Shown here: one piece after another, positions 1 to 64,000 of the stretch
Layout: each line of letters begins with the position of its first letter
Position numbering within the stretch: position 1 is the stretch's first letter
DNA from: Pseudoalteromonas shioyasakiensis
GTDB lineage: Bacteria; Pseudomonadota; Gammaproteobacteria; Enterobacterales; Alteromonadaceae
Length of the DNA: 64,000 nt
Direction: 5' to 3'
NCBI RefSeq assembly: GCF_019134595.1
Contig: NZ_CP077770.1
Span: 3,468,501 to 3,532,500 of the forward strand
Notes under the pieces: generated by a model
Databases searched by the model: none
What the model was told of the DNA's origin: nothing
The model's input: only the letters and a program-made list of their open reading frames with translations
Translations under genes and position numbers: made by a program

Positions 1-1014
1 GGCGCTGTAGAGCTAGACAACCCATTCATTCTACTTGTAGACAAAAAAGTATCTAACATCCGTGAGCTACTACCTACATTAGAAGCCGTTGCTAAAGCTA
101 GCAAGCCACTACTTATCATTGCTGAAGATCTTGAAGGTGAAGCACTGGCAACACTTGTTGTGAACAACATGCGCGGCATCGTTAAAGTATCTGCGGTTAA
201 AGCACCAGGTTTTGGCGACCGTCGTAAAGCAATGCTGCAAGACATCGCAGTATTAACAGGTGGTACTGTAATTTCTGAAGAAATCGGTTTAGAGCTAGAG
301 AAAGCAACAATCGAAGACCTAGGTACAGCGAAGCGCGTTGTGATCACTAAAGATGATACAACAATCATCGACGGTGCAGGCGAAGAAGACGGCATCAATG
401 GTCGTGTTGCACAAATCAAAGCACAAATCGAAGAAGCGACGTCTGACTACGATAAAGAGAAACTACAAGAGCGTATGGCTAAACTAGCTGGCGGTGTTGC
501 AGTAATCAAAGTTGGCGCAGCAACTGAAATCGAAATGAAAGAGAAAAAAGACCGCGTTGAAGATGCACTACACGCAACTCGTGCAGCGGTTGAAGAAGGT
601 GTTGTACCAGGTGGTGGTGTTGCACTAGTTCGCGTAGCAAGCAAACTTGTTGAACTTGCTGGCGACAACGAAGACCAAAGCCACGGTATTAAAGTTGCAC
701 TACGTGCGATGGAAGCACCACTTCGTCAAATCGTAACTAACGCAGGTGACGAAGCATCTGTTGTTGTTAACTCAGTGAAAGGCGGTGAAGGTAACTACGG
801 TTACAACGCAGCATCAGGCGAGTACAACGACATGATCGAAATGGGTATCTTAGACCCAACTAAAGTAACGCGCTCTGCACTACAGTACGCAGCTTCAATC
901 GCGGGTCTTATGATCACAACTGAAGCAATGGTTGCTGAAATCCCGAAAGATGAGCCAGCTGCTCCAGATATGGGCGGCATGGGCGGCATGGGTGGTATGG
1001 GCGGCATGATGTGA
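1..1014 (+). CDS. groEL: Chaperonin GroEL, C-terminal part (5' end outside window)
   Basis: This is the large subunit of the GroEL-GroES cytoplasmic folding chamber. The reading frame is open from base 1, and the visible 337 residues begin at roughly residue 211 of a standard 547-residue GroEL. They cover the rest of the apical domain, the intermediate domain and the equatorial domain. Recognisable blocks are IISE-type apical helices ([12 protein letters not shown]), [12 protein letters not shown] in the equatorial domain, and the C-terminal GGM repeat tail ending in GGMM, which lines the cavity floor. A strong terminator follows 28 bases after the stop. It is intact as far as it can be seen. 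The heat-shock promoter and groES lie upstream of the window. Confidence 0.98.
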
Positions 1015-1042
1015 TAAACATCACCTCCTAAGCATTTCGCTT

Positions 1043-1070
1043 AAAAAACCCAGCTCCGGCTGGGTTTTTT
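1043..1070 (+). terminator. Rho-independent terminator of groEL
   Basis: A perfect 12-bp stem (AAAAAACCCAGC / GCTGGGTTTTTT) with a TCCG tetraloop ends in a six-T run. It lies just downstream of the groEL stop. The A-run on the other arm means it could also stop transcription coming from the right, where nnr converges. Confidence 0.93.
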
Positions 1071-1079
1071 GCTTTGTAG

Positions 1080-1106
1080 GTTGGGCTGAGCGAAGCGAAC
1101 CCCAAC
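1080..1106. repeat. Imperfect palindromic intergenic repeat (REP-like)
   Basis: The segment reads GTTGGG at the left and CCCAAC at the right, around a GCGAAGCGAA core. It resembles the short GTTGGG...CGAAGC...CCCAAC repeats that are common between genes in Pseudoalteromonas and Shewanella (recollection). Only one copy is seen in this window. Confidence 0.4.
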
Positions 1107-1112
1107 ACCGAA

Positions 1113-1168
1113 GGCTCTAGGCTCTAGGCTCTAGGCTCTAGGCTCTAGGCTCTAGGCTCTAGGCTCTA
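1113..1168 (+). repeat. Eight perfect tandem copies of the heptamer GGCTCTA
   Basis: Eight uninterrupted copies of a 7-bp unit lie between the groEL terminator and the convergent nnr stop. The array is noncoding. A perfect heptamer array is likely to vary in copy number by slippage, but no function is evident. Confidence 0.95.
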
Positions 1169-1237
1169 TTCAATTATGCTTAGGTTGGAAAGTATTACAA
1201 TTTACAAGGTGGTTCTTAAAGTCTTATCGCTTAAAAC

Positions 1238-2731
1238 TTACAGCTTAAAGCTGCCATTAACCAACTCCCTCACTATCGCAAACAAGTCACTTGGCAACAT
1301 ACCACGCTCACCATCGCGCTCAGCGGCGATATCACCCGCTTTCGCATGTAAGCAGACCCCTAGGCAGGCTGCTTGCTGGGTAGTTAGCCCCTGTGCGATA
1401 AGTGCCGCGATGATACCTGTTAAAACATCACCACTGCCGCCAACCGCAAGTGCAGGGCTACCGTCGGTGCACACCCATGTTTGGCTATTATCAGCAATTA
1501 AGCTACCAGCACCTTTAAGTACACAAGTAGTGGTATAGCTACGTGCAAGCTGCTTTACTGCATGAAAGCGATTTTCTTCAATATCGCGAGCGCGACAATT
1601 AAGTAACCTTGCAGCCTCACCTGGGTGCGGTGTGATAACGGTATTCGCTAATGGAAATGACGAAGCATGCTGAGCCATTAAATTAAGTGCATCAGCATCA
1701 ATAACCAGTGGCTTGTTATTAGTAAAGCAATACTGCATTACTGCTTCAAAGGTTGTTTTCGACCAAGTGTCTTGACCAAGGCCTGGGCCAATAGCAACAC
1801 AGGTTGCCCACTCTAGGGCGCTAATCAGGTTTGTATCTGTCACCATTAATTCTGGCCGGCCAATACTCACAGGTAGAATAGAGCTACTATGGGTATACAC
1901 TTTGACCATGCCCGCACCGCTGCGAAGCGCGGCCTCTGCAGTTAAACGAATAGCACCTGCAGTGCCGGCATTACCACCAACACACAGCAATTTACCATGG
2001 CTGGTTTTATGGCTGTTGTTATCGCGCTCAGGAAGCCTAGCTTGGCTCTGATAATTGATAAGCTCAGCCGTGGGTGATGTCTGTTTTAAAAAGGCATCTT
2101 CAATACCTAAATCATTAAACTCTAATGTCCCTGCATGCGCTCTACCTTGCCCTGTCACTAAACCTTGTTTAATCCCCACAAAAGTCACAGTAAGCGCGGC
2201 TTTTATTGCGACTCCTTGTACCACACCTGTGTCTGCATGAATACCTGAGGGTAAGTCGATAGCAACTATCGGCACTTGGCTCTCGTTAGCTGCTTTAATC
2301 AAGGTTGAAAAAGGCTCGCGTACCTTGCTTTGAATTCCCGTGCCAAGCAGACCATCAATAATGATATCTGCTTGCTCAATAGCACTGGCATCAGCGGTTA
2401 TTGCCCCTCCGGCGTCAAGCCAAGCTTGCTGAGCACTGAGCGCATCGCCTTTGAGCGGTTTATCAGATATTGCTGCAATAACCGTAACCTGTTTGCCCGC
2501 TTGTTTAGCTAAGCGAGCAACAACATAACCATCACCGGCATTGTTACCAACGCCCGCTAACACTGCGAATGTACTTGCTTTAGGAAAATAGCTGATAGCT
2601 TGCTGATAAGTCGCCAGCCCTGCCCGCTCCATAAGCTCATACAAGCTTACGCCAGAGCGCTTAGCTGCGGGTCCTTCATGGTCACGAACTTGCTCTGCTA
2701 AAAATACTGACTGCGAGAGAACAACTGACAT
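1238..2731 (-). CDS. nnr: Bifunctional NAD(P)H-hydrate epimerase / ADP-dependent dehydratase
   Basis: This cytoplasmic repair enzyme acts on damaged nicotinamide cofactors. The N-terminal YjeF_N domain (about residues 15-215) epimerises R-NAD(P)HX and the C-terminal ribokinase-like domain (about 235-490) dehydrates S-NAD(P)HX using ADP. Visible signatures are GVGNNAGDGYVVARL and DLPSGIHADTG in the first half, and TPHPGEAARLL, VLKGAG and GGSGDVLTGIIAAL in the second. At 497 residues it matches the fused bacterial form. It converges on groEL and is followed upstream by speD on the same strand, separated by a terminator. In many gammaproteobacteria nnr precedes tsaE; that linkage is not seen here. 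Confidence 0.95.
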   Translation of the reverse strand: MSVVLSQSVFLAEQVRDHEGPAAKRSGVSLYELMERAGLATYQQAISYFPKASTFAVLAGVGNNAGDGYVVARLAKQAGKQVTVIAAISDKPLKGDALSAQQAWLDAGGAITADASAIEQADIIIDGLLGTGIQSKVREPFSTLIKAANESQVPIVAIDLPSGIHADTGVVQGVAIKAALTVTFVGIKQGLVTGQGRAHAGTLEFNDLGIEDAFLKQTSPTAELINYQSQARLPERDNNSHKTSHGKLLCVGGNAGTAGAIRLTAEAALRSGAGMVKVYTHSSSILPVSIGRPELMVTDTNLISALEWATCVAIGPGLGQDTWSKTTFEAVMQYCFTNNKPLVIDADALNLMAQHASSFPLANTVITPHPGEAARLLNCRARDIEENRFHAVKQLARSYTTTCVLKGAGSLIADNSQTWVCTDGSPALAVGGSGDVLTGIIAALIAQGLTTQQAACLGVCLHAKAGDIAAERDGERGMLPSDLFAIVRELVNGSFKL

Positions 2732-2800
2732 ATCTATCCTTAAATTGGCCTTTTAATCAGCATATAAGTACAGATGAGTGCAGTCAATGAGGCATAAAAA

Positions 2801-2828
2801 ACGGCGCGTAACTTACATTACGCGCCGT
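2801..2828 (-). terminator. Terminator downstream of speD
   Basis: An 11-bp perfect stem (ACGGCGCGTAA / TTACGCGCCGT) with a 6-nt loop lies just beyond the speD stop. On the minus strand it is followed by a run of T, which fits an intrinsic terminator ending speD transcription. Confidence 0.9.
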
Positions 2829-2848
2829 CTCTTTAAAGCTATAGTGAC

Positions 2849-3661
2849 TTACTCAGTGTCTGGTAAGTTGCGACCGTAGAAGATTTCTTGCATCTCGCGG
2901 GTCAGCTTAGAGTAGATGGCTTCTTCTTCTTCTTCCGAAAGATCTGCTGTAGAAACACCGAATAGGTAAGTATTCAAGTCAGTTTCTTTTAACATCATCT
3001 TAGTGTGGAATAAGTTCTCTTGATACACGTTCACGTCCATCATTTGGTACGCTTCTTTGGTATCTTCAGTCATGTAGTTCTGAATTGAGTTAATTGCATG
3101 ATCGATATAGTGTTTAACACCATCAACGTCACGAGTAAAACCACGTACGCGGTAGTCAATTGTTACAACATCAGACTCAAGGCTGTGAATTAAGAAGTTT
3201 AACGCTTTTAATGGCGAAATAATGCCACACGTTGATACTTCGATATCAGCACGGAACGTACAAATACCATCATCGGGGTGTGCTTCTGGGTATGTGTGAA
3301 CACAGATGTGGCTCTTGTCTAAGTGCGCTACCACTGTTTCAGGAAGAGGACCCGGCGCTTCATCAACGTCATACGTTGTTTGTTGCTCAATTGGCTCTTC
3401 AGAGATCAAGATTGTTACGCTGGCGCCTTGCGGATCATAATCTTGGCGAGAAACATTTAGAATGTTTGCGCCAATAATATCCACAACTTCACCTAAAATA
3501 TCGGTAAGGCGATCAGCACTGTACTGTTCGTCGATATATTCAATATATTCTTTACGCTGTTGTTCCGTCTTTGCGTAACAAATATCGTAAATACTAAAAC
3601 TTAAGCTCTTAGTTAAGTTATTAAAGCCATGAAGCTTAATTTTATCGAAGGGTTTATTCAT
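2849..3661 (-). CDS. speD: S-adenosylmethionine decarboxylase proenzyme, E. coli-type
   Basis: The enzyme decarboxylates S-adenosylmethionine to supply aminopropyl groups for spermidine synthesis. It is made as a proenzyme that cleaves itself to create a pyruvoyl cofactor. The cleavage motif [13 protein letters not shown] is present, which puts the self-processing Lys116-Ser117 bond inside it. Downstream blocks [20 protein letters not shown] and [12 protein letters not shown] match the class 1A family almost residue for residue. The length of 270 aa fits the roughly 264-residue E. coli protein. No speE lies next to it in this window. It is monocistronic, with its own terminator. Confidence 0.97.
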
Positions 3662-3749
3662 GCTAAACCAACCTTAAAACGAGTGAAACCTGCACCAGCA
3701 GAAATAAAAGTTCGCGGATTTTATACGAATTTCCTGCTCGGAAAAAGCG

Positions 3750-4163
3750 TTATTTTACCTGTTCTTGCACAACTTCATGACTATGCGTAATTTCTACTGT
3801 CTTATCAAGCATTAAGGCTACAGAACAATACTTTTCAGCAGATAATTGTACCGCTCTTGCAAGGTGCTTTTCAGAGACATTATCACCGGTAACCACAAAG
3901 TGTAGATTAATCTTGGTAAACACGCGAGGTGCTGACTCAGCACGCTCTGCAGATAGCTTAACTTGCACATCAGAAAATGACTGTTTTGCTTTTTTTAAAA
4001 TACTAACAACATCAACAGATGAACAACAGCCCGCTGACATTAAAACCATTTCCATTGGGCTTGGCGCAGCGCTATCGCTACCTGCATCAAAAACTACATT
4101 GTGACCTGAATTTGAAAGGCCAATAAACGTATCACCTTCTACCCATTTTACATTCGCTTGCAT
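3750..4163 (-). CDS. OsmC-family protein (YhfA-like)
   Basis: This is a small OsmC/Ohr-fold protein of 137 aa. OsmC and Ohr are thiol peroxidases that use two cysteines. Here the first cysteine lies in SAGCCSSVDVVSIL and the second in SAEKYCSVALML, the positions expected for the family. Length and sequence are closer to E. coli YhfA than to OsmC or Ohr proper. The substrate and physiological role of the YhfA branch are not settled, so peroxide reduction is an inference. In enterics yhfA sits beside crp; no crp is seen here. Confidence 0.85.
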   Translation of the reverse strand: MQANVKWVEGDTFIGLSNSGHNVVFDAGSDSAAPSPMEMVLMSAGCCSSVDVVSILKKAKQSFSDVQVKLSAERAESAPRVFTKINLHFVVTGDNVSEKHLARAVQLSAEKYCSVALMLDKTVEITHSHEVVQEQVK

Positions 4164-4307
4164 GTGCTTTATCTCTTAAAGTTATTTTGCTTGATTGTAA
4201 GCAAGTCACACACAGATGCAAGGGATAAGAGGTGAGCTTTAAAGGAAAGCGAGTTGCTACTTTGAGCTGCTCGCTTAAAGACTAGAAATTATGTTGTGCT
4301 TTATAAA

Positions 4308-4655
4308 TTATGCACTTTCGACAACAGCACTATCGAATAAGTTTTTCACCAATCCGGCAAACTCATCAATAAACGCGTGTTGTTCAACGGTTACTGTGTG
4401 ATGTGTAACGCTGCTTAGCACTTCTTGTAAGTCATATACGATACCGTCGACTTCGCGAACAATTTGGCTGCGTTGTTCAGTATTAAGCTCTGTGTGTTGC
4501 TCGCAAAGTAACATGACATTTTCTGCTATCACGTCTTCAATCAGCTCTAACACAGTTGGAGCCCCTGGTTTAATTTGACCCGGCTTCTCAAAAAGCGCTA
4601 AATTTTGAGTGAGATACATGACAAGATCATCATACCCTTGCCTATCTAAAACCAT
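4308..4655 (-). CDS. DUF3802-family hypothetical protein
   Basis: A 115-residue acidic, helical protein without signal peptide or membrane segment. The N-terminus MVLDRQGYDDLVMYLTQNL and overall length match what I recall of the DUF3802 family of Alteromonadales and Vibrionales, which has no known function. I chose the ATG at 4655 because AGGTG lies 9 bases upstream. An in-frame GTG at 4667 would add four residues. It sits upstream of the OsmC gene on the same strand with a gap of about 145 bp, so it is probably transcribed separately. Confidence 0.7.
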   Translation of the reverse strand: MVLDRQGYDDLVMYLTQNLALFEKPGQIKPGAPTVLELIEDVIAENVMLLCEQHTELNTEQRSQIVREVDGIVYDLQEVLSSVTHHTVTVEQHAFIDEFAGLVKNLFDSAVVESA

Positions 4656-4742
4656 ACGACTGCACACCTAATAAAAAACTACCTCTTTAGATTTAAGCAG
4701 AAAGCGCTTTTAATTGCTACCCTTGCCACCTATCTCATACAA

Positions 4743-4766
4743 AAAAAGCAGCCGAAGCTGCTTTTT
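4743..4766. terminator. Bidirectional terminator after astD
   Basis: A 10-bp stem AAAAAGCAGC / GCTGCTTTTT with a CGAA tetraloop ends in T-runs on both strands. It lies 18 bases after the astD stop and terminates the argD-astA-astD group on the minus strand. Confidence 0.9.
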
Positions 4767-4783
4767 ATAGTAATTTACGATTA

Positions 4784-6271
<1,488 letters not shown>

Positions 6272-7288
6272 CTATAGTTCTGCAAGTGATACTGAATCAC
6301 CCGCTTCTAAGTGAAGTGCTTTTGCTAATTCACTTGAGATTGTGATGCTATCGGCATCGCATGATAGGCTAACTTGAGTCACGGTTGCTCTAAAATCAGC
6401 AATTTTATCATTTGCTAACAATACCGTGGTGTCGCCTTGGCTTTCACCAATTTCAACTTTAACTGTGTGGGCATTTCTGACTGTAGCAATGTTATCTACT
6501 TTTGCTTCAACAGTTGGGCCTGCATCAAAAATGTCTACATAACCATTAAAGGTGAAACCTTCGCTCTTTAATAGTTCAATCGCAGGGCGTGTGTTGTCAT
6601 GTACTTGACCAATCACAGCTTGAGCATCTTTGCTCAGTAAGTTGACGTAAATTGGGTATTTAGGCATTAACTCAGCAATAAATACTTTCTGGCCAATACC
6701 CGTTAAGTAATCTGCCGTTGGAAAGTCCATTGAGAAAAAGTGCTCTTCTAGCCATTGCCAGAATGGGCTTTCGCCGCTTTCGTCTGACACACCACGCATT
6801 TCAGCAATGACGGTGTCAGCAAAACGTTCTCTATGTTGATTAATAAACATAAAACGCGCTTTTGAAAGCAATTTACCGTTATTGTTTTTACGGTAGCCAT
6901 CTTTTAAGAATAATGTGCATAGCTCAGTTGCACCGGTGTAATCATTACACAGAGTTAAAATATCAACGGCTTTATACACGTCTAGCGTACGAGATGAATG
7001 AATTACTTTGCTTAAATGATAATGATAAAAAGCATCATCTAAACCAACAGCGGCTTCAATACCCGAAGTCCCTACAACTTCTCCCGTTTCGCTATCTTCA
7101 AGAACAAACAAGTAACCTTCATCACCTGGCTGCTGCGCTGCTTTTGCAAATGAGCTGACAGAATGATCAATTTTCTTTTGTAATAACTCTTCATTATTAG
7201 GCAAAGACGTAAAGCCATGGCCTGACTCATCAGCAATCTTTACTAACGCTTGGTAATCGCTTTGCTGGATTGGGCGAAGGATCATCAT
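6272..7288 (-). CDS. astA: Arginine N-succinyltransferase
   Basis: It transfers succinyl from succinyl-CoA to arginine and so commits arginine to ammonia-producing catabolism. The 338-residue length and the start MMILRPIQQSDYQALVKIADESGHGFTSLP are characteristic of the single-chain AstA family, which has a GNAT-like fold. Two adjacent ATG codons at 7288 and 7285 could each be the start. The gene lies between argD/astC and astD with short gaps. No astB or astE is seen in the window, so the remaining pathway steps must be encoded elsewhere. Confidence 0.95.
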   Translation of the reverse strand: MMILRPIQQSDYQALVKIADESGHGFTSLPNNEELLQKKIDHSVSSFAKAAQQPGDEGYLFVLEDSETGEVVGTSGIEAAVGLDDAFYHYHLSKVIHSSRTLDVYKAVDILTLCNDYTGATELCTLFLKDGYRKNNNGKLLSKARFMFINQHRERFADTVIAEMRGVSDESGESPFWQWLEEHFFSMDFPTADYLTGIGQKVFIAELMPKYPIYVNLLSKDAQAVIGQVHDNTRPAIELLKSEGFTFNGYVDIFDAGPTVEAKVDNIATVRNAHTVKVEIGESQGDTTVLLANDKIADFRATVTQVSLSCDADSITISSELAKALHLEAGDSVSLAEL

Positions 7289-7368
7289 AAGTCCGCTTGC
7301 TCCCTTATAAATAACGGTAAATTAAGAAATGTGGGCAAGCTTAGCTTGCCCTGAAATGACAGTTTCGT

Positions 7369-8583
<1,215 letters not shown>

Positions 8584-8690
8584 TCATAATTGTAAGCACA
8601 CTCAGAGTAAGGTGGCGCTCTAAAGCTAAACCAAGCCATTTTACTTAGCCGATTGAGCTTAGCGCAAAATCACCAAAATTACTCTTTGGT

Positions 8691-8704
8691 TCAATTTTCA
8701 TTCA
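8691..8704 (-). promoter_or_regulatory. Possible ArgR box upstream of argD; rest of gap 8575-8943 has no gene
   Basis: Read on the minus strand, the 14 bases TGAATGAAAATTGA differ by one base from the ARG-box consensus TGAATNNNNATTCA. They lie about 120 bp upstream of argD. A single weak match is suggestive only; ArgR normally needs paired boxes and the second is not convincing. The remaining AT-rich 369-bp gap shows no coding capacity and no clear sigma-54 site. Confidence 0.3.
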
Positions 8705-8943
8705 TCCATTATTCCAGAAAATTTTCATCCTGTCTCTTAGAAAACTTTCATGTAACCCTTGAAAATAAAGGGCTTGAGATATTTTTTCATGGATAGTGAA
8801 TAACTATTTGAAGGCTACTTTTTGTTCTAAATACTACAAAAAGGCGTACGGCTAGTGAGCCAAGCAGAGGCTAAAGAGAAAAAAATTGTCACTGCGGATT
8901 GATAAACAATGAATGAATAGTCGCAAAAAAATTAACAATTTTT

Positions 8944-10128
8944 TTAATTAATTTGAATATGAAAGCGATCAAAATTGCATTTTGCTAGCTGATCAAGCTC
9001 TTCTTTAGTGAAATCGAAGTGTGCAAACCAACGTTCGGTTTCGTCATTTTCGACCAATTGATGCTCATTTAAACTTAAATACTGAGCGTAACAACGGGCT
9101 TTTAAAATCACCTTAGTAAGTGGCAAGTATTCATCGTTTTTAGCTAAAGGTGTAGTTAACTGCTGCATCACCGCATTAAATGGCAAATACCTAAAGGCCA
9201 TTTTCTCAATTACGGTCGCTGTTACCTTCATCGACTGCTTATTTAGCAAGGTGCTTAAAAATAAAGGATCCGGTTTTAGCTCTAATAAAGCTGTGTGTAA
9301 GTCTTTCTTTTGCTCATCACGGGCTTTCGTTACTTGGCGCTGCCAAACTAACTCAAAAATTCGAAGGTATATGCGCACTAGCGCTATCTTACCCACGTCG
9401 AGTAGCATACCTAAGGTAAACGCGTGCACCTCATTTACACCATTTAATTTAGCAAGTTCTTGAGCAGCAATGGCACACGCCATTGAGTTATCACGAAGTC
9501 GGCGCTTTAGTAGTGGAAATGGCTCTGTACTGTGTGGCATCCAATGGCGTACCGCAAAGGTTGGCACGACAAACTTTAAGTTATCTAAACCAATGTAGCG
9601 CAGCGCTAACAGTGGGTTATCGACTTGAACTGAAGTGTGTTTATTACGTTGTTTTCGATAGAAAGGTAAATTCACAAACGCAACGAGCTCACGACCTAAC
9701 CAACTCAAATCTTTAACTAACGGTTCTAGTCGACCTACTGAGGCCGAACGCACAGCTAAAATATCTAAAATAGCAGGTACGCTATCTTGAATCCCTATAG
9801 TTTCATGAATTACTGAATCAATGTCTTCAAGCTGCTTATGCATGGCAGCCTCAATCACTTGGTGTAATTGCTTGCTCGCCTGTGCACGGTATTTATGGTG
9901 AGCTGTACTGCTCTTTTGACGTTTTTTCTCAGCAGCAACTTCTACTTCTAATAGAGTTCGCTGTTCCATTGATTCGCCATAATCAATTTCGAGGGTGTGA
10001 ATATAGCCGATTTGGCGCTGTGCAAAACTGTGACCAAGCAAAAGATCGTGCGCGCGCTCATTAAGCACCATCGCAGTCCTTTGTTGTCGGTTTTCTTCGG
10101 TCATTTGCACAGGCGTATTGTCGGTCAT
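8944..10128 (-). CDS. HDOD-domain protein
   Basis: A 394-residue cytoplasmic protein. The middle section (about residues 120-310, from SVPAILDILAVRSASVGRLEPLVKD through LLKRRLRDNSMACAIAAQELA) has the helical pattern of an HDOD domain, an HD-like domain that has lost the metal-binding histidine-aspartate residues. HDOD proteins usually act as signalling adaptors; the partner here is unknown. The N-terminal 100 residues are charged and probably coiled. Alteromonadales often keep such a gene between pabA and argD (recollection). It lies 24 bp downstream of pabA and may be cotranscribed with it. Confidence 0.75.
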   Translation of the reverse strand: MTDNTPVQMTEENRQQRTAMVLNERAHDLLLGHSFAQRQIGYIHTLEIDYGESMEQRTLLEVEVAAEKKRQKSSTAHHKYRAQASKQLHQVIEAAMHKQLEDIDSVIHETIGIQDSVPAILDILAVRSASVGRLEPLVKDLSWLGRELVAFVNLPFYRKQRNKHTSVQVDNPLLALRYIGLDNLKFVVPTFAVRHWMPHSTEPFPLLKRRLRDNSMACAIAAQELAKLNGVNEVHAFTLGMLLDVGKIALVRIYLRIFELVWQRQVTKARDEQKKDLHTALLELKPDPLFLSTLLNKQSMKVTATVIEKMAFRYLPFNAVMQQLTTPLAKNDEYLPLTKVILKARCYAQYLSLNEHQLVENDETERWFAHFDFTKEELDQLAKCNFDRFHIQIN

Positions 10129-10152
10129 ATTTGTTAATTCACTAGCCTAAGG

Positions 10153-10731
10153 TTAGAAGCGAGTTAAAAAGTTAGCAAGTAATTCAAGCCCTTGTTGGGT
10201 CAAAATTGCTTCGGGGTGAAATTGCACTCCTTCAAGTGCTAAATCATTATGCATGATCCCCATAATTTCATCAAAATCAGAATTTTGTTCTGTCCATGCG
10301 GTAATAGTGAAGTCACTAGGCAGGCTTTGTTTATCCACCACTAAAGAATGGTAGCGGCATACCGTCAGCGGATTTGCCAAACCATTAAACACACCTTGAT
10401 TGGTATGCTTAACTAACGACGTTTTACCATGCATCACTTGCTTTGCACGAATAACATCAGCACCTAGAGCCTGAGCAATAGTTTGGTGCCCCAAGCAAAT
10501 ACCAAGAATTGGCAACTGCCCTTTTAATTGTTCGACCACTTGCAAGGAAATACCCGCTTCGTTTGGTGAACATGGTCCAGGTGAGAGTACGATGTGCTCT
10601 GGGTTAAGTTGTTTAATCTCAGCAATGCTGATCTCATCGTTTCGTTTAACTAATACATCTTGGTCTAAGCGCTGAAAATATTGCACTAGGTTGTATGTAA
10701 ACGAATCATAATTGTCGATCATAAGTAGCAT
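10153..10731 (-). CDS. pabA: Aminodeoxychorismate / anthranilate synthase glutamine amidotransferase
   Basis: A class I glutamine amidotransferase of 192 aa that supplies ammonia to chorismate-using synthases, mainly for p-aminobenzoate and folate. The catalytic triad is visible: Cys79 in GICLGHQ, and His172 and Glu174 in QFHPEAIL. The oxyanion motif [12 protein letters not shown] is also present. PabA and TrpG are nearly indistinguishable by sequence; the absence of trp genes nearby favours pabA. Its upstream region is the last chromosomal sequence before the conjugative element, so its native promoter may have been displaced or changed by the insertion. Confidence 0.9.
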
Positions 10732-10925
10732 ACAGGCATTACCTCATTGTTTTAATTGTAAATTTTATCACAGCGATGGTAACCATACCCGCATTCATAC
10801 CCGCAATTTCAATCAGTGCTTATTTACACACATATCAATAAAAATTTAAAAACCGGAGTCCAACATTGAGCTACAACCGGTTCGCTCAGAATCAGAGTTC
10901 AAGGACAAAACTTACTAGGGCCATA

Positions 10926-11573
10926 CTACCAGAAATCGATGATAGCTTGTCGTACTACACCGATGATGGTGCAGTTGCCGTTGATCGGTATTGCCGGGTA
11001 TTGCGGGTTCAAAGGTTTTAGATACTTCTGTTCACCATCAATAACCAACTGCTTAAAGGTTGCTTCTTTCGAATCATCCAAACGCGCAACAACCAATGAA
11101 CCTGAAGAGTAAGGTAACTCAGGATCAACAACGATCACTGCTCCCTCAGGTATGGATTTTTTTCCGCTTGGATTTTCCATACTGTCGCCTTTTACGCGAA
11201 GTGCGAAACAACCCTCATGTGCTTTCCCAGTGACGTCACGCCACTCCTCAGCATCTTCATGGGCAAATCCCTCCGCTATTTCAGTCCAATCACCGGCCTG
11301 AACCCAGTTAATGAGAGGAATTCTTCCCTTAATATCAGGCCCGACTTCTACATTACCGCCCCCCAAGCCAATCTCGCCATCACCTGTGGCGAGCCAATGA
11401 GCATTCACGCGAAGCGCCTCCGCGATCTGCATGGTGTAACGAGACCTAGCCGATTTACCAGAGCAAATCTGGCTGATCGACTGCTGTTTAATACCAATGC
11501 GACGAGCCAACTCAGACTGAGTCACCCCAGTAAGCTGCAAGGCATGGTTTAGTCGTTCGGATAAAGTTTTCAT
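10926..11573 (-). CDS. setR: SetR, CI-like S24-family repressor of the ICE
   Basis: This is the master repressor of the element. An N-terminal lambda-type helix-turn-helix (about residues 5-65, QSELARRIGIKQQSISQICSG) is joined to a C-terminal LexA/CI peptidase domain. That domain contains LRVKGDSMENP, with the catalytic serine, and KEATFKQLVI, with the catalytic lysine. In SXT, DNA damage triggers RecA-stimulated self-cleavage and derepresses setC-setD. The length of 215 aa matches. It is transcribed away from croS, with four palindromic operators between the two genes. Immediately downstream is the junction with chromosomal pabA. Confidence 0.96.
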   Translation of the reverse strand: MKTLSERLNHALQLTGVTQSELARRIGIKQQSISQICSGKSARSRYTMQIAEALRVNAHWLATGDGEIGLGGGNVEVGPDIKGRIPLINWVQAGDWTEIAEGFAHEDAEEWRDVTGKAHEGCFALRVKGDSMENPSGKKSIPEGAVIVVDPELPYSSGSLVVARLDDSKEATFKQLVIDGEQKYLKPLNPQYPAIPINGNCTIIGVVRQAIIDFW

Positions 11574-11584
11574 AAGCCCGTATT

Positions 11585-11679
11585 CTACAAATAAAACTGT
11601 AGCCTTTCAACAATTTTAACTGTTGACTTAACTACAGTTTAAACTGTAACATTCAATCTTGTAACAGTTATTATTGTAA
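11585..11679. promoter_or_regulatory. SetR/CroS operator array between setR and croS
   Basis: Four 18-bp palindrome-like sites lie in the 117-bp divergent gap: 11585-11602 (CTACAAATAAAACTGTAG), 11608-11625 (CAACAATTTTAACTGTTG), 11632-11649, whose core TACAGTTTAAACTGTA is a perfect 16-bp palindrome, and 11662-11679 (TAACAGTTATTATTGTAA). They share outer ACA/TGT half-sites. This arrangement fits the lambda-like operator region described for SXT and R391. It should set the balance between setR and the croS-led operon. Confidence 0.85.
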
Positions 11680-11690
11680 CAGGAGACGGT

Positions 11691-11942
11691 ATGGAAGTGT
11701 TCAACACGACACAAAAACATCTCCGCCGTACCATTGACTTGGTCGGCGGGCAATCAGCATTAGCACGAGCCATCAACTCAAAGCAGCAAAACGTCTGGTT
11801 TTGGTTGAATAAATCAGGGCGTGTTCCCGCTGAATTCGTTTTACCCATCGAACAAGCTACGCAAGGACAGGTAACCCGATCTCAGTTAAGACCGGACATC
11901 TACCCCGAATGCCCAAGCGAGCTGAAAGCTAGTAACCAGTAG
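11691..11942 (+). CDS. croS: Cro-like repressor of the ICE
   Basis: An 83-residue DNA-binding protein. The segment VGGQSALARAINSKQQNVWFWLNKSGRVPAEFVLPIEQAT is a helix-turn-helix of the YdaS/Cro type. It is the first gene rightward from the operator array, divergent from setR, and has a good ribosome site (AGGAG, 7 bases before ATG). In SXT the equivalent gene product opposes SetR, as lambda Cro opposes CI. It heads a run of same-strand genes that leads to setD-setC. Confidence 0.88.
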   Translation: MEVFNTTQKHLRRTIDLVGGQSALARAINSKQQNVWFWLNKSGRVPAEFVLPIEQATQGQVTRSQLRPDIYPECPSELKASNQ

Positions 11943-11957
11943 GATTAAGGGCAAGTA

Positions 11958-12005
11958 ATGGTCAGCATTTTACGTAAACACAAAAGCGAGTTCTTCCATG
12001 CGTGA
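11958..12005 (+). CDS. Possible 15-codon leader ORF overlapping the next gene
   Basis: An ATG preceded by AAGGGCAAGTA opens a 15-codon frame (MVSILRKHKSEFFHA). Its stop overlaps the start of the replication-like gene at 11998 by eight bases. The downstream gene has no clear Shine-Dalgarno sequence of its own, so translational coupling through this mini-ORF is plausible. It could be chance; conservation in other SXT-family elements would settle it. Confidence 0.35.
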   Translation: MVSILRKHKSEFFHA

Positions 12006-12867
12006 TTATGGCAAGATCTACACCCGCTTTTGGCTAAAGCAAAACGTTTTGTCCTGGAGTGACTCAGCGAAGTTGCTAGGACTGTATTTGCTTACATACC
12101 CACACTGTAATTTGCTTGGCTGCTTTCGATTGCCGATTGGTTACGTTGCTTCTGACTTGAACTGGGATGAGCAACAAGTTGCTAAAGCTTTAAGTGAGTT
12201 AGAACAAGATAAGTTCCTGATTCGTTGCGAGGAATCCGGTTGGACTTTGATTCGGAGCTTTCTTAAGCACAACCCAATCGAAAACCCAAACCAAGGTAAA
12301 GCAGCCTTTCGGTTGCTTAAAGATGTACCTGCCGACTTCGTTGGAATGGCATCGCTTTTGAAGTCACTTGCCGCTTTCCAAGCTCGGCTTCCAGAAGAAT
12401 TTTCATCATTGTTTATGCCTGATGGCAACCCGGTAAGGGACTCTCAACGGTCGGATGACTCTGAGAGAAGCAATAAACCAACAGTTAAAACTGTTGCCCA
12501 CATACAGTTTGAAGACTTTTGGGATGTACAAATACGCAAAGAAAAGAAAGCGAAAGCTAAAGAAGAATGGCTACGCATGGGCCTCAATGAAGACCATGAA
12601 CTCGCTTTGGAAGTGCTAACACGCTGGAAAGAGCAACGTGACAACCGATTGCAGTATCAAGATCGGACTAAGACCCCTATGCCACATAACTGGCTTTTAA
12701 ACCGGCAATGGGAAGACGAGTACGTTCGCATTGATGAAGTACAGCAATCATCGACGAGCCTAAAGGGCAGCAATCACCAATTGAATATTGAAGAAAGCAA
12801 TCGTCGCATCGCTGAAAGCTGGGCCGGACCAGGTATTCGGGAGGTTCGCTCAAGTGCAGGAGGTTAA
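11998..12867 (+). CDS. Phage replication-protein-like winged-helix protein
   Basis: A 289-residue protein. The first 115 residues (WLKQNVLSWSDSAKLLGLYLLT through IRSFLKHNPIENP) look like the winged-helix N-terminal domain found in phage O-type replication initiators and similar proteins. The C-terminal part (about 170-250) resembles the DnaT/primosome-loading segments such proteins carry, with LNRQWEDEY near the end. A DNA-replication or regulatory role is inferred, not shown. The gene contains a SetR-operator-like palindrome at 12479-12496. Its 3' end overlaps the next gene by 14 bases, which suggests coupled translation. Confidence 0.6.
   Translation: MRDYGKIYTRFWLKQNVLSWSDSAKLLGLYLLTYPHCNLLGCFRLPIGYVASDLNWDEQQVAKALSELEQDKFLIRCEESGWTLIRSFLKHNPIENPNQGKAAFRLLKDVPADFVGMASLLKSLAAFQARLPEEFSSLFMPDGNPVRDSQRSDDSERSNKPTVKTVAHIQFEDFWDVQIRKEKKAKAKEEWLRMGLNEDHELALEVLTRWKEQRDNRLQYQDRTKTPMPHNWLLNRQWEDEYVRIDEVQQSSTSLKGSNHQLNIEESNRRIAESWAGPGIREVRSSAGG
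12479..12496. promoter_or_regulatory. SetR-operator-like palindrome inside a coding region
   Basis: CAACAGTTAAAACTGTTG is a near-perfect 18-bp palindrome. It differs from the operator at 11608-11625 at only three positions. It lies in the body of the replication-like gene, about 850 bp downstream of the operator array. The match in length, half-site and AT spacer makes a SetR or CroS contact plausible. Confidence 0.5.
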
Positions 12868-13516
12868 TAAACGCGAGTTTGCTGAAGTTTGGGGAGCTGC
12901 TTGGGCCATGTATGGCAAAAGCGTATCACCGCAATTGCTATCCATCGCATTTGAAGCGCTTCGTGCTTATAGCATTGAAGAAGTGCGAATCGGTCTGACT
13001 CGGCATATTCAATCACCGGATACTGGGCAATTTTTTCCAAAGCCCGCTGACGTCATCAAGCATATCGATGGCAACTCGGGTTCAAGAGCCATGGTTGCTT
13101 GGAACAAAGTTGACAAGGCTGTTCGTCAGGTTGGCGCTTGGACATCCGTGATGTTTGACGATGCACTTATCCACCGCGTGATTTCAGACATGGGGGGATG
13201 GGTTGAACTCTGCAAAGTTGATGACAGGGAATACCTCTTTAAGCAAAAAGAGTTTTTAACACGCTACCAGGCTTATTTGCTGCGGGACGAAGTGGGTGAA
13301 TACCCAAGGCTATTACAGGGTATTGCAGACCATCAGAACCAGCAAAAAGGATTTGATATGCAAGCGCCTGTTGCCGTGGGTGACTGGTCAAAAGCGGCAC
13401 AAGTATACACGAGAGGCATCGCCAGTTTTAGAGCAGTGCCTTTAAAAAGAATAAGCCCGAAAGCCATTCAGGCGCTTCTCGGAAATCAATTAGAGGACAA
13501 AAATGAAAACGATTAA
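12854..13516 (+). CDS. Lambda P-like / DUF6475-type replication-associated protein
   Basis: The protein (220 aa from GTG 12854) has FAEVWGAAWAMYGKSVSPQLLS and IQSPDTGQFFPKPADVIKHIDG, a pattern seen in phage proteins annotated as replication P or DUF6475. I prefer GTG 12854 because GGGAGG lies 9 bases upstream and the frame overlaps the stop of the preceding gene. A TTG at 12788 in the same frame lacks a ribosome site. Together with the preceding O-like protein it forms a phage-style replication pair, although whether these ICE proteins replicate anything is not known. Confidence 0.55.
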   Translation: MQEVNKREFAEVWGAAWAMYGKSVSPQLLSIAFEALRAYSIEEVRIGLTRHIQSPDTGQFFPKPADVIKHIDGNSGSRAMVAWNKVDKAVRQVGAWTSVMFDDALIHRVISDMGGWVELCKVDDREYLFKQKEFLTRYQAYLLRDEVGEYPRLLQGIADHQNQQKGFDMQAPVAVGDWSKAAQVYTRGIASFRAVPLKRISPKAIQALLGNQLEDKNEND

Positions 13517-14051
13517 AGCAAAAACCGTTGCCCTAGTGATAGCAATGTCCGCAAGCACTTCAGTCTATGCGTTTCCGGGCTATCACTGGGAAAAAGCAGC
13601 ACAAAGTGTTGGTATTGATCCAGTCATGCTCTACGCCGTTGCCTTGGCTGAGTCAGCCTCACATCGAGGTCTTAACATGACCAGTCCATGGCCATACGCA
13701 ATTCGCAATGGTTCAAACGCAACCTACGCCAAATCTAAGACAGAAGCGGAGCAACTGTTAAACCAGGCACTTCAAGAGAGTGAAAAATACCAGCTCGATA
13801 TTGGCCTTATGCAAATCAATTTGCATTGGCATGGGCATCGAGTGAGCTCAGCAGCAGAACTGCTAGACCCCATCACCAACCTTACTGTCGGCTCCAGTAT
13901 TTTGGCCGAAGCAATCAAGTCTTCACCAAACGATTTAGAGCTTGGCATAGGCCGCTATCACAGTTGGAACGAAGAGCGTGCTCGCTGGTATGGGCAAAGA
14001 GTGCTTTCTATCTATCGCAATATTTTACATGAACTGGAGGTCCGTCAATGA
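13503..14051 (+). CDS. Periplasmic lytic transglycosylase (conjugation-associated)
   Basis: A signal peptide (about residues 1-23, cleaved after VYA) precedes a compact Slt/transglycosylase-like domain. The probable catalytic Glu50 lies in LYAVALAESAS, followed by the family's GLMQINLHWHG and ITNLTVGSSILAEAI motifs. At 182 aa it is a minimal enzyme of the VirB1/P19 type that opens peptidoglycan locally for the mating apparatus. The start overlaps the end of the preceding gene, and setD follows with a 4-base ATGA overlap, so it is part of the croS-led operon. Confidence 0.88.
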   Translation: MKTIKAKTVALVIAMSASTSVYAFPGYHWEKAAQSVGIDPVMLYAVALAESASHRGLNMTSPWPYAIRNGSNATYAKSKTEAEQLLNQALQESEKYQLDIGLMQINLHWHGHRVSSAAELLDPITNLTVGSSILAEAIKSSPNDLELGIGRYHSWNEERARWYGQRVLSIYRNILHELEVRQ

Positions 14052-14347
14052 CAACCAATCTACAAGACTTCTATCAATTAAATTTGGCGTACCTACACGC
14101 AGCACGTGAATTAGCGCGAATTGATCCGCAAGAGGCGGTCTTGCGCTTTGGACTTACACGCGACGTGGTGGATGCACTGATTAATGCCGGTGTTGACGAC
14201 CTGCAACGAGTGGCGACCTCATCATTCATGCTGTTTCAACCAAGGGGTAACCAAAGCCAACTGATTGAGATGGTGAAGAGCAAAGGCACAGGTATCCCAA
14301 GAATCGCTTATTTATTATCAACCCTAAACAACAAGGGGAATGCATGA
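14048..14347 (+). CDS. setD: SetD, FlhD-like subunit of the ICE transcriptional activator
   Basis: A 99-residue FlhD-like protein (NLQDFYQLNLAYLHAARELA at the start is typical). With SetC it forms the master activator that turns on int, xis and the tra operons in SXT/R391 elements. It overlaps the transglycosylase gene by four bases and setC by four bases, so the three are translationally coupled. Expression depends on derepression from SetR at the operator array upstream. Confidence 0.93.
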   Translation: MTTNLQDFYQLNLAYLHAARELARIDPQEAVLRFGLTRDVVDALINAGVDDLQRVATSSFMLFQPRGNQSQLIEMVKSKGTGIPRIAYLLSTLNNKGNA

Positions 14348-14877
14348 TTGATAACCTGTCCAAAAGTGAGCTGTTTACCCGAGCCTCGCTGCTTATTAAA
14401 TACGGATTTCGAACAACCATTATCGCGCTCGATACAGGTTTGCCAATCCACATTATCAGAAGGCTGCACAAAGAAGTGACTGGCAAGTCACCTTGTCCTG
14501 GTCAATTGCCAGAATCTGATGCCATCGTTAAAAGCAGAAGAGCCTTAGTTGAAGGCTCCCTGCTGATGGCGCTTTATGTCAATATTGGTGGTGATAATGT
14601 CTACAAGCAATTAAATATCGATGCTTTGATGAAGGCTTACGATGCGTACTTGGTTGCAAGAGAAGAAGCAGATCTTCCAGCTGAGATCCCCTGGAAAAAA
14701 CTGACCATCAATGAAGGTTGGGTTCTAGCTCGTGATTTAAGATCACAGCTTGCATCCTTACACCGGTGTCGATGCGGTAGTCTGTATTTGACGGTATCTC
14801 AACAGCGCATTCAGCTTAAATGTCCTGTGTGCGAGATTATGGCCGAGCAAACCACTAGAGCACTTTTTGAGAACTAA
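14344..14877 (+). CDS. setC: SetC, FlhC-like subunit of the ICE transcriptional activator
   Basis: A 177-residue FlhC homologue. The C-terminal zinc site is visible as CRCG followed about 18 residues later by CPVC, the four-cysteine arrangement of FlhC. It pairs with SetD from the overlapping upstream gene. Together they activate transfer genes in SXT, including the tra operons on the opposite strand here. Confidence 0.93.
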   Translation: MIDNLSKSELFTRASLLIKYGFRTTIIALDTGLPIHIIRRLHKEVTGKSPCPGQLPESDAIVKSRRALVEGSLLMALYVNIGGDNVYKQLNIDALMKAYDAYLVAREEADLPAEIPWKKLTINEGWVLARDLRSQLASLHRCRCGSLYLTVSQQRIQLKCPVCEIMAEQTTRALFEN

Positions 14878-14931
14878 CATGCTGATACATGATTTGATTG
14901 TGCATCGCCCGTGCACTTTGAGAGTACTATG

Positions 14932-15363
14932 ATGACAAACTTACTTAAATCTTTACCAGCACGCTGCTGGGTTATTTCACTGGGGCTTTTTCTGGCGACT
15001 TTGGCTGCGGCTCATTTTTTTCCCTCAGAAATATTAACGGCATCTGCCAAGTTAGCGGCTCTGCCATTTCTGTTCTGCACCGTCGTTTTTTTCAGCTACT
15101 TGGGATTCAAAGCGACCTGCAACCCCATCGGCCTTATAGCCATCACCACTACGTTTTTAGCAATCGCATATTGGCAAGCGAGTTGGACAATGTTATGTGT
15201 CGGTTTAGCTTTCTTGGGCTTAAGCGGTCTAATCCGTTTGTTTCAAAGGCAACTGAAAGATACAGGTCGAGAACTAAGCCTGAGCGAAAAAAAATATTGG
15301 TACTGGGTAAACGAATTTGCAGATGGTCGCTCATCTATTCTCCCCAAAAAACCAAAAAAGTAG
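14932..15363 (+). CDS. eex: Eex, inner-membrane entry-exclusion protein
   Basis: A small inner-membrane protein with three or four hydrophobic segments in its first 95 residues (LGLFLATLAAAHFF, LAALPFLFCTVVFFSYLGF, AIAYWQASWTMLCVGLAFLGL) and a charged cytoplasmic C-terminus. In SXT/R391, Eex in the recipient blocks entry of an ICE whose TraG is of the same exclusion group. I chose ATG 14932 (143 aa) with GAGAG 7 bases upstream; ATG 14929 and GTG 14911 are in frame. It converges on traG, its recognition partner. Confidence 0.85.
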   Translation: MTNLLKSLPARCWVISLGLFLATLAAAHFFPSEILTASAKLAALPFLFCTVVFFSYLGFKATCNPIGLIAITTTFLAIAYWQASWTMLCVGLAFLGLSGLIRLFQRQLKDTGRELSLSEKKYWYWVNEFADGRSSILPKKPKK

Positions 15364-15383
15364 CCAGCCTACTACGCTGGCTA
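15361..15383. terminator. Stem-loop between convergent eex and traG
   Basis: TAGCCAGC / GCTGGCTA forms a perfect 8-bp stem with a 7-nt loop. It begins at the eex stop codon and lies 10 bases from the traG stop. It could terminate from both sides, though the T-runs are modest. Confidence 0.7.
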
Positions 15384-15393
15384 CCTTCTATTT

Positions 15394-18300
15394 CTAGTTC
15401 CTTCCTGATGCCTGGTTATAGGCCCTAATATCGATCAAGCTGTTCTGAGCATAATCTCCCGCAAGGGATGCATTTGAGATCACCGCTATCTGCTTATCCA
15501 CAAATGCTTTATCTTCTTCGGACACACTGTCAGGGATGTAAGCGCCACTCTCATCCTTTTGACGATACTCATTTAGCATTTGCTCCCTTAGGCCAAACAT
15601 TTCAGGCGACCAACTCGATGAGTCTTCAGAGTTGAATACGCGCCCCGCCAAACCTTCATTGAAAGCTTGAGCGAACACTTGACTTTGAATCGGGGTCAAT
15701 CCCATTCTCTGCCCTTCGCTGTATGCTTCCTTTTTAAAATCATCAGCATACTGCTCTAGGAACTCACCATATCGATTGTTAACTGCCGCACCGAATGCCC
15801 CCGCCAACATGGCTTCAGACTTAGTGCCCCAGTTTACTTCGGAAGCATACTGCGAACTCGATCCACTGTATGCATCATTAAACGCCGTCAATGGGTTTTC
15901 CAAAGAGGTTCCTGCATCAACGGCGGCTTTTAAGCCATCCCAGGTTGATTTGCTGGCCACCGTTGCATTGTGTAAGAAACCTCGTGAGCCAGGATCTTCA
16001 AGCGCTTGTTCTTTGTAACTCTCATAGTCTTCGCCAAAGTGATTCAAGGTGTGCAGTGCTGCATCAGTATGCTTGCCACTGAAATCACCAATAGCACTGG
16101 CGCTGTTGAAGAACATTTCAGCACCAGAGACTCCGCTATCATCAGCCATAATGCGTGATCGCCACTGAGATCCAGCTTCACTGTTTAGTCCAGATTGATA
16201 GGTACTTGTGTCAGAAGCTACGGCCTGCTGAGCTTGCTGCTGATGCGCATTCAACTGTCCATCTATACCAGACAGATTGGTTTGGTAAGCCGATTGAGCT
16301 GCGTTGAACTGAGTTTGAACTGTTGCCGCATCCTCGTAGCCGCCCAATACACCCGATTCAACTTGGCTTTGAATACCACCAAAAGTAGGTGCCATTGATG
16401 ACAAGCCTTCATTAGAGCGCGGCTGTATCGAGCGTAAATCAGCTCCGGTAGCCATGGCCATAACCGTCATTGCAGCTTGATAATCATTGTCGCGTTCAGC
16501 GGGCGTTGAAGAGTTGCTATAGGTTAAAGACTCCATAGCTGCGGCTACATACGCCTGATTATCATCAGGTAGCAAGCGCTGATACATTGGAAGGTTTTCA
16601 CGTAAACGGTTACCTGCTTCAACATGCTGGTTCATATAGCGACCTAAATAATCCATGACTTCAGGATTGTCCGCCGCTAATCGGGTTAACGTCGCACCAT
16701 CAGTATTTCTTTGTCCTGATAGACTGTAGCTGGCCTGATCAAGCTCACTAAAGCGGTTTGATGCCGTGACAACGTCTTGTGCTGAACTCTGAAGTGACTG
16801 ATAGTCTTGGTTAGACAAGGACATCTCAACGCCAGAACGTCTTGAATCTGAAAGGTCCTTTACCATCGCATCGCGATACTCTGCACGTCGTGAATCACTT
16901 GATGCCAAGCTTTGCATCTCCCCTGTGAGCGTATTTGCTGTCGTTGACCGAGAACTGCCCTCTGATGACTCAACTTGGCCACTAAAGTTACCACCTAAAT
17001 CCAAGCCTGCTCGTAACCGTGATATTTTTGGTACACGAGATGAGTCTGGCTTATCCACTCCTGGTAAGTTGCCTTGTGGGGAGTCATTCCCTCCTGTACC
17101 AAGTAATCTTCCCAAGAACCCTTTATCTGCTACTTCTTTATCATCGGTATTTGTAATGGTTCCATCGCCACCGACCCTTAGGCCTCCCGATAGCACGCCC
17201 GATACCAAGCCACGTACAGCATCTTTTTTATCGTCTCCAAAACCATACCGAGTTTGCAGGTCATCAGTAACCTGATTAACAACGGCGCTAGATGCGGAGT
17301 TAGAAGAACCAATTTGACGTCCAACCGAGGACAGGTTGTCGTAACTTAGCTTTTCACCAAAAGTTCGACTCATAGTATTCCCAACCTGACGACTAAAGGC
17401 TTGGGTTGCCTGAGTCATGGATTCTTTTGCAGAGCCGACCATTGAACCCACTGCGTTTCCTACAGAGAAACTGCTTAGTAGGTTTGACGCGCCGGTCATA
17501 GCAGAACCCGTAAGGGCTGAATTTTGGAACATTGACTGTGATTGCATGACCGGGGCATTTTTCGCGACATCTGGACTTGCCATCTTTTCATCAATGGCAT
17601 CACCGTTTTGAAGACGTCCAGCCAAGTGGGTTGCTGTTATTGCTGAGCCATACACGAGCATGAGCGAAATTGCCGGAACACTCGACGCCAACATGCCGCC
17701 AGTAGCTATCCAGGTTTGCAGCACTGAATCCATCTGCATCATCCCAGCAAAAGATGGCACTTCTGTACCTGCAAAGGCATCAAGCGCCGACATTTTCCCT
17801 GCAACGGTTAAATGAATATACAGGTTAATGATGGCCATGACAGGCATCCAAAGTTGAATCCAAAGCAGGATTAACAAGTACTTCCCAGCCATTCGCATCC
17901 CGATTTGGCCAAGGGCTATCACAAAGGCCATCAAAGGGGTGATGGCGTAAATGAAACCCTCAAAAAACGTCATCATCGGACGAACGATACTTTGGAACAG
18001 GGTCTGCTCTGCCGCCCATTGTGTATTGCGCTGCTCAATCGCTTGGTTAACCATAACGGCTGCGGTGAAAGCTTGATCATCCATATACTTGCCCGTCACG
18101 CTTTGCTCATAAATAGGCAAAAGCACTGACGCGGTCATGTACTCTTGGGTGTTAACCGAAGCCAAACCAAGGTTATTCAGTGCATTTCGGATCACGTCAT
18201 CAGTGTCAGTGGCTGACGAAGTTCCCAATGAGGCTGACAGAACCTGTTTAAGCCTTGGAATGAAGGTTGATTCTGTCATGAGTTTCAGTTGGCTATAGGC

Positions 18301-18963
18301 ATCGGTGCAGTCCAGATCGCTACTGCTACCACTGAGCATGATGCGTGTGCCATATATGCGCGAATCAAACCTAATCGCAGTCATCGGGTTAGGATCACTC
18401 AGCACCTGATCGAGGTTCTTTTGGCCGATGTCGATGCCAATCAAGGTGCATTCTTTGATGTAGTTAAACCACGATTGCTCGATATCTGAGCCACCGACAC
18501 GATTTGCATCACCCAACCCAGAGCGATCCATCACCTGTTTTCTCACTTTAATCAGTGCCTGTAAACTGGATGCAAAGCCGTATTCCGTCATGGCGGGAGT
18601 TGAGAACGCCGTTTCAAACAATCGTGTGATTTGAAAGCCAACAGTCGAAATCGTACTGCCTGCGGCAGCAACACCGATGGGCACATTATCAACCACTCGA
18701 ACTTGTCCCGTGTACGCATCCTCAATGCTCACTCGGGTACTGGGTCCAAACATGGTTGCAAAGACTAGCCATGAGACTAAAACGTACTGAAAGTTAATCC
18801 CACGACCACCTTGCATTAAGGCCTGAACAGAGACCATCAATACCCCAATGAGCAAGCCAATGCGAACCATTGAAGTAAAATCGCCTGTACCAGTGATCAT
18901 CGCGACAGCATTCAGGACCTGTTCTAAAAAAGCCGAATCCCCGATGGAATAGATTTCCCACAT
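15394..18963 (-). CDS. traG: TraG, mating-pair stabilisation and entry-exclusion target
   Basis: A 1189-residue inner-membrane protein, the same length I recall for SXT TraG. The N-terminal half has several membrane segments (about residues 33-70 and 330-450), as in F-type TraG, which helps assemble the pilus and stabilises mating pairs. The long C-terminal half is hydrophilic. In SXT/R391, residues 606-608 were reported to decide which Eex is recognised. Here these are T-D-D, which I recall as the R391-type set. It is the last gene of traF-traH-traG, with 3-base gaps between genes. Confidence 0.95.
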   Translation of the reverse strand: MWEIYSIGDSAFLEQVLNAVAMITGTGDFTSMVRIGLLIGVLMVSVQALMQGGRGINFQYVLVSWLVFATMFGPSTRVSIEDAYTGQVRVVDNVPIGVAAAGSTISTVGFQITRLFETAFSTPAMTEYGFASSLQALIKVRKQVMDRSGLGDANRVGGSDIEQSWFNYIKECTLIGIDIGQKNLDQVLSDPNPMTAIRFDSRIYGTRIMLSGSSSDLDCTDAYSQLKLMTESTFIPRLKQVLSASLGTSSATDTDDVIRNALNNLGLASVNTQEYMTASVLLPIYEQSVTGKYMDDQAFTAAVMVNQAIEQRNTQWAAEQTLFQSIVRPMMTFFEGFIYAITPLMAFVIALGQIGMRMAGKYLLILLWIQLWMPVMAIINLYIHLTVAGKMSALDAFAGTEVPSFAGMMQMDSVLQTWIATGGMLASSVPAISLMLVYGSAITATHLAGRLQNGDAIDEKMASPDVAKNAPVMQSQSMFQNSALTGSAMTGASNLLSSFSVGNAVGSMVGSAKESMTQATQAFSRQVGNTMSRTFGEKLSYDNLSSVGRQIGSSNSASSAVVNQVTDDLQTRYGFGDDKKDAVRGLVSGVLSGGLRVGGDGTITNTDDKEVADKGFLGRLLGTGGNDSPQGNLPGVDKPDSSRVPKISRLRAGLDLGGNFSGQVESSEGSSRSTTANTLTGEMQSLASSDSRRAEYRDAMVKDLSDSRRSGVEMSLSNQDYQSLQSSAQDVVTASNRFSELDQASYSLSGQRNTDGATLTRLAADNPEVMDYLGRYMNQHVEAGNRLRENLPMYQRLLPDDNQAYVAAAMESLTYSNSSTPAERDNDYQAAMTVMAMATGADLRSIQPRSNEGLSSMAPTFGGIQSQVESGVLGGYEDAATVQTQFNAAQSAYQTNLSGIDGQLNAHQQQAQQAVASDTSTYQSGLNSEAGSQWRSRIMADDSGVSGAEMFFNSASAIGDFSGKHTDAALHTLNHFGEDYESYKEQALEDPGSRGFLHNATVASKSTWDGLKAAVDAGTSLENPLTAFNDAYSGSSSQYASEVNWGTKSEAMLAGAFGAAVNNRYGEFLEQYADDFKKEAYSEGQRMGLTPIQSQVFAQAFNEGLAGRVFNSEDSSSWSPEMFGLREQMLNEYRQKDESGAYIPDSVSEEDKAFVDKQIAVISNASLAGDYAQNSLIDIRAYNQASGRN

Positions 18964-18966
18964 TCT

Positions 18967-20355
18967 CTATTCCCCCAGTGCCGTAGATTTAACGGTGTAA
19001 TAACGCTGCTTGCGAATGGTCTGAATCACCTGATTAAAATGCGCCAGCAATTCTTGCTCTGAACCGTATCTTCGCTGTAACGCGGCGTATTCCTCATTGA
19101 TTTGGCGACGTGCACGTTCAAGGTCTTCAGTTAACAACTTCGCATAGGCATGATCTTCCACACCAGAGGTGCTTCTAGCAGCATTGAGCATGTCTTCAAC
19201 CAATGCTCGGGCCATCTCAACAGCTATAAATGGCGCAGCTCTTGAAGCAAACGACCTTGCAGCCCCTTCATTTAATGCAGAAAGTGTTCGAATCATGCCG
19301 CCAATGCTTGCAGGAGCCGAGGTCATAAAAGCCTTTTCGGTGGTGCTAGCAGCTCCTGTATTTCGAGCAAACTTAAAAATAATGCCGTTACTAGAACCTG
19401 TACCAAGAAGTAAATTTTCTACCTGAGTTGATAACCCGGTTAGGGTCACGTTAGTGATTGTCGGATTTAGACAGCCGTCTTGTGTCACTGTGTCACATCG
19501 GTACATAGCGACGTTACCGCCATGAATGAGATGCTCAATAGTCACTTTATTGCCATTCAGTCTGGTCAGTTTTGGGGCTTTACCTTGACCATCAGCCGCA
19601 TTCGCTAAATCACCAACGATGATCGAGCCCGTCACGGACATAACCGCTTCAAGAAAACGGTCATCCCCCGATGCAAACCAGCTTGATGCCGAGTGACGTT
19701 TCAGTGCTCGCCAAACCAAGTTGCCTTTAATCGTTTTGTTCACATCAGATGCCGCGACACTTGAAGCGTTCTCATAAGGGTTCTTACCATTGGATTCACT
19801 CCAACTGGTAAAAATGTCTCCAGCCCCTTTAAGTGAGCTCAACATGCTGGCTTCTGTTTGCCCCTTCTTACCAAAAGCAGCCAGGGTATCGTTCACGACT
19901 CCCTGAGCCATTTGACAGGAATTGCCAAAATATTCGTTCAACTGCTGGATTTTCTTTTGCAGAGTCTCCATGTGCTGGGAACATTTCTCACACATAGCAC
20001 TGAGCGCCAATTGGAATGCGTACCCTTTGGCATTTGCCGCTACAGAGCGAAGTAATTGAACAAACTGATCCGCGTTAACAAATGACAAACTTCCAGCGAA
20101 CATATCAATGCCGCCACAACCAGCTTGGAATGACGGAGGCACCATAGAGACGAGGTTCTCGTTCATGATTCTGTTACGGACAACAACGCTTCCACCAGAT
20201 ATAACGCCACGCCGCTGACTCTCGAATACACCAGGCGCAGTGGTGTTGGTCATTGAACCAAACAACTGATTCATCTCCTGTTGCAAGCTTGCTTGGCTCA
20301 TAGATGAAAAACCAATCGCACAGGCGATTAGCGATACTTGGAATACTTTTTTCAT
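18967..20355 (-). CDS. traH: TraH, conjugative pilus assembly protein
   Basis: A secreted 462-residue protein of the F-type TraH family, required for pilus assembly and retraction. A signal peptide (about residues 1-22, ending SMSQA) is followed by the family's cysteine-containing middle (CGGIDMFAGSLSFVNADQFVQLLRSVAANA, then CEKC), which forms disulfides in the periplasm. A DsbC-like protein encoded in the same ICE and the thioredoxin-like TraF next to it could help fold it. It lies directly between traF and traG. Confidence 0.95.
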   Translation of the reverse strand: MKKVFQVSLIACAIGFSSMSQASLQQEMNQLFGSMTNTTAPGVFESQRRGVISGGSVVVRNRIMNENLVSMVPPSFQAGCGGIDMFAGSLSFVNADQFVQLLRSVAANAKGYAFQLALSAMCEKCSQHMETLQKKIQQLNEYFGNSCQMAQGVVNDTLAAFGKKGQTEASMLSSLKGAGDIFTSWSESNGKNPYENASSVAASDVNKTIKGNLVWRALKRHSASSWFASGDDRFLEAVMSVTGSIIVGDLANAADGQGKAPKLTRLNGNKVTIEHLIHGGNVAMYRCDTVTQDGCLNPTITNVTLTGLSTQVENLLLGTGSSNGIIFKFARNTGAASTTEKAFMTSAPASIGGMIRTLSALNEGAARSFASRAAPFIAVEMARALVEDMLNAARSTSGVEDHAYAKLLTEDLERARRQINEEYAALQRRYGSEQELLAHFNQVIQTIRKQRYYTVKSTALGE

Positions 20356-20357
20356 CG

Positions 20358-21302
20358 TTATAACCCTCCTTGTGCACGCAGATAGCGAACAAGGAACTCA
20401 GGGTCCTGTAATATCTTCTCGTTAAGCTCTTGAGCTGACATCGCGAGTGAAACGCCGGGCTGAACAGGTCTGGTGGCATAGTAAGTTTGATCGTCAATCC
20501 AACCGGCTTGATGGGCTGCAAGAATGATTCGATTATTAAGCTCATCAAGGCTCATTGCGCCCTGGCCAATCGGAGTGATGACATTAGGCGGGTCTACTAA
20601 GAAGACCGCAGGAACAGTCGTAACGGACAACGATTGTGCTTGTCCTGAATCGACTTTGTAATTAGGAAATTCTCCACCCGGTAAAGGCAAGCCATCGACA
20701 GCAATAGCAAACACCTCGAAACCGTAGTTCGAAGCCATTGACTCGATGATAGGCGCTTGAGCGTGGCAGTAAGGGCAATCCGAACGATAGAAGAAGAACA
20801 AGCCAGCTCGTTTTGCTACCTCACCTAAAGCAACATCCCGTTGAGCGCCAGCTTCTCGATCCATCCGATTGGCAGCATAGGTTGCCAAGGGTCTGCGACT
20901 GATTTCATCCAAAACTGGATCGCCCATGACCACCTGCTGGCTAACATCAGCAAACTGTGAGCCCTTATCCATCATGACGCGCTGGAGATACAGATAGGCT
21001 CTGACGTTCTCATTCGTCGGCTCATCAATTGCCTTGTCCATGAACGACTGCATGTGCTCACGAAACCATGCGGCACTGAAGGGTTTTAGCTCTTCCTTTG
21101 TGGGCTCCATGACTCCAGATTCCGGCTTTATAGGCTCTTCAGACTCCGCTGGCTCAGGAATGACCTGATACCAAAACCAGCCTTCCTGAGCACGCTGATA
21201 GAATTGCCCATCACTAGCATAGGCGGGCATGATGAATAGAAAGAAAATAATGATTGGGATGGTCACCCATAGGATGAACCAAGGTAACAAAGGCGTTCTC
21301 AT
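20358..21302 (-). CDS. traF: TraF, thioredoxin-like conjugative pilus assembly protein
   Basis: A 314-residue periplasmic protein with an N-terminal signal-anchor (about residues 5-30) and a C-terminal thioredoxin-like domain. FYRSDCPYCHAQAPIIESMA shows an intact CPYC motif, unlike F plasmid TraF, which lacks the active cysteines. TVPAVFLVDPP provides the cis-proline. It is the first gene of the traF-traH-traG group and marks the conserved edge of hotspot 3. The 240-bp region before it (21303-21542) contains no gene but presumably its promoter. Confidence 0.94.
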   Translation of the reverse strand: MRTPLLPWFILWVTIPIIIFFLFIMPAYASDGQFYQRAQEGWFWYQVIPEPAESEEPIKPESGVMEPTKEELKPFSAAWFREHMQSFMDKAIDEPTNENVRAYLYLQRVMMDKGSQFADVSQQVVMGDPVLDEISRRPLATYAANRMDREAGAQRDVALGEVAKRAGLFFFYRSDCPYCHAQAPIIESMASNYGFEVFAIAVDGLPLPGGEFPNYKVDSGQAQSLSVTTVPAVFLVDPPNVITPIGQGAMSLDELNNRIILAAHQAGWIDDQTYYATRPVQPGVSLAMSAQELNEKILQDPEFLVRYLRAQGGL

Positions 21303-21542
21303 TGTCAGCTCCAGAAAATTTCATAGAGCTAACATGCTAAAGATCCCCATAAGAGCGATTGGCCAGATAGATGAAGGAATTGTGTGTGTTTCTGACTATA
21401 GGGAACTGTCAACCCAACTCAGCTGACTTGTCACTATCTCGATAATGCCTATGATATAAAACTGATACCCAACTCAATAAACAATCTCGACTTCAAAAAA
21501 ATAACATTTCGTTGAACAATGGCCTTTCTCCACAAAAAAACG

Positions 21543-22088
21543 TCACCGATTAAAAACCTTAGAATAAAGGGCATTAATAAAAATGCTGTACTGCTCTTTC
21601 ATTTTCCTATTAAAATCAATATACGTATCTTCAGGGATTTTTAGAAAAAGCACATGGAACGGTATCTCTTGTCCTTGCCGGTGAATAATATCTGAAATCA
21701 CACCCTGTGTTTTTTCAAGGTTAAGTGAAGCCCATCGTTCTTCTGATATAGGGTAAATAAATCCACATCCCTTGATTGCGGCAACATTTCCATACTGCCC
21801 TATGTAAGTATGTAGCTGAAAAAGATCTTCACGCTTCACCCCAAATTGTGAATCAAATGCTTTATACTTCACATCAAATACGAATAAACTCTCATCGATT
21901 TCTATAACAAGATCAGGTTCAAGTTTTCTCATATAACCACTGAGAGCACCAGATGCTATTTGCTGACGTTGCTCGAACTTACCTAGCAGGCGTAGCCCAT
22001 CTCGCTTGATGAGCTTACGAATGAAATATTCAAACAACATCGAAATATCGAAAAAGAAAGCACTCGAATCCTGCTGCGAATCAATCGT
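21543..22088 (-). pseudogene. Truncated McrC-like restriction subunit (C-terminal part only)
   Basis: The frame encodes an McrC-type C-terminal nuclease domain. LEPDLVIEI followed by FVFDVKYK gives the D...(D/E)xK catalytic signature, and LHTYIGQYG is also typical. Translation can be followed upstream of the first ATG (22040) through SSAFFFDIS until a stop near 22089. McrC is normally about 350-450 aa and works with the McrB GTPase to cut modified DNA; neither McrB nor the N-terminal half is present. It is therefore a remnant of a defence system at the traF edge of hotspot 3. Confidence 0.7.
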
Positions 22089-22151
22089 TTATACGGTCAA
22101 AGAATTTTAGAAATTGCCAGCTAACCAGAATGGCCATCGACCAGTGGAAGA

Positions 22152-22177
22152 AGCGCGTTATAGAACCATAACGCGCT
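22152..22177. terminator. Stem-loop in hotspot 3, probable terminator
   Basis: AGCGCGTTAT / ATAACGCGCT is a perfect 10-bp stem with a 6-nt loop followed by TT on the plus strand. It sits between the mcrC remnant and the oxidoreductase pseudogene. It could end either transcript. Confidence 0.55.
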
Positions 22178-22287
22178 TTAGAGTCATTCATCATTTTTGA
22201 GTACCCATACTAATCAAATATCGCCTTAGGCTACCTATCTGATATTAGTATGAGAATGCACATTTTCTTAAAATATTTTTCAGAAAG

Positions 22288-23306
22288 CTAAAACTCTATG
22301 CAAATTTTGCCGAAGTGCTTGCCGGACTCCTCATAACGGAACGCATCCGCTAATTCTTCCAGAGCAAAGGTTTTATCAATTACCGGCTTCACACCGTTAG
22401 CTTCTAAAGCACGCACAAAGTCTTTCTGGTTGTCACAGCTGCCAACAATTAAACCCTGTAACCGGGCTTGCTTAGCCATTAATTTAGCAGTTGGGACTTC
22501 ACCTTCATTTCCGGTCAGCACACCAATTAACGCAATGTGCCCCGCTATCGCCACCGCATTGATAGATTGTGGCAAGGTGCCAGGACCGCCAACTTCAATC
22601 ACATGGTCGACACCACGGCCATTGGTTAATTTACGAACCGTTTTGCCCCATTCTGGGTCTTCTTTGTAGTTAATCAGATGATCCGCTCCAAGCTCTTTAT
22701 ATTGTTGAAGTTTGTCATTAGAAGACGATGTAGCAAATACTGTTGCGCCCAGGCTCTTCGCTAACTGGCAGGCAAATACGGATACGCCACCACTGCCGAG
22801 CACCAATACCGTATTGCCCGGCTTAATGCCACCATCAACAACCAGAGCGCGCCAAGCCGTTAACCCCGCAGTCGTCAAAGTGGCTGATTCAGTATGACTA
22901 TAACCCTTCGGCTGATGGGTAAAGAACTGAGTCGGACGCACCACAACTTCGCGAGCGTAGCCATCAATGCCATCACCGGCGTGTTGTGAAAGTCGCCCAC
23001 TGGTGCCGGGCCACTTTGCCAGTAAGGGAAAAAGGTAGAAACAACATTGTCCCCTACCGCGAATTCTTCCACTCCTTCGCCAACGGCTTCAACAACACCT
23101 GCGCCATCAGACATCGGAATGCGCCCATCTTCCGTTGGAATAAAACCAGACGCTACGCCGTAGTCATGAAAGTTAAGCGAGCTTGCTTTAACTTTAACGC
23201 GAATTTCTCCCGGACCAGGCTGGCCAGGGTCTTCCATTTCGGTTACCTGAATATTATCCAGACCAAACGGTTTTTTGAGTCGTAGCGCTTTGATCTTCTT
23301 AGTCAT
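22288..23306 (-). pseudogene. Medium-chain NAD(P)-dependent dehydrogenase, disrupted by a one-base frameshift
   Basis: Two overlapping frames together make one zinc-independent medium-chain dehydrogenase (quinone-oxidoreductase/YhdH-like). The N-terminal frame (22875-23306) encodes the GroES-like domain up to YWQSGPAPVGDFHNTP. The C-terminal frame (22288-22944, continuing upstream without a start) gives GDGIDGYAREVVVRPTQFF and then the Rossmann fold with LVLGSGGVSVFA. Restoring one G near 22976-22979 (ACCGG, expected ACCCGG) joins them. It may be a real inactivating mutation or a sequencing error. It runs divergently from the oleate hydratase gene. Confidence 0.8.
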
Positions 23307-23441
23307 GTTGGTAATCCTTTAACTAGAGTGTGTGTTCAATTGTAGTTCTTAAGAGGGGGATCGGATCAATTACACTGAACTTGCACAATATTGATCTACG
23401 ACAAGCCAACCTTAAATATCAGGTCGAAATTCAAATATCAA

Positions 23442-23501
23442 TTGACATCCAAAAATCATAAGCTACTCTTAAATTCAAGGTGTTTAGACATTCAGTCTAA
23501 A
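23442..23501 (+). promoter_or_regulatory. Promoter and probable TetR operator of the oleate hydratase unit
   Basis: TTGACA (23442-23447) and TACTCT (23464-23469), spaced 16 bases apart, make a reasonable sigma-70 promoter. Just downstream, TTTAGACATTCAGTCTAAA (23483-23501) is a perfect 7-bp inverted repeat around a 5-base spacer, placed where repressor binding would block initiation. AAGGAG and the ATG at 23518 follow. The TetR gene downstream is the obvious candidate binder. Confidence 0.65.
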
Positions 23502-23517
23502 AAAAAGGAGATAGCTC

Positions 23518-25506
23518 ATGGCCAACCCAAATATTCCAGGCTTCGAGGTTAGAAAAACTGCACCCGAGGGATTCGAGCACGAACCCGACGCAACTTCCGG
23601 TTACTGGCATCATCGACCACAAAACACGTTGCCCCCGCATGATTTCATCGGCCCCTATGCAAGACATCGCCCCTTACCTACCCCGGGCGTGGAAAAACGA
23701 AAAGCCTATATCGTTGGTGGTGGTATTGGTGGTCTGGCCGCTGCCTTTTACTTAATCCGGGATGCACATATGCCGCCAGAAAACATCACTATTCTGGAAG
23801 AAATGGCGGTCGAAGGTGGCTCCATGGACGGTTCTGGCAATCCGGAAGACGGTTATATCGTTCGCGGGGGCCGTGAAATGAACTGGAACTACGACACTCT
23901 GTGGGATATGTTTCAGGACGTACCCGCGGTCGAATTGCCTGAAGGATATTCAGTCCTCGATGAATACCGAATGGTTAACGACAACGACCCTAATTACTCG
24001 AAAGCCCGGTTAATGCATAACTGCGGAGAGATCATGGATTTCACCGACTTTGGTCTCTCGAAATCCCAGCAGCGTGAAATGTTACGGCTGCTCCTTAAAC
24101 GCAAAGAAGAACTCGATGATATCACCATTGAGGAATACTTCAGCACAGGCTTTCTTGAAAGCAATTTTTGGTCGCTTTTCCGCAGTATGTTTGCCTTTAA
24201 GAACTGTCATAGCTTATTAGAAACTAAGCTCTATATGCATCGTTTCCTCGATTCCATTGACGGATTTGGTGACATGTCGGTTCTTGTCTTCCCGAAATAC
24301 AACCAGTTCGATACTTTCATTAAACCGTTAGCTAATATGCTACGCGATAAAGGCGTAAAATTTCAGTTGAATACCCGCGTGTATGACCTCGAGATGACGG
24401 AGTCTAGCGGCAAAAAAACAGTTACGGGGATACTCTGTGCCGTAGCAGGCGAAGAGCAACGCATTGACGTAGCAGATGGCGACCTGGTCTTTGCACTCAC
24501 CGGGTCAATGACAGAAAACACCGCCTATGGTGACATGAATACTGTGCCAGATTTGAAGGTAGACCGTCATGATCCAGGCGAGAACAGCGGTTGGAGCCTC
24601 TGGAAAAATCTTGCCGAAAAATCCCCCGTATTTGGTAAACCAGAGAAATTTTACGGTGACGTTGATCAATCGATATGGGAATCCGCAACGCTAACCTGTA
24701 AATCCTCTCCTCTGGTGGATAAATTGACGGAGCTTTCGGTCAACGATCCTTATTCAGGGCGAACAGTGACGGGTGGAATCATCACCTTCACCGATTCTAA
24801 TTGGTTTCTGAGTGTCACCATCAACCGTCAGCCACATTTCCCGGGCCAACCTGAAGATACGTTGGTAGTTTGGGTATATGGCCTGCTGATGGACAAGGAC
24901 GGAAATTTTGTGAAAAAACCTATGCCGCAATGCACAGGTAAAGAGATTCTCGCGGAACTCTGTCATCATCTCGGCATAGAAGACGAACTGGAAGCAGTTG
25001 CGGCCAGAACAAAAGTCCGCACCGCCCTCATGCCCTACATTACCGCTCAATTTATGAAACGTGCGGCCGGAGACCGACCTCAGCCAGTACCTGAAGGGTG
25101 TACCAATCTGGGTCTAGTCGGGCAATTCGTTGAGACTCGAAACGACATTATTTTTACTATGGAAACTTCCATTCGCACGGCACGTGTTGGAGTCTATAAG
25201 CTACTCAACATTCCTAAACAGGTACCGGATATTAGCCCAACACAATATGACATCCGAAACATGATTAAAGGTGCAAGGGCGATGAATAATGGTAAACCCT
25301 TTATGGGCGAACGTCTGTTACACTGGTTCCTCGATAAGACTTATTTTGCTCATATCCTACCCCCCTTACCAGATTCTGAGAGCTCTAAACATGAAATGCT
25401 GGCACAGGAAGTCGGAGAGATTTTGAGTAAAGGAAGCGAGGCAGTCAAAGGGGTTGGAGCTTGGATTACCAAGCTTCGCGGCAGCTTTTCTAATAAAGAT
25501 AAGTAA
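23518..25506 (+). CDS. ohyA: Oleate hydratase (FAD-dependent)
   Basis: The enzyme adds water to the cis-9 double bond of free unsaturated fatty acids such as oleate, giving 10-hydroxystearate; this detoxifies antimicrobial fatty acids. The 662-residue length fits the family. The FAD-binding Rossmann motif GGGIGG (67-72) lies in [17 protein letters not shown], and GGREMNW (117-123) contains the glutamate implicated in catalysis. MHNCGE and [18 protein letters not shown] are further family blocks. The ribosome site AAGGAG is strong. It is the first gene of a hotspot-3 cargo unit, with the TetR gene 52 bp downstream. Confidence 0.95.
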
Positions 25507-25558
25507 ACAAAACGATAACGACGCGTCAAAAAGGCGCGTCGCTTGAGAGGATTTAAAA

Positions 25559-26176
25559 ATGACGTATACGGCTCGGCGCCTAACGAGGCGTGAACAACAA
25601 GAGCAAACCCGTGTTCGCCTAATTGACGCCGCCAATCGCATGTTCGCAGAAGGAGGAATAATTGCCGCCTCTCTGCGAAACCTCTGTGCACGTGCGGGTT
25701 TTTCTCAGGGAGCGTTTTACTCGAACTTTACGAGCAAAGACGAACTCTTGCTCTCAGTCATCGAGAGACATATCCAACAGGAAGTCTCACTCATGCAAGA
25801 GCTAGTATCTAAATCAGATAGCGAGGGTATTGATGGAGCATTGGATCGATTAGCCTACCGCTTGTCGGAGCTGGCGCGTGATCTACAATGGTCGCTTCTC
25901 TCCGTTGAACTACAACTTCATTCCCGACGCGACCCGAGTTTCGCTGAGCGTAGTGAAAAAGTTAAAATGGCGAGTCTCCGAGAATTTTCTATTCTGTTGG
26001 AAAACCTGATTAATCGTCACAATCTGACCCCAGTTATGCCAGTTTTTGATCTCGCGAGAGGTCTATACGCACTCTGGTCAGGACTAGCATTACAAGGATC
26101 GATTAAGGAAGCGTTGCCCCGAGATCAGGTGTTCCTCTCTTTTTTACGTAACATGATCGTCACGCCGAGTACTTAA
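25559..26176 (+). CDS. TetR-family transcriptional regulator
   Basis: A 205-residue regulator. The N-terminal helix-turn-helix (about residues 10-60, IDAANRMFAEGGIIAASLRNLCARAGFSQGAFYSNFTSKDELL) is a textbook TetR domain, and the C-terminus is a helical ligand domain. It follows oleate hydratase closely and probably represses the promoter at 23442 until a fatty acid or acyl ligand binds. A GC-rich hairpin (about 25523-25544) lies just upstream of the ribosome site and may reduce read-through from the enzyme gene. Confidence 0.9.
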   Translation: MTYTARRLTRREQQEQTRVRLIDAANRMFAEGGIIAASLRNLCARAGFSQGAFYSNFTSKDELLLSVIERHIQQEVSLMQELVSKSDSEGIDGALDRLAYRLSELARDLQWSLLSVELQLHSRRDPSFAERSEKVKMASLREFSILLENLINRHNLTPVMPVFDLARGLYALWSGLALQGSIKEALPRDQVFLSFLRNMIVTPST

Positions 26177-26247
26177 AGCGGTTTGCGATATTAAAACGAG
26201 CCTGAGTTGGCTCAGCTTAATTTTAATACAAGGGTTAAACTTTAAGC

Positions 26248-27363
26248 ATGCAGGAAAACGGCTATATTCATTTTAATCAGGCTGAAGGTCGCGATTGTTT
26301 AACCTTGGGTGGAGACTGGACAATTGCCCATTACATTGACCTAAAAAAACAGCTGGCTAACCTGGGTGACGTACCGCAGTCAGTAACTTGCAATATTGAG
26401 TCGATGAAAAAACTCGATACTGCGGGAGTACAGTTATTATACCGCGCCTTAGGTGAGCACAAGTTACGCCAATTGCCTTTAACTGAGCAACAACACAATC
26501 TGATTGATACAGTTATTAATGCCTGCAGTAATCAGGAGCCGCCGTTGCCCCCCAAAAGTAACGGCTTTGTCAAAATGCTCGAACGGATCGGCATCTTCAG
26601 CTCAAATCTCTATCGCAACCAGCGCGACTTACTTGGATTTATGGGCGCTACCCTGCAAAGCGCCGCTCAAGTGATTGGACGTCCGTCACGTTGGCGAGTA
26701 ACCGCTTTTGTAGCGCAGCTAGAGGAAACCGGTTTAAACGCGTTGCCTATCGTGGCGCTATTAACCTTTTTGGTCGGCGCGGTAGTTGCTTTTTTAGGTG
26801 CAACCGTGCTCAGCGATTTCGGTGCCAGTATATACACCATAAACTTGGTCGGCTTTTCCTTTTTACGCGAATTTGCTGTTTTACTTACCGCAATTATGCT
26901 TGCCGGGAGAACAGCCAGTGCTTTTACCGCTCAGCTTGGTTCAATGAAAGCTAATGAAGAAATTGATGCGTTACGTGCCCAGGGACTGAATCCACTTGAA
27001 CTCCTCGTGTTACCGCGAGTGCTTGCTATGCTTGTCAGTTTGCCGGCTTTGACTCTTGTTGCGATGGCGTCGGGTATTGGCGGAGGTATGGTAATTTCCG
27101 CTCTGACATTGGATATTTCGCCAGCGCTTTTCCTCCATATATTTGAGCGCGATACCGGAATAAATCACTTCTGGGTAGGAATGATCAAAGCCCCGGTGTT
27201 TGCCTTTGTAATTGCGATTATTGGCTGTAACGAAGGCTTTAAAGTCAGCGGCAGCGCGCAGTCAGTTGGGGAACACACGACCTCCAGTGTGGTTCAATCA
27301 ATCTTTATGGTAATTTTGCTCGACGCTCTGTTTGCTCTTTTCTTTATGGAGATTAACTGGTGA
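26248..27363 (+). CDS. MlaE-type ABC permease with fused N-terminal STAS domain
   Basis: The first 95 residues (ending before SSNLYRNQRDLLGF) look like an MlaB-type STAS domain, with IESMKKLDTAGVQLLYRAL as the core. The remaining 275 residues are the MlaE permease: hydrophobic segments near LPIVALLTFLVGAVVAFLGA, LVGFSFLREFAVLLTAIMLAG, VLPRVLAMLVSLPALTLVA and IFMVILLDALFALFFM. Mla-type permeases move lipids across the envelope with an MCE protein. The fusion removes the need for a separate MlaB. The ATPase gene overlaps its end by four bases. Confidence 0.88.
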   Translation: MQENGYIHFNQAEGRDCLTLGGDWTIAHYIDLKKQLANLGDVPQSVTCNIESMKKLDTAGVQLLYRALGEHKLRQLPLTEQQHNLIDTVINACSNQEPPLPPKSNGFVKMLERIGIFSSNLYRNQRDLLGFMGATLQSAAQVIGRPSRWRVTAFVAQLEETGLNALPIVALLTFLVGAVVAFLGATVLSDFGASIYTINLVGFSFLREFAVLLTAIMLAGRTASAFTAQLGSMKANEEIDALRAQGLNPLELLVLPRVLAMLVSLPALTLVAMASGIGGGMVISALTLDISPALFLHIFERDTGINHFWVGMIKAPVFAFVIAIIGCNEGFKVSGSAQSVGEHTTSSVVQSIFMVILLDALFALFFMEINW

Positions 27364-28145
27364 GTGACATAGCTATAGCCGTGCGCAACCTGCGTAATCA
27401 GTTTGGCCAACATGTGGTACACGAGGGGCTTGATCTCGATGTCTATCGAGGCGAGGTACTAACAGTGGTCGGCGGCTCTGGCTCGGGCAAATCAGTGTTA
27501 ATGCGCAGCATTTTGGGGCTAACCCAACCGACTGCTGGCAGCATTCAAATCTATGGCGAGGATGTACTACGACTCTCTGCCGCTGAGCGCCAACGAGTCG
27601 ATAGAAATACCGGGGTACTCTTCCAAAAAGGCGCGCTTTTCTCGTCATTAAATGTGCGTGAAAATATCGCACTGCCCTTGCGTGAACACCTAGGAATGAA
27701 CGCCAATGACGCCGGTGATATCGCCTCGCTTAAACTGGCTCTGGTCGGGCTGGATGCACAAACGGCGGAGACGATGCCGCAATCATTATCCGGTGGTATG
27801 ATAAAACGAGTTGCCTTAGCCCGCGCACTCGCTCTGGATCCGGATATTTTGTTTTTAGACGAGCCTACAGCAGGGCTTGACCCTATTGGAGCCGGTGAAT
27901 TTGATTCGCTGTTACAGACACTGCAACAAGCACTTGGATTGACTGTGTTTTTGGTCACTCACGATTTGGATAGTATTTATCAGGTTAGTGATCGGGTGGC
28001 GGTATTGTCGCAGAAAAAAGTACTGGTAGTGGATACTCTTGATAAAGTCGCCGCGTATCAGGATCGCTGGGTACAAGCTTATTTTCACGGCCCGAGAGGC
28101 AGAGCTGTAAGTAATCAACAAATGAGGCCAGAACATGGAAACTAA
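27360..28145 (+). CDS. MlaF-type ABC transporter ATPase
   Basis: A 261-residue ABC ATPase. Walker A GGSGSGKSV, signature LSGGMIKRVALARAL, Walker B DILFLDEPTAGLDP and the switch histidine in LVTHDLDS are intact. The LSGGM variant is typical of the Mla/Ttg2 branch, which powers lipid transport through an MlaE permease and an MCE protein. It overlaps both neighbours by 4 and 11 bases, consistent with one coupled transcript. Confidence 0.92.
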   Translation: MSDIAIAVRNLRNQFGQHVVHEGLDLDVYRGEVLTVVGGSGSGKSVLMRSILGLTQPTAGSIQIYGEDVLRLSAAERQRVDRNTGVLFQKGALFSSLNVRENIALPLREHLGMNANDAGDIASLKLALVGLDAQTAETMPQSLSGGMIKRVALARALALDPDILFLDEPTAGLDPIGAGEFDSLLQTLQQALGLTVFLVTHDLDSIYQVSDRVAVLSQKKVLVVDTLDKVAAYQDRWVQAYFHGPRGRAVSNQQMRPEHGN

Positions 28146-29073
28146 AGCACATCATGTGTTAATCGGCAGTTTTGTGCTGATTATAAGCGCAGCTTTTATC
28201 AGTGTCGTCCTATGGCTGGGTAAAGCCAGTATCGACAGTGATTATGCCTATTACGAAGTTGTTTTCAACGATGAGGTTAGCGGCTTGAATCCCGGTAGTG
28301 CGGTGGAATACAGCGGCATTAAAGTCGGCGATGTGGTTAATCTGCGCTTGGATCCTAACGACCCAAGGGTGGTACGTGTACGCATTCGGGTGACTACAGA
28401 TACACCGGTTAAAGATGACACCGGCGCACGGCTGGGGCTGGCCAATATTACCGGTAATGCACTTATTCGCTTATATGGCGGTTCGCCAGACAGTTCTCCC
28501 TTAAAAGGTACCGAAAAAAAACCCGCGTTGATTGTGGCTGACCGCTCGGCACTTAACAAATTATTCGCTAACAGCGAAAGCCTGCTCCAAAATGTGAATT
28601 TGTTTGTCCAGAACATCAATAGTATGTTCTCTGAAGAAAATACCCAGCGCGTGGCGGCAACATTAAGTAACGTAGAATCTATCACAACGGCACTGGCCGC
28701 TCGAGAAGATGATTTACAGGGTATAGCGGAAGGCTTGCACCAGACCATTGAAGAGTCGCGCAAGAGCATGGCCGCATTCACACGCTTTGCAGACCAAGGC
28801 CAGCAGTTGCTCGATAGGCACGGTGACGAAACCTTTATTGAGATGCAAAAAACGCTTCAGGCAATGCAAAAAGGGAGCAAAGAGCTGACTCGTATTATGA
28901 ATGAGAATGAAGAATCGTTGGAAGAAAGCGTCCGTGGATTGAAGGAAGTTGGACCGGCGGCGCAGGAATTGCAACGAACCTTACGTGTTATTAATCGCAT
29001 TGCGGAGCGACTAGAAGAAGAGCCTGGGTCATTTCTACTGAGGCGTGGACAAGTCGAGGAGGTTGAGAAATGA
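28135..29073 (+). CDS. MCE-domain (MlaD/PqiB-like) lipid-binding protein
   Basis: A 312-residue protein anchored by one N-terminal membrane helix (about residues 8-30, VLIGSFVLIISAAFISVVLWLG). An MCE domain follows (about 38-120, YYEVVFNDEVSGLNPGSAVEYSGIKVGDV), then a long helical C-terminus (160-300). MCE proteins form hexameric rings and carry lipids between membranes. The single MCE domain with a helical tail resembles the longer mycobacterial-style or Ttg2C/PqiB-like forms. It sits between the ATPase and the lipoprotein genes. Confidence 0.9.
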   Translation: METKAHHVLIGSFVLIISAAFISVVLWLGKASIDSDYAYYEVVFNDEVSGLNPGSAVEYSGIKVGDVVNLRLDPNDPRVVRVRIRVTTDTPVKDDTGARLGLANITGNALIRLYGGSPDSSPLKGTEKKPALIVADRSALNKLFANSESLLQNVNLFVQNINSMFSEENTQRVAATLSNVESITTALAAREDDLQGIAEGLHQTIEESRKSMAAFTRFADQGQQLLDRHGDETFIEMQKTLQAMQKGSKELTRIMNENEESLEESVRGLKEVGPAAQELQRTLRVINRIAERLEEEPGSFLLRRGQVEEVEK

Positions 29074-29687
29074 AATTGTACCTGAGGCACGTCATGCTGA
29101 GCCTTATAATTACTTCATTAGGAGCATGTTCGGTGCTACCCGAAGCCGAGCAAATTCAAATCTATCATTTACCAATTGATGGTTCTCTAAAAACGATATC
29201 AGAACCAAGACTAAACACGGCGCTAAGTGTAGCGGAACCAGACACGCTACGTTCGCTCAATACCTCGCGTATTAGTGAATTCAGTAATGGTCAGATCCAA
29301 CGATACTACGCCGGAGCGCGCTGGGCCGATCGAGCACCAACCCTGGTGCAGCAAAGTATGATGCAAACCCTGCAAAGTACTGACTTGTTTTCGCAGGTAG
29401 TAAATGAAGAAAATGACTTGACCGCTGATTATCTTATTCACAGCAACCTGCGAGCTTTTCAAATAGAAGATTCCGAAGCAGGTGAGAAAGCTCACGTAAT
29501 CTTACATGTCACTCTGGTTAGCCAACTTGATCGACAAGTATTAGGAAGTACATTATTAGCAGAACAAGTTCCAGTAGCCGGCTCTTCAATGCAAGACGCC
29601 ACCGCGGCCCTGGGTGAAGCTATGGATAACATAAACACCGCACTGTCTGAGTGGATCTATATGCTTCTTAAACCGAAATCGGACTAA
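29070..29687 (+). CDS. ABC-type transport auxiliary lipoprotein (PqiC/DUF330-like)
   Basis: A 205-residue outer-envelope lipoprotein. A signal peptide ends in the lipobox SLGACSVL, which puts the lipidated Cys at about residue 20. The rest fits the ABC-type transport auxiliary lipoprotein domain of PqiC and DUF330, which pairs with MCE proteins. A periplasmic MlaC shuttle is missing from the unit, so the complex may work more like PqiABC, with this lipoprotein at the outer membrane. It is the last gene of the cargo unit; the four start codons overlap the preceding stops. Confidence 0.85.
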   Translation: MKLYLRHVMLSLIITSLGACSVLPEAEQIQIYHLPIDGSLKTISEPRLNTALSVAEPDTLRSLNTSRISEFSNGQIQRYYAGARWADRAPTLVQQSMMQTLQSTDLFSQVVNEENDLTADYLIHSNLRAFQIEDSEAGEKAHVILHVTLVSQLDRQVLGSTLLAEQVPVAGSSMQDATAALGEAMDNINTALSEWIYMLLKPKSD

Positions 29688-29762
29688 GTTCGTGATTCTG
29701 CGCTTCTGAACGGTACCATGAGCTAAAAATGCGTTGTGGGCTGGCAAAACAAGAACAGCAGT

Positions 29763-30047
29763 TTAGTGCGATTTTAAACCGTACCTGATAACGGTGCAGA
29801 CCATAGCTCCTTTACTGACTCGGATTTGAAGCCCATTGCCGCTTCGGTTACTCCCCATCACCTCTTTCACTGACAATAGGTGGTGAATAGCATAAAGCTC
29901 AGCTGCAATTGGCTTTTGCTGCTCAGGTAACTTGTCGTATTGCTCACCTAAATCGACCTTTAGCTCACCAGCTCTTCGAAGGCCGGTCTTCCAGTAAACC
30001 GTAAATTCACCATCAATCTGCTTTGTCAAAAGGGTTAAAACCATCAT
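29763..30047 (-). CDS. ICE core hypothetical protein at the hotspot 3 edge, probably C-terminally truncated
   Basis: A 94-residue protein starting MMVLTLLTKQIDGEFTVYWKTGL, with AGGAG upstream. The part up to SNRSGNGLQIRVSKGA looks like the start of a longer family, possibly RNase-H-like, where more sequence would be expected. Instead the frame ends after MVCTVIRYGLKSH. By position it corresponds to SXT s073, the right boundary of hotspot 3. A recombination event in the hotspot may have replaced its 3' end. Confidence 0.5.
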   Translation of the reverse strand: MMVLTLLTKQIDGEFTVYWKTGLRRAGELKVDLGEQYDKLPEQQKPIAAELYAIHHLLSVKEVMGSNRSGNGLQIRVSKGAMVCTVIRYGLKSH

Positions 30048-30115
30048 GTTTGTTTCTCCTATTGGTTATCTATTTTTCATTCTCCATGTTTTTTCAAATA
30101 TGCAAGGCGCAAAAA

Positions 30116-30133
30116 AAGGGGCCGAAGCCCCTT
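30116..30133 (-). terminator. Terminator downstream of the Toprim gene
   Basis: On the minus strand AAGGGGC-TTCG-GCCCCTT is followed by a T-run. It lies just past the Toprim gene stop at 30137 and separates it from the hotspot-edge gene. Confidence 0.92.
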
Positions 30134-30136
30134 CGA

Positions 30137-31204
30137 TCAGATATGAACTTTAGGAAAGCCCATGGCTCCGTAAACATTCAGCACATCATTCCAATCCCAA
30201 CTTTTCACGCCAAGTGACGTTGGTATCGGAGGGATCAGAACTTGTGTCAGAATGCCTTTTTGACAGGCTTTTTTCTTGAGTTCATTCGCTGCATTCAGGC
30301 CGGTCTCAGAGAGATCGTGATCTGCCCAGATGTACAGCATTTTCACATTACTTGGTGGTTCAAACCTAGCCAGTAGCGTTGCATTCACAACCGACCAACA
30401 TGTCTGTCCCGTAACTCTGGTAACCGCTAAAGCTGTTTCGATGCCTTCAGAAACACCTAATACCTCACCAGGCTCACCTATCGGAATGGCACCACCAGTG
30501 ATTGTTCTGTCACTTGGTATCGGCATCATCTTTTTAGGCTTTTCAACCGGCGCTTTGAATCCATCTTCACTTAGGTAGATCCGATGAAACGTGGCCGAAC
30601 GCCCTTGCTGAGTAACGATTTTACCTAGCAGCGCTGGGTAGCTATCGATAAACAAGCCATCTTCATCATGGTAAGGCAAGTTTGGATGATACCTCAGCGC
30701 CGAATCCCATTCAGGACGAAGCCGGGTAACAATGCCACGACGATGCATGTAGTTCCAAACTGGTTGCGCACGAGTATCTGCAAGAGAAAACGTTTCTCCC
30801 CAGGTTTGATTCAAGCGATGGATAATCGCTTTGTCCTCTTCCTGCTTTCTAGCCTTCCAGTCAACAGCGTTACTCCGTATTACCCGAGTTGGTACTTGTC
30901 CGGGTTGAATACCTAGAGCTTGACCGATTGCTTCAATAGACTGAGCAAAGTTCCATCCATTAATCCAAGACATCAATTCAAAGCCATCATGAAAGATCCC
31001 GCAGGTGTTACAAACGCCACCTCCGGTATATTCAGCATCTTTGAACAGCCTAAAGCCATCACGACCGCCATGAACAGGACAAGCCACATGACGGCCTTTT
31101 CGAGCAATAGCGGCATCAAGTTCTGGCACCAACGCCGCCAGTATTTGAAGCCATTGGCCATTAAGATATGGCCTTACAGTTTCAATTTGTAAAGGTAACG
31201 CCAT
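30137..31204 (-). CDS. Toprim/zinc-finger primase-like protein
   Basis: A 355-residue protein. The N-terminal zinc-binding part (CPVHGGRDGFR then CNTCGIFHDGFEL) resembles the P4-type primase zinc domain. The C-terminal half carries a Toprim-like fold: VSEGIETALAV with the catalytic glutamate and YIWADHDLSETG with the metal-binding DxD. This fits plasmid/phage primase-like proteins, but the helicase domain is absent, so actual priming activity is an inference. A clear AAGGAGG ribosome site lies upstream. Unlike its neighbours, its Shine-Dalgarno is not buried in a hairpin. Confidence 0.75.
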   Translation of the reverse strand: MALPLQIETVRPYLNGQWLQILAALVPELDAAIARKGRHVACPVHGGRDGFRLFKDAEYTGGGVCNTCGIFHDGFELMSWINGWNFAQSIEAIGQALGIQPGQVPTRVIRSNAVDWKARKQEEDKAIIHRLNQTWGETFSLADTRAQPVWNYMHRRGIVTRLRPEWDSALRYHPNLPYHDEDGLFIDSYPALLGKIVTQQGRSATFHRIYLSEDGFKAPVEKPKKMMPIPSDRTITGGAIPIGEPGEVLGVSEGIETALAVTRVTGQTCWSVVNATLLARFEPPSNVKMLYIWADHDLSETGLNAANELKKKACQKGILTQVLIPPIPTSLGVKSWDWNDVLNVYGAMGFPKVHI

Positions 31205-31295
31205 ATAACCTCCTTAAGTAAAAAGCCGACTCCTACCACAAGTGATAAAAGTCAGCTCTGGGCCTGCATTGAGCCGTTTGGTTAATGCAGGAACG

Positions 31296-31637
31296 TTAGT
31301 CAAGCTGGATACCATGTCGTCTTAATAACCACATGATGGAATCACGAAGCACATCAGGATCGACAACCGCAGCCATTGCGCAAACACGAAAGCAAAATGG
31401 CGTTAATTCGTCATTTTGAATCCACGACAACACATCCTTTCGCAATCGAGTACTGACACGACCGTCTAGCAATACACGGATCGCATCCAATAGAATGCCT
31501 TCGCGTAACTGCCAGATTTCCGTGTCAGACCAAGTGACAGGGGCATCATCAAACTCAAATAGAAATTCGAGCTGTGCTGATGTGTGCTGATGGGACTGCT
31601 TTTGTGATGTAGGAGAATGGGCAATACGCCCATTCAT
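31296..31637 (-). CDS. ICE core hypothetical protein
   Basis: A 113-residue soluble protein (MNGRIAHSPTSQKQSHQHTS at the start, then helical). No known domain is evident to me. Its start overlaps the radC stop by one base, so it is probably translated by coupling with radC. The 91-bp gap to the Toprim gene holds a hairpin (CCTGCATT/AATGCAGG). Confidence 0.6.
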   Translation of the reverse strand: MNGRIAHSPTSQKQSHQHTSAQLEFLFEFDDAPVTWSDTEIWQLREGILLDAIRVLLDGRVSTRLRKDVLSWIQNDELTPFCFRVCAMAAVVDPDVLRDSIMWLLRRHGIQLD

Positions 31638-32134
31638 TACAGATAACCGCGTTCGGCAAGCGAAACGCAGCCCTCGGATGCGACCACGACATGGTCAAGC
31701 GTTCGAATATCAACAAGTGACAAGGCGTCACGAAGTCGATGAGTGATGCGTTTATCAGCTTCACTGGGTTCAGGATCACCCGATGGATGGTTATGAACCA
31801 GTATCACTGCTGCCGCATTAAGTTTCAATGCCCGCTTTATTACTTCCCTTGGATATACGCTCGCCGCATCTAAAGTGCCTTTAAATAGCTCTTCAAATCG
31901 AATAACGCGATGCTTTGTATCAAGAAACAGCACGCCAAAGACTTCGTGCTCATACTCGTGCATCAGTGTTTGCAGGTATGAGAACGCCGACGATGGCTGT
32001 TCAATTTTTCGACCTTTACTCAATCGACTACGGGCAAGCTTAAGCGCCATATCTAAGATATCCGCTTCAGTCACTTGCTCAGGAACGATATAAGTACCGG
32101 CCTCTTCGCCAGCTAAGAACTTTTTGTTTTTCAT
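31637..32134 (-). CDS. radC: RadC-family JAB-domain protein
   Basis: A 165-residue RadC/YeeS-like protein. The JAMM metalloprotease-type motif HNHPSGDPEPSEAD is intact, as is the upstream glutamate in HEYEHEVFGVLFLD. RadC-family proteins are common on mobile elements, but their biochemical role is unsettled. I place the start at ATG 32134; a TTG 12 bases earlier has no better ribosome site. The Shine-Dalgarno GGAGAC pairs with GTCTCC upstream (see leader 32139-32200). Confidence 0.85.
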   Translation of the reverse strand: MKNKKFLAGEEAGTYIVPEQVTEADILDMALKLARSRLSKGRKIEQPSSAFSYLQTLMHEYEHEVFGVLFLDTKHRVIRFEELFKGTLDAASVYPREVIKRALKLNAAAVILVHNHPSGDPEPSEADKRITHRLRDALSLVDIRTLDHVVVASEGCVSLAERGYL

Positions 32135-32138
32135 AGGA

Positions 32139-32200
32139 GTCTCCAAAAAAAAGCGGAGACGAACCCATGCCCTGAAGGGGACGGAATCGTCCCCGCAGGG
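32139..32200 (-). promoter_or_regulatory. Two-hairpin leader of radC, second hairpin sequesters the Shine-Dalgarno
   Basis: In transcript orientation hairpin A (32170-32200) pairs CCCTG with CAGGG and GGGGACG with the following CGTCCCC. Hairpin B (32139-32160) pairs GTCTCC with GGAGAC across a loop that contains eight T. GGAGAC is the ribosome site of the ATG at 32134. Confidence 0.7.
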
Positions 32201-32217
32201 TGGTAAAATTGATGTGG

Positions 32218-33873
32218 TTACTGAATTAACAGTTGTTGTGTTACTTCGAATAACTCACGCTTCAGATCTTTGACGTCGTTAATCACGATGCTTTGAGGAA
32301 AGAATTTCTCAACACTGCGTGTTTGAATCCCGATCCCCAGCAGCTCAAAGCTACTGCGTCTGCACCGGTCAACAATGTCATGCGTGGCAGCCCAATCATC
32401 TGGGTCACCATCCGTTAGCACTATCATTAGCTTTCGCTTCTGTTTTTGCGCTAACAAACTGTTTGCCGCAAACCACATAGCTTGTGCCATAGGCGTACAA
32501 CCTCGTGGTTTTTGGTCAAAACACGCGGCCCGATGTCGAAGCGATTGCTTGGGCAATAACGCGATAGATACTTCCTGATGAATACCTGGAAAATAACTGA
32601 CCGCAGGTACAACACCGGGTATACCTTCCAATGCCATGGCCAAAGCCAAAGCAGCTTCATTGGCAACATGAAAGTACTTGCGATTACCTTCGCCAATGGG
32701 TTTACCCATTGAGCCCGATATATCGACAAGCAAGTGCACAGCAGCATTGGGCGCAATGCGAGGCTGCCTTTGAATAAACAATCTCGACTCACCTGCTTGG
32801 GAAGCGGCAAGACGATGGGTTGCCACTCGAAGACCGTGCCGTTTGGCATGATTCCGACTGTCCTGACTGGACTGAACCATGCCCCTAAGTCGGGCTCGAA
32901 TTTGAGCGGACTCGGAAGCCGATAAAGTCAAAATGTCCTCATCACCCAACATAGCTTGCTCTGCTTGGGGCAAACTGAGTGGAGTAACGCCCTGATGTCC
33001 TTCAGCTTGTTCCGACAACACTTCTGCCACTTGTGCAAAGGTATCGGGTTCAAACTGAGCGGCACTGGCCTCTAAGGCTTGTCGCAAATTGTCAGCTTGA
33101 TCAGAGTTATCTGAATCCCCGGTTTCAGCAGCATCCCCTGTTGCAGACGAGTCTGTTTCCGGGGTTTGACTACCACTACTGTTATTGCTGTCATTACTCG
33201 CATCTTGTCCAATGTCATTACCGCTATCAGCATCCGACTCATCCTGTGGTGGACGAGATTCTTCCTCCAACATGGCAACAATGGCATCGACAAGTTTCAG
33301 CACTTCACCTGTAGAGCCTAAGCTAGGCACTGCTGTCAGCATGGCGCTTAACCGGCTCATCGCTGCGGCAGGAAAGAGTTGTCTCACTCTTTCATCAACA
33401 GCTTGATACAAAGGCGTCAGCGATTCCTGACCCAGAAAATGGCATCTCAAGCGAAACAACAACCATGCTTGCAAGTTAGATGCAGGCTCAGGCTGTTCAG
33501 GTACACACATTTGCTGTGTGCCCACCATGTACTCAATCACTTGCGAAATACTGCGCCGGGTTCCGGGGTAATCCTTTGCCAATTCGTTTTCAATGCGAAC
33601 GTCCTCAATGATATTGAGAAGTGCCTTACGGATCGGTTTGGACGACGCCTTCTGCACCATTTCAAAATTAGTATGCCGAATATGCGCCGCTTCATGAGCC
33701 AGATAACCCCAAGCTATCTGTTGATAGTGTGGGTCGTCTGGGTTTGCTGTTGGGATCACAATCCGCTCACCATCGGTAAACGCATCTTGTCCTTGAATAA
33801 GCACCTTCACACCAAACTTTTCGCCATAAGCGGCGGCAACGATTGGCAGTGCGTTTTTTAATGGATGATTCAT
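32218..33873 (-). CDS. CobT-like protein with zincin-like and von Willebrand A domains
   Basis: A 551-residue protein with an HEAAH metal-binding motif near residue 58 (YLAHEAAHIRHTNF), an acidic low-complexity middle (about 205-270, rich in D, S, E, N), and a C-terminal VWA domain. The MIDAS motif DISGSMG and TDGDPDDW are visible in the VWA domain. It resembles CobT, which works with the AAA ATPase CobS in cobalt chelation. Here a CobS-like ATPase lies in the same cluster but no cobalamin genes do, so a different AAA/VWA chaperone role is more likely. What the pair acts on is unknown. Confidence 0.8.
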   Translation of the reverse strand: MNHPLKNALPIVAAAYGEKFGVKVLIQGQDAFTDGERIVIPTANPDDPHYQQIAWGYLAHEAAHIRHTNFEMVQKASSKPIRKALLNIIEDVRIENELAKDYPGTRRSISQVIEYMVGTQQMCVPEQPEPASNLQAWLLFRLRCHFLGQESLTPLYQAVDERVRQLFPAAAMSRLSAMLTAVPSLGSTGEVLKLVDAIVAMLEEESRPPQDESDADSGNDIGQDASNDSNNSSGSQTPETDSSATGDAAETGDSDNSDQADNLRQALEASAAQFEPDTFAQVAEVLSEQAEGHQGVTPLSLPQAEQAMLGDEDILTLSASESAQIRARLRGMVQSSQDSRNHAKRHGLRVATHRLAASQAGESRLFIQRQPRIAPNAAVHLLVDISGSMGKPIGEGNRKYFHVANEAALALAMALEGIPGVVPAVSYFPGIHQEVSIALLPKQSLRHRAACFDQKPRGCTPMAQAMWFAANSLLAQKQKRKLMIVLTDGDPDDWAATHDIVDRCRRSSFELLGIGIQTRSVEKFFPQSIVINDVKDLKRELFEVTQQLLIQ

Positions 33874-33932
33874 GGGAGTCTCCTAATCATTAGGGGGAAT
33901 ACTCCCTCAGCGGGAGCGTTTCCCCGCTGGGA
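33874..33932 (-). promoter_or_regulatory. Two-hairpin leader of the CobT-like gene
   Basis: Hairpin A (33908-33929) pairs CAGCGGG with CCCGCTG. Hairpin B (33874-33906) pairs GGGAGT with ACTCCC and CCTAAT with ATTAGG, burying GGAG, the Shine-Dalgarno 6 bases before ATG 33873. Confidence 0.7.
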
Positions 33933-33942
33933 ATGTAAGTGT

Positions 33943-34383
33943 TTAAACCTGTGCTTTTAGCTTATCCAGGTCGTATTTTTGACCTAACCAAGCCACCAAT
34001 TGAGCTGGACTCTCGTGCTGTTCAAATGACGTTTTAAGCTGGTCTAAACTCAGGATGTCATTCAATGTCAGACCGTACTGGTCTTGTAACTGAGTAGACA
34101 CCTCGTGTTGATATTGCAGCCAGGCCCGCTCAAAAGCGGTTTGCTGCAATGCCATGTTTGGAACAAATACCATGGCCGTTACCCAAGCTCCTTGTGCGTC
34201 CGCATCTGCGATCAGCACAGGGTTCTTGGGGATCACGACACTATGTGTTGAGTACGACCGTTGTACTAACGCTCGACAACACGCCACTTCTGGTATCGAT
34301 TCGCTTTCAACCGCATCAGTCACACCACGAAAATGTGGTTCAAACTGGTTCAGTTGGCTGGGGTTATGGATGGTTGATTGCAT
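33943..34383 (-). CDS. ICE core hypothetical protein
   Basis: A 146-residue soluble protein without a domain I recognise. It lies between the CobT-like and DUF3150 genes. It begins MQSTIHNPSQLNQFEPHFRG and ends KYDLDKLKAQV. The gene has its own structured leader, as do its neighbours, and its ribosome site AGAGG is paired in that leader. A role alongside the CobS/CobT-like pair is inferred from position only. Confidence 0.6.
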   Translation of the reverse strand: MQSTIHNPSQLNQFEPHFRGVTDAVESESIPEVACCRALVQRSYSTHSVVIPKNPVLIADADAQGAWVTAMVFVPNMALQQTAFERAWLQYQHEVSTQLQDQYGLTLNDILSLDQLKTSFEQHESPAQLVAWLGQKYDLDKLKAQV

Positions 34384-34388
34384 AATTT

Positions 34389-34437
34389 CCTCTTACATAG
34401 TTCAGAGGACATGCGCCCTTAAGGGCAACATGCCCTC
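34389..34437 (-). promoter_or_regulatory. Leader of the 146-residue protein gene with two mutually exclusive hairpins
   Basis: Hairpin A (34405-34437) is long: GAGGGCATG pairs with CATGTCCTC around GCCCTTAAGGGC. Hairpin B (34389-34408) pairs CCTCT with AGAGG, the Shine-Dalgarno. Both use bases 34405-34408, so the RNA could switch between a closed and an open ribosome site. Confidence 0.6.
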
Positions 34438-34444
34438 AAGGACG

Positions 34445-35398
34445 TTAGAAATAAAATGAGTTTGGTACAGTCGAACCAAGGTTTGGTCTGACGGTTGGTT
34501 GTGGTATTGCACGTAAGTTATCTGCCTGAGCAGATACTGGCGGTGCGGGTTTAGGTTCAGGTTTGGGCATCAGTTGTCTGATATCCAATTGACCTTCACC
34601 GTGCATTCTCATCTTGTCTGGATCAGACAAAATTAAAATGGTCGCCATCAGTTCGTGATAGAGATTGTCTGTCACAGGGCCGGTCTTCGGCAGACGAACA
34701 AATAAATTGTCCATCGCTTCAACCATTGGCTGAACTCGATGATCCAGGAAGGACAAACCATCCAACTTGTCTCTTAACCGTTTGAGAGGATTAAGGGCTC
34801 GCTGGCTGATTTGATTCTTACCTGCAACGGAACGCTCAAACAGTTCGTTGGCATCACGAGCCACCTCCCTAAAGAGGGTGTGTCCCATGCCATTGACCTT
34901 GTCATCTAAGCCACCAGCTTGGTCAGCCGGTTGCATTCGATAGATGGCATAATCGAACTGAAGCCGTTGTTCCACGTCTTCGATGGGTGACAGCGCACGC
35001 CGGATTGCATCTGCAAATTCCGGGTGTTTTGCAACCCAGTCAAAAGTCACCTGATCATAGTTGTCCAAGAACAACTGCTTGCACTGCGCAAACTCCTGAC
35101 CTATACGGTCAAGTTCTGGAACAATTTGATCAATTCGGTCTTCAGGGACGGCATAGCCACCTAAGAACCGCACACCGACTTGCTCACACAAACGCTGCGC
35201 TTCTTTCTTAAGCCTTTCAAAGTTCGCCAATGCCTCTGGGTCGCAAATTTTTTTACTCCCTAAGCTGGCAACATCCTTCGGAGGAAGTTGGCTGCCATTG
35301 GCTAATCTGAAATCTTCAGGCCTTAGCTTTTTTCTACCGCTCCAGATGGAACAGTCGATGTGACAAATCAAAAGTTTGTCGAGGGTTTGAATACTCAT
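34445..35398 (-). CDS. DUF3150-family protein ending in SFYF
   Basis: A 317-residue helical soluble protein matching DUF3150, a family found beside CobS/CobT-like genes on mobile elements. No catalytic motif is evident. The middle shows RLKKEAQRLCEQVGVRFLGGYAVP and helical repeats. Its C-terminus NSFYF is almost the same as that of Exo and similar to that of the WGR protein in this cluster. Its leader carries a Shine-Dalgarno-pairing hairpin. Confidence 0.75.
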   Translation of the reverse strand: MSIQTLDKLLICHIDCSIWSGRKKLRPEDFRLANGSQLPPKDVASLGSKKICDPEALANFERLKKEAQRLCEQVGVRFLGGYAVPEDRIDQIVPELDRIGQEFAQCKQLFLDNYDQVTFDWVAKHPEFADAIRRALSPIEDVEQRLQFDYAIYRMQPADQAGGLDDKVNGMGHTLFREVARDANELFERSVAGKNQISQRALNPLKRLRDKLDGLSFLDHRVQPMVEAMDNLFVRLPKTGPVTDNLYHELMATILILSDPDKMRMHGEGQLDIRQLMPKPEPKPAPPVSAQADNLRAIPQPTVRPNLGSTVPNSFYF

Positions 35399-35399
35399 A

Positions 35400-35465
35400 G
35401 TGCATCCTCATGCGAGATGGGGACGCACCACTCCCAGCAGGAGCAATGGCCCCCGTTTGGGTGGT
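35400..35465 (-). promoter_or_regulatory. Two-hairpin leader of the DUF3150 gene
   Basis: Hairpin A (35427-35465) pairs ACCAC with GTGGT and GGGGGCCA with the following TGGCTCC-like arm. Hairpin B (35400-35428) pairs GTGCGTCC with GGATGCAC (one G-U pair), burying GAGGA, which lies 7 bases before ATG 35398. Confidence 0.6.
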
Positions 35466-35496
35466 AGTAGTTGACGCGCTAATGGCAACATCACTA

Positions 35497-36267
35497 TCAG
35501 AAATAGTAATTTTGCGAATCAGGCGACGATTGGTTGAGATCGATTTTCGCAGGCATTAAGTCCAGTGCTTCAGCTATCGGGCGAACCCGTTCTAAATCAC
35601 TGCCTAATAACCTCAATACATCTTTTTCCAACTTCAGTTGGTCGGATACTTCTATTCCTTCAGGACTCGCTACTGTGAGCGAACACAGTGGCGGTATTTG
35701 ACGCTTAAAGGCCAGTAACAGCAACAATGGCCACGGGCCATCATCAGTGTTAACAATGCCAGCGCCTTCACCTGACACCATGCTGATTTGATTGGTACTA
35801 GGTAATCCGCTTTTGCAAAACCCTAATGACCATTCTCCAATCCTGACCTGGTTATCATCAATAACAGCCAAGCCATAGGCTTCAAGCAGCTTTGCCATAT
35901 CGAACAACGCTTTTTGCGCCAGCGAGATTTGGCCATTGACGTCCTTGCGAGTACGAAACTCCCAACTGACGTTATTGGCGCACGCGACGCTATCAAGCGC
36001 ATTTGAAAGTTCAAATGGCCGCCCTTGATGATCAATGCCGACTTGTCCAACCAATCGATAACCCTTGTTGATTTTCTCATTGATTCTTCGGTCTGCTTCT
36101 GCGTTAGGATCAGTCGAATCAATCAATCGCTGCTGCGACAATTGACCAGCTTTTCCAAACCGAACTTCAATCTCCTGGTTATCTGATCCAACGTAAATGG
36201 CCCATTCTTTGGCTGTCCCATCAGAATGACTGTAACGGTAAAGAGCAAAGCACTTTTCCATCTTCAA
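35497..36267 (-). CDS. WGR-domain protein ending in NYYF
   Basis: A 256-residue protein. The first 75 residues (CFALYRYSHSDGTAKEWAIYVG through FGKAGQLSQQRLIDS) fit a WGR-like domain, a nucleic-acid-binding module seen in PARP-type and AAA-associated proteins. The rest is unrecognised. Its stop follows QNYYF. The start overlaps the CobS-like stop by four bases, so it has no leader of its own and is probably coupled to that gene. Confidence 0.6.
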   Translation of the reverse strand: MKMEKCFALYRYSHSDGTAKEWAIYVGSDNQEIEVRFGKAGQLSQQRLIDSTDPNAEADRRINEKINKGYRLVGQVGIDHQGRPFELSNALDSVACANNVSWEFRTRKDVNGQISLAQKALFDMAKLLEAYGLAVIDDNQVRIGEWSLGFCKSGLPSTNQISMVSGEGAGIVNTDDGPWPLLLLLAFKRQIPPLCSLTVASPEGIEVSDQLKLEKDVLRLLGSDLERVRPIAEALDLMPAKIDLNQSSPDSQNYYF

Positions 36268-37223
36268 TCCTCCCAGTGGTCACCGAAGACATCAGCGGCA
36301 ATACGGTGAATGGCTTCTCGTTGCTCCAACTCTGCACGAGCCGTCAAAGACCGAACCAGTGCATATTCCACTGCGTTAGGAGCGCCTTTAAAAGCAAGTG
36401 TTAACTTTGCCCAGCGCACCAAGGTCCGAGTAGACATGGTGATACTAAGCTCAGCACCGCCATCCGCGCCCCCAATAAAAAGACGACGAATGTCACCAGC
36501 CACCTTCACCATTTTTTGGCGAAAGACTTCTGGCAAGCCCGGCGCAACGTTCTCCAGAATGGTTTCCTCTACAGATGGCTCTGCATAGGTCGCTTCGATG
36601 ATTCTAAAGCGATCAAGAAAAGCCAAATTCTGTTGAAGCACACCTTGATACAAGCCCGTTTGATCACCGCTGCCCGCACTGTTGCCGGTAGCGATAAAAC
36701 GAAACTTGTTATGTGGCATGATGATCTCTCCGCCATTTTGTGCGATGACCAACGGGGCACCTTCCAAAATGTCATTGAGTCCAGCCAGTTCAGCAGGCTC
36801 AGCAAGATCCATTTCATTAATGATCAGCAAATGGCCATGCTTTACAGCCAGTGCCAGCGGTCCATACACAAAGGTCATGTTGCCATTAACCAGCGTGTGG
36901 TGACCGATAAGATCGGACAACTCCAATCGACCGTGCGCAGTAATTTGCTGAACAGGCCAATTCAATCGAGAAGCAACTTGGCAAATTAGCGAGGTCTTAC
37001 CGCATCCAGTGGGGCCTGTAATATACAAACCGTCACCGTCTGGGTTAGACAAAAACGCCAATATGTCACGTAAGTCTTCTTTTCTAAAAACATACTCGTC
37101 CTTGCGAACGGGAATGTTTGGATGGGTAGTGTCGGCACCAAATCCTTCCAGAACGAAAGCATCAGGAGCCGGGACATTAAACGCTTGATTCACTTGAACC
37201 AAAAATGGGGATTGTTCAGTCAT
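36264..37223 (-). CDS. CobS-like MoxR-type AAA+ ATPase
   Basis: A 319-residue AAA+ ATPase. Walker A GPTGCGKT (70-77) and Walker B LLIINEMDLA are intact, with an arginine-finger region near FRFIATGN. It resembles CobS, the ATPase partner of CobT, and MoxR-type ATPases that work with VWA proteins. The VWA partner is encoded four genes downstream. I chose ATG 37223 because it has GAGG six bases upstream; the frame is open further upstream but has no start with a ribosome site. Its leader has a Shine-Dalgarno-pairing hairpin. Confidence 0.85.
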   Translation of the reverse strand: MTEQSPFLVQVNQAFNVPAPDAFVLEGFGADTTHPNIPVRKDEYVFRKEDLRDILAFLSNPDGDGLYITGPTGCGKTSLICQVASRLNWPVQQITAHGRLELSDLIGHHTLVNGNMTFVYGPLALAVKHGHLLIINEMDLAEPAELAGLNDILEGAPLVIAQNGGEIIMPHNKFRFIATGNSAGSGDQTGLYQGVLQQNLAFLDRFRIIEATYAEPSVEETILENVAPGLPEVFRQKMVKVAGDIRRLFIGGADGGAELSITMSTRTLVRWAKLTLAFKGAPNAVEYALVRSLTARAELEQREAIHRIAADVFGDHWED

Positions 37224-37229
37224 GGTAAA

Positions 37230-37285
37230 CCTCATCTGTTTTGACGAGGCCCCATGCCCCAACAGGGACTGAAGTCCCCGTCGGG
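37230..37285 (-). promoter_or_regulatory. Two-hairpin leader of the CobS-like gene
   Basis: Hairpin A (37257-37285) pairs GACGGGGACT with AGTCCCTGTT. Hairpin B (37230-37249) pairs CCTCGTC with GATGAGG (one G-U pair), burying the Shine-Dalgarno GAGG six bases before ATG 37223. Confidence 0.65.
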
Positions 37286-37432
37286 TGGTGTGTTGATTGT
37301 GGTATGGCTGTGTATGTAAGAGTTCAGCTCGCTCTATCATTCGTACCCAGCATTGGCTACGAGTGAAACTGCTTTATGATGCACTCAATGTAAGCGCATG
37401 AGAAAGGAGCCGAAATCGGCTCCAAGTGAACG

Positions 37433-38449
37433 TTAAAAATAAAATGAGCTCGGCGAGTCACCTGGCAGAACCAAGTTCTCTTGCTCAAGGCTGATTTTGA
37501 TTGGTGTTTCAACGGGCTGCTCTGGCTTATTGGTGCTGATACGCAACCGCTCTTGTGGCGCTTTTCGGTAAGCGGCTAAAACCTGTTCATCCAGTTCGCC
37601 TAATTTATCGGTGGCCAATTGCTTATAGTCCACCGTGCCCGCCATCATGTAGCGGCTGAGTTTGACCCCAGCATAATCCGCATGAGCGTAATTACCCATC
37701 ATAGCGACCAATTTTGACTGAGCTTCTCGCATTTCCTCTTTCAAAGATTTAATGTGATTTTCCAGTCGGACCACTTCGGAATGTGCTGAGCAATACTGCC
37801 GAGACAGCGATGTCCAGCGGTATTGGGCTTCACCCTTGGGAACAAAACAATCTTGTTCAGGGCATTTTGACGGTTCTTTTTTGGTCTGTACTAACTCCCA
37901 AAACTGAAGCGCTGTTTCTTGCAATTCAGTTAAGAACGCCGCGTCTCGTTGTATTTCAAACTCAATCAGTTGATCCTCAAAATAGAATACCAACCAACCA
38001 CGCGTGCTATTGGCGACCAGTATTTGATGCTGTACTTGTACCCAATACAACTGGTACGCCTCGCTTTGTTCTCGGTGAGCTTGCACATCCTCAAAAACTG
38101 ACTGGCAAGGACATTTCAGTTCAACGGGTTCGCCCGCATCGTTGATGCCATCAAAGCTGGCTCGAAAGATTGCGTTATGATCGGCTTCTGCACATAACGG
38201 CAGAAGAAAGTCATTATGCGCATTATCAAATGCTCGCCTTGCTTGAGGCTCCAACCGTATACCGCGAAGCACATTTGGATTATTCGACAGGTCTTCCGGT
38301 AATACGAATCCAGTTTTTTCTGCCCATAATCGCCAAGGTGTTTTGTAGGGTGAACGCCCCATAATAATTGGGGCTTCAGATGCCGTAACCCCTGCAATGC
38401 GCCACTGGTGCCATGCAGGAGTACGTTGTGATAGGTCGATAACCTTCAT
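37433..38449 (-). CDS. exo: Exo, lambda-type YqaJ exonuclease
   Basis: A 338-residue 5'-3' exonuclease of the YqaJ/lambda Exo family that resects DNA ends for the Bet annealing protein. The catalytic region is visible in ASFDGINDAGEPVELKCP (D...ELK), preceded by RGIRLEPQARRAF and followed by QVQHQ. In SXT/R391 this pair promotes recombination between ICEs and so generates hybrids. The C-terminus is SSFYF. The leader upstream has two hairpins. Confidence 0.93.
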   Translation of the reverse strand: MKVIDLSQRTPAWHQWRIAGVTASEAPIIMGRSPYKTPWRLWAEKTGFVLPEDLSNNPNVLRGIRLEPQARRAFDNAHNDFLLPLCAEADHNAIFRASFDGINDAGEPVELKCPCQSVFEDVQAHREQSEAYQLYWVQVQHQILVANSTRGWLVFYFEDQLIEFEIQRDAAFLTELQETALQFWELVQTKKEPSKCPEQDCFVPKGEAQYRWTSLSRQYCSAHSEVVRLENHIKSLKEEMREAQSKLVAMMGNYAHADYAGVKLSRYMMAGTVDYKQLATDKLGELDEQVLAAYRKAPQERLRISTNKPEQPVETPIKISLEQENLVLPGDSPSSFYF

Positions 38450-38452
38450 ATT

Positions 38453-38502
38453 GTCTCCTTTGAGGGGGAGACTCCCCCGAAGGAGAGAACTCCCCTTCAG
38501 GG
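38453..38502 (-). promoter_or_regulatory. Two-hairpin leader of exo
   Basis: Hairpin A (38475-38502) pairs CCTGAAGGGGAG with CTCTCCTTCGGG. Hairpin B (38453-38472) pairs GTCTCC with GGAGAC, the Shine-Dalgarno three bases before ATG 38449. The stem is identical in sequence to hairpin B of radC, though the loops differ. Confidence 0.7.
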
Positions 38503-38510
38503 TTAAGTGG

Positions 38511-38654
38511 TTACTTTGCAGCTTGTGCTAACGCTGTTTGGTGCTGAACAACACTTGCTTGAACCGAATCAATTGCCGCTTTACCGGCTTGAATCGAACC
38601 TACGACAAGGGCAACAACCAATACCAAGCGAAAAAGTGAGGCTGATTTAGTCAT
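38511..38654 (-). CDS. 47-residue small membrane/secreted peptide between bet and exo
   Basis: ATG 38654 opens a 47-codon frame: MTKSASLFRLVLVVALVVGS, then a helical tail ending AQAAK. It has a basic start and a 15-residue hydrophobic stretch, and could be a signal peptide plus short mature part or a single membrane helix. Support for coding is that it has GGAGA upstream in the same two-hairpin leader architecture as the real genes around it. The function is unknown. Confidence 0.65.
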   Translation of the reverse strand: MTKSASLFRLVLVVALVVGSIQAGKAAIDSVQASVVQHQTALAQAAK

Positions 38655-38714
38655 GGAAGATCTCCAAAAAAAAGACGAGACCTTCCCCCTGACGGGAGAA
38701 TAATCCCGCCAGGG
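38655..38714 (-). promoter_or_regulatory. Two-hairpin leader of the 47-residue peptide gene
   Basis: Hairpin A (38687-38714) pairs CCTGGCGGGA with TCCCGTCAGG. Hairpin B (38655-38686) pairs GGAAGGTCTC with GGAGATCTTCC across a loop with eight T, like the radC leader, burying GGAGA. Confidence 0.65.
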
Positions 38715-38736
38715 TTAGTAAAATGAATGCGTGGCG

Positions 38737-39555
38737 CTAAGAAGCTAAAGGCTGTGTGAGCGCTTTGGCTGCTTGTTGTTGTGCATTAAATATTTCTTGT
38801 TTCGCAAACGTCAGTTCAACACCCTGAAAATGTTCATTGGCATATTCCAATGCACTATTCCAAGCGTTTGAAGCTTCTGCCCGCTCGATAAGCTTGTAAA
38901 CAAGCCCTCGGGTTCGATCATCAACTTGCTCGGGTGGAATCACTGATGGCTCAACAACGTGTGTTGCTTGGCCTTCGATAATTCGCTCCGCTTCGTCTTG
39001 ATCGAAAATCCCCACAAAGCCAAACGCAATGCGGGAACACTGGATCATGGATTTATGTCTTAGCATTCGCTTAGTGTGCGTCTGCCATGGACCATCTACC
39101 CGGTAAGGGCCATTTTTGCCGTTACCTTCAAAAGGCGGTCGATAGACTTCATCCAGATACTCAGTGATTTTGACTGGGTGCGAACGGTCGCGCCGATAGA
39201 TGATGCATTCCATCCATTCTGGGCATTCTTTCGCGCCATCCAGTGAGACTTTGTTTTCTGAAGTCTTAAACTCCATGCCATCAAACTGGTCGTGTTGATT
39301 GATGATGCGAGACCATCCATCGACACCTACCACTGGAATAATTCCAGCTTGTTTATCAGGGAACGCAAAAATCTCTTTGGTGAAAGGGTTCAAGCCATAC
39401 TGATCTGCAACCACCAAGAGCGCCATCATCTGCTCATTGGTCGGTGCACTACCGTCACGTTGCTTGAATGCTGTTGCTTTTAGAGTATCGAACAATTTGT
39501 TTGGATCGACACTAAAGCGCTCAGCAAAGCGTTGGATTAGCTTTGGTTTTTCCAT
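38737..39555 (-). CDS. bet: Bet, RecT-family single-strand annealing recombinase
   Basis: A 272-residue RecT/lambda Bet-type protein that anneals complementary single strands after Exo resection. Family signatures include VDPNKLFDTLKATAFKQ, LLVVADQYGLNPFTKEIFAFP and WQTHTKRMLRHKSMIQCSRIAFGF. ATG 39555 is preferred over an in-frame TTG at 39570, because GGAG lies six bases before it. The start and length match Bet of SXT. The gene follows ssb and precedes the 47-residue peptide gene and exo. Confidence 0.93.
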   Translation of the reverse strand: MEKPKLIQRFAERFSVDPNKLFDTLKATAFKQRDGSAPTNEQMMALLVVADQYGLNPFTKEIFAFPDKQAGIIPVVGVDGWSRIINQHDQFDGMEFKTSENKVSLDGAKECPEWMECIIYRRDRSHPVKITEYLDEVYRPPFEGNGKNGPYRVDGPWQTHTKRMLRHKSMIQCSRIAFGFVGIFDQDEAERIIEGQATHVVEPSVIPPEQVDDRTRGLVYKLIERAEASNAWNSALEYANEHFQGVELTFAKQEIFNAQQQAAKALTQPLAS

Positions 39556-39559
39556 TTTG

Positions 39560-39615
39560 GACTCCGACAATCAAAGTGGGAGTCTGCCCCTGACGGGAAA
39601 GTACTCCCGGCTGGG
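39560..39615 (-). promoter_or_regulatory. Two-hairpin leader of bet
   Basis: Hairpin A (39587-39615) pairs CGGGA with TCCCG plus CCC with GGG, with two mismatches. Hairpin B (39560-39584) pairs GACTCC with GGAGTC, burying the Shine-Dalgarno GGAG six bases before ATG 39555. Confidence 0.6.
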
Positions 39616-39634
39616 TTAAAGCGTTTTTGCTCGG

Positions 39635-40054
39635 TTAAAAATCTGGTTCAGGATATGTTTGTGCCCAATTAGTTTGGGAGCCCGCATCATCCGCCGGTGA
39701 TGGCTCAGATGCTTTGTTCACACTATCAAGAAGCAGAAACTCGTCCGCGTCCACTTCGGTCAATCGATGCTTAATGCCATCTTTCTCCCATGAGCGCGTG
39801 CGCTGAGGCCCTTGAACAAATAGCTTCGCTCCTTTTTGGATTAAATCTTTTGCTCTTAGCCCTAACTTAAATCCACCACGATCTCGAAAAACGACCCGAT
39901 GCCATTCCGTATGCTCTTTAAGCTCATTGGATTGACGGTCGCGCCATTTCTCAGAAGTGGCCAGTGAAATACTGGTCACTAAATCACCTGATGGATAGGC
40001 TCGTGTCTCTGGCTCAGCGCCAACGTAGCCTATGAGTGTTACTTGGTTTTTCAT
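39635..40054 (-). CDS. ssb: Single-stranded DNA-binding protein of the ICE
   Basis: A 139-residue SSB. The OB-fold (about residues 1-110) starts MKNQVTLIGYVGAEPETRAYP and contains TEWHRVVFRD, and the tail ends YPEPDF. The typical SSB tip is DDDIPF; this divergent tail has fewer acidic residues. In SXT, ssb, bet and exo form a recombination module. It has no structured leader: it follows the 108-residue gene by 15 bases with AGGAGA exposed. Confidence 0.92.
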   Translation of the reverse strand: MKNQVTLIGYVGAEPETRAYPSGDLVTSISLATSEKWRDRQSNELKEHTEWHRVVFRDRGGFKLGLRAKDLIQKGAKLFVQGPQRTRSWEKDGIKHRLTEVDADEFLLLDSVNKASEPSPADDAGSQTNWAQTYPEPDF

Positions 40055-40069
40055 GATGTTCTCCTCGTC

Positions 40070-40396
40070 TTAGTTGAACTCTGTGCACACAGTCGTTTCT
40101 ACCCGGCTGGGCAAAGAAGACTGACGGCGCAGATAGGTTGGTATTTCGAGTAAAGCCATGTCGTACTGATGTGGCTCTTTGTAAAACGCAGATGTCAAAC
40201 GGGGCATACCAGGAGCTTTAGGCACTGCCATTGGACGACGTTTTGGTGTTGGTGTGAGCAACCGTTTGATTTGAATAAATACAAATCGAAACGGGCGCAC
40301 GCTTTGACGAGCAACCAATCGTAAAAGCGACCAGCTCAGTTTTGCAAGCAACATAATGCCTGCGATTTGGATAATAAATCCGAAGATATATTCCAT
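40070..40396 (-). CDS. Small membrane-anchored ICE core protein, first gene of the module
   Basis: A 108-residue protein with one N-terminal hydrophobic helix (about residues 3-27, YIFGFIIQIAGIMLLAKLSWSLLRL) followed by a basic region (FVFIQIKRLLTPTPKRR) and a soluble tail. No known domain is seen. It is the first gene of the minus-strand ssb-bet-exo-cob-radC group and carries the strongest leader hairpins. Confidence 0.65.
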   Translation of the reverse strand: MEYIFGFIIQIAGIMLLAKLSWSLLRLVARQSVRPFRFVFIQIKRLLTPTPKRRPMAVPKAPGMPRLTSAFYKEPHQYDMALLEIPTYLRRQSSLPSRVETTVCTEFN

Positions 40397-40397
40397 T

Positions 40398-40459
40398 GGT
40401 GACTCCTTAATTAGGTTGTGAAGGAGTCACCCCCAACTGGGGAAAACTCCCCCAGTTGG
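40398..40459 (-). promoter_or_regulatory. Two-hairpin leader of the 108-residue protein gene (strongest of the set)
   Basis: Hairpin A (40433-40459) pairs CCAACTGGGG with CCCCAGTTGG perfectly. Hairpin B (40398-40431) pairs GGTGACTCCTT with AAGGAGTCACC, an unbroken 11-bp stem that buries AAGGAG, the Shine-Dalgarno six bases before ATG 40396. Confidence 0.75.
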
Positions 40460-40462
40460 GTG

Positions 40463-40763
40463 GTGAAAAGGCGAACCATTAGGAACGCATGGTTGAGCAT
40501 GTAAAAACATGCAGGCTATTTGTTTAAGGAGGCTAGCTACCTCTTAGTACCACTGAGAATACTCAGCGGCGGGCTTCCTTTGAGCTCATGCTCTCAGGCG
40601 CAGATATCACTGAAACAGATCAGCAATATTTGATAGTCAGTGTAACCGTCTTATTCAGACAGGATAGTTAGAAAGATGCTCAATTCTTCCACCTAGCTGA
40701 AAGGCCATTACCTCACAGAGGATTAGGCTAGGGACTGATTATTGTCATATCAGGAGCAAACTT
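40463..40763. other. Structured noncoding region between the recombination module and the s063-like gene
   Basis: The 300-bp divergent gap has no ORF worth reporting. It contains hairpins such as CCACTGAG-AATA-CTCAGCGG (40550-40569) and GCATGT-AAA-ACATGC near 40487-40502. It should contain the promoters of both flanking units, probably including SetCD-responsive sites; I cannot place a SetCD box with confidence. Confidence 0.5.
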
Positions 40764-41366
40764 ATGGCCCAAACAAAACCCAATTACTCAAAACCCATCT
40801 TTGAACAATCATTCACAATTAATAGCTTACAGGCGCAACGTGTCGTTGACCGTGTTTTTAGACGGACGGTCAGTGCGCTTTACGGAATCGATGTCATCCT
40901 ACGCATCATTGGCGATGAGAACGAAATTGATGAAGTAGAACAGATCATTAGCCAGTTGATCGAGGATTGCGCTAAAGCGGTAGACAACGAACAAGCTCGT
41001 TTGGACAAATTGATGGAGTCCAACGGCATCGATGAAGTACCTGACTACACCGACCCGATTACCTTCAACGCCAAAATCAGCTCGCCTCAGGTTGGCCAGT
41101 TTGTCGGCTTAGTTCGCAAACTCGATGCGTTGATGATCTCAATGGACACACTCTGGTTGTCTAGCGTGCTTAGCAACAAACAACGTGTTGATGGCAACTA
41201 CGCATGGCAACAGCGCATTATCAAACTGGCTCGACGCATTATTGATATCGAAATTCGAGCACGAAAATCAGCTCAAGCCAAGGGTAAAGAAGCAGAAGTT
41301 GAACAAGCAGTACCTTCAACCGATGACGATATCACTGAAGAGGAAACAGATACCCCCGCCAACTAG
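40764..41366 (+). CDS. DUF1845-like ICE core protein at the hotspot 4 edge
   Basis: A 200-residue cytoplasmic protein (SFTINSLQAQRVVDRVFRRTVSALYGIDVILRI near the start, an acidic tail at the end). It resembles DUF1845, the family that includes AcaB, a transfer activator in IncC plasmids. The link is from recollection and needs checking. In SXT the gene at this position is s063, the conserved edge of hotspot 4. It runs opposite to the recombination module. Confidence 0.6.
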   Translation: MAQTKPNYSKPIFEQSFTINSLQAQRVVDRVFRRTVSALYGIDVILRIIGDENEIDEVEQIISQLIEDCAKAVDNEQARLDKLMESNGIDEVPDYTDPITFNAKISSPQVGQFVGLVRKLDALMISMDTLWLSSVLSNKQRVDGNYAWQQRIIKLARRIIDIEIRARKSAQAKGKEAEVEQAVPSTDDDITEEETDTPAN

Positions 41367-41379
41367 GCTCCCATCAACC

Positions 41380-41398
41380 AGCCCCTCTCGAAGGGGCT
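41380..41398 (+). terminator. Stem-loop after the s063-like gene
   Basis: AGCCCCT / AGGGGCT forms a 7-bp stem with a 5-nt loop just after the stop at 41366. The T-run is short, so terminator strength is uncertain. Confidence 0.6.
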
Positions 41399-41465
41399 CT
41401 TCAATATTTGGTGTTGTGGACTTTGTAACAGAGTTTTGGACAAAAACGCGCTAGAGTATTTATTC

Positions 41466-41578
41466 GGTAACGCTCTAATAAACCGCGCAACAACGCGGAG
41501 CTTTCATTGTGTATAATTCGCGAAGCGAAACACAATGAAAGCGGAGTGTTTTGCGTCGGTTTTGATTAGCTTTGTTAG
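41466..41578 (-). repeat. attC-like site of cassette D (VCR-like length)
   Basis: On the minus strand it begins CTAACAAAGC, which includes the stop of the cassette gene, and ends GCGTTACC. It holds two nested inverted repeats (CTTTCATTGTG... and CCGCG...CGCGG). The TAACAA...GCGTTA frame and hairpin content fit an integron recombination site of about 113 bp. Confidence 0.65.
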
Positions 41579-41934
41579 ATGCAGTTTTGGAGAAGGATGC
41601 TTAATTCTTTTACATGAACTGAACGGGCTAACCCTTCACCTCCTGATGTAGAACAAGATGCACACCAATGAGCTCTTTCATGTGCAGTGCTAATCATTAA
41701 TTTTTCAATACTTTTACTAATTGCCGATTTATATTCTTTTTGGATTAATAATGCTCCAAAATCATGATCTTGAGGCCAAGGTAATTTATTTGCCAACACT
41801 TCAAATTCAGTGAGTAATTTTTTTGCCTCTGAAATATCCGTACATTGAGTAATTAAGTGAACAAGATCTTTAATGTTTTCAGTATTAAATCCAGCTTCAA
41901 TAATTTTAATCTGTGTTCTGTCGTAAATATTCAT
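41575..41934 (-). CDS. Cassette D: hypothetical protein
   Basis: A 119-residue soluble protein starting MNIYDRTQIKIIEAGFNTEN, with two cysteine-containing segments (CTD; WCASCS). No known domain. Its start comes directly after the attC of cassette C and its stop lies inside its own attC, the classic cassette arrangement. It is transcribed toward the ICE core, away from any visible promoter. Confidence 0.65.
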   Translation of the reverse strand: MNIYDRTQIKIIEAGFNTENIKDLVHLITQCTDISEAKKLLTEFEVLANKLPWPQDHDFGALLIQKEYKSAISKSIEKLMISTAHERAHWCASCSTSGGEGLARSVHVKELSILLQNCI

Positions 41935-41949
41935 AGTGACTCTGATTGC

Positions 41950-42039
41950 ATCTAACGCCCAAATTTAGCGCGGAAAGCCGCGCAGCGGGTTGACGTCGCA
42001 GCCAGCGCTTTTTGCTGGCGATAAAATTTGCTTGTTAGG
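41950..42039 (-). repeat. attC site of cassette C
   Basis: Read on the minus strand, TAACAAGCAAATTT at the start and AAATTTGGGCGTTAGAT at the end are complementary, with GTTAGAT matching the GTTRRRY core. Inner arms CGCCAGC/GCTGGC and CGCGG/CCGCG extend the fold. This is the most typical attC in the array. Confidence 0.85.
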
Positions 42040-42457
42040 AGACGGTACGGCTCATGTAGTAAAACCGCTCGTCTTCACTCGTTAAACCGAACCCTTGCCG
42101 CTTATACAAATGAACAGCTGGGCTATTTTTAAACACTCTAAGCTTTAAAGTTTCAGCACAGTGCTCTCTCGCGAGTCGCTCCGCCTCTGCAAGAGCGATT
42201 GAGCCAATACCTTGATTCTGATAACTCTGCTCAACTTGCAAATCACGTAACCAGCATTCTTCTGTATCGAAAGATAACCTCATGACACCAACAAGTATTC
42301 CCTGAACCAAAATGTCATAGTTCACAAGCTCTTGCGTCATTTTCTCAATCTGTGCTTCATCCCAATCTACAGAATATTGTTCATAATATGGTCGCATGTT
42401 CGACAGAGTAAAATGTGCTACTTTTGCTAAATCCTTAGCCGGTTCAAATATAACCAC
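42035..42457 (-). CDS. Cassette C: GNAT-family N-acetyltransferase
   Basis: A 140-residue acetyltransferase. LRDLQVEQSYQNQGIGSIALAEAERLA contains the acetyl-CoA-binding QNQGIGS pattern of the GNAT fold, and LRVFKNSPAVHLYKRQGF is the usual C-terminal strand-helix. The substrate is unknown. The start is a GTG at 42457. Its stop lies within its attC. GNAT genes are common integron cargo. Confidence 0.88.
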   Translation of the reverse strand: MVIFEPAKDLAKVAHFTLSNMRPYYEQYSVDWDEAQIEKMTQELVNYDILVQGILVGVMRLSFDTEECWLRDLQVEQSYQNQGIGSIALAEAERLAREHCAETLKLRVFKNSPAVHLYKRQGFGLTSEDERFYYMSRTVS

Positions 42458-42468
42458 CGCTCTAGTCT

Positions 42469-42569
42469 CCTAACGCCGTTTTAAGCGGCAAATTGCAGTT
42501 GGCTAAAATAAATGAGGCACGAACAAAAAGCCAACTGTAATTTGTCCGACTTGAAAACCCTTGTTATGT
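42469..42569 (-). repeat. attC site of cassette B
   Basis: On the minus strand it runs from ATAACAAGGG to GGCGTTAGGAG. Long complementary arms (ACAGTTGGC/GCCAACTG) enclose a 20-base loop. Position between two cassette genes supports the assignment. Confidence 0.82.
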
Positions 42570-42941
42570 TGCGGTATTAACCATTTTTTTATTTGATATT
42601 TTTAATGCTGAAACAACAATACAACCTGCAATTACTACAGCAACTAAATCCAGCCAATCAAAGACACCTGTTCCTAAAGTGGGCTGCATTACCTCGTATA
42701 TTACACAACCAACCATTAATCCAAATGCTGAGGATGGTGCTTTTTTAAAAGATTCTTTTGATAACCCTATTAAAAGAAAAATCGCAGTAATAGTCCCTGT
42801 AATACTTGGTAAATAGTTAGCCAAACCAAAATCAGCAATTTGATTGGAGTAAACCCAATCACGATAATATGTATCATCGAGATGTGTTAAAACTAGAAAA
42901 GTAGCTCCAGTTATAATAAATACTATTCGAATATTACTCAT
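42564..42941 (-). CDS. Cassette B: small four-helix membrane protein
   Basis: A 125-residue inner-membrane protein with about four hydrophobic segments (IVFIITGATFLVLTHL, LPSITGTITAIFLLIGL, SAFGLMVGCVIYEVMQ, LVAVVIAGCIVVSAL). No family recognised. ATG 42941 has AAGGA upstream; the frame is open for nine more codons into the attC of the previous cassette, which would be unusual for the real start. Its stop is within its own attC. Confidence 0.7.
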   Translation of the reverse strand: MSNIRIVFIITGATFLVLTHLDDTYYRDWVYSNQIADFGLANYLPSITGTITAIFLLIGLSKESFKKAPSSAFGLMVGCVIYEVMQPTLGTGVFDWLDLVAVVIAGCIVVSALKISNKKMVNTAT

Positions 42942-42952
42942 ACTTTCCTTAG

Positions 42953-43003
42953 CAACATAACGCCGCATTCAGCGGCTTGTCCGCTGCAATGCTTTGTTAT
43001 GCG
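42953..43003 (-). repeat. attC site of cassette A (short form)
   Basis: A compact site of about 51 bp on the minus strand: GCATAACAAAGCATT, CAGCGG/CCGCTG arms, and GGCGTTATGTTGC at the end. The start and end are complementary. Confidence 0.85.
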
Positions 43004-43008
43004 AACTA

Positions 43009-43761
43009 TTAGCCAGCAGCACGAGCTTTAATGCTCTGAATCACTTTTTCTCGAAACTCTCTATGTCCATGCGTTGCTCTAGGGTGAGCAATTCTAAAAC
43101 ATTCAATATTTGAAAATTCGTCGTCAACTGGCTTAAACTCCCAGTATTTCCCAGATATAACTTCGCCATTTTTATAGCCACTAAAGTGCTCTTCGAATAG
43201 ATCCCTTATTACTTGATCAACACCAACAAAGCCAGTAGCAAAAATAATCACGTCTGGCCTCAAGCACTTTATCTGGGCGGCAAGAAGCTTTTTAGAAACT
43301 TCTGTTATTTCTTTTAGCTCATTTTTCGGGCGTGTTCTAGGGCTTTTTTTGTTGTAATCCCAAGCAAATAAATTCCCATAAATAATTGACTCAGGATTAA
43401 CTTCAAGCTCCTTCGTCAGCCGAAAAAAATACTGCTTAAAACGACTTCGAGTTTTTGTAATAACTTTCCCATTCTTACTCACTGGTAGATGTCTTTTGTA
43501 ACGCCCAGTGGCCTCTTGCACAAGATCGGAAATTTTATTATTTTCAGCAAACTCTGCTACACGCTTAATTGTGTTTTTTTGATTGTCTGTATTCCAACCA
43601 GCAGTTTCTCGGCCAACCAACATTACTTTTAGGCTAGAGCTCCAGTATTCATCAAATGGGACAGGCAAGAATACACCAGAGTACTTATCTTCATTATGGT
43701 TAAATGAGTCAAATTTTAACTCTTTTAAAATCCTGCCATACTCATCAAGCAGCGCCTCCAT
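43009..43761 (-). CDS. Cassette A second gene: uracil-DNA-glycosylase-fold-like protein
   Basis: A 250-residue protein from ATG 43761, which overlaps the stop of the preceding gene as TAATG with AAGGAG upstream. LKVMLVGRETAGWN and RPDVIIFATGF, plus a late IAHPRATHGHREF, resemble the core blocks of a uracil-DNA-glycosylase-like fold. I cannot tell whether it is a repair enzyme or a distant member with another role. It forms a two-gene cassette with the upstream gene. Confidence 0.5.
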   Translation of the reverse strand: MEALLDEYGRILKELKFDSFNHNEDKYSGVFLPVPFDEYWSSSLKVMLVGRETAGWNTDNQKNTIKRVAEFAENNKISDLVQEATGRYKRHLPVSKNGKVITKTRSRFKQYFFRLTKELEVNPESIIYGNLFAWDYNKKSPRTRPKNELKEITEVSKKLLAAQIKCLRPDVIIFATGFVGVDQVIRDLFEEHFSGYKNGEVISGKYWEFKPVDDEFSNIECFRIAHPRATHGHREFREKVIQSIKARAAG

Positions 43762-44102
43762 TACGTGTCTCCTTTGGAAAGGTGAGTTGAGCCTTCTGGC
43801 AACCACTCAATACTCAAATCACCACCACCAAAGCGAACAATCCCTTCTTTTTTTGGTAGCACATTAAATTGGCCTCGGTGTGCAATAAAATCATCTAAAA
43901 GCTCAATCAGATGCAATTTGAAACCAGACTCCGTAACCTGATCGAAAATATCCTCTTCAAGTGTCCAAGAGGTGCCACTCAAGCGGTCTCCATCATCTTC
44001 AGCACAGAAAACCACCTCACCTGTAACTTTCACAATGTCTGAATGTTGCTTAGCCAGCATGGCAAGGCGTGCTGCTTCAAAGTTTTTATCGAAATTCGAC
44101 AT
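43761..44102 (-). CDS. Cassette A first gene: hypothetical protein
   Basis: A 113-residue acidic soluble protein (MSNFDKNFEAARLAMLAKQH at the start; GGGDLSIEWLPEGS near the end). No family recognised. It is translationally coupled to the glycosylase-fold-like gene by a TAATG overlap. Together they make one integron-type cassette between two attC sites. Confidence 0.65.
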   Translation of the reverse strand: MSNFDKNFEAARLAMLAKQHSDIVKVTGEVVFCAEDDGDRLSGTSWTLEEDIFDQVTESGFKLHLIELLDDFIAHRGQFNVLPKKEGIVRFGGGDLSIEWLPEGSTHLSKGDT

Positions 44103-44163
44103 AAATTTTCCCTTTTGCTTTTTTTCAGCTTACGCCACTCAAACGACAGAATGTGTCGCAGAA

Positions 44164-44224
44164 GCGCATAACATTTTAGTATTTATGCAACACGCTGTTT
44201 GTGTTGCATAATCGCTTGTTGGAC
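44164..44224 (-). repeat. attC-like site preceding cassette A, abutting the IS91-like element
   Basis: On the minus strand GTCCAACAAGCG, perfectly paired arms TTATGCAACAC / GTGTTGCATAA and an ending GTTATGCGC give an attC-like fold of about 61 bp. Its right end overlaps the terminal repeat of the IS91-like element at 44219, so the cassette that owned this site has been lost or replaced. Confidence 0.7.
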
Positions 44225-44486
44225 TGAGCCGCTACCTGCTCGGTGTGTCAGAGTTGGTGTTGTTTATGCTATGGGAATTTGCTTTTTGGAGGCTCTCACT
44301 TTCCTAGCTGATTTAATCAGCTTAGCGAGTGTTATGTAAGCTTTCCCTGCATTGCTCAGCGCTTATTATGTATTCATTACACCTAAATTTGCCTTAATAA
44401 GCAATTATATTTTTTACACGTACAGAGGCCGCTAGCCTGAGCAGTTAAGCAGGTTAACTAATTGATTTTAAGCAGCTACCTAGCTG

Positions 44487-45574
44487 CTAACTCGTTCGCT
44501 CTACTTTGGTCCTTGTTTCATATAACTGGAATACGCCAATTAACCGCAAGATACCTGCCTTACAATGCAGGCAAGGCCAATGCGGTATCAGTGTTACGTT
44601 TTCTGTCTTTAGCTTCTCCACTTTACCTCTGTGTGATTCTTGTGACCTTATTAATGCTAACTTTCGCTTGCGACACGCATTAGCTAAAAAGCCATAGTGG
44701 CGAATGCGCATAAACCCTTTGGGCAATACATGTTGTAAGTAGCGCCGTAAAAATTCATCACAACTCAGAGTCATGACTTTATCGCGGTTGTTATCTGCAT
44801 AATCGCGGTATTTAAAGCTCACTGTTTCTTCAGTCGCTGACACTAATCGCGATTCTGACATCACGCCTTTTCGGGTATAACGCGCAAGGTAACTAACTAG
44901 CTTTTCACTGTACGTTAAACAGGCTTTGCTATACACGCACCATTTGGTTGGCGTGCTTACCTTCGCGAATGAACTATCGCATTCATTGAGCGCCGCCAGC
45001 ATTTTCCCTCTGAACACTGTTGATAATGCTTTAACGGGGTATAAATAGCCTTTTTCTATTTCATGCCAGTGTGCTTTATCAAGCGCACCTGCGGGTATCA
45101 AACAATGCAAGTGGATATGCTGACTTAAGTTCTGCCCCCATGTATGCAGTACGCTTGTCATGCCTAACTGGCCATGTCTTTTTCGTTTCGCAAATTTGCT
45201 CAGCGTTTGCCATGTGGCTTTGAATAAACACTGATACAACGCGTTTGGGTTGTAGTGCGCAATGATATTCAACTCATGCGGGAGTGTAAAAACAAGGTGG
45301 AAATACCTACATGGTAATAAATCCTCCTGCTGTTTTTGCACCCATTTAGCCGTAGCCATGCCTTGGCAACGCGGGCAATGACGGTCTCGACAGCTACATC
45401 CAATCTTTTGCGACTCCCCACAGCTATCACATTGCCATGCTGATAACCGAGCTGACCCGTTCTGCATGATTGAAGGTGCTGACACACGCGCAGTTGTTGA
45501 TAACTCACCGTATGATGTTGGCGATAACTCTCAAGGCTTGAGTTTAAAATATCAGCGAGGTGTAAGGCGTTCAT
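44487..45574 (-). pseudogene. IS91-family transposase, frameshifted near its N-terminus
   Basis: The main frame (to 45485) holds CSCRDRHCPRCQG zinc ligands, HIHLHCLIPAGALD with the HUH-type metal-binding residues, and YLARYTRKGVMSESRL with the catalytic tyrosine. The N-terminal 40 residues (MNALHLADILNSSLESYRQHH...LQSCRT) are in a different frame that starts at 45574. Adding one base near 45437-45441 (CAGCATGG) joins the two. As it stands the transposase is split and probably inactive unless a low-level frameshift or internal start rescues it. Confidence 0.8.
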
Positions 45575-46404
45575 TGTTTACTCCAGCTCGCAAGCAAATC
45601 AATGCCGCCATGACCTAACTCTGGTAACCAATGTAAGTAACTTTGTGTGGTTTTAATATCACTGTGACCAAGCTGATGTTGCAGTTGATGAAGTGGCATA
45701 CCTGATTCAAGTTGGTGTGTTGCATAAGCATGGCGTAAAGCATGTGGGTTACAGTGCTTTAAGCCACACGCTTGTGCATGTTTTCTCAATGGCTTCCTGA
45801 AGGTTGATGCTGACATAGGTTTATCCATTAATAACCGTGAATAGAACATCCAACCTGTTGGGTGATACATTTTCCAATAACAACGTAATTGAGCCAGCAC
45901 GCTATCTGATACAACCACATATCGTGATTTATCCCCTTTACCTTGTTCAATTAAAATAGTTTTACGCTGTCCATCAATGTTTTGCACTTTAATATGTAGC
46001 AGCTCACCAATGCGTAAGCCACAGCCATAGCAAACTACTATTAACGTTTTTAATCGCATATCCGTACAGCTTTCTATCAGTCTTCGCATATCATCACGCG
46101 ACAAATAGGTGGGTGCGTGCGACTTTGCTTTTGGCAGTGCAATATCTAAGTTCAATGGCCGGTGTAAAATATGTTTAAACAAGAACCAAATGCTGTTTAT
46201 CTGTACTTTTTGGCTTGATCTAGAAAGTTTGCGAATGGCAGGATCGTTAAAAAAGATATTCAACTCATCATCTGTGACTAAGTCGAGCGGTTTATTAAAG
46301 TAATGACTGAGTTTTAGTAAATGTTCACTGTAGCTTTTACATGTACTTTGCGAATAACCTCGATAGGCTATTTCAGTTTTGACTTGTTCAATGAGTGTAT
46401 TCAT
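45571..46404 (-). CDS. Tyrosine recombinase of the IS91-like element
   Basis: A 277-residue XerC/D-like recombinase with intact catalytic residues: Arg in YGCGLRIGELLHIK, His-x-x-Arg in HALRHAYATHQL, His in LGHSDIKTTQ and Tyr in QSYLHW. The SAM-like N-terminal domain starts MNTLIEQVKTEIAYRGYSQSTCKSY. It lacks the extra helix expected in integron IntI proteins, so it does not explain the neighbouring cassettes. It ends by overlapping the transposase start, the arrangement seen in some IS91-type elements of marine bacteria (recollection). Confidence 0.85.
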   Translation of the reverse strand: MNTLIEQVKTEIAYRGYSQSTCKSYSEHLLKLSHYFNKPLDLVTDDELNIFFNDPAIRKLSRSSQKVQINSIWFLFKHILHRPLNLDIALPKAKSHAPTYLSRDDMRRLIESCTDMRLKTLIVVCYGCGLRIGELLHIKVQNIDGQRKTILIEQGKGDKSRYVVVSDSVLAQLRCYWKMYHPTGWMFYSRLLMDKPMSASTFRKPLRKHAQACGLKHCNPHALRHAYATHQLESGMPLHQLQHQLGHSDIKTTQSYLHWLPELGHGGIDLLASWSKQ

Positions 46405-46490
46405 GACTTACCTCCAAGTTATGGGATAACCCCAAGGTAAGTGTGGCTCAAATGATAAGAATAGGATCTCCGCGTAGCGGCTTAGTTCAA

Positions 46491-47000
46491 CAATTTAATA
46501 GTGCGCTCATCGCGCATATTTCTGCCGACTAAACGCTCATTTGTCTACTCTATATAGTTTTAACAAATAACCTAAGGTATTACTATCACTAAGTTTTCTA
46601 AAATATTTGAATTAAGTTAAATAGATCAATATGCGCTCACCGATCATTTTCATGAATATATGCGCAAAGAGCAGTTTAACCAATCTATTAACGACGATGT
46701 TTAGCCAGTCTCAATGACCGGTTATCGCTCACAGCCGAACTTCGCCAAGGTGCCATAAGCATAGCTTCATACGTAACTCTTTCCTGCTGCATTCATTGCT
46801 TTGGGGCGACCCTTACTATATGGCAGTAACTCAGCTTGCAATATATTGTCTAATGTTATTTTGAATGGAAACTATAGCGACAGAAAAAACGGTTGTCTGA
46901 AAAAGGACTATTCGTAGGGGTTACACGCCATATTGCACACACTGATGAGCTGGGTGAGTTAACAAACATTGGATGAATTAGGTCTTGAACCCTCTTAAGA
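46491..47000. other. Noncoding stretch right of the IS91-like element
   Basis: About 510 AT-rich bases with no supportable gene. GCGC-containing short repeats (GCGCTCATCGCGCAT, GCGCTCACCGATCATT) occur near 46501-46650. CCGGTTATCGCTC at about 46718 recurs near 51850. The stretch looks like decayed cassette or hotspot DNA. Confidence 0.5.
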
Positions 47001-47112
47001 GACTATAAGGCAGCGTTAAAGCGAATTAGATCTCTATTTGATGCAGCCAAACCTAGCACTCCTGAAAGTGAAGAGTTTTAAAAGGCTAGCTGCATTGATT
47101 GAAGAGTATTAG
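47001..47112 (+). pseudogene. Remnant of a HigA-type antitoxin gene
   Basis: The frame encodes DYKAALKRIRSLFDAAKPSTPESEEF and then, one base out of frame after GAGTTTT, KRLAALIEEY. This is the N-terminal pattern of HigA antitoxins. An extra T in TTTT breaks the frame, and neither the rest of the antitoxin nor a toxin is visible. It is a decayed toxin-antitoxin fragment in hotspot 4. Confidence 0.6.
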
Positions 47113-47190
47113 GAAAACACGTCCCATTTAGTTAATACAAGGCATATTTATCCCTATTACGTACGTAAATGGATTTTAGTTTAGCTGGCG

Positions 47191-47697
47191 TTATATGCTA
47201 ACGCTCAGAATTTTATCGTGAATTTCATCCCATTGTTCTAATAAATGCTTATGGCCATCGAGTTCTGAGCGCATGAAAGAGTCAAGCATTTTTACAAAAT
47301 CGTCTTCTTTACCTTTGTAAAAAATGCCATTATCGTAGCGATATTCAGTTTTGGCGAATTCTAATATTTTTTTAATATTGAGATCATCGGTAAACTTAAG
47401 TTGTTTTCTGGCTTTTGTTAATTCTTCTCGATAGTCTGTATTCCCCTTTCTTATATGTCCATCGGTACTAAATTGTCGAAGAATATCTTCAACAATCATG
47501 CTGTTCGTAGTACTTTCTATAAGTGCATCTTTCGTCTTCTTGTCTTTTGATAACCACAATTTGTGTGCTTTTTTCACGAGCTTAGAGCGCTCTTTTTCCG
47601 CATCGACTCTTGTTTGTACACGGTATCTTGCACGTCGTCGATCTTTTTCCCCACTGAGATCATCATAAACCTCTTCAATCCAACTAAATAAGCCCAT
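47191..47697 (-). CDS. Small charged partner protein of the dynamin-like GTPase
   Basis: A 168-residue highly charged helical protein. It starts MGLFSWIEEVYDDLSGEKDRRRARYRVQTRVDAEKERSKL, where the first ten residues may form a membrane-touching amphipathic helix. No domain is recognised. It follows the dynamin-like gene by 66 bp on the same strand with AAGGACTTAG upstream. Cotranscription and a joint function are inferred from that. Confidence 0.65.
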   Translation of the reverse strand: MGLFSWIEEVYDDLSGEKDRRRARYRVQTRVDAEKERSKLVKKAHKLWLSKDKKTKDALIESTTNSMIVEDILRQFSTDGHIRKGNTDYREELTKARKQLKFTDDLNIKKILEFAKTEYRYDNGIFYKGKEDDFVKMLDSFMRSELDGHKHLLEQWDEIHDKILSVSI

Positions 47698-47763
47698 AAC
47701 TAAGTCCTTAAGAGTAGTGACTCACCTCAGAGAAAATAAGCTCTGAGGCAATATCTGTCTAGT

Positions 47764-50064
47764 TTAACCGTTTATTATGGATTGCACTGTTTTTATAGAA
47801 TCGATGGCTTGTGTAATTTCAGTAGCATCATAAGTTTTCTCAGCATCAGCATATAAACTCTCTATATGTTTGCTTGCCTCTGTCTGTAGTCCATTAAGTG
47901 CTGCATCAAAGCCTTTTGCAGTATCAGACCAATAATGCTTTAGTTGATCTTTAACCTCTTGTTCGATATTGCTTTCTTTAATCCCTTTAACTGTTGATTT
48001 AGCCATCGACTTCTTCCAATTTGAAAAAAGTTTATACACTAGGAAGCCGACGCCGGCCGCGATCATAGCTCCCCATACCACTGGGCCTCCCGTCAGACCT
48101 ACGAGCCAAGGTAAAGTGCTGACTGAACCGGTGATCCCTAGTGTCGTTAAAACACCTGCCGCCTTTCCAACAAGAAGATAAGCTCCTAGGTTTGATGAGA
48201 TTGTGGCAACATAAGCGCCCATTGCACCAAATGAAGCAATGCCAGACAATCCACCAATGAAGGCTGATTGACCATCAAAACCTACTGCTGTAATACTCTT
48301 TTGGTTAAAATCATTTAAATTTATCCCTTCAAGCTGAGCAATGCCGCTAGGAACCAGTGCGGAAAACTCATTTACCAATACCTCAACTTTTTGTGCAAAG
48401 CTTTTACTAGAAATACCTACAATTCGTTTCATTTTGGTTTCTAGGTATTGCCCAATGGCGTCTGAAATACCTTTTTTTGCAGAGTCTTTGTCATCAAATC
48501 TATCTTCGATGAATCCCATTATGAAATCTTCAGATTGTAAAGACTGTAAAATGATATCAGCCTGAGACAACACGTCTGCCTCGTAGTCTTTAATGGAAGC
48601 TCTTAGCTGATGAAACTTTTCTAGTACGCCAGTAACTTCTCTGTGAAATCGCGCATCTTGCTCTTTAACCTCCTTAATGCGCTCTTCATTTGTACAAAGT
48701 TTTGCCTGCAATTTTATTAGCTCTTGATCGACAAACAATACTAACTGACGCTTTAGTATTCGAAGTCTGTTGAGGCGACGTTGGGCTAACGTAGTTGTGG
48801 TATTTTCAACAAGTTCATCAAAACGAGACGTGAAGGCCGCCATGAATTCTGTATTATCATCCCAAAATGGCAACATACGTTCTGCCCAGTCTTCTGCTTT
48901 TGGCAGTACCAACTCCTCCACCTCTGTTTGCCAGCTTTCGTAAAGTAAATGTTCCATCTCTTTGTTGAAGCTAATAGCCGCCCGTTTAGCGGTTTTTCGA
49001 TTAAACTCATCAATAGATTTAACACCAAATGCTTGGGTCGCTAGGATGGTAATATTTTTAATCGGGCTCTGTGAATCTAAAGGTACATTACCTGGAGCAC
49101 GAAGGATTTTTGAGTAGAACTCAGGCTCTCCATCACGAAGAAATTTTGTCATCGATGAGGTAAATAGTATAGCATCGGCCAACCCCATTGCCTCATAAGC
49201 CTTACGAACGTCTAGGCTATCTATAGTTTGGCTATTATCTTTTTTGTACTCAGGGTCAATGAGCTGTCCCGGTGTATCCAATAAAGATATTCGTTTTAGT
49301 ACAGGGGCATCGACATAGACAACAGCTAAATAAGTTTCAGGGTAAAGGATCTCGTCGTTTTCATCACGAGCCCCGTATTTTTCCAGAATTTTATAAGTTC
49401 CTTTACCGATTACAAAAGAGTCGTGATCACCTTCGAGACGGCTTAAGTTAAACGTTTCTTCGTTTTCATTCATAAACTTAAAAACGATAACGTTATCTTT
49501 ATTGGCTAAATATGATGGCTTTTTATCTTTATGTATAAACAGTGTGGAAGCCGCTGTCATAGGCTGGAAGCCCTCGGGTGCAATCTCTTGACACATTAAA
49601 AGATTGATTAAGTGTGATTTACCAGAATCACTTGGCCCCATGACAGCCAGAATGCCTGAGTCAAACGTCGTTGATATATCATTGCGAGCAGCCTTCATTT
49701 TATCTAACAGCTCATTGGGACGAACATTGGCATCTAATGTGTTCAATTGTGTAATGATGGAATCAATCGATGTTTGTAACGCTTGACTTTCTAACTTAAG
49801 ATCATTATTCACTTTAAGATTTCCTCTATCTAGAAGTTTAATAGGAGCGGTAACTAGCCGCCCAAATTCAGTTTTATTGGCACCAATCGCCATAACGAAG
49901 TCAGTTAATACATCCAGAGAAAAATCGTAAGGGGCAGCTTCAATCCGCGAAACCATTTTCTGACTAGTGACTAATGAGCAACGCTCTGCCGCTATTTTTT
50001 GGCTAAGGTTTGCTCTTTTTCTCGCATTAATGAGAAAGGCACTCAACACTCTATTTCTAGTCAT
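47764..50064 (-). CDS. Dynamin-like GTPase with N-terminal XRE helix-turn-helix
   Basis: A 766-residue fusion. Residues 5-65 form an XRE-type DNA-binding domain (ARKRANLSQKIAAERCSLVTSQKMVSRIE). A dynamin-like GTPase follows, with P-loop GPSDSGKS (143-150), a T-rich switch (MTAAST, 169-174) and DTPG (263-266); the G4 position reads LATQAFG, not NKxD. A coiled helical region (440-600) leads to a Gly-rich hydrophobic segment (about 607-690) that should insert in membranes. Bacterial dynamins remodel membranes and several act in phage defence. A DNA-binding domain on the same chain suggests self-regulation. Function is inferred. Confidence 0.75.
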   Translation of the reverse strand: MTRNRVLSAFLINARKRANLSQKIAAERCSLVTSQKMVSRIEAAPYDFSLDVLTDFVMAIGANKTEFGRLVTAPIKLLDRGNLKVNNDLKLESQALQTSIDSIITQLNTLDANVRPNELLDKMKAARNDISTTFDSGILAVMGPSDSGKSHLINLLMCQEIAPEGFQPMTAASTLFIHKDKKPSYLANKDNVIVFKFMNENEETFNLSRLEGDHDSFVIGKGTYKILEKYGARDENDEILYPETYLAVVYVDAPVLKRISLLDTPGQLIDPEYKKDNSQTIDSLDVRKAYEAMGLADAILFTSSMTKFLRDGEPEFYSKILRAPGNVPLDSQSPIKNITILATQAFGVKSIDEFNRKTAKRAAISFNKEMEHLLYESWQTEVEELVLPKAEDWAERMLPFWDDNTEFMAAFTSRFDELVENTTTTLAQRRLNRLRILKRQLVLFVDQELIKLQAKLCTNEERIKEVKEQDARFHREVTGVLEKFHQLRASIKDYEADVLSQADIILQSLQSEDFIMGFIEDRFDDKDSAKKGISDAIGQYLETKMKRIVGISSKSFAQKVEVLVNEFSALVPSGIAQLEGINLNDFNQKSITAVGFDGQSAFIGGLSGIASFGAMGAYVATISSNLGAYLLVGKAAGVLTTLGITGSVSTLPWLVGLTGGPVVWGAMIAAGVGFLVYKLFSNWKKSMAKSTVKGIKESNIEQEVKDQLKHYWSDTAKGFDAALNGLQTEASKHIESLYADAEKTYDATEITQAIDSIKTVQSIING

Positions 50065-50393
50065 AAAATCACACCTTGCTATTTATTTTTAGACGTATCG
50101 TAAGTAAAAAATCTAACCTTAATAAAATTTAGCATCAAGATTAATTAAGGTCAAACCATCTTTTTATATTTTAGTCATGTAGTGACTATAATTTAAATGA
50201 TTAAAGAGCTGTTAAATTTCAAGTATATTGATACTTAGAAGTTTATTCAGTGCTTTAGTCATAGTAAAAATAAAAAAGTTATATGAAAAATAAGGCTTTT
50301 ATCTTGCTTGCGTAACAAGAAAATTACCCATTTTTAAGTTAAATCCAAATTTTTAATGTTAGGCTAACTTAATTTCCAATTTAGTTTTTCTAA
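50065..50393. other. AT-rich region upstream of the dynamin-like gene
   Basis: About 330 bases, very AT-rich, with no coding capacity. It should contain the promoter of the dynamin-like gene and, if the XRE domain is autoregulatory, its operator. I see no clear long palindrome. Confidence 0.5.
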
Positions 50394-50541
50394 TGTAGAG
50401 ACACTGCAAATAGATTTACTGTTTATGATGAAAAACGTAAATGGTTGTTTTTAATTGAAGCAGTAACAAGTCACGGACCTGTAAGCCCAAAACGATGGAT
50501 TGAATTAGAAGAAGCTCTTGAGAGTTGTACTGTTGGCCGGT
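50394..50541 (+). pseudogene. Fragment of a BsuBI/PstI-type restriction endonuclease
   Basis: The plus frame reads [20 protein letters not shown] and on through [20 protein letters not shown], ending SCTV at the IS boundary. [12 protein letters not shown] is the signature of the BsuBI/PstI restriction endonuclease C-terminal domain. The front two-thirds and the last strands are gone and no methyltransferase is present. The IS3-family element directly abuts the break, so the gene was lost by IS insertion and deletion. Confidence 0.75.
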
Positions 50542-50554
50542 AATCCCCCCATTT

Positions 50555-51409
50555 TTAATGGAGGCTAGCTGTAGAATTTCCGTTGTTTAACTTTTCCAGC
50601 TTTTGTATGGGTGTTATACCACCTAACCCCATGTTAGGGCGTTCATTATTATAAGTCCATAGCCAATCAGTCGCTCTATCTTGTAACTCACTAATATCAC
50701 TGTAAATATAATGACTTAACCAGTCGTAACGAACCGTTCGGTTAAAGCGATCTATATAGGCATTTTGCTGCGGGTTGCCGGGTTGAATAAACCGTAACTC
50801 GATATCATTATTCAACGCCCATTGCGCTAGTTGCTTGCTAATATATTCTGGGCCATTATCACATCTAATAGCTTTTGGTTTACCGCGCCACTCTATAATT
50901 TGATTTAACGAGCGGATCACACGTTCAGCAGGCAGTGATAAATCAGCGTCAATAGTGAGCCCTTCACGATTAAAGTCATCAATGACATTAAACAATCGAC
51001 ACGCTCTGCCATCCGCTAATTGGTCATGCATAAAATCCATTGACCAACATTCATTGATGGTTTCTGGTACTGCCAATGGCTCAGGCTTATCCCTATTTAA
51101 GCGTTTCCTAGGCTTGATCCGCAAGTTTAACTCAAGCTCACGATAAATGCGGTAAACTCGCTTGTGAATCCACTTGTGCTTTTTTACATTGCGCAAGTAT
51201 AAAAAACATAATCCAAAACCCCAGCTTCGCTTTGACTCAGTCAGAGCGAGTAACAGCTCTGCTATTTTTAGATTTTCATTTTTTAATATCGACGCATAAC
51301 GATAACAAGTTTCACTGATCATAAAAGTACGGCAGGCTAAGGCAATGCTCATTCTATTTGTGCTAACGACTTCATGTGCCAATACTTTGCGCTCAGAAGC
51401 CTTTACCAC
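50555..51409 (-). CDS. IS3-family transposase OrfB (DDE integrase domain)
   Basis: The 284-residue frame carries the HTH_21 helper segment and the rve/DDE core: the first D in SMDFMHDQL, the second in [12 protein letters not shown], and the catalytic E in [14 protein letters not shown] context. It begins with GTG 51409 inside the end of orfA. The fused OrfAB transposase is expected from -1 frameshifting at AAAAAAG (51409-51415). Intact along its length. Confidence 0.93.
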
Positions 51410-51669
51410 TTTTTTGCCATGGCCTCCTGAATGACCTCTGATTTGAGTCGCTCTTCAGCATACATTTTCTTTAAACAGCGGTTTTCATCTTCAAGCTCTT
51501 TCATTCTCGTCATTAAAGATGCATCCATACCGCCATATTTTGCACGCCATTTATAAAAGGTTGAGTTGCCCATGCCATGCTCACGGCATAGCTCTGGGAT
51601 CGGCACACCGCTTTCGGCTTGCTTCAAAATGGCGAGGATCTGACTGTCTGTAAAATGTGCTTTTTTCAT
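51403..51669 (-). CDS. IS3-family transposase OrfA (helix-turn-helix)
   Basis: An 88-residue protein, [20 protein letters not shown], with the helix-turn-helix [20 protein letters not shown] and a leucine-zipper-like end. It resembles the IS407-group OrfA. CAGGAGAAAATT provides the ribosome site. The last codons ATG GCA AAA AAG TGG TAA contain the frameshift site used to make OrfAB. Confidence 0.93.
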
Positions 51670-51734
51670 AATTTTCTCCTGTGTTTACAATAAGAGAAAA
51701 TTCTACGTTTGGCATCTATTATTGGGGGATTACC

Positions 51735-52142
51735 ATTGAACACCATTTTGGTGGTTTATAACACACCAAAACGGCGTTTAATAATGTTATCGGACAAAAT
51801 TAGGCTCTTAGTCAAAGAAGTAGGAATAAATTTAACTTTTTCAGTGTCCGGTTATCGCTCTTTTGAGGCATTCGCCTCAACACGTTTTGGGGCAAAACCA
51901 ATTTGCAAAATATGCAATTTGCTAACTCGAAAAGGGGCAAAAATGTGCCAGCCCAGATTCGACTAACTCGAAGCTGGACAAAAACAATTTAGAGCTGAAG
52001 GACTGCTCTATACAAAAAGCAGACACGAATAATGCACGGTGCAAGATCTGACCCCGAGCACTTAATAACACCACTGTATATAACAACCGTATTATGGGCC
52101 AATAATGTCCCGGTTTGGCAAGCTTAATGTCATAGAGTTACA
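51735..52142. other. Region between the IS3-family element and the LRAT-like gene, no supportable gene
   Basis: About 400 bases with no coding frame I trust. It contains CCGGTTATCGCTC (also near 46718) and GTTTTGGGGCAAAAC (near 51885), which recurs almost identically near 53503 before traN. These look like traces of old cassette or att-type sequences in hotspot 4. AACCAATTTGC-type short hairpins are present. Confidence 0.5.
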
Positions 52143-52688
52143 TTAATCAAAGTCGTCGATTGACACGCTTCTAGAAACATCCATTCCTAGCTCATTGTTG
52201 AAAAAGCTAATGATGCCGGGGAGATTAAGTGCTCCGTAATGATTTGATTTAGAACCAAAGGCTTGAGCCGACACAGCCTTACCTGTTCTGCACCACACGG
52301 CAAAATGCTCACAGTTATTTTTCAGCAACTGGTAATCTCGCTCTCCAAGCTTTGACTTAGCCCTACGATACGACTTTTCAAGTGTGTACTTGGATGAGTA
52401 TTCAGGATCAAAATACATAATATCGATGTCAGAATTGAACATCCCTGTGTCTTCGAGAAACACATCCAACTCATCTTTTCTGACTTCTCCGCGTGAAAAG
52501 TGTATTACCTTTCCTTCCCCGGCATAAATCCCAAAGTGGTAATAGCAAGGTGTTATAAGTTCATCTTTTTCTACTCTTAGAACAGTACCTCTCTTTACTG
52601 GGCGCGAAAATTTTATATTGTTATTGGCGTCGAACTCGCGGGACACATTAGTGATAAATGTATCAGCCCAGTCTGGTAAAAAGCCCAT
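52143..52688 (-). CDS. LRAT-like NlpC/P60-superfamily protein
   Basis: A 181-residue protein. YYHFGIYAGEGKVIHFS and NNCEHFAVWCRTG form the paired His and Cys motifs of lecithin-retinol-acyltransferase-like proteins. Family members are phospholipid acyltransferases or phospholipases. The catalytic Cys is in NNCEHF. No signal peptide is evident. Its bacterial substrate is unknown; a membrane-lipid effector role would fit an ICE hotspot. Fitting start: ATG 52688. Confidence 0.8.
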   Translation of the reverse strand: MGFLPDWADTFITNVSREFDANNNIKFSRPVKRGTVLRVEKDELITPCYYHFGIYAGEGKVIHFSRGEVRKDELDVFLEDTGMFNSDIDIMYFDPEYSSKYTLEKSYRRAKSKLGERDYQLLKNNCEHFAVWCRTGKAVSAQAFGSKSNHYGALNLPGIISFFNNELGMDVSRSVSIDDFD

Positions 52689-52961
52689 TTTCTCTATCCA
52701 TTGAAAATAATTTTTTAATCAGGCCAATATAACTCAATATATAAAAATTGGCTAACAAAACTGTCAGCCAAAATATTCATCCATTAAATTACTTTAAAAT
52801 CCTGCTAAGCAATCTCGCTATGCTCTTCTAGCATTTCCTGAAGTCATTTGGAGGGCTCAGTTCGGCCAAACGACGTTCAAATTCTTACTTATCCAATGAG
52901 CAAGCTAAATTCATCAGCACTTGGCATGCTAACACCTTAATAAACAGCGGAAAATAGCAGG

Positions 52962-53543
52962 CTAAACTAAGCGAAGAATGAGCGCCAGCCGGCTGTTTTT
53001 CGTCCATTGTTTAATTGCTACCTTCGAGGCAAATAAACTTAAAAGAGCCTCAAAACCTAATATTGCTACCATTTTATCAAGTGTGAAATCACCTGTTAAA
53101 ATGACAGCTAAAAACAAACATAGCGTATAAAAAGTGCCAGCCAGAAACAGCGACAAAAGAATTGTAGCTCCATTTTTGAGCCCATGGTTAAAGCTTAAGG
53201 TATATGTGCTGCCTACTATAATTATTAAAAACATCGACAGTATAGTTGCAGTGAATAACAATCGTGCCTCAATAATTACCACAATAGCCAGAATCCCCAT
53301 CAGAAGTGCCGAGAAATAACTCAAAATAATTGCTAATGAGATTAAGTTTTCACATGACACTAAATGTACCCCTAACAATCTTAATCTACGAGCGATTCGG
53401 TCGTTTTCCTGACTATACGAAAAACTTGTAAATGAACAGTCAAAAATAAAGAACGGGAAGAGCTGGTTTTCGCTCAATTGAGGCGCTAACTCTAACTCAT
53501 TTTGGGGCAAAACCGAGTTATCTGAATTATGTTCGAGCTGCAA
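52962..53543 (-). CDS. Hypothetical four-helix membrane protein
   Basis: A 193-residue protein with a hydrophilic N-terminus (1-60) and four hydrophobic segments (LISLAIILSYFSALLMGILAI, LLFTATILSMFLIIIVGSTY, GATILLSLFLAGTFYTLCLF, MVAILGFEALLSLFASKV). No family is recognised, though the arrangement resembles small SLATT-like membrane proteins found in some defence operons. It lies 273 bp upstream of the LRAT-like gene on the same strand. Confidence 0.55.
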   Translation of the reverse strand: MQLEHNSDNSVLPQNELELAPQLSENQLFPFFIFDCSFTSFSYSQENDRIARRLRLLGVHLVSCENLISLAIILSYFSALLMGILAIVVIIEARLLFTATILSMFLIIIVGSTYTLSFNHGLKNGATILLSLFLAGTFYTLCLFLAVILTGDFTLDKMVAILGFEALLSLFASKVAIKQWTKNSRLALILRLV

Positions 53544-53662
53544 TTATAAAGTGCAAAAATGGTTACTTTGTAGCGAAAAAATGCATTAAAGTAACCAATA
53601 TGAAACATTAATGAAAAGCCGTCTGAGCTAAAGTCTACCCCTAACCACCTCTGGTACAACAC

Positions 53663-56600
53663 TCAATTATTCCCCGAAATTTCTTCCGTCGCCTCCTGAC
53701 GCAGTTTCTGTGCATCCATTCCGTTTAGCCGTTCAATGGCTCTATCTGCGGCACTTTGACGGTTTCCATCAACATTTAGCGTACTTCCTGAGCCTGTGAG
53801 TCGTTCCAGATCCAGTGACGATACTTCAGGTAGGTTGCCAGTTATCGATAAAATACCTATCCATTCATCAAGATTGACTTGGCTCCAATCCACTTGGTTT
53901 AACTGACTCGCGGTCAAACCTTCACAGTTGGGAGATTTCGCACTGCCCCAGCCAAGACCAAGTTGCGGACGCACTTGTTCTTGAATGATCCGTGAAAGTG
54001 GCGAAGTAAAACAGCAATATGACTGCCGTTTTTCAACACAGGCACCTAAGAACTTAGACTTGCAGTAAGAGCCTACATAGTGGCAACTCTTCAATACCCG
54101 CTTGGCGTTCATTTCAAACTCGCTCTGCTCACATTTCCAGATAAGCTGAATGAGGATCATAGTGACTGAATAAATCATGTAGGCCGTCATAACCGTACTC
54201 AGAACCGCGCCCGCAGCGCCCCCCAGGGCAAAGTTACCACCCGAAACGACACCATCGGCTCCAACTGCGCCACCAACGTTACTAAACAGTGCCGATTGCG
54301 CCCCCGAACCAAACGTAGAGCCTACCCACTCAGCCGTTTTGTTGGTCAACACCTGCATAAAGCCAGTCGCAGCTTGCTCCGCTCCCGCGCCAGCAGCCGT
54401 TGATGGCCCAGCCCCCATGAGAGAGTCCCATGCAGACACAAAAGGCTCTTTAACCGCACTCCAGGTACTGGTGATTGGTTCCCTGAGCGTATTCCACGAA
54501 CCATAGATTGCCGAAGACGGATTCATGGCCATGACTGCCGTATCAAGCTTGTTAACCGCCACTATCATCGTGATGTAATCCGATAACGACACGCCACTTG
54601 GCTTTTCACAGCAATCCACTATGCCACCAACGGCTTTTTTGCACTGGCCAGCATTACCTTTAAAGACCGTACACTCGACGTTATCTTGGCCATCAGCGCC
54701 CGTACATGACATATCATTGGTCATAAACTGCGCCGCATTAAGCATCGCAGCTGCTTCTGCAAAGTTAGCCTGCTTGATTGACTCTGGCTCTAAACAATCA
54801 GTGCCCATACAGCGAACTGGCCCCTCACAGTTGTATTGAGTTTCCATTCGAGCATTTTGCACTTCAACGCTTTGTCCGCAGTCATACACCAAACTTTGGA
54901 TATAACAGAAGCCTTCATGACCAGCCCCGCCTTCAGTGCATTCGGTTCTGACATACTGGCAGGCAGGGTTTTGCTCTAGCGCGGCACACGTATTGGTGGT
55001 CGTGTTTTGTCCGTTATTGACGATGGTTTGTGTATTACCATTGGCATCTACCCAGCTATCTGAGCTGCCCATGTTGAACTCTGGATGAGCAGTCGAAGCA
55101 TTGTAGGTCGCTCTTGCCCTCCAGCATGAGAGCCCCAGTCCATCAGAACTGCCGCGACTGGTTAAATGAGCAGGAGACGAAACAACAGCCGGATAAAGGC
55201 TTCCAAGATTGGCCAACTCGCCACTACCAACCGTTAACCCGTCGATTCGTTTTGTGCCCGTATCCAAACACTGCCACTGCACCGCAGTGAACTGATCCGT
55301 TTGCATCAAGCATTGGTCTATGCCGGGATCACTTGATTGATGAACAATGTCCTGTTCTAAGTACTTGCCGGAGAAGGTCAATGAAGCTCTCAGTTTCGCA
55401 GGAACCAAACACTTCTGGACTTCTCGGCTGCAAGTGTCGAAATCGACTTTATTCCAGCCGGATTCACATCTGGAACGAGTGACTTCCTGAGGTTCATGCC
55501 ACGAAATAATCGACCCATTAACGACCTTGCACAATGAGCCAACCAAGGTTCCTTTTGGACAGGTCATTTCAGGGTACTTAATGGACGGTTTCGTCTCAGT
55601 CACCGTCTCCTTGTTGCCCGTCAATGAGAGTGTCGTTTTCCAACCATTTGCCTTCGATGGCGACTCGGTGATTTGTATCTCAGTATTTTGATTATCAAAA
55701 ATCCTCAGCGTCGCGTTTCCAGTTTGCATAGTACTGCTGTGCTGTGGAACAAAACTGAGCGTTTCGGAGCTAAAGCAACCTCGCTCAATGGACCAGCTTT
55801 GTTGATGGGTTTCAGCGGATACACGTCGCTCTAACTGACACTGAGTAAGCGTACTGATCTTCTCGCACACCTGGTAATCCGGTACATGCTTGGTTTCCGT
55901 AAATGGCGTAATCGTCTGAGTAGGCTCACAGGCCTCAAAACTACTTGGCATAAGGTTGGATACCACACACTTTGGATCGCTGGTTTGCAATCCACAGTCA
56001 TAGGTATCGGTAAAACGAATGCATTCACCTTTATCATTGGTTTCGGCACATTCTGACGACATGAATCCACAGGAAGGATTCGCTTCAAGCACTTGGCAGG
56101 CCTGATTTTCAATCCCCTTATAGCTTTCATCATCCACACTAACTTGTACACGCCGACACAAAGGCGATATGCCAGCCACTGGGCTTGGGGCAAAATAGGA
56201 TTCACAAACTGAAACACCATTGACCACCGTACATCCGTTGGTTGAAGAAGGCTGATCCGTGCATTGAATGCTGTAGTCTGAAAACTTCGTCGGGATATCC
56301 GCTGCTTGTTCGATACAGGATTGTGGCGACCAACTATCATTCATCACCACCTTGGTTGGATCAAAGCGCACCTTGATGCGAGCATACCCCTCACCACTAC
56401 CTGTAACCGATACGCGAATTTTTACCGGCACTTCTAAACCTGGCTCTACCGCTTTTAGCTTGGCAGTCAGATCGGTATTTGGATTGCGCTCCCAACTGGT
56501 ACTGAGCTCGCAGCGACCTGCCGTTTCTGGTGGAAAGTTATTGTTCGGCCCAGACCAGACTTTCTGATCGCCAAGCCACACTTGCATGTAGTCATCCCAT

Positions 56601-57355
56601 TTTGCGTACTCAAGAACGGCAGAGGTAATCGCATCGGGATTCACGACTTTGAGTGTGATGGCCTGTTCAAATACTTTACAACGGCCACTCCAGTAGTTGT
56701 CACCAATTCGCCCTATCCAAACTTCAAGACATCCCTCACCACAAGAGCGAAGGTTCATCGGCCCTGAAACATGCTCAATAATGCCTGCCGTGTAATCGTG
56801 AGTAATAGTGCAGCTGTTAACCGCTGTATTGAGCCTGTCACATTGCTGGTAGTTTGGGCTGCCTTCACCTTGAGACTCACAGCCGGGGAAGCTTTGCGTT
56901 AATAGATTTGGGTCAGTTTGAACCGCATCAGTTAATGCCCAAAGCGGATCATTGACCATATTTGGCCGAGACCTGTCTTTGATTTGCTGTAGCGAACGAA
57001 ATGCTTCACCCGTAGCGCCACTTTCGGATGCCATGCTCTCTTGGCGCTGTGTCCCCAATTGATTCATGCTGGCATCAGAGCCATAAACGCCCGTTAAGAC
57101 ATCCAATGAGCCTTGATCCATACCAGGGAAAAGCTCTTGCAGGTTAATGGACTCATTACCACTGCCATTCGGCACCGACAATGTATTGCCATTGAGTGCG
57201 GGCATCGTCCAGTTTTGCAGCAATTGCTTACCTTCTTGTTGTCCGCTTAGGCCGGATTGGCGCTGCACATCAGCGGCCACACCATGTAAGGGCAAGCACG
57301 CCATAGTGATTGATAAAATACCCGCTAACACTCGGGTAAAAAGTGTTGGTTTCAT
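53663..57355 (-). CDS. traN: TraN, outer-membrane mating-pair stabilisation protein
   Basis: A 1230-residue secreted, cysteine-rich protein. A signal peptide (about residues 1-27, ending GVAA) is followed by many paired cysteines (CEKISTLTQC, SRCESGWNKVDFDTC, CTGADGQDNVEC). TraN sits in the outer membrane of the donor and contacts recipient surface receptors to stabilise mating pairs. Its disulfides could need the DsbC-like protein encoded upstream. A hydrophobic segment near 1060-1090 is seen. It is the last tra gene before hotspot 4; its start overlaps the traU stop region with GGGAGG upstream. Confidence 0.95.
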   Translation of the reverse strand: MKPTLFTRVLAGILSITMACLPLHGVAADVQRQSGLSGQQEGKQLLQNWTMPALNGNTLSVPNGSGNESINLQELFPGMDQGSLDVLTGVYGSDASMNQLGTQRQESMASESGATGEAFRSLQQIKDRSRPNMVNDPLWALTDAVQTDPNLLTQSFPGCESQGEGSPNYQQCDRLNTAVNSCTITHDYTAGIIEHVSGPMNLRSCGEGCLEVWIGRIGDNYWSGRCKVFEQAITLKVVNPDAITSAVLEYAKWDDYMQVWLGDQKVWSGPNNNFPPETAGRCELSTSWERNPNTDLTAKLKAVEPGLEVPVKIRVSVTGSGEGYARIKVRFDPTKVVMNDSWSPQSCIEQAADIPTKFSDYSIQCTDQPSSTNGCTVVNGVSVCESYFAPSPVAGISPLCRRVQVSVDDESYKGIENQACQVLEANPSCGFMSSECAETNDKGECIRFTDTYDCGLQTSDPKCVVSNLMPSSFEACEPTQTITPFTETKHVPDYQVCEKISTLTQCQLERRVSAETHQQSWSIERGCFSSETLSFVPQHSSTMQTGNATLRIFDNQNTEIQITESPSKANGWKTTLSLTGNKETVTETKPSIKYPEMTCPKGTLVGSLCKVVNGSIISWHEPQEVTRSRCESGWNKVDFDTCSREVQKCLVPAKLRASLTFSGKYLEQDIVHQSSDPGIDQCLMQTDQFTAVQWQCLDTGTKRIDGLTVGSGELANLGSLYPAVVSSPAHLTSRGSSDGLGLSCWRARATYNASTAHPEFNMGSSDSWVDANGNTQTIVNNGQNTTTNTCAALEQNPACQYVRTECTEGGAGHEGFCYIQSLVYDCGQSVEVQNARMETQYNCEGPVRCMGTDCLEPESIKQANFAEAAAMLNAAQFMTNDMSCTGADGQDNVECTVFKGNAGQCKKAVGGIVDCCEKPSGVSLSDYITMIVAVNKLDTAVMAMNPSSAIYGSWNTLREPITSTWSAVKEPFVSAWDSLMGAGPSTAAGAGAEQAATGFMQVLTNKTAEWVGSTFGSGAQSALFSNVGGAVGADGVVSGGNFALGGAAGAVLSTVMTAYMIYSVTMILIQLIWKCEQSEFEMNAKRVLKSCHYVGSYCKSKFLGACVEKRQSYCCFTSPLSRIIQEQVRPQLGLGWGSAKSPNCEGLTASQLNQVDWSQVNLDEWIGILSITGNLPEVSSLDLERLTGSGSTLNVDGNRQSAADRAIERLNGMDAQKLRQEATEEISGNN

Positions 57356-57357
57356 GG

Positions 57358-58386
57358 TTAACCTCCCGAGTTACAGCAGTCTTGCCAGCGCCACAAAATG
57401 TAGAGCGTATCTTCACCGGCACCGGGGATCGTTCGCCACTCTCCCCATTTCATGGTGCTTTCACCGATGACATGCGCACTTTCAGTTTCCGGTACAGGGA
57501 AGAACATACTCATCTTGTATTGGGATTTCGGCAGCATGGGTTCGATAACAGGTCGGCATAGCGCACTGTTCCCCATTGTTCGCCTTGCAAGACCACGCCT
57601 GTGTTGAGCCGCGATTGCTCGCGCCGCTAAATGGCTGGTGTTTTCTGCTAATGAGCCGAAGGCTAAGGTGTGGCCAGATAACGGGTAGAGATGGCCCCAA
57701 CTGCCAGCACACCAAAACAACTGGTCGATGGGTTTACCAAGCGTTGATGAAGCAGCGTCAGCGGTACAAGCAGATATAGCCAATGGATTGGCAACGGCAG
57801 CCGCTTCAGGCTGAGTAAAAAAGGCCAGTTCATCGTTCAGCCATGTTGGGTCCAATTCCGACAAATACATCAAGTCAAAGTCCATGTAACCATCAGCATT
57901 GCAATTGCCATCCATGAACAAATCGAGCATGACCAAAAGCGGAAAGGCGTAATAATGATAGTGGTAGAAAGCGAGATCACCGGTGTCGTATTCACCTTCG
58001 CCATGACCACCTTGCAGTCTCCTATCACCTAACGGTAAACGAATCCCTCCCAAGGAAGGCGAACAACCCGGCGTTCTGACCAATTCAATCAGACGCGCTG
58101 GCTCCCACATGCTGGTAACAATACCTGGCCTTGGCACGCCTAAGTTGTCTTCACACAAGCAAAATGACTTGTTTGATGCGCCGCTTGGGACATTGCCAGA
58201 GCCAAGAGGAAGCCCTGCAACCCGGATAGGAAAAATGCATGACCAGCAAACATCCGTCAGCAACTTGCCCGATAATAAACCCGCGTCTGGGCAGGTCAGT
58301 TCGGCTTTAGCAGGAATAGATGCGCCCAGGACAAGCATGACAACGAGAGTACGCAACCGACGATACGTATTATTGAGCTTTTTCAT
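57358..58386 (-). CDS. traU: TraU, conjugative DNA-transfer/pilus assembly protein
   Basis: A 342-residue periplasmic protein of the F-type TraU family. A signal peptide (through SIPAKA) precedes a cysteine-rich mature part (CPDAGLLSGKLLTDVCWSCIFPIRVAG). I chose ATG 58386 (AAGGAG 7 bases upstream, overlapping the traW end); an in-frame TTG lies two codons earlier. TraU is needed for efficient DNA transfer and pilus assembly. Confidence 0.95.
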   Translation of the reverse strand: MKKLNNTYRRLRTLVVMLVLGASIPAKAELTCPDAGLLSGKLLTDVCWSCIFPIRVAGLPLGSGNVPSGASNKSFCLCEDNLGVPRPGIVTSMWEPARLIELVRTPGCSPSLGGIRLPLGDRRLQGGHGEGEYDTGDLAFYHYHYYAFPLLVMLDLFMDGNCNADGYMDFDLMYLSELDPTWLNDELAFFTQPEAAAVANPLAISACTADAASSTLGKPIDQLFWCAGSWGHLYPLSGHTLAFGSLAENTSHLAARAIAAQHRRGLARRTMGNSALCRPVIEPMLPKSQYKMSMFFPVPETESAHVIGESTMKWGEWRTIPGAGEDTLYILWRWQDCCNSGG

Positions 58387-59497
58387 GAACAAGCTCCTTT
58401 GCTGGAATTTCTTCTATTTCAAACGCAAACCCCTTTGCTTGAACAAACGATGGGGTGACTTGCAGATCAAAGCGCTGCTTTAGCGAGGCATTGAGAAGGT
58501 AAACCGGACTATCCAATGTCTTTTCGAGCGCATTGAGGCGATTCCAGCCTTGGGCACGGTCGAGCTGCGTGGTGATAAGCGTAATGCGGCGCAGCGTCCT
58601 ATCTTGCGTCTCAAGCCAATGCGCTACTGCGTCCACTTCTTCAGCGTTCGACGCATTAAACACCACGAGCTGCTGAGTAAATGGCAAGGCTTTGAGCGGG
58701 TTAATACGCGTTCCTGCTGGGATCAATGTTCGACCATTGGCATCCAATAGTGACCGCTGCATGACGATGGTTGGATCAACCATTCTTATCCGATACTGCG
58801 TGGCTTCGGGTAAGTCAGTAAATGTTTGGCGAGACCAGAAACGCTCAATGGCTTTTTTCTTTAACGCGCCCAGGTCAATCGACTGTAAACGCTGCATCGC
58901 CACTTGCATCAAATCCGGTTCTAAAATGGAGTGAATCGGACCGCGTTGACCCAATGAACCGGTATTGCCAGTTTCAATTTGGCGCTGCAACCAGTCCTTG
59001 CTGTAAACCCCTAGTGCACTTGCAGTCACCTTATCATCTTCTATGCGGAAAATGGCAGGCACGCTAGTCACCCGCCAGTGCACAAAGGCTCTCGGATCGA
59101 TTCGAACCTGAGGAACAGGATCAAGCCCCGTCATCAGGGTATGCCAATCACGGATAGCCGCCCCCAAGGTCTTTCCTTCAGGAATTCCCCGAAACAACAC
59201 AATAGCGCCGGTAGCACTGGCCTCTTTAAATAGCTGCTTCAGTGACGAATCCCCCAGTGAGGACGACGCAAATATCACCCATTCATCGCTGTGTTTGAGC
59301 GACGCAGATTGTTCAACCGGTGCAAAAGGCTCAATAAATTCAGATGAGCCATCCACAGCACTTTGTAAAATGCTGCGGCTCATTTCGACGATCTTTTTGT
59401 CCTCGTCAGACAACGGATAAGGCTCTTGTGCCCAGGACACTTGAACCCAAGCCAATGGAGCAACCAACCAAAATAAGAGGTATAGTCTTCTCATCAT
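58370..59497 (-). CDS. traW: TraW with fused TrbC-type domain
   Basis: A signal peptide (MMRRLYLLFWLVAPLAWVQV, ending SWA) is followed by a TrbC_F-like domain (about residues 40-175, WVIFASSSLGDSSLKQLFKE through HWRVTSVPAIFRI) and a TraW-like C-terminal domain (about 210-360, RFWSRQTFTDLPEATQYRI onwards). In F these are separate trbC and traW genes; here they are one chain, as in SXT. ATG 59497 or 59494 fits AGAGGTGG upstream. It lies seven bases after the peptidase gene. Confidence 0.9.
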   Translation of the reverse strand: MMRRLYLLFWLVAPLAWVQVSWAQEPYPLSDEDKKIVEMSRSILQSAVDGSSEFIEPFAPVEQSASLKHSDEWVIFASSSLGDSSLKQLFKEASATGAIVLFRGIPEGKTLGAAIRDWHTLMTGLDPVPQVRIDPRAFVHWRVTSVPAIFRIEDDKVTASALGVYSKDWLQRQIETGNTGSLGQRGPIHSILEPDLMQVAMQRLQSIDLGALKKKAIERFWSRQTFTDLPEATQYRIRMVDPTIVMQRSLLDANGRTLIPAGTRINPLKALPFTQQLVVFNASNAEEVDAVAHWLETQDRTLRRITLITTQLDRAQGWNRLNALEKTLDSPVYLLNASLKQRFDLQVTPSFVQAKGFAFEIEEIPAKELVHEKAQ

Positions 59498-59504
59498 CCA
59501 CCTC

Positions 59505-60017
59505 TTACCAAAGCGGCCAAGCGCGACCGACAATCTGCTCGCGCTTAACGGCATTCCAATAGCGGGAGTCGAAACTCGTTGCTGCCTCGCCAGAAAACCA
59601 ATATTCGTTTTCTTGCAGCGTCATTGAGCGGCTAAATTCTGTTTCAGCCACACCAAGACGCTGGGCTAATGCCATGCCGGTAGAGACTTGAGCACCATTC
59701 ACCAGCACATGCTCAGGCGTCACAATGATTTCATCCCCAGGCATCCCTGTAAGGCGTTTCAGCATCCGAGTACCGTCGTTATATAACGGAGCAAGTCCTT
59801 TTGAGTGGAAGGCATACAAACCATCCTTAACCGGCTCTTTATTCCATAGGTCAATCAGATACACCGTGATATCAGGCAGGCAGCGCTCTTGCTGGGTATC
59901 AATACCTATTCGGTAGCGCATCATGGCGTAGGTGCCTACCAAGGCCATGATTAACGCAAGAACGGTCAACCGAATGAGATATGGCCGCCAAGGCATTCTT
60001 TTACGGAGTATCTGCAT
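59505..60017 (-). CDS. trhF: TrhF/TraF-type S26 signal peptidase of the transfer system
   Basis: A 170-residue inner-membrane protein: one helix (about residues 14-32) then an S26-like domain. The lysine in MLKRLTGMPGDEIIV and the late SFDSRYWNAVKREQIVGRAW blocks match signal peptidases. At the expected Ser-x-Pro position the sequence is CLPD. A cysteine there may be normal for this conjugative branch; I could not compare. The family processes pilin or other transfer proteins. Confidence 0.82.
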   Translation of the reverse strand: MQILRKRMPWRPYLIRLTVLALIMALVGTYAMMRYRIGIDTQQERCLPDITVYLIDLWNKEPVKDGLYAFHSKGLAPLYNDGTRMLKRLTGMPGDEIIVTPEHVLVNGAQVSTGMALAQRLGVAETEFSRSMTLQENEYWFSGEAATSFDSRYWNAVKREQIVGRAWPLW

Positions 60018-60348
60018 GAGACACCTCCTTTGAGCCTACTGGCACAAATACAGAATCATCAGCACCCACCACCGCTTGGGCATCCAGCACGATAAAACCG
60101 GCTGCTTTTAGCTTTTCAATTTGCTGATTGGTCTGAAGCAACCTGGATTCGATGTCTTGTTCGCTGGCATTGGGGCCCAGTGACAACAAAGCCTCCCCAA
60201 AATCCACGACAGCAATGGGCGTACTTAACGCCAACTGGCTGTGGATGGGTTCGAGTGTTTTCATTAAGAGCCAGCTGGTCATTAAACCGCTACCAGCAAT
60301 AGACAAAGTAATAGAAGCCATAAATGGCCAAAGCGTGGTCTTATTCAT
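60001..60348 (-). CDS. trbI: TrbI-like transfer protein
   Basis: A 115-residue protein: an N-terminal membrane helix (about residues 5-30) then a periplasmic helical part (VVDFGEALLSLGPNASEQDIESRLLQTNQQIEKLKAAGFIVLDAQAVV, given here in outline only). This is the F-type TrbI pattern, which influences pilus retraction. It overlaps traC by eight bases and the peptidase gene by seventeen. Confidence 0.8.
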   Translation of the reverse strand: MNKTTLWPFMASITLSIAGSGLMTSWLLMKTLEPIHSQLALSTPIAVVDFGEALLSLGPNASEQDIESRLLQTNQQIEKLKAAGFIVLDAQAVVGADDSVFVPVGSKEVSHADTP

Positions 60349-62740
60349 AGCCTCGCTCCTTTAACAACTGGGAGATGGCATCAGCAACAGAAAGGCCTTT
60401 GCGCGTTAACTGCTTAATCGCGTTTACATCTTCTGCACGGGACGAGTACAACAGCTTGTGAAACGGATCGACGATGAGGCGGCCAATCCCGGTGCCCATC
60501 TCGGTAATAAAGAAAATTTCGGAATAGACACCCGTGACGGTATGAACGGTTTTCAGGTACTCATAACCGCCTTCACCGAGTGGCAAGCGGCCTTCTTTTT
60601 TGAGCGCGTTGATGGTTTCAGCTTTTTGGCCAAGCAGGTACATATTGGCCGAGTTTTCAGCGATGGCTTTACCTGTAGGGCTGTCATACAAATCGTTGAC
60701 CGACTGCGTTACCGTTACAGCACTGCCGCCATATTTTCGAAATCGACGGTAACCGGTCTCGATGAACTTACCGACATCACCTTGAGTCAGCAGATCCCAG
60801 GCTTCGTCGATGAACACAATCTTGCGACGATCCCGCTCACCTAAGTACATCTCTTGTTGGATTTGGTAGATTAGCTGAAGCAACACCACTTGTTGTAGAT
60901 GCTTGCGCCCCTTGAGCTCTTCTAACTCCAAAACGGTGAAACGGTTTTTGAAGCGAATATTGTTGTGGCCATTAAAGAAGCGGCCATATTCGCCTTGTGT
61001 CGTAAACGGATAGAGCTGTTCACCCACGTCTTGCACACGACGGTCATCGTGATTTTTCAAAGCCTCTGCCACATCATCAACCAACATGGCACGACCTTTT
61101 TTCTCCCACAGTTCACGGGTCTGACGCTTTAGGTTGGCCATCTGAAAATCAGTTAATGACTGCGTAGGCGCGGCCATTGCGGCCAATAATCCAACCAGTA
61201 CATCCGCTTCTTCGTCATAGTCCTCAACGATTTCAAACGGATTTAAGCAAATGCCACTGTCCCGCCCGAACTGTAAGAACTCACCGTCATAGACTTCACA
61301 CAGCTTTTCATAAGAGCGGCCAACATCAATCACCCAGCATTGCCCGCCTTCTGATAAGTAGGAGGAGATGATTTCGTTCACTAGGAATGACTTACCCGAC
61401 CCTGATTGCGCCGCGATGCAACAGTTGTAATTACTGCCCGAGTCATAAAGGGACACACTCATGATCTGGCCATTACGGGAAACAAAGTTAATCACTGGCG
61501 TGCCTGTACCTTTCCAATCCGCAAACAAAGGCAACAGAGGGATCACATGCCGTGTCGCCATAGTCTTGAATCGAAACAAGTCGTTCATCGCCTGGCAGTC
61601 AGCACCAAATGGCAAGGCATTCAGAAAAATGGGCAAACAGAAGTACTTGTCTTCCATCAGCTCAAATCCGAGTTCTTTGAAATAAGTTCGAGCATTTGAA
61701 ACAGAGCTGATGGACGCTTCTTCAGTTGGTGAAAACAGCGTCAAAGTCATATTTGCCCGAATAGGACGATCACCTTCTTGCAAGGCTTCAAAAAGAACAT
61801 CAAATCCCTTTTTCTTGGCTGCAAGCACCGGCACAAACTTGAGCATCGGGCCATAGGCCTGATTGACCGCCCATTGACGCTTCGTCTCTAAACGAGATCG
61901 CATCGCCTCAGCTGAAGGAAAGTGAATGGTGACATTCAGCAAAAAGCTTCCGCGTAAACCGCGACTGCCCGTCATCATATCGCCCGCAAAACTTGAGGCA
62001 TGACCAAACCAGATCCGCTCAGGCAAGCGCTTAAACGATAAGGTTTTAACTCGGTAATCACCCAGCATCAGACCTTGGCTATCCACCTTGATAGCCCGGT
62101 CATAATCCAACACTTGCTCTCGAAGTGGTTTATCTGCCTCACTTCGAATTGGAGATGGATTACGCCAAGAAGCATCTTTCCCCCAGTTAAGCTGCGCACT
62201 TAATGCCGCGAGCCAATTTCGGTCAGTCATCTCAGTAACGCGAAAACCAACCGTTGTCAGCGCCTGCGAGAAAGAAGCCCGAAGCGCGGATGTTCGACTC
62301 AACTCACGCTCCGTCGGTATAGGACTTTCCAGAGGCAATTTGCAGGTGACGATCAGTTGAAAGTTGCGTACCTGAGTCTGGGTCGATTCTTCTATCGGTT
62401 GAACCGTGCCGCCATCGAGGAAATCCGCACGTTTGCGTATCGACGCCCTGAGCAATGGATCGGATTGACGATGCCGCAAGCCCATCATGCGCTGAAGGTC
62501 GGTTTGAATATCAGGCGAGGCGTACAGGCCAAATTGCAGCAAAGTGTCTTTTGGCCAGTCGTTGTTGAGAAGAACATTAACCCTGTCTGCAACAGACTCA
62601 TCACCACCGGGCAATGGGTCACATAGAAAACCAAAGCCAACACTCTGGTCTTCCATGAAAAACAGTTGCTCATCGTCTGAATAGGCCAATACAGGCAATA
62701 GCTCAGAAGCGCGTTGCCCTGAATACAGAGAGGCTTTCAT
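60341..62740 (-). CDS. traC: TraC, VirB4-family ATPase of the transfer system
   Basis: A 799-residue cytoplasmic ATPase that powers pilus assembly. Walker A SGSGKSFLVNEI and Walker B KIVFIDEAWDLL are intact, with the family block GIGRLIVDPFHKLLYSS near the end. I start at ATG 62740, which overlaps the dsbC stop as TAATG with GGAGGGG upstream; extra upstream in-frame residues lack a ribosome site. The 799-aa length matches SXT. Confidence 0.96.
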   Translation of the reverse strand: MKASLYSGQRASELLPVLAYSDDEQLFFMEDQSVGFGFLCDPLPGGDESVADRVNVLLNNDWPKDTLLQFGLYASPDIQTDLQRMMGLRHRQSDPLLRASIRKRADFLDGGTVQPIEESTQTQVRNFQLIVTCKLPLESPIPTERELSRTSALRASFSQALTTVGFRVTEMTDRNWLAALSAQLNWGKDASWRNPSPIRSEADKPLREQVLDYDRAIKVDSQGLMLGDYRVKTLSFKRLPERIWFGHASSFAGDMMTGSRGLRGSFLLNVTIHFPSAEAMRSRLETKRQWAVNQAYGPMLKFVPVLAAKKKGFDVLFEALQEGDRPIRANMTLTLFSPTEEASISSVSNARTYFKELGFELMEDKYFCLPIFLNALPFGADCQAMNDLFRFKTMATRHVIPLLPLFADWKGTGTPVINFVSRNGQIMSVSLYDSGSNYNCCIAAQSGSGKSFLVNEIISSYLSEGGQCWVIDVGRSYEKLCEVYDGEFLQFGRDSGICLNPFEIVEDYDEEADVLVGLLAAMAAPTQSLTDFQMANLKRQTRELWEKKGRAMLVDDVAEALKNHDDRRVQDVGEQLYPFTTQGEYGRFFNGHNNIRFKNRFTVLELEELKGRKHLQQVVLLQLIYQIQQEMYLGERDRRKIVFIDEAWDLLTQGDVGKFIETGYRRFRKYGGSAVTVTQSVNDLYDSPTGKAIAENSANMYLLGQKAETINALKKEGRLPLGEGGYEYLKTVHTVTGVYSEIFFITEMGTGIGRLIVDPFHKLLYSSRAEDVNAIKQLTRKGLSVADAISQLLKERGYE

Positions 62741-63432
62741 TAACGCCCCTCCAACCAAGCAGAAAGGTCATAAGGACGGCCTCGGCTGATGCGACCATCA
62801 TTGGCGACAATGAAAGGCACACCTTGAATGCCCAGGATTTGAGCCGTCACCAAGGTACGCTGCATTGGTTCTAAGTTGCAGGCATCATCCTGTTCTAGGT
62901 TACCAATCCGGCCATTCAGCAATGCATCGGTGGCCGCTTTTTTGTCACGCGCACAGCCAAGCTGGCGAACCTGACGCTCTGAATCAGGACCAAGCACTGG
63001 CACAGGAAGTATTTGGAAGGTGTATTCTTTGGTTAGCGGTAAAGCTTGTTTCAAAAGCTCATGGCAGTGCGGGCATCGTGGGTCAACAAAGACCACCACT
63101 TTCTTTTTGCCTTCGCCCAGCGTCAGTGGGTTCAAATCATCCATTTTTAAACCAAGACGACTTAAGTCCAACGTGTTACCCGCATCACGAATTGCTTCAA
63201 GGCTGGTAAGCGGCTTTTTCGACCAGGCATCATAGAGCGTGCCATCAATGACGAACCGGCCACTGTCTGACATGAAAACAATACGGCCATTGCTTTCGAC
63301 CGCTTTCATACCCGTGACAGGTAAAGAAACCATGCCGTCAATTTTGCCAACGGGCGACACTTCAGACACAGGTTCGGCTTGAACCAATGGAGACAGCGCA
63401 AGCGCCAGAATAATTGGAGATAGTTTTCGCAT
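62740..63432 (-). CDS. dsbC: DsbC-like disulfide isomerase of the ICE
   Basis: A 230-residue periplasmic protein with a signal peptide (through SPLVQA), an N-terminal dimerisation-type region and a thioredoxin-like domain containing CPHC (Cys120-Cys123) in VFVDPRCPHCHELL. IQGVPFIVANDGR gives the cis-proline. In SXT it lies at the edge of hotspot 2, and its likely clients are the cysteine-rich TraN, TraU and TraH. Its ribosome site is paired in a hairpin (63435-63464). Confidence 0.93.
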   Translation of the reverse strand: MRKLSPIILALALSPLVQAEPVSEVSPVGKIDGMVSLPVTGMKAVESNGRIVFMSDSGRFVIDGTLYDAWSKKPLTSLEAIRDAGNTLDLSRLGLKMDDLNPLTLGEGKKKVVVFVDPRCPHCHELLKQALPLTKEYTFQILPVPVLGPDSERQVRQLGCARDKKAATDALLNGRIGNLEQDDACNLEPMQRTLVTAQILGIQGVPFIVANDGRISRGRPYDLSAWLEGR

Positions 63433-63434
63433 GA

Positions 63435-63464
63435 GGAGTCCTCGTTAATGTAAATCGAGGCTCC
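63435..63464 (-). promoter_or_regulatory. Shine-Dalgarno-pairing hairpin upstream of dsbC
   Basis: In transcript orientation GGAGCCTCG pairs with CGAGGACTCC across an 11-base loop, with one bulge or mismatch. CGAGG is the ribosome site seven bases before ATG 63432. The fold resembles hairpin B of the leaders at 32-40 kb. Confidence 0.6.
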
Positions 63465-63704
63465 AGTCTATGCAGTTGTCCTATGTGGACTCGGTTAGAT
63501 AGATTGAAGAATTGGATGCCTTGCTAGGGTGCCACGTGTTGTTACGCACTATTAGTAGAGGTATAGCTCTCATTCTGGCAGCCTTACAGGCTTCCCCTAA
63601 TTTATCTAGTTTATCTAAATCCTCTTTTTCACACTCTGGGTGTTAAATTTCATCACCGCGTAAACTAACCAAGCCCTTTCCTCCCAGAAGTCAAGTTTAC
63701 AAGT

Positions 63705-63783
63705 TTGACATTTTTTAGTGTCGTTATTGTATACTTGCACTCCGCAAGGATTAAGTCTACACTTATGACATGTTTAAGTGTCA
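63705..63783 (+). promoter_or_regulatory. Promoter with two operators of the AbiEi-like gene
   Basis: TTGACA (63705-63710) is followed 17-19 bases later by TGTATACT, a good sigma-70 promoter. Two 18-bp sites with TGACA and TGTC arms separated by eight bases overlap the -35 (63706-63723) and lie upstream of the start (63766-63783). The region 63465-63704 contains no gene. Confidence 0.65.
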
Positions 63784-63806
63784 TCCTTAATAACTAGAGG
63801 CGTATT

Positions 63807-64000
63807 GTGAAAAAGGCTGAGGCAATTAAAAAGCTCTTAGAATACGACAAGCGTGGTCGCTGTGTTTTTACTAATTCAGATCTGGCGAAAATCTTTCATC
63901 AAGATAATGAACGAGCATTGCGTGCAGGAATTAAACGTTTGCAAGACGATGGCTTACTCACCCGTATCATTAATGGTGTGTACTTATACAATTTAGCGCA
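63807..64000 (+). CDS. AbiEi-type antitoxin/regulator, N-terminal part (3' end outside window)
   Basis: GTG 63807 with GAGG six bases upstream opens a frame to the window edge (64 codons visible). KKAEAIKKLLEYDKRGRCVF and RALRAGIKRLQDDGLLTRII form a winged-helix module like the N-terminal domain of AbiEi antitoxins of type IV systems, which repress their own operon by binding inverted repeats. The twin operator at 63706-63783 fits. A toxin gene would lie downstream, out of view. Position is hotspot 2. Confidence 0.6.
   Translation, partial: MKKAEAIKKLLEYDKRGRCVFTNSDLAKIFHQDNERALRAGIKRLQDDGLLTRIINGVYLYNLA

Follow-up and report, generated by a model that had tools for sequence, protein, structure and literature searches.

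Why should nine genes of a single recombination and DNA-processing block each carry a structured RNA leader at the start codon, and could such leaders do more than hold translation down? Much antibiotic resistance is carried by SXT/R391 elements and by IncC and IncHI plasmids. We addressed the question in a 64-kb stretch of DNA, referred to as the window; coordinates are positions within it, and the leaders and block genes lie on its minus strand. The block comprises the 108-aa gene, ssb, bet, the 47-aa gene, exo, a CobS-like gene (AAA_5, CbbQ_C), a WGR-like gene, a DUF3150 gene, the 146-aa gene, a CobT-like gene, radC and the 113-aa gene.

Nine genes of the block have a two-hairpin leader

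A preliminary description had proposed that nine genes of the block share a leader made of a hairpin A and a hairpin B, the latter containing the Shine-Dalgarno sequence in its 3´ arm. All nine leaders were found at the named genes on the minus strand. When positions -70 to +3 were folded, their minimum free energies (MFE) gave z-scores of -2.9 to -7.2 against 200 dinucleotide shuffles, whereas the genes reported to be leaderless gave -1.4 (ssb), +0.9 (WGR-like) and -0.5 (113-aa gene); among 40 other ORFs of the window, the mean was -0.74 and four reached -3 or lower. Covariance model R1, built from 45 IncC-family leaders only and run unfiltered over the 64 kb, recovered all nine (E 5e-7 to 0.09). 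Eight took ranks 1 to 8 (E 5e-7 to 4e-4) and the leader of the 146-aa gene took rank 10 (E 0.086), with a weak match before ssb at rank 9 (40052-40118, E 0.011), whose MFE z-score of -1.4 is at background level; the next match, outside the module, had an E-value of 2.5. The nine two-hairpin leaders are real, and chance is ruled out.

The stems differ from gene to gene while pairing is kept, as had been claimed. An arm of hairpin B forms a stronger duplex with its cognate arm than with one taken from another leader (-14.7 versus -6.8 kcal/mol; 0 of 10,000 permutations), and the same holds for the arms of hairpin A (-20.8 versus -14.1 kcal/mol; 1 of 10,000). Of 217 leaders, 203 have a Shine-Dalgarno-like word on the 3´ side of hairpin B. 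By this count and the cognate B arms, the Shine-Dalgarno sequence is paired in a stable leader hairpin, as in a translational attenuator. Predicted Shine-Dalgarno openness alone did not separate the nine leaders (0.15-0.45) from other ORFs of the window (mean 0.38; below 0.2 in 9 of 40).

Comparison of orthologous leaders within the SXT/R391 family, the check suggested in the preliminary description, gave a weak result. Variation is rarer at paired positions (45 of 390) than at unpaired positions (55 of 252; p 5e-4), but the variants comprise 1 compensatory, 14 one-sided and 34 breaking changes, a count that leaves out leaders with indels and the divergent loci L045, L048 and L049. Covariation is thus found between genes and between element families, not within the SXT/R391 family.

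Searches with Rfam 15 at the gathering score placed no family over any leader of the window, of seven related loci or of ten further loci, and relaxed searches placed nothing over a leader either; the leaders are an RNA family without an Rfam 15 match. The sole Rfam match in the ten further loci was a group II intron, away from the leaders.

Table 1. Leaders of the block in the window, with R1 E-values, folding z-scores and computed access to the alternative (ON) fold during nascent folding or with the 5´ strand of hairpin A masked.
Feature	Position	Strand	R1 E-value	MFE z	Remarks
108-aa gene leader (s089 position, first gene of the operon; ends at ATG)	40394..40467	-	5.1e-7	-6.7	No ON switch, nascent or masked
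Weak leader before ssb, probably degenerate, mostly within the 3´ end of the 108-aa gene	40052..40118	-	0.011	-1.4	
bet leader (ATG at 39555)	39553..39622	-	7.6e-5	-2.9	ON switch nascent and masked; nested ON state at a cost of just 2.0 kcal/mol
47-aa peptide gene leader	38652..38721	-	5.5e-7	-7.2	No ON switch, nascent or masked
exo leader	38447..38509	-	1.7e-5	-3.6	ON switch nascent and masked
CobS-like AAA ATPase gene leader (ATG at 37223)	37221..37296	-	1.2e-4	-5.8	ON switch nascent only
DUF3150 gene leader	35396..35468	-	1.6e-6	-3.7	ON switch nascent and masked
146-aa gene leader	34381..34451	-	0.086 (weakest of the nine)	-6.0	ON switch when masked
CobT-like VWA gene leader	33871..33939	-	1.5e-4	-3.7	ON switch nascent and masked
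radC leader (ATG at 32134)	32132..32207	-	4.0e-4	-6.2	ON switch nascent and with 4 nt masked; none with 6 nt masked
Gene block served	31296..40396	-			ORFs, Pfam and orthologue searches

A second pairing competes for the anti-Shine-Dalgarno strand

The leader can be read as six alternating strands, C1-G1-C2-G2-C3-G3, with the Shine-Dalgarno sequence in G3, a strand that sometimes reaches the start codon. Hairpin B is then C3:G3, and hairpin A would consist of an outer C1:G2 and an inner G1:C2 helix. The loop side of hairpin A (G1) is complementary, gene by gene, to the 5´ arm of hairpin B (C3), and we refer to this pairing as 1:3. Cognate 1:3 strands pair better than swapped ones in the nine leaders of the window (-12.5 versus -8.8 kcal/mol), in the 36 non-redundant members of the 45 IncC-family leaders, which were picked by gene start (-14.8 versus -10.2), and in 62 non-redundant leaders from other loci, an independent set obtained with the sequence-only model R2 (-15.6 versus -11.0), with 0 of 10,000 permutations in each case. 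Under the same test the control pairings 2:4, 1:4 and 2:3 were flat or marginal, the strongest being 1:4 in the IncC set (462 of 10,000), 1:4 in the new set (903) and 2:4 in the nine (966).

Other approaches converged on the same helix. RNAalifold, unprompted, picked 1:3 as the consensus, pair counts for 1:3 exceeded 500 of 500 shuffles, and both the percentage paired and the covariation score were above all slid controls. Unsupervised column covariation also recovers the 1:3 diagonal, in a ranking whose two top rows for A5 are artefacts, their shuffle variance being zero. R1 includes a 4-pair 1:3 helix chosen by RNAalifold, so its matches lean slightly toward 1:3; this bias was avoided by using the sequence-only R2, the window nine and the A3 set for the 1:3 tests.

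At least four of the bases that form 1:3 are also needed by hairpin B in 218 of 231 leaders. By computation, the 1:3 covariation and these common bases reveal a rival pairing for the anti-Shine-Dalgarno strand. Because the 1:3 complementarity is gene-specific, the leader has two folds, OFF and ON: the computations show that the six strands are present, that G1 covaries with C3 per gene and that the folds are mutually exclusive. The preliminary description had overlooked this pairing, as well as the spread of the leaders far outside SXT/R391.

Predicted switching and a candidate translation gate

We think it probable that the leaders are autonomous two-fold translation gates that would be opened by occupancy of C1 during transcription. 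In the OFF fold, hairpins A and B would both be formed, with the Shine-Dalgarno sequence paired; in the ON fold, G1:C3 would enclose C2:G2, so that C1 and G3 would be free or less fully paired. By calculation, OFF would be the default, since the folding energies suggest that hairpin A forms first and that hairpin B closes fast. C1 is the CCC strand at the foot of hairpin A, on its 5´ side; were it kept open during synthesis, these energies suggest that ON could form and persist.

Computed behavior is consistent with such a gate. Forcing 1:3 raised mean Shine-Dalgarno openness from 0.32 to 0.60, with an increase in 203 of 210 leaders at a median cost of 7.1 kcal/mol. The unfinished transcript favors 1:3 in 169 of 231 leaders, compared with 35 when hairpin B is swapped and 5 for the full leader. 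Masking 4-6 nt of C1 brings the full-length RNA to ON in 121-147 of 217 leaders (5 of 217 unmasked), and in 109 of 651 swapped hybrids with 6 nt masked. Within the window, 6 of the 9 leaders switch as nascent RNA, 6 of 9 with 4 nt masked and 5 of 9 with 6 nt masked (Table 1). For bet, openness in the ON fold rises just from 0.21 to 0.34, since the former B loop is then available for pairing with the Shine-Dalgarno region, and for exo it stays at 0.50 with 1:3 forced. The estimated median barrier for unaided conversion of hairpin A to ON is 19.9 kcal/mol, with lifetimes from such fold calculations being rough; because such barriers would keep hairpin A from converting unaided, an external trigger would be required.

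The occupant of C1 might be a factor recognizing the (A)ACCC strand, which could open many leaders together, or a ribosome ending translation of the upstream gene, where the stop codon lies beside hairpin A. AA precedes the CCC in about 0.86-0.88 of 163 leaders, which were selected by models that include the AA, and in only some of the nine. Among co-occurring module genes and csrA relatives in the fetched loci, no external trigger was found. Temperature, suggested earlier as a common opener, changes predicted Shine-Dalgarno openness by at most 0.03 between 25 and 45 °C in all nine leaders; since this prediction is flat, an RNA thermometer is unsupported and was rejected for the nine.

In this model, the block would be strongly transcribed, held at translation and let go as a group. 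If this is true, the leaders add a second layer of control over the SetCD/AcaCD transcription switch for the recombination and DNA-processing block, and a single factor or condition would decide whether the block becomes protein. Two-state leaders before most genes could let an element hold or release the whole block at translation, and the strand logic, being independent of sequence, can be tested directly. More tentatively, one element or host factor, or one cell state, acting on the CCC strand might flip most leaders of the block cotranscriptionally. The regulon could then extend to 10 to 25 genes or more, with roles in DNA metabolism and establishment, in a large MOBH-type element, with conserved strand logic and differing sequences, and genes might join it by acquiring a copied leader.

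Leaders are found on many element types

Of the 70 block genes listed for four IncC-family loci, at least 50 have a leader, a lower bound that counts the 146 leaders splittable into two hairpins from the best 150 matches and leaves out, for example, pTC2 ssb despite its R1 match. Eight of the 20 leaderless genes overlap their predecessor or start within 10 nt after it, in agreement with the proposal that overlapping or abutting genes lack a good leader. pTC2 has 25 leader matches; among the matches listed, 21 all lie at 34.0-61.1 kb on the minus strand.

Leaders are also present in IncHI plasmids, in pCAR1 and in chromosomal elements, and they are associated with MOBH relaxases (TraI_2), counted by eye and by genome rather than by element. 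The own-genome scan scored 150 of 261 candidates, and the class and phylum scans used stricter filters, with 16-17 candidates scored per genome. The genes served include ssb, ArdC-like antirestriction, methyltransferase and helicase genes. A portable leader of this kind, copied from gene to gene, could be used as a marker for the regulon in uncharacterized elements.

Leaders and block genes can also occur apart. Thorsellia (L052) has bet, exo, CobS, DUF3150 and CobT and no leader match, so block genes can manage without a leader. Relatives of CobS/DUF3150 are present in 21 of 23 first-group loci plus L203 and in 0 of the 12 leader-bearing loci L204-L215, where 9 of 12 have radC relatives. With leaders lacking the module and a module lacking leaders, the CobS/DUF3150 module is not an obvious partner and was rejected as the regulator on co-occurrence. 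A plasmid-borne csrA lies near the pCAR1 leaders, but a tblastn search of the other fetched loci found no relative, which makes an element-encoded CsrA an unlikely common regulator; a host CsrA might still act on the leaders.

Alternative explanations

The leaders might instead damp translation constitutively, with hairpin B setting a fixed low level, hairpin A insulating or protecting the RNA, and 1:3 being a by-product of strands rich in G or in C. In favor of this view, the OFF fold has the minimum free energy and is also the kinetically easy one, and some leaders never switch in silico; however, a by-product would not be gene-specific, yet swapped pairs of the same composition are weaker by about 4-5 kcal/mol in three sets, and 2:4, 1:4 and 2:3 show nothing comparable. 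We therefore regard damping alone as unlikely. A relay, in which a terminating ribosome covers C1, blocks hairpin A and opens the next gene without overlap, would fit the finding that masking of C1 makes the fold flip. In 22 of 46 leaders the stop codon of the upstream gene is no more than 23 nt from hairpin A, and 10 of these stop codons abut it; in the window the DUF3150 stop codon adjoins hairpin A of the 146-aa gene leader. Yet 24 of 46 stop codons lie further away; in the window no cistron precedes the first gene in its operon, and exo and the CobS-like leader are separated by about 150 nt that include a terminator-like site. Ribosome coupling, also raised in the preliminary description, might operate at close stop codons and is rejected as a universal mechanism; as the general explanation we find a relay improbable.

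We give very little weight to attenuation by a leader peptide, with a short upstream ORF translated through the hairpins as in erm and cat leaders. An ATG-started frame does span both hairpins of the first gene's leader in the window, ending in the B loop, but across 53 loci (37 distinct sequences of this leader) its stop is often lost, indels shift the frame, and all three frames are open by chance; an erm-type ORF is not conserved at this leader. It also seems highly improbable that the repeats act as DNA, whether as promoters in single-stranded form or as sites for regulators on the strand that enters the recipient. The types of gene served (ssb, ArdC-like antirestriction, methyltransferase, helicase) are used early in the recipient, and other plasmids share upstream regions on such genes, according to the description in PMC8708921. 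Against this, leader position is locked to the Shine-Dalgarno sequence and start codon (203 of 217), all 196 matches at E <= 0.02 are on the coding strand, and a promoter-pattern scan of the module gave 3 sites versus 12 expected from shuffles.

Relation to known systems

In the rpsO double hairpin/pseudoknot, the MS2 maturation gene and hok, exclusive folds hide or expose the Shine-Dalgarno sequence, and folding order matters. The leaders described here likewise have exclusive folds, and folding order would again be relevant. Those systems concern single genes, while here the design is repeated, with differing sequences, on many genes of one element.

This type of leader is partly known already. 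A 2015 review (PMC4542580), citing Garriss et al. 2013, describes a "strong translational attenuator" ahead of bet in SXT and places it in IncA/C plasmids too; it holds translation of this highly transcribed gene at a low level. The bet leader of the window has the same position in the same element family. Our results differ in that bet is one of nine genes in the block, and its leader one member of a family across many element types; the review's account of the attenuator mentions neither other genes nor an alternative fold. Thus, the statement that nothing of the kind had been described in SXT/R391 does not hold for bet. We found the leader family, its breadth and the alternative fold in none of the searchable literature, a search that did not extend to the primary 2013 paper.

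Common upstream elements on several plasmid genes have been reported elsewhere. The CUP elements of IncN plasmids also place several genes under one control, but as described they are DNA-binding sites for ArdK rather than RNA folds at start codons (PMC6289460). EGeRS1 sequences of pLS20-family plasmids likewise recur ahead of establishment genes and contain inverted repeats; as described, they span 400-600 bp on Gram-positive plasmids, whereas the leaders here are about 65 nt, start-codon-locked and found in Gram-negative elements (PMC8708921).

Results

Nine genes of the SXT/R391-type element in the window (108-aa gene, bet, 47-aa gene, exo, CobS-like gene, DUF3150, 146-aa gene, CobT-like gene, and radC) carry a leader in which a GC-rich hairpin A is followed by hairpin B directly before the start codon, and the 3´ arm of B contains the Shine-Dalgarno sequence, both as stated in the preliminary description. 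The folds of the nine are far more stable than expected by chance (z of -2.9 to -7.2 against shuffles); comparison ORFs of the window have a mean z of -0.74 (-3 or below in 4/40), and genes said to be without a leader gave -1.4 (ssb), +0.9 (WGR), and -0.5 (113-aa gene). Openness of the Shine-Dalgarno window alone does not separate the nine (0.15-0.45) from the comparison ORFs (mean 0.38), which counts against a simple reading of the leaders. A covariance model built from 45 IncC-family leaders, with no part taken by the window sequence, recovered the nine along with a weak tenth match upstream of ssb; beyond these, the best match had an E value of 2.5. The ssb match overlaps the 3´ end of the 108-aa gene. 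A full match stands before ssb of plasmid pTC2, and the copy in SXT may therefore be a remnant. Between exo and the CobS-like gene there is a terminator-like hairpin ending in a T-rich tail, so the block may comprise more than one transcript.

Features of the leader-bearing loci
Feature	Sequence	Position	Strand	Remark
Gene block	window	31.3-40.4 kb	minus	
bet start codon	window	ATG 39555	minus	revised against mechanical ORF list
CobS-like gene start codon	window	ATG 37223	minus	revised against mechanical ORF list
radC start codon	window	ATG 32134	minus	revised against mechanical ORF list
Weak ssb leader match	window	40052-40118		
Terminator-like hairpin	window	37406-37423	minus	
Region, this copy	window	31500-41000		
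Region, other copy	G000:C1	910470-919961		same genome
Full ssb leader match	L167 (pTC2)	9291-9363		
Repeat of ~60 bp	L173 (pTC2)	8951-9064, 15221-15259, 18513-18590, 19008-19076, 23422-23478, 27193-27318, 32028-32152		
Leader-bearing repeats	L206 (chromosomal)	1-7900		
CsrA-like protein gene	L202 (pCAR1)	16108-16281	opposite	
Group II intron	L209	774-923	minus	

The genome holds two copies of the region (97% identity), each with the leaders, so that one chromosome carries two SXT/R391-type elements; among the 150 of 261 candidates scored in this genome, matches to the IncC model at E 0.001 or better are confined to these two copies.

The leader is well supported as a structural family reaching well beyond one local element; the preliminary observation holds and is larger than first claimed. 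In four IncC-family plasmid loci it precedes at least 50 of 70 listed block genes, many of them without an SXT counterpart; 8 of the 20 leaderless genes overlap or abut their predecessor. Across 46 related Bet loci drawn from plasmids, species genomes, and viral contigs, the IncC model found 260 matches with E values of 1 or less, and at a threshold of E 0.02 all 196 matches from 24 sources lie on the coding strand. A Helicobacter locus has one weak match (E 0.019). Among the matches listed there were none in Thorsellia, where the gene module is present, or in the phage-like and prophage-like Bet loci searched (L074-L079, L083, L085, L086, L089-L092, L100, L102, L105, and L129).

A second model, of sequence without pairing, matched R27 (3), R478 (3), and pCAR1 (6), some matches being partial and weak; Rts1, F, and ColIb-P9 gave no match. 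It also matched 17/275 other genomes of the class and 8/298 in a phylum sample at E 1e-4 or better. The genes behind the matches are real ORFs, including DUF3150, VWA, toprim, ssb, RadC, DUF3577, ArdC-type antirestriction, methyltransferase-like, and helicase genes. Tallied per genome from the listings, the MOBH relaxase domain TraI_2 occurs in 11/17 leader genomes versus 30/258 others (p 1.4e-6), and strong TraI_2 matches in 10/17 versus 9/258 (p 2.5e-9). No Rfam family covers any of the leaders searched. In pCAR1 a CsrA-like protein gene lies near traN and leader-bearing genes, and another leader-bearing locus contains a group II intron (RF02012, 128 bits).

Within elements, leaders have been copied. 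The CobS and DUF3150 leaders of pTC2, together with sequence upstream of them, lie in a 126-bp, 99% identical repeat, and several leader-bearing repeats of 62-212 bp (92-100% identity) in a chromosomal locus suggest recent copying between genes. A second pTC2 repeat, with a UUCG-type hairpin, recurs in the leader block; the two copies read directly precede the CobS and DUF3150 leaders.

Comparison of orthologous SXT/R391 leaders, proposed as a test of covariation, found their stems nearly frozen, so covariation had to be sought in other genes or other elements, as was done here. Comparing the leaders with one another shows a well-supported feature that the preliminary description had missed: segment 1, on the loop side of A, and segment 3, the 5´ arm of B, are complementary. 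RNAalifold picked the 1:3 helix unprompted for the IncC alignment, where an eight-pair version of it has 78.6% of cells paired (67.1 +- 1.5 in shuffles; 42-62% in slid controls) with 46 cells changed on both sides (20.9 in shuffles). An alignment of leaders from other loci, found with the sequence-only model, gave 74.3% (69.2 in shuffles; 50-65% in slid controls) and 71 such changes (41.2). None of 500 shuffles reached these values in either alignment, and the 1:3 diagonal emerged from an unsupervised column scan of both.

Stronger evidence than these counts comes from an alignment-free test, in which hairpins A and B alone defined the segments of each leader and every segment 1 was paired in silico with every segment 3. 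Own partners bind better than swapped ones in the nine (-12.5 versus -8.8 kcal/mol), in 36 non-redundant of 45 IncC leaders (-14.8 versus -10.2), in 62 non-redundant of 85 from other loci (-15.6 versus -11.0), and in 112 non-redundant of 146 leaders (-14.1 versus -9.5), each with 0/10,000 permutations. The control pairings 2:4, 1:4, and 2:3 gave nothing comparable (smallest fraction 462/10,000).

Discussion

This complementarity, well supported for the family, allows two folds. Inside a formed 1:3 helix, the outer G strand of A is paired with the hairpin's own C-rich 3´ arm, and the leader can therefore be modeled as six strands, C1-G1-C2-G2-C3-G3. The OFF fold would be C1:G2, G1:C2, and C3:G3, with the Shine-Dalgarno sequence paired, and the ON fold G1:C3 enclosing C2:G2. 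In 218/231 leaders, four or more bases of C3 are claimed by both folds. Forcing ON raises predicted Shine-Dalgarno openness from 0.32 to 0.60 (up in 203/210) and costs a median of 7.1 kcal/mol. For bet the cost is 2.0 kcal/mol and openness rises only from 0.21 to 0.34, because the freed Shine-Dalgarno sequence is able to pair again, with what had been the B loop; for exo it stays at 0.50.

A switch, unproven, is the best explanation of the G1:C3 complementarity. In the unfinished transcript, before G3, ON is preferred in 169/231 leaders, compared with 35/231 given hairpin B from another leader; once finished, 5/231 prefer ON. Estimated barriers for 178 leaders are 19.9 (A to ON), 15.0 (ON to OFF), and 3.5 kcal/mol (B closing). 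Taken with the transcript preferences, these estimates suggest that hairpin A would fold first and B close quickly, making OFF the default; a translational OFF state is likely. If something prevented A from folding during synthesis of C3, ON would form and last. The calculation that points to a trigger at A's 5´ base is masking: with pairing forbidden at 4-6 bases there, 121-147 of 217 finished leaders are predicted to be ON, compared with 5/217 unmasked and 109/651 swapped hybrids with six bases masked. Six of the nine switch with four bases masked and five with six; in the IncC set the counts are 27/45 and 31/45.

There are two candidate occupants of this site. Ribosome coupling, among the openers first proposed, fits the 22/46 leaders in which a stop codon lies 23 nt or less from A, where a terminating ribosome could act, but not the remainder. 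A factor recognizing the ACCC strand would be possible for all leaders. Temperature, also proposed, is not supported by prediction for the nine, and a leader peptide found no support at the first gene's leader, where it was sought.

The proposed OFF state has a precedent for one leader. A strong translational attenuator is reported upstream of bet in SXT and in IncA/C plasmids, in a passage of a review (PMC4542580, citing Garriss et al. 2013), which supports OFF for one of the nine. In the open-licence full-text literature searched, as far as the passages retrieved go, we found no paper on the leader as a family, on its presence before other block genes, or with the alternative fold, all three of which are apparently undescribed there. 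According to a passage of PMC4344509, the SetCD-activated promoter stands upstream of s089, with which the operon begins. Shared upstream elements are similarly organized in the CUP elements of IncN (PMC6289460) and the EGeRS sequences of pLS20 (PMC8708921); as described in excerpts of these papers, they work by DNA or by a mechanism not established, in contrast to the RNA folds proposed here.
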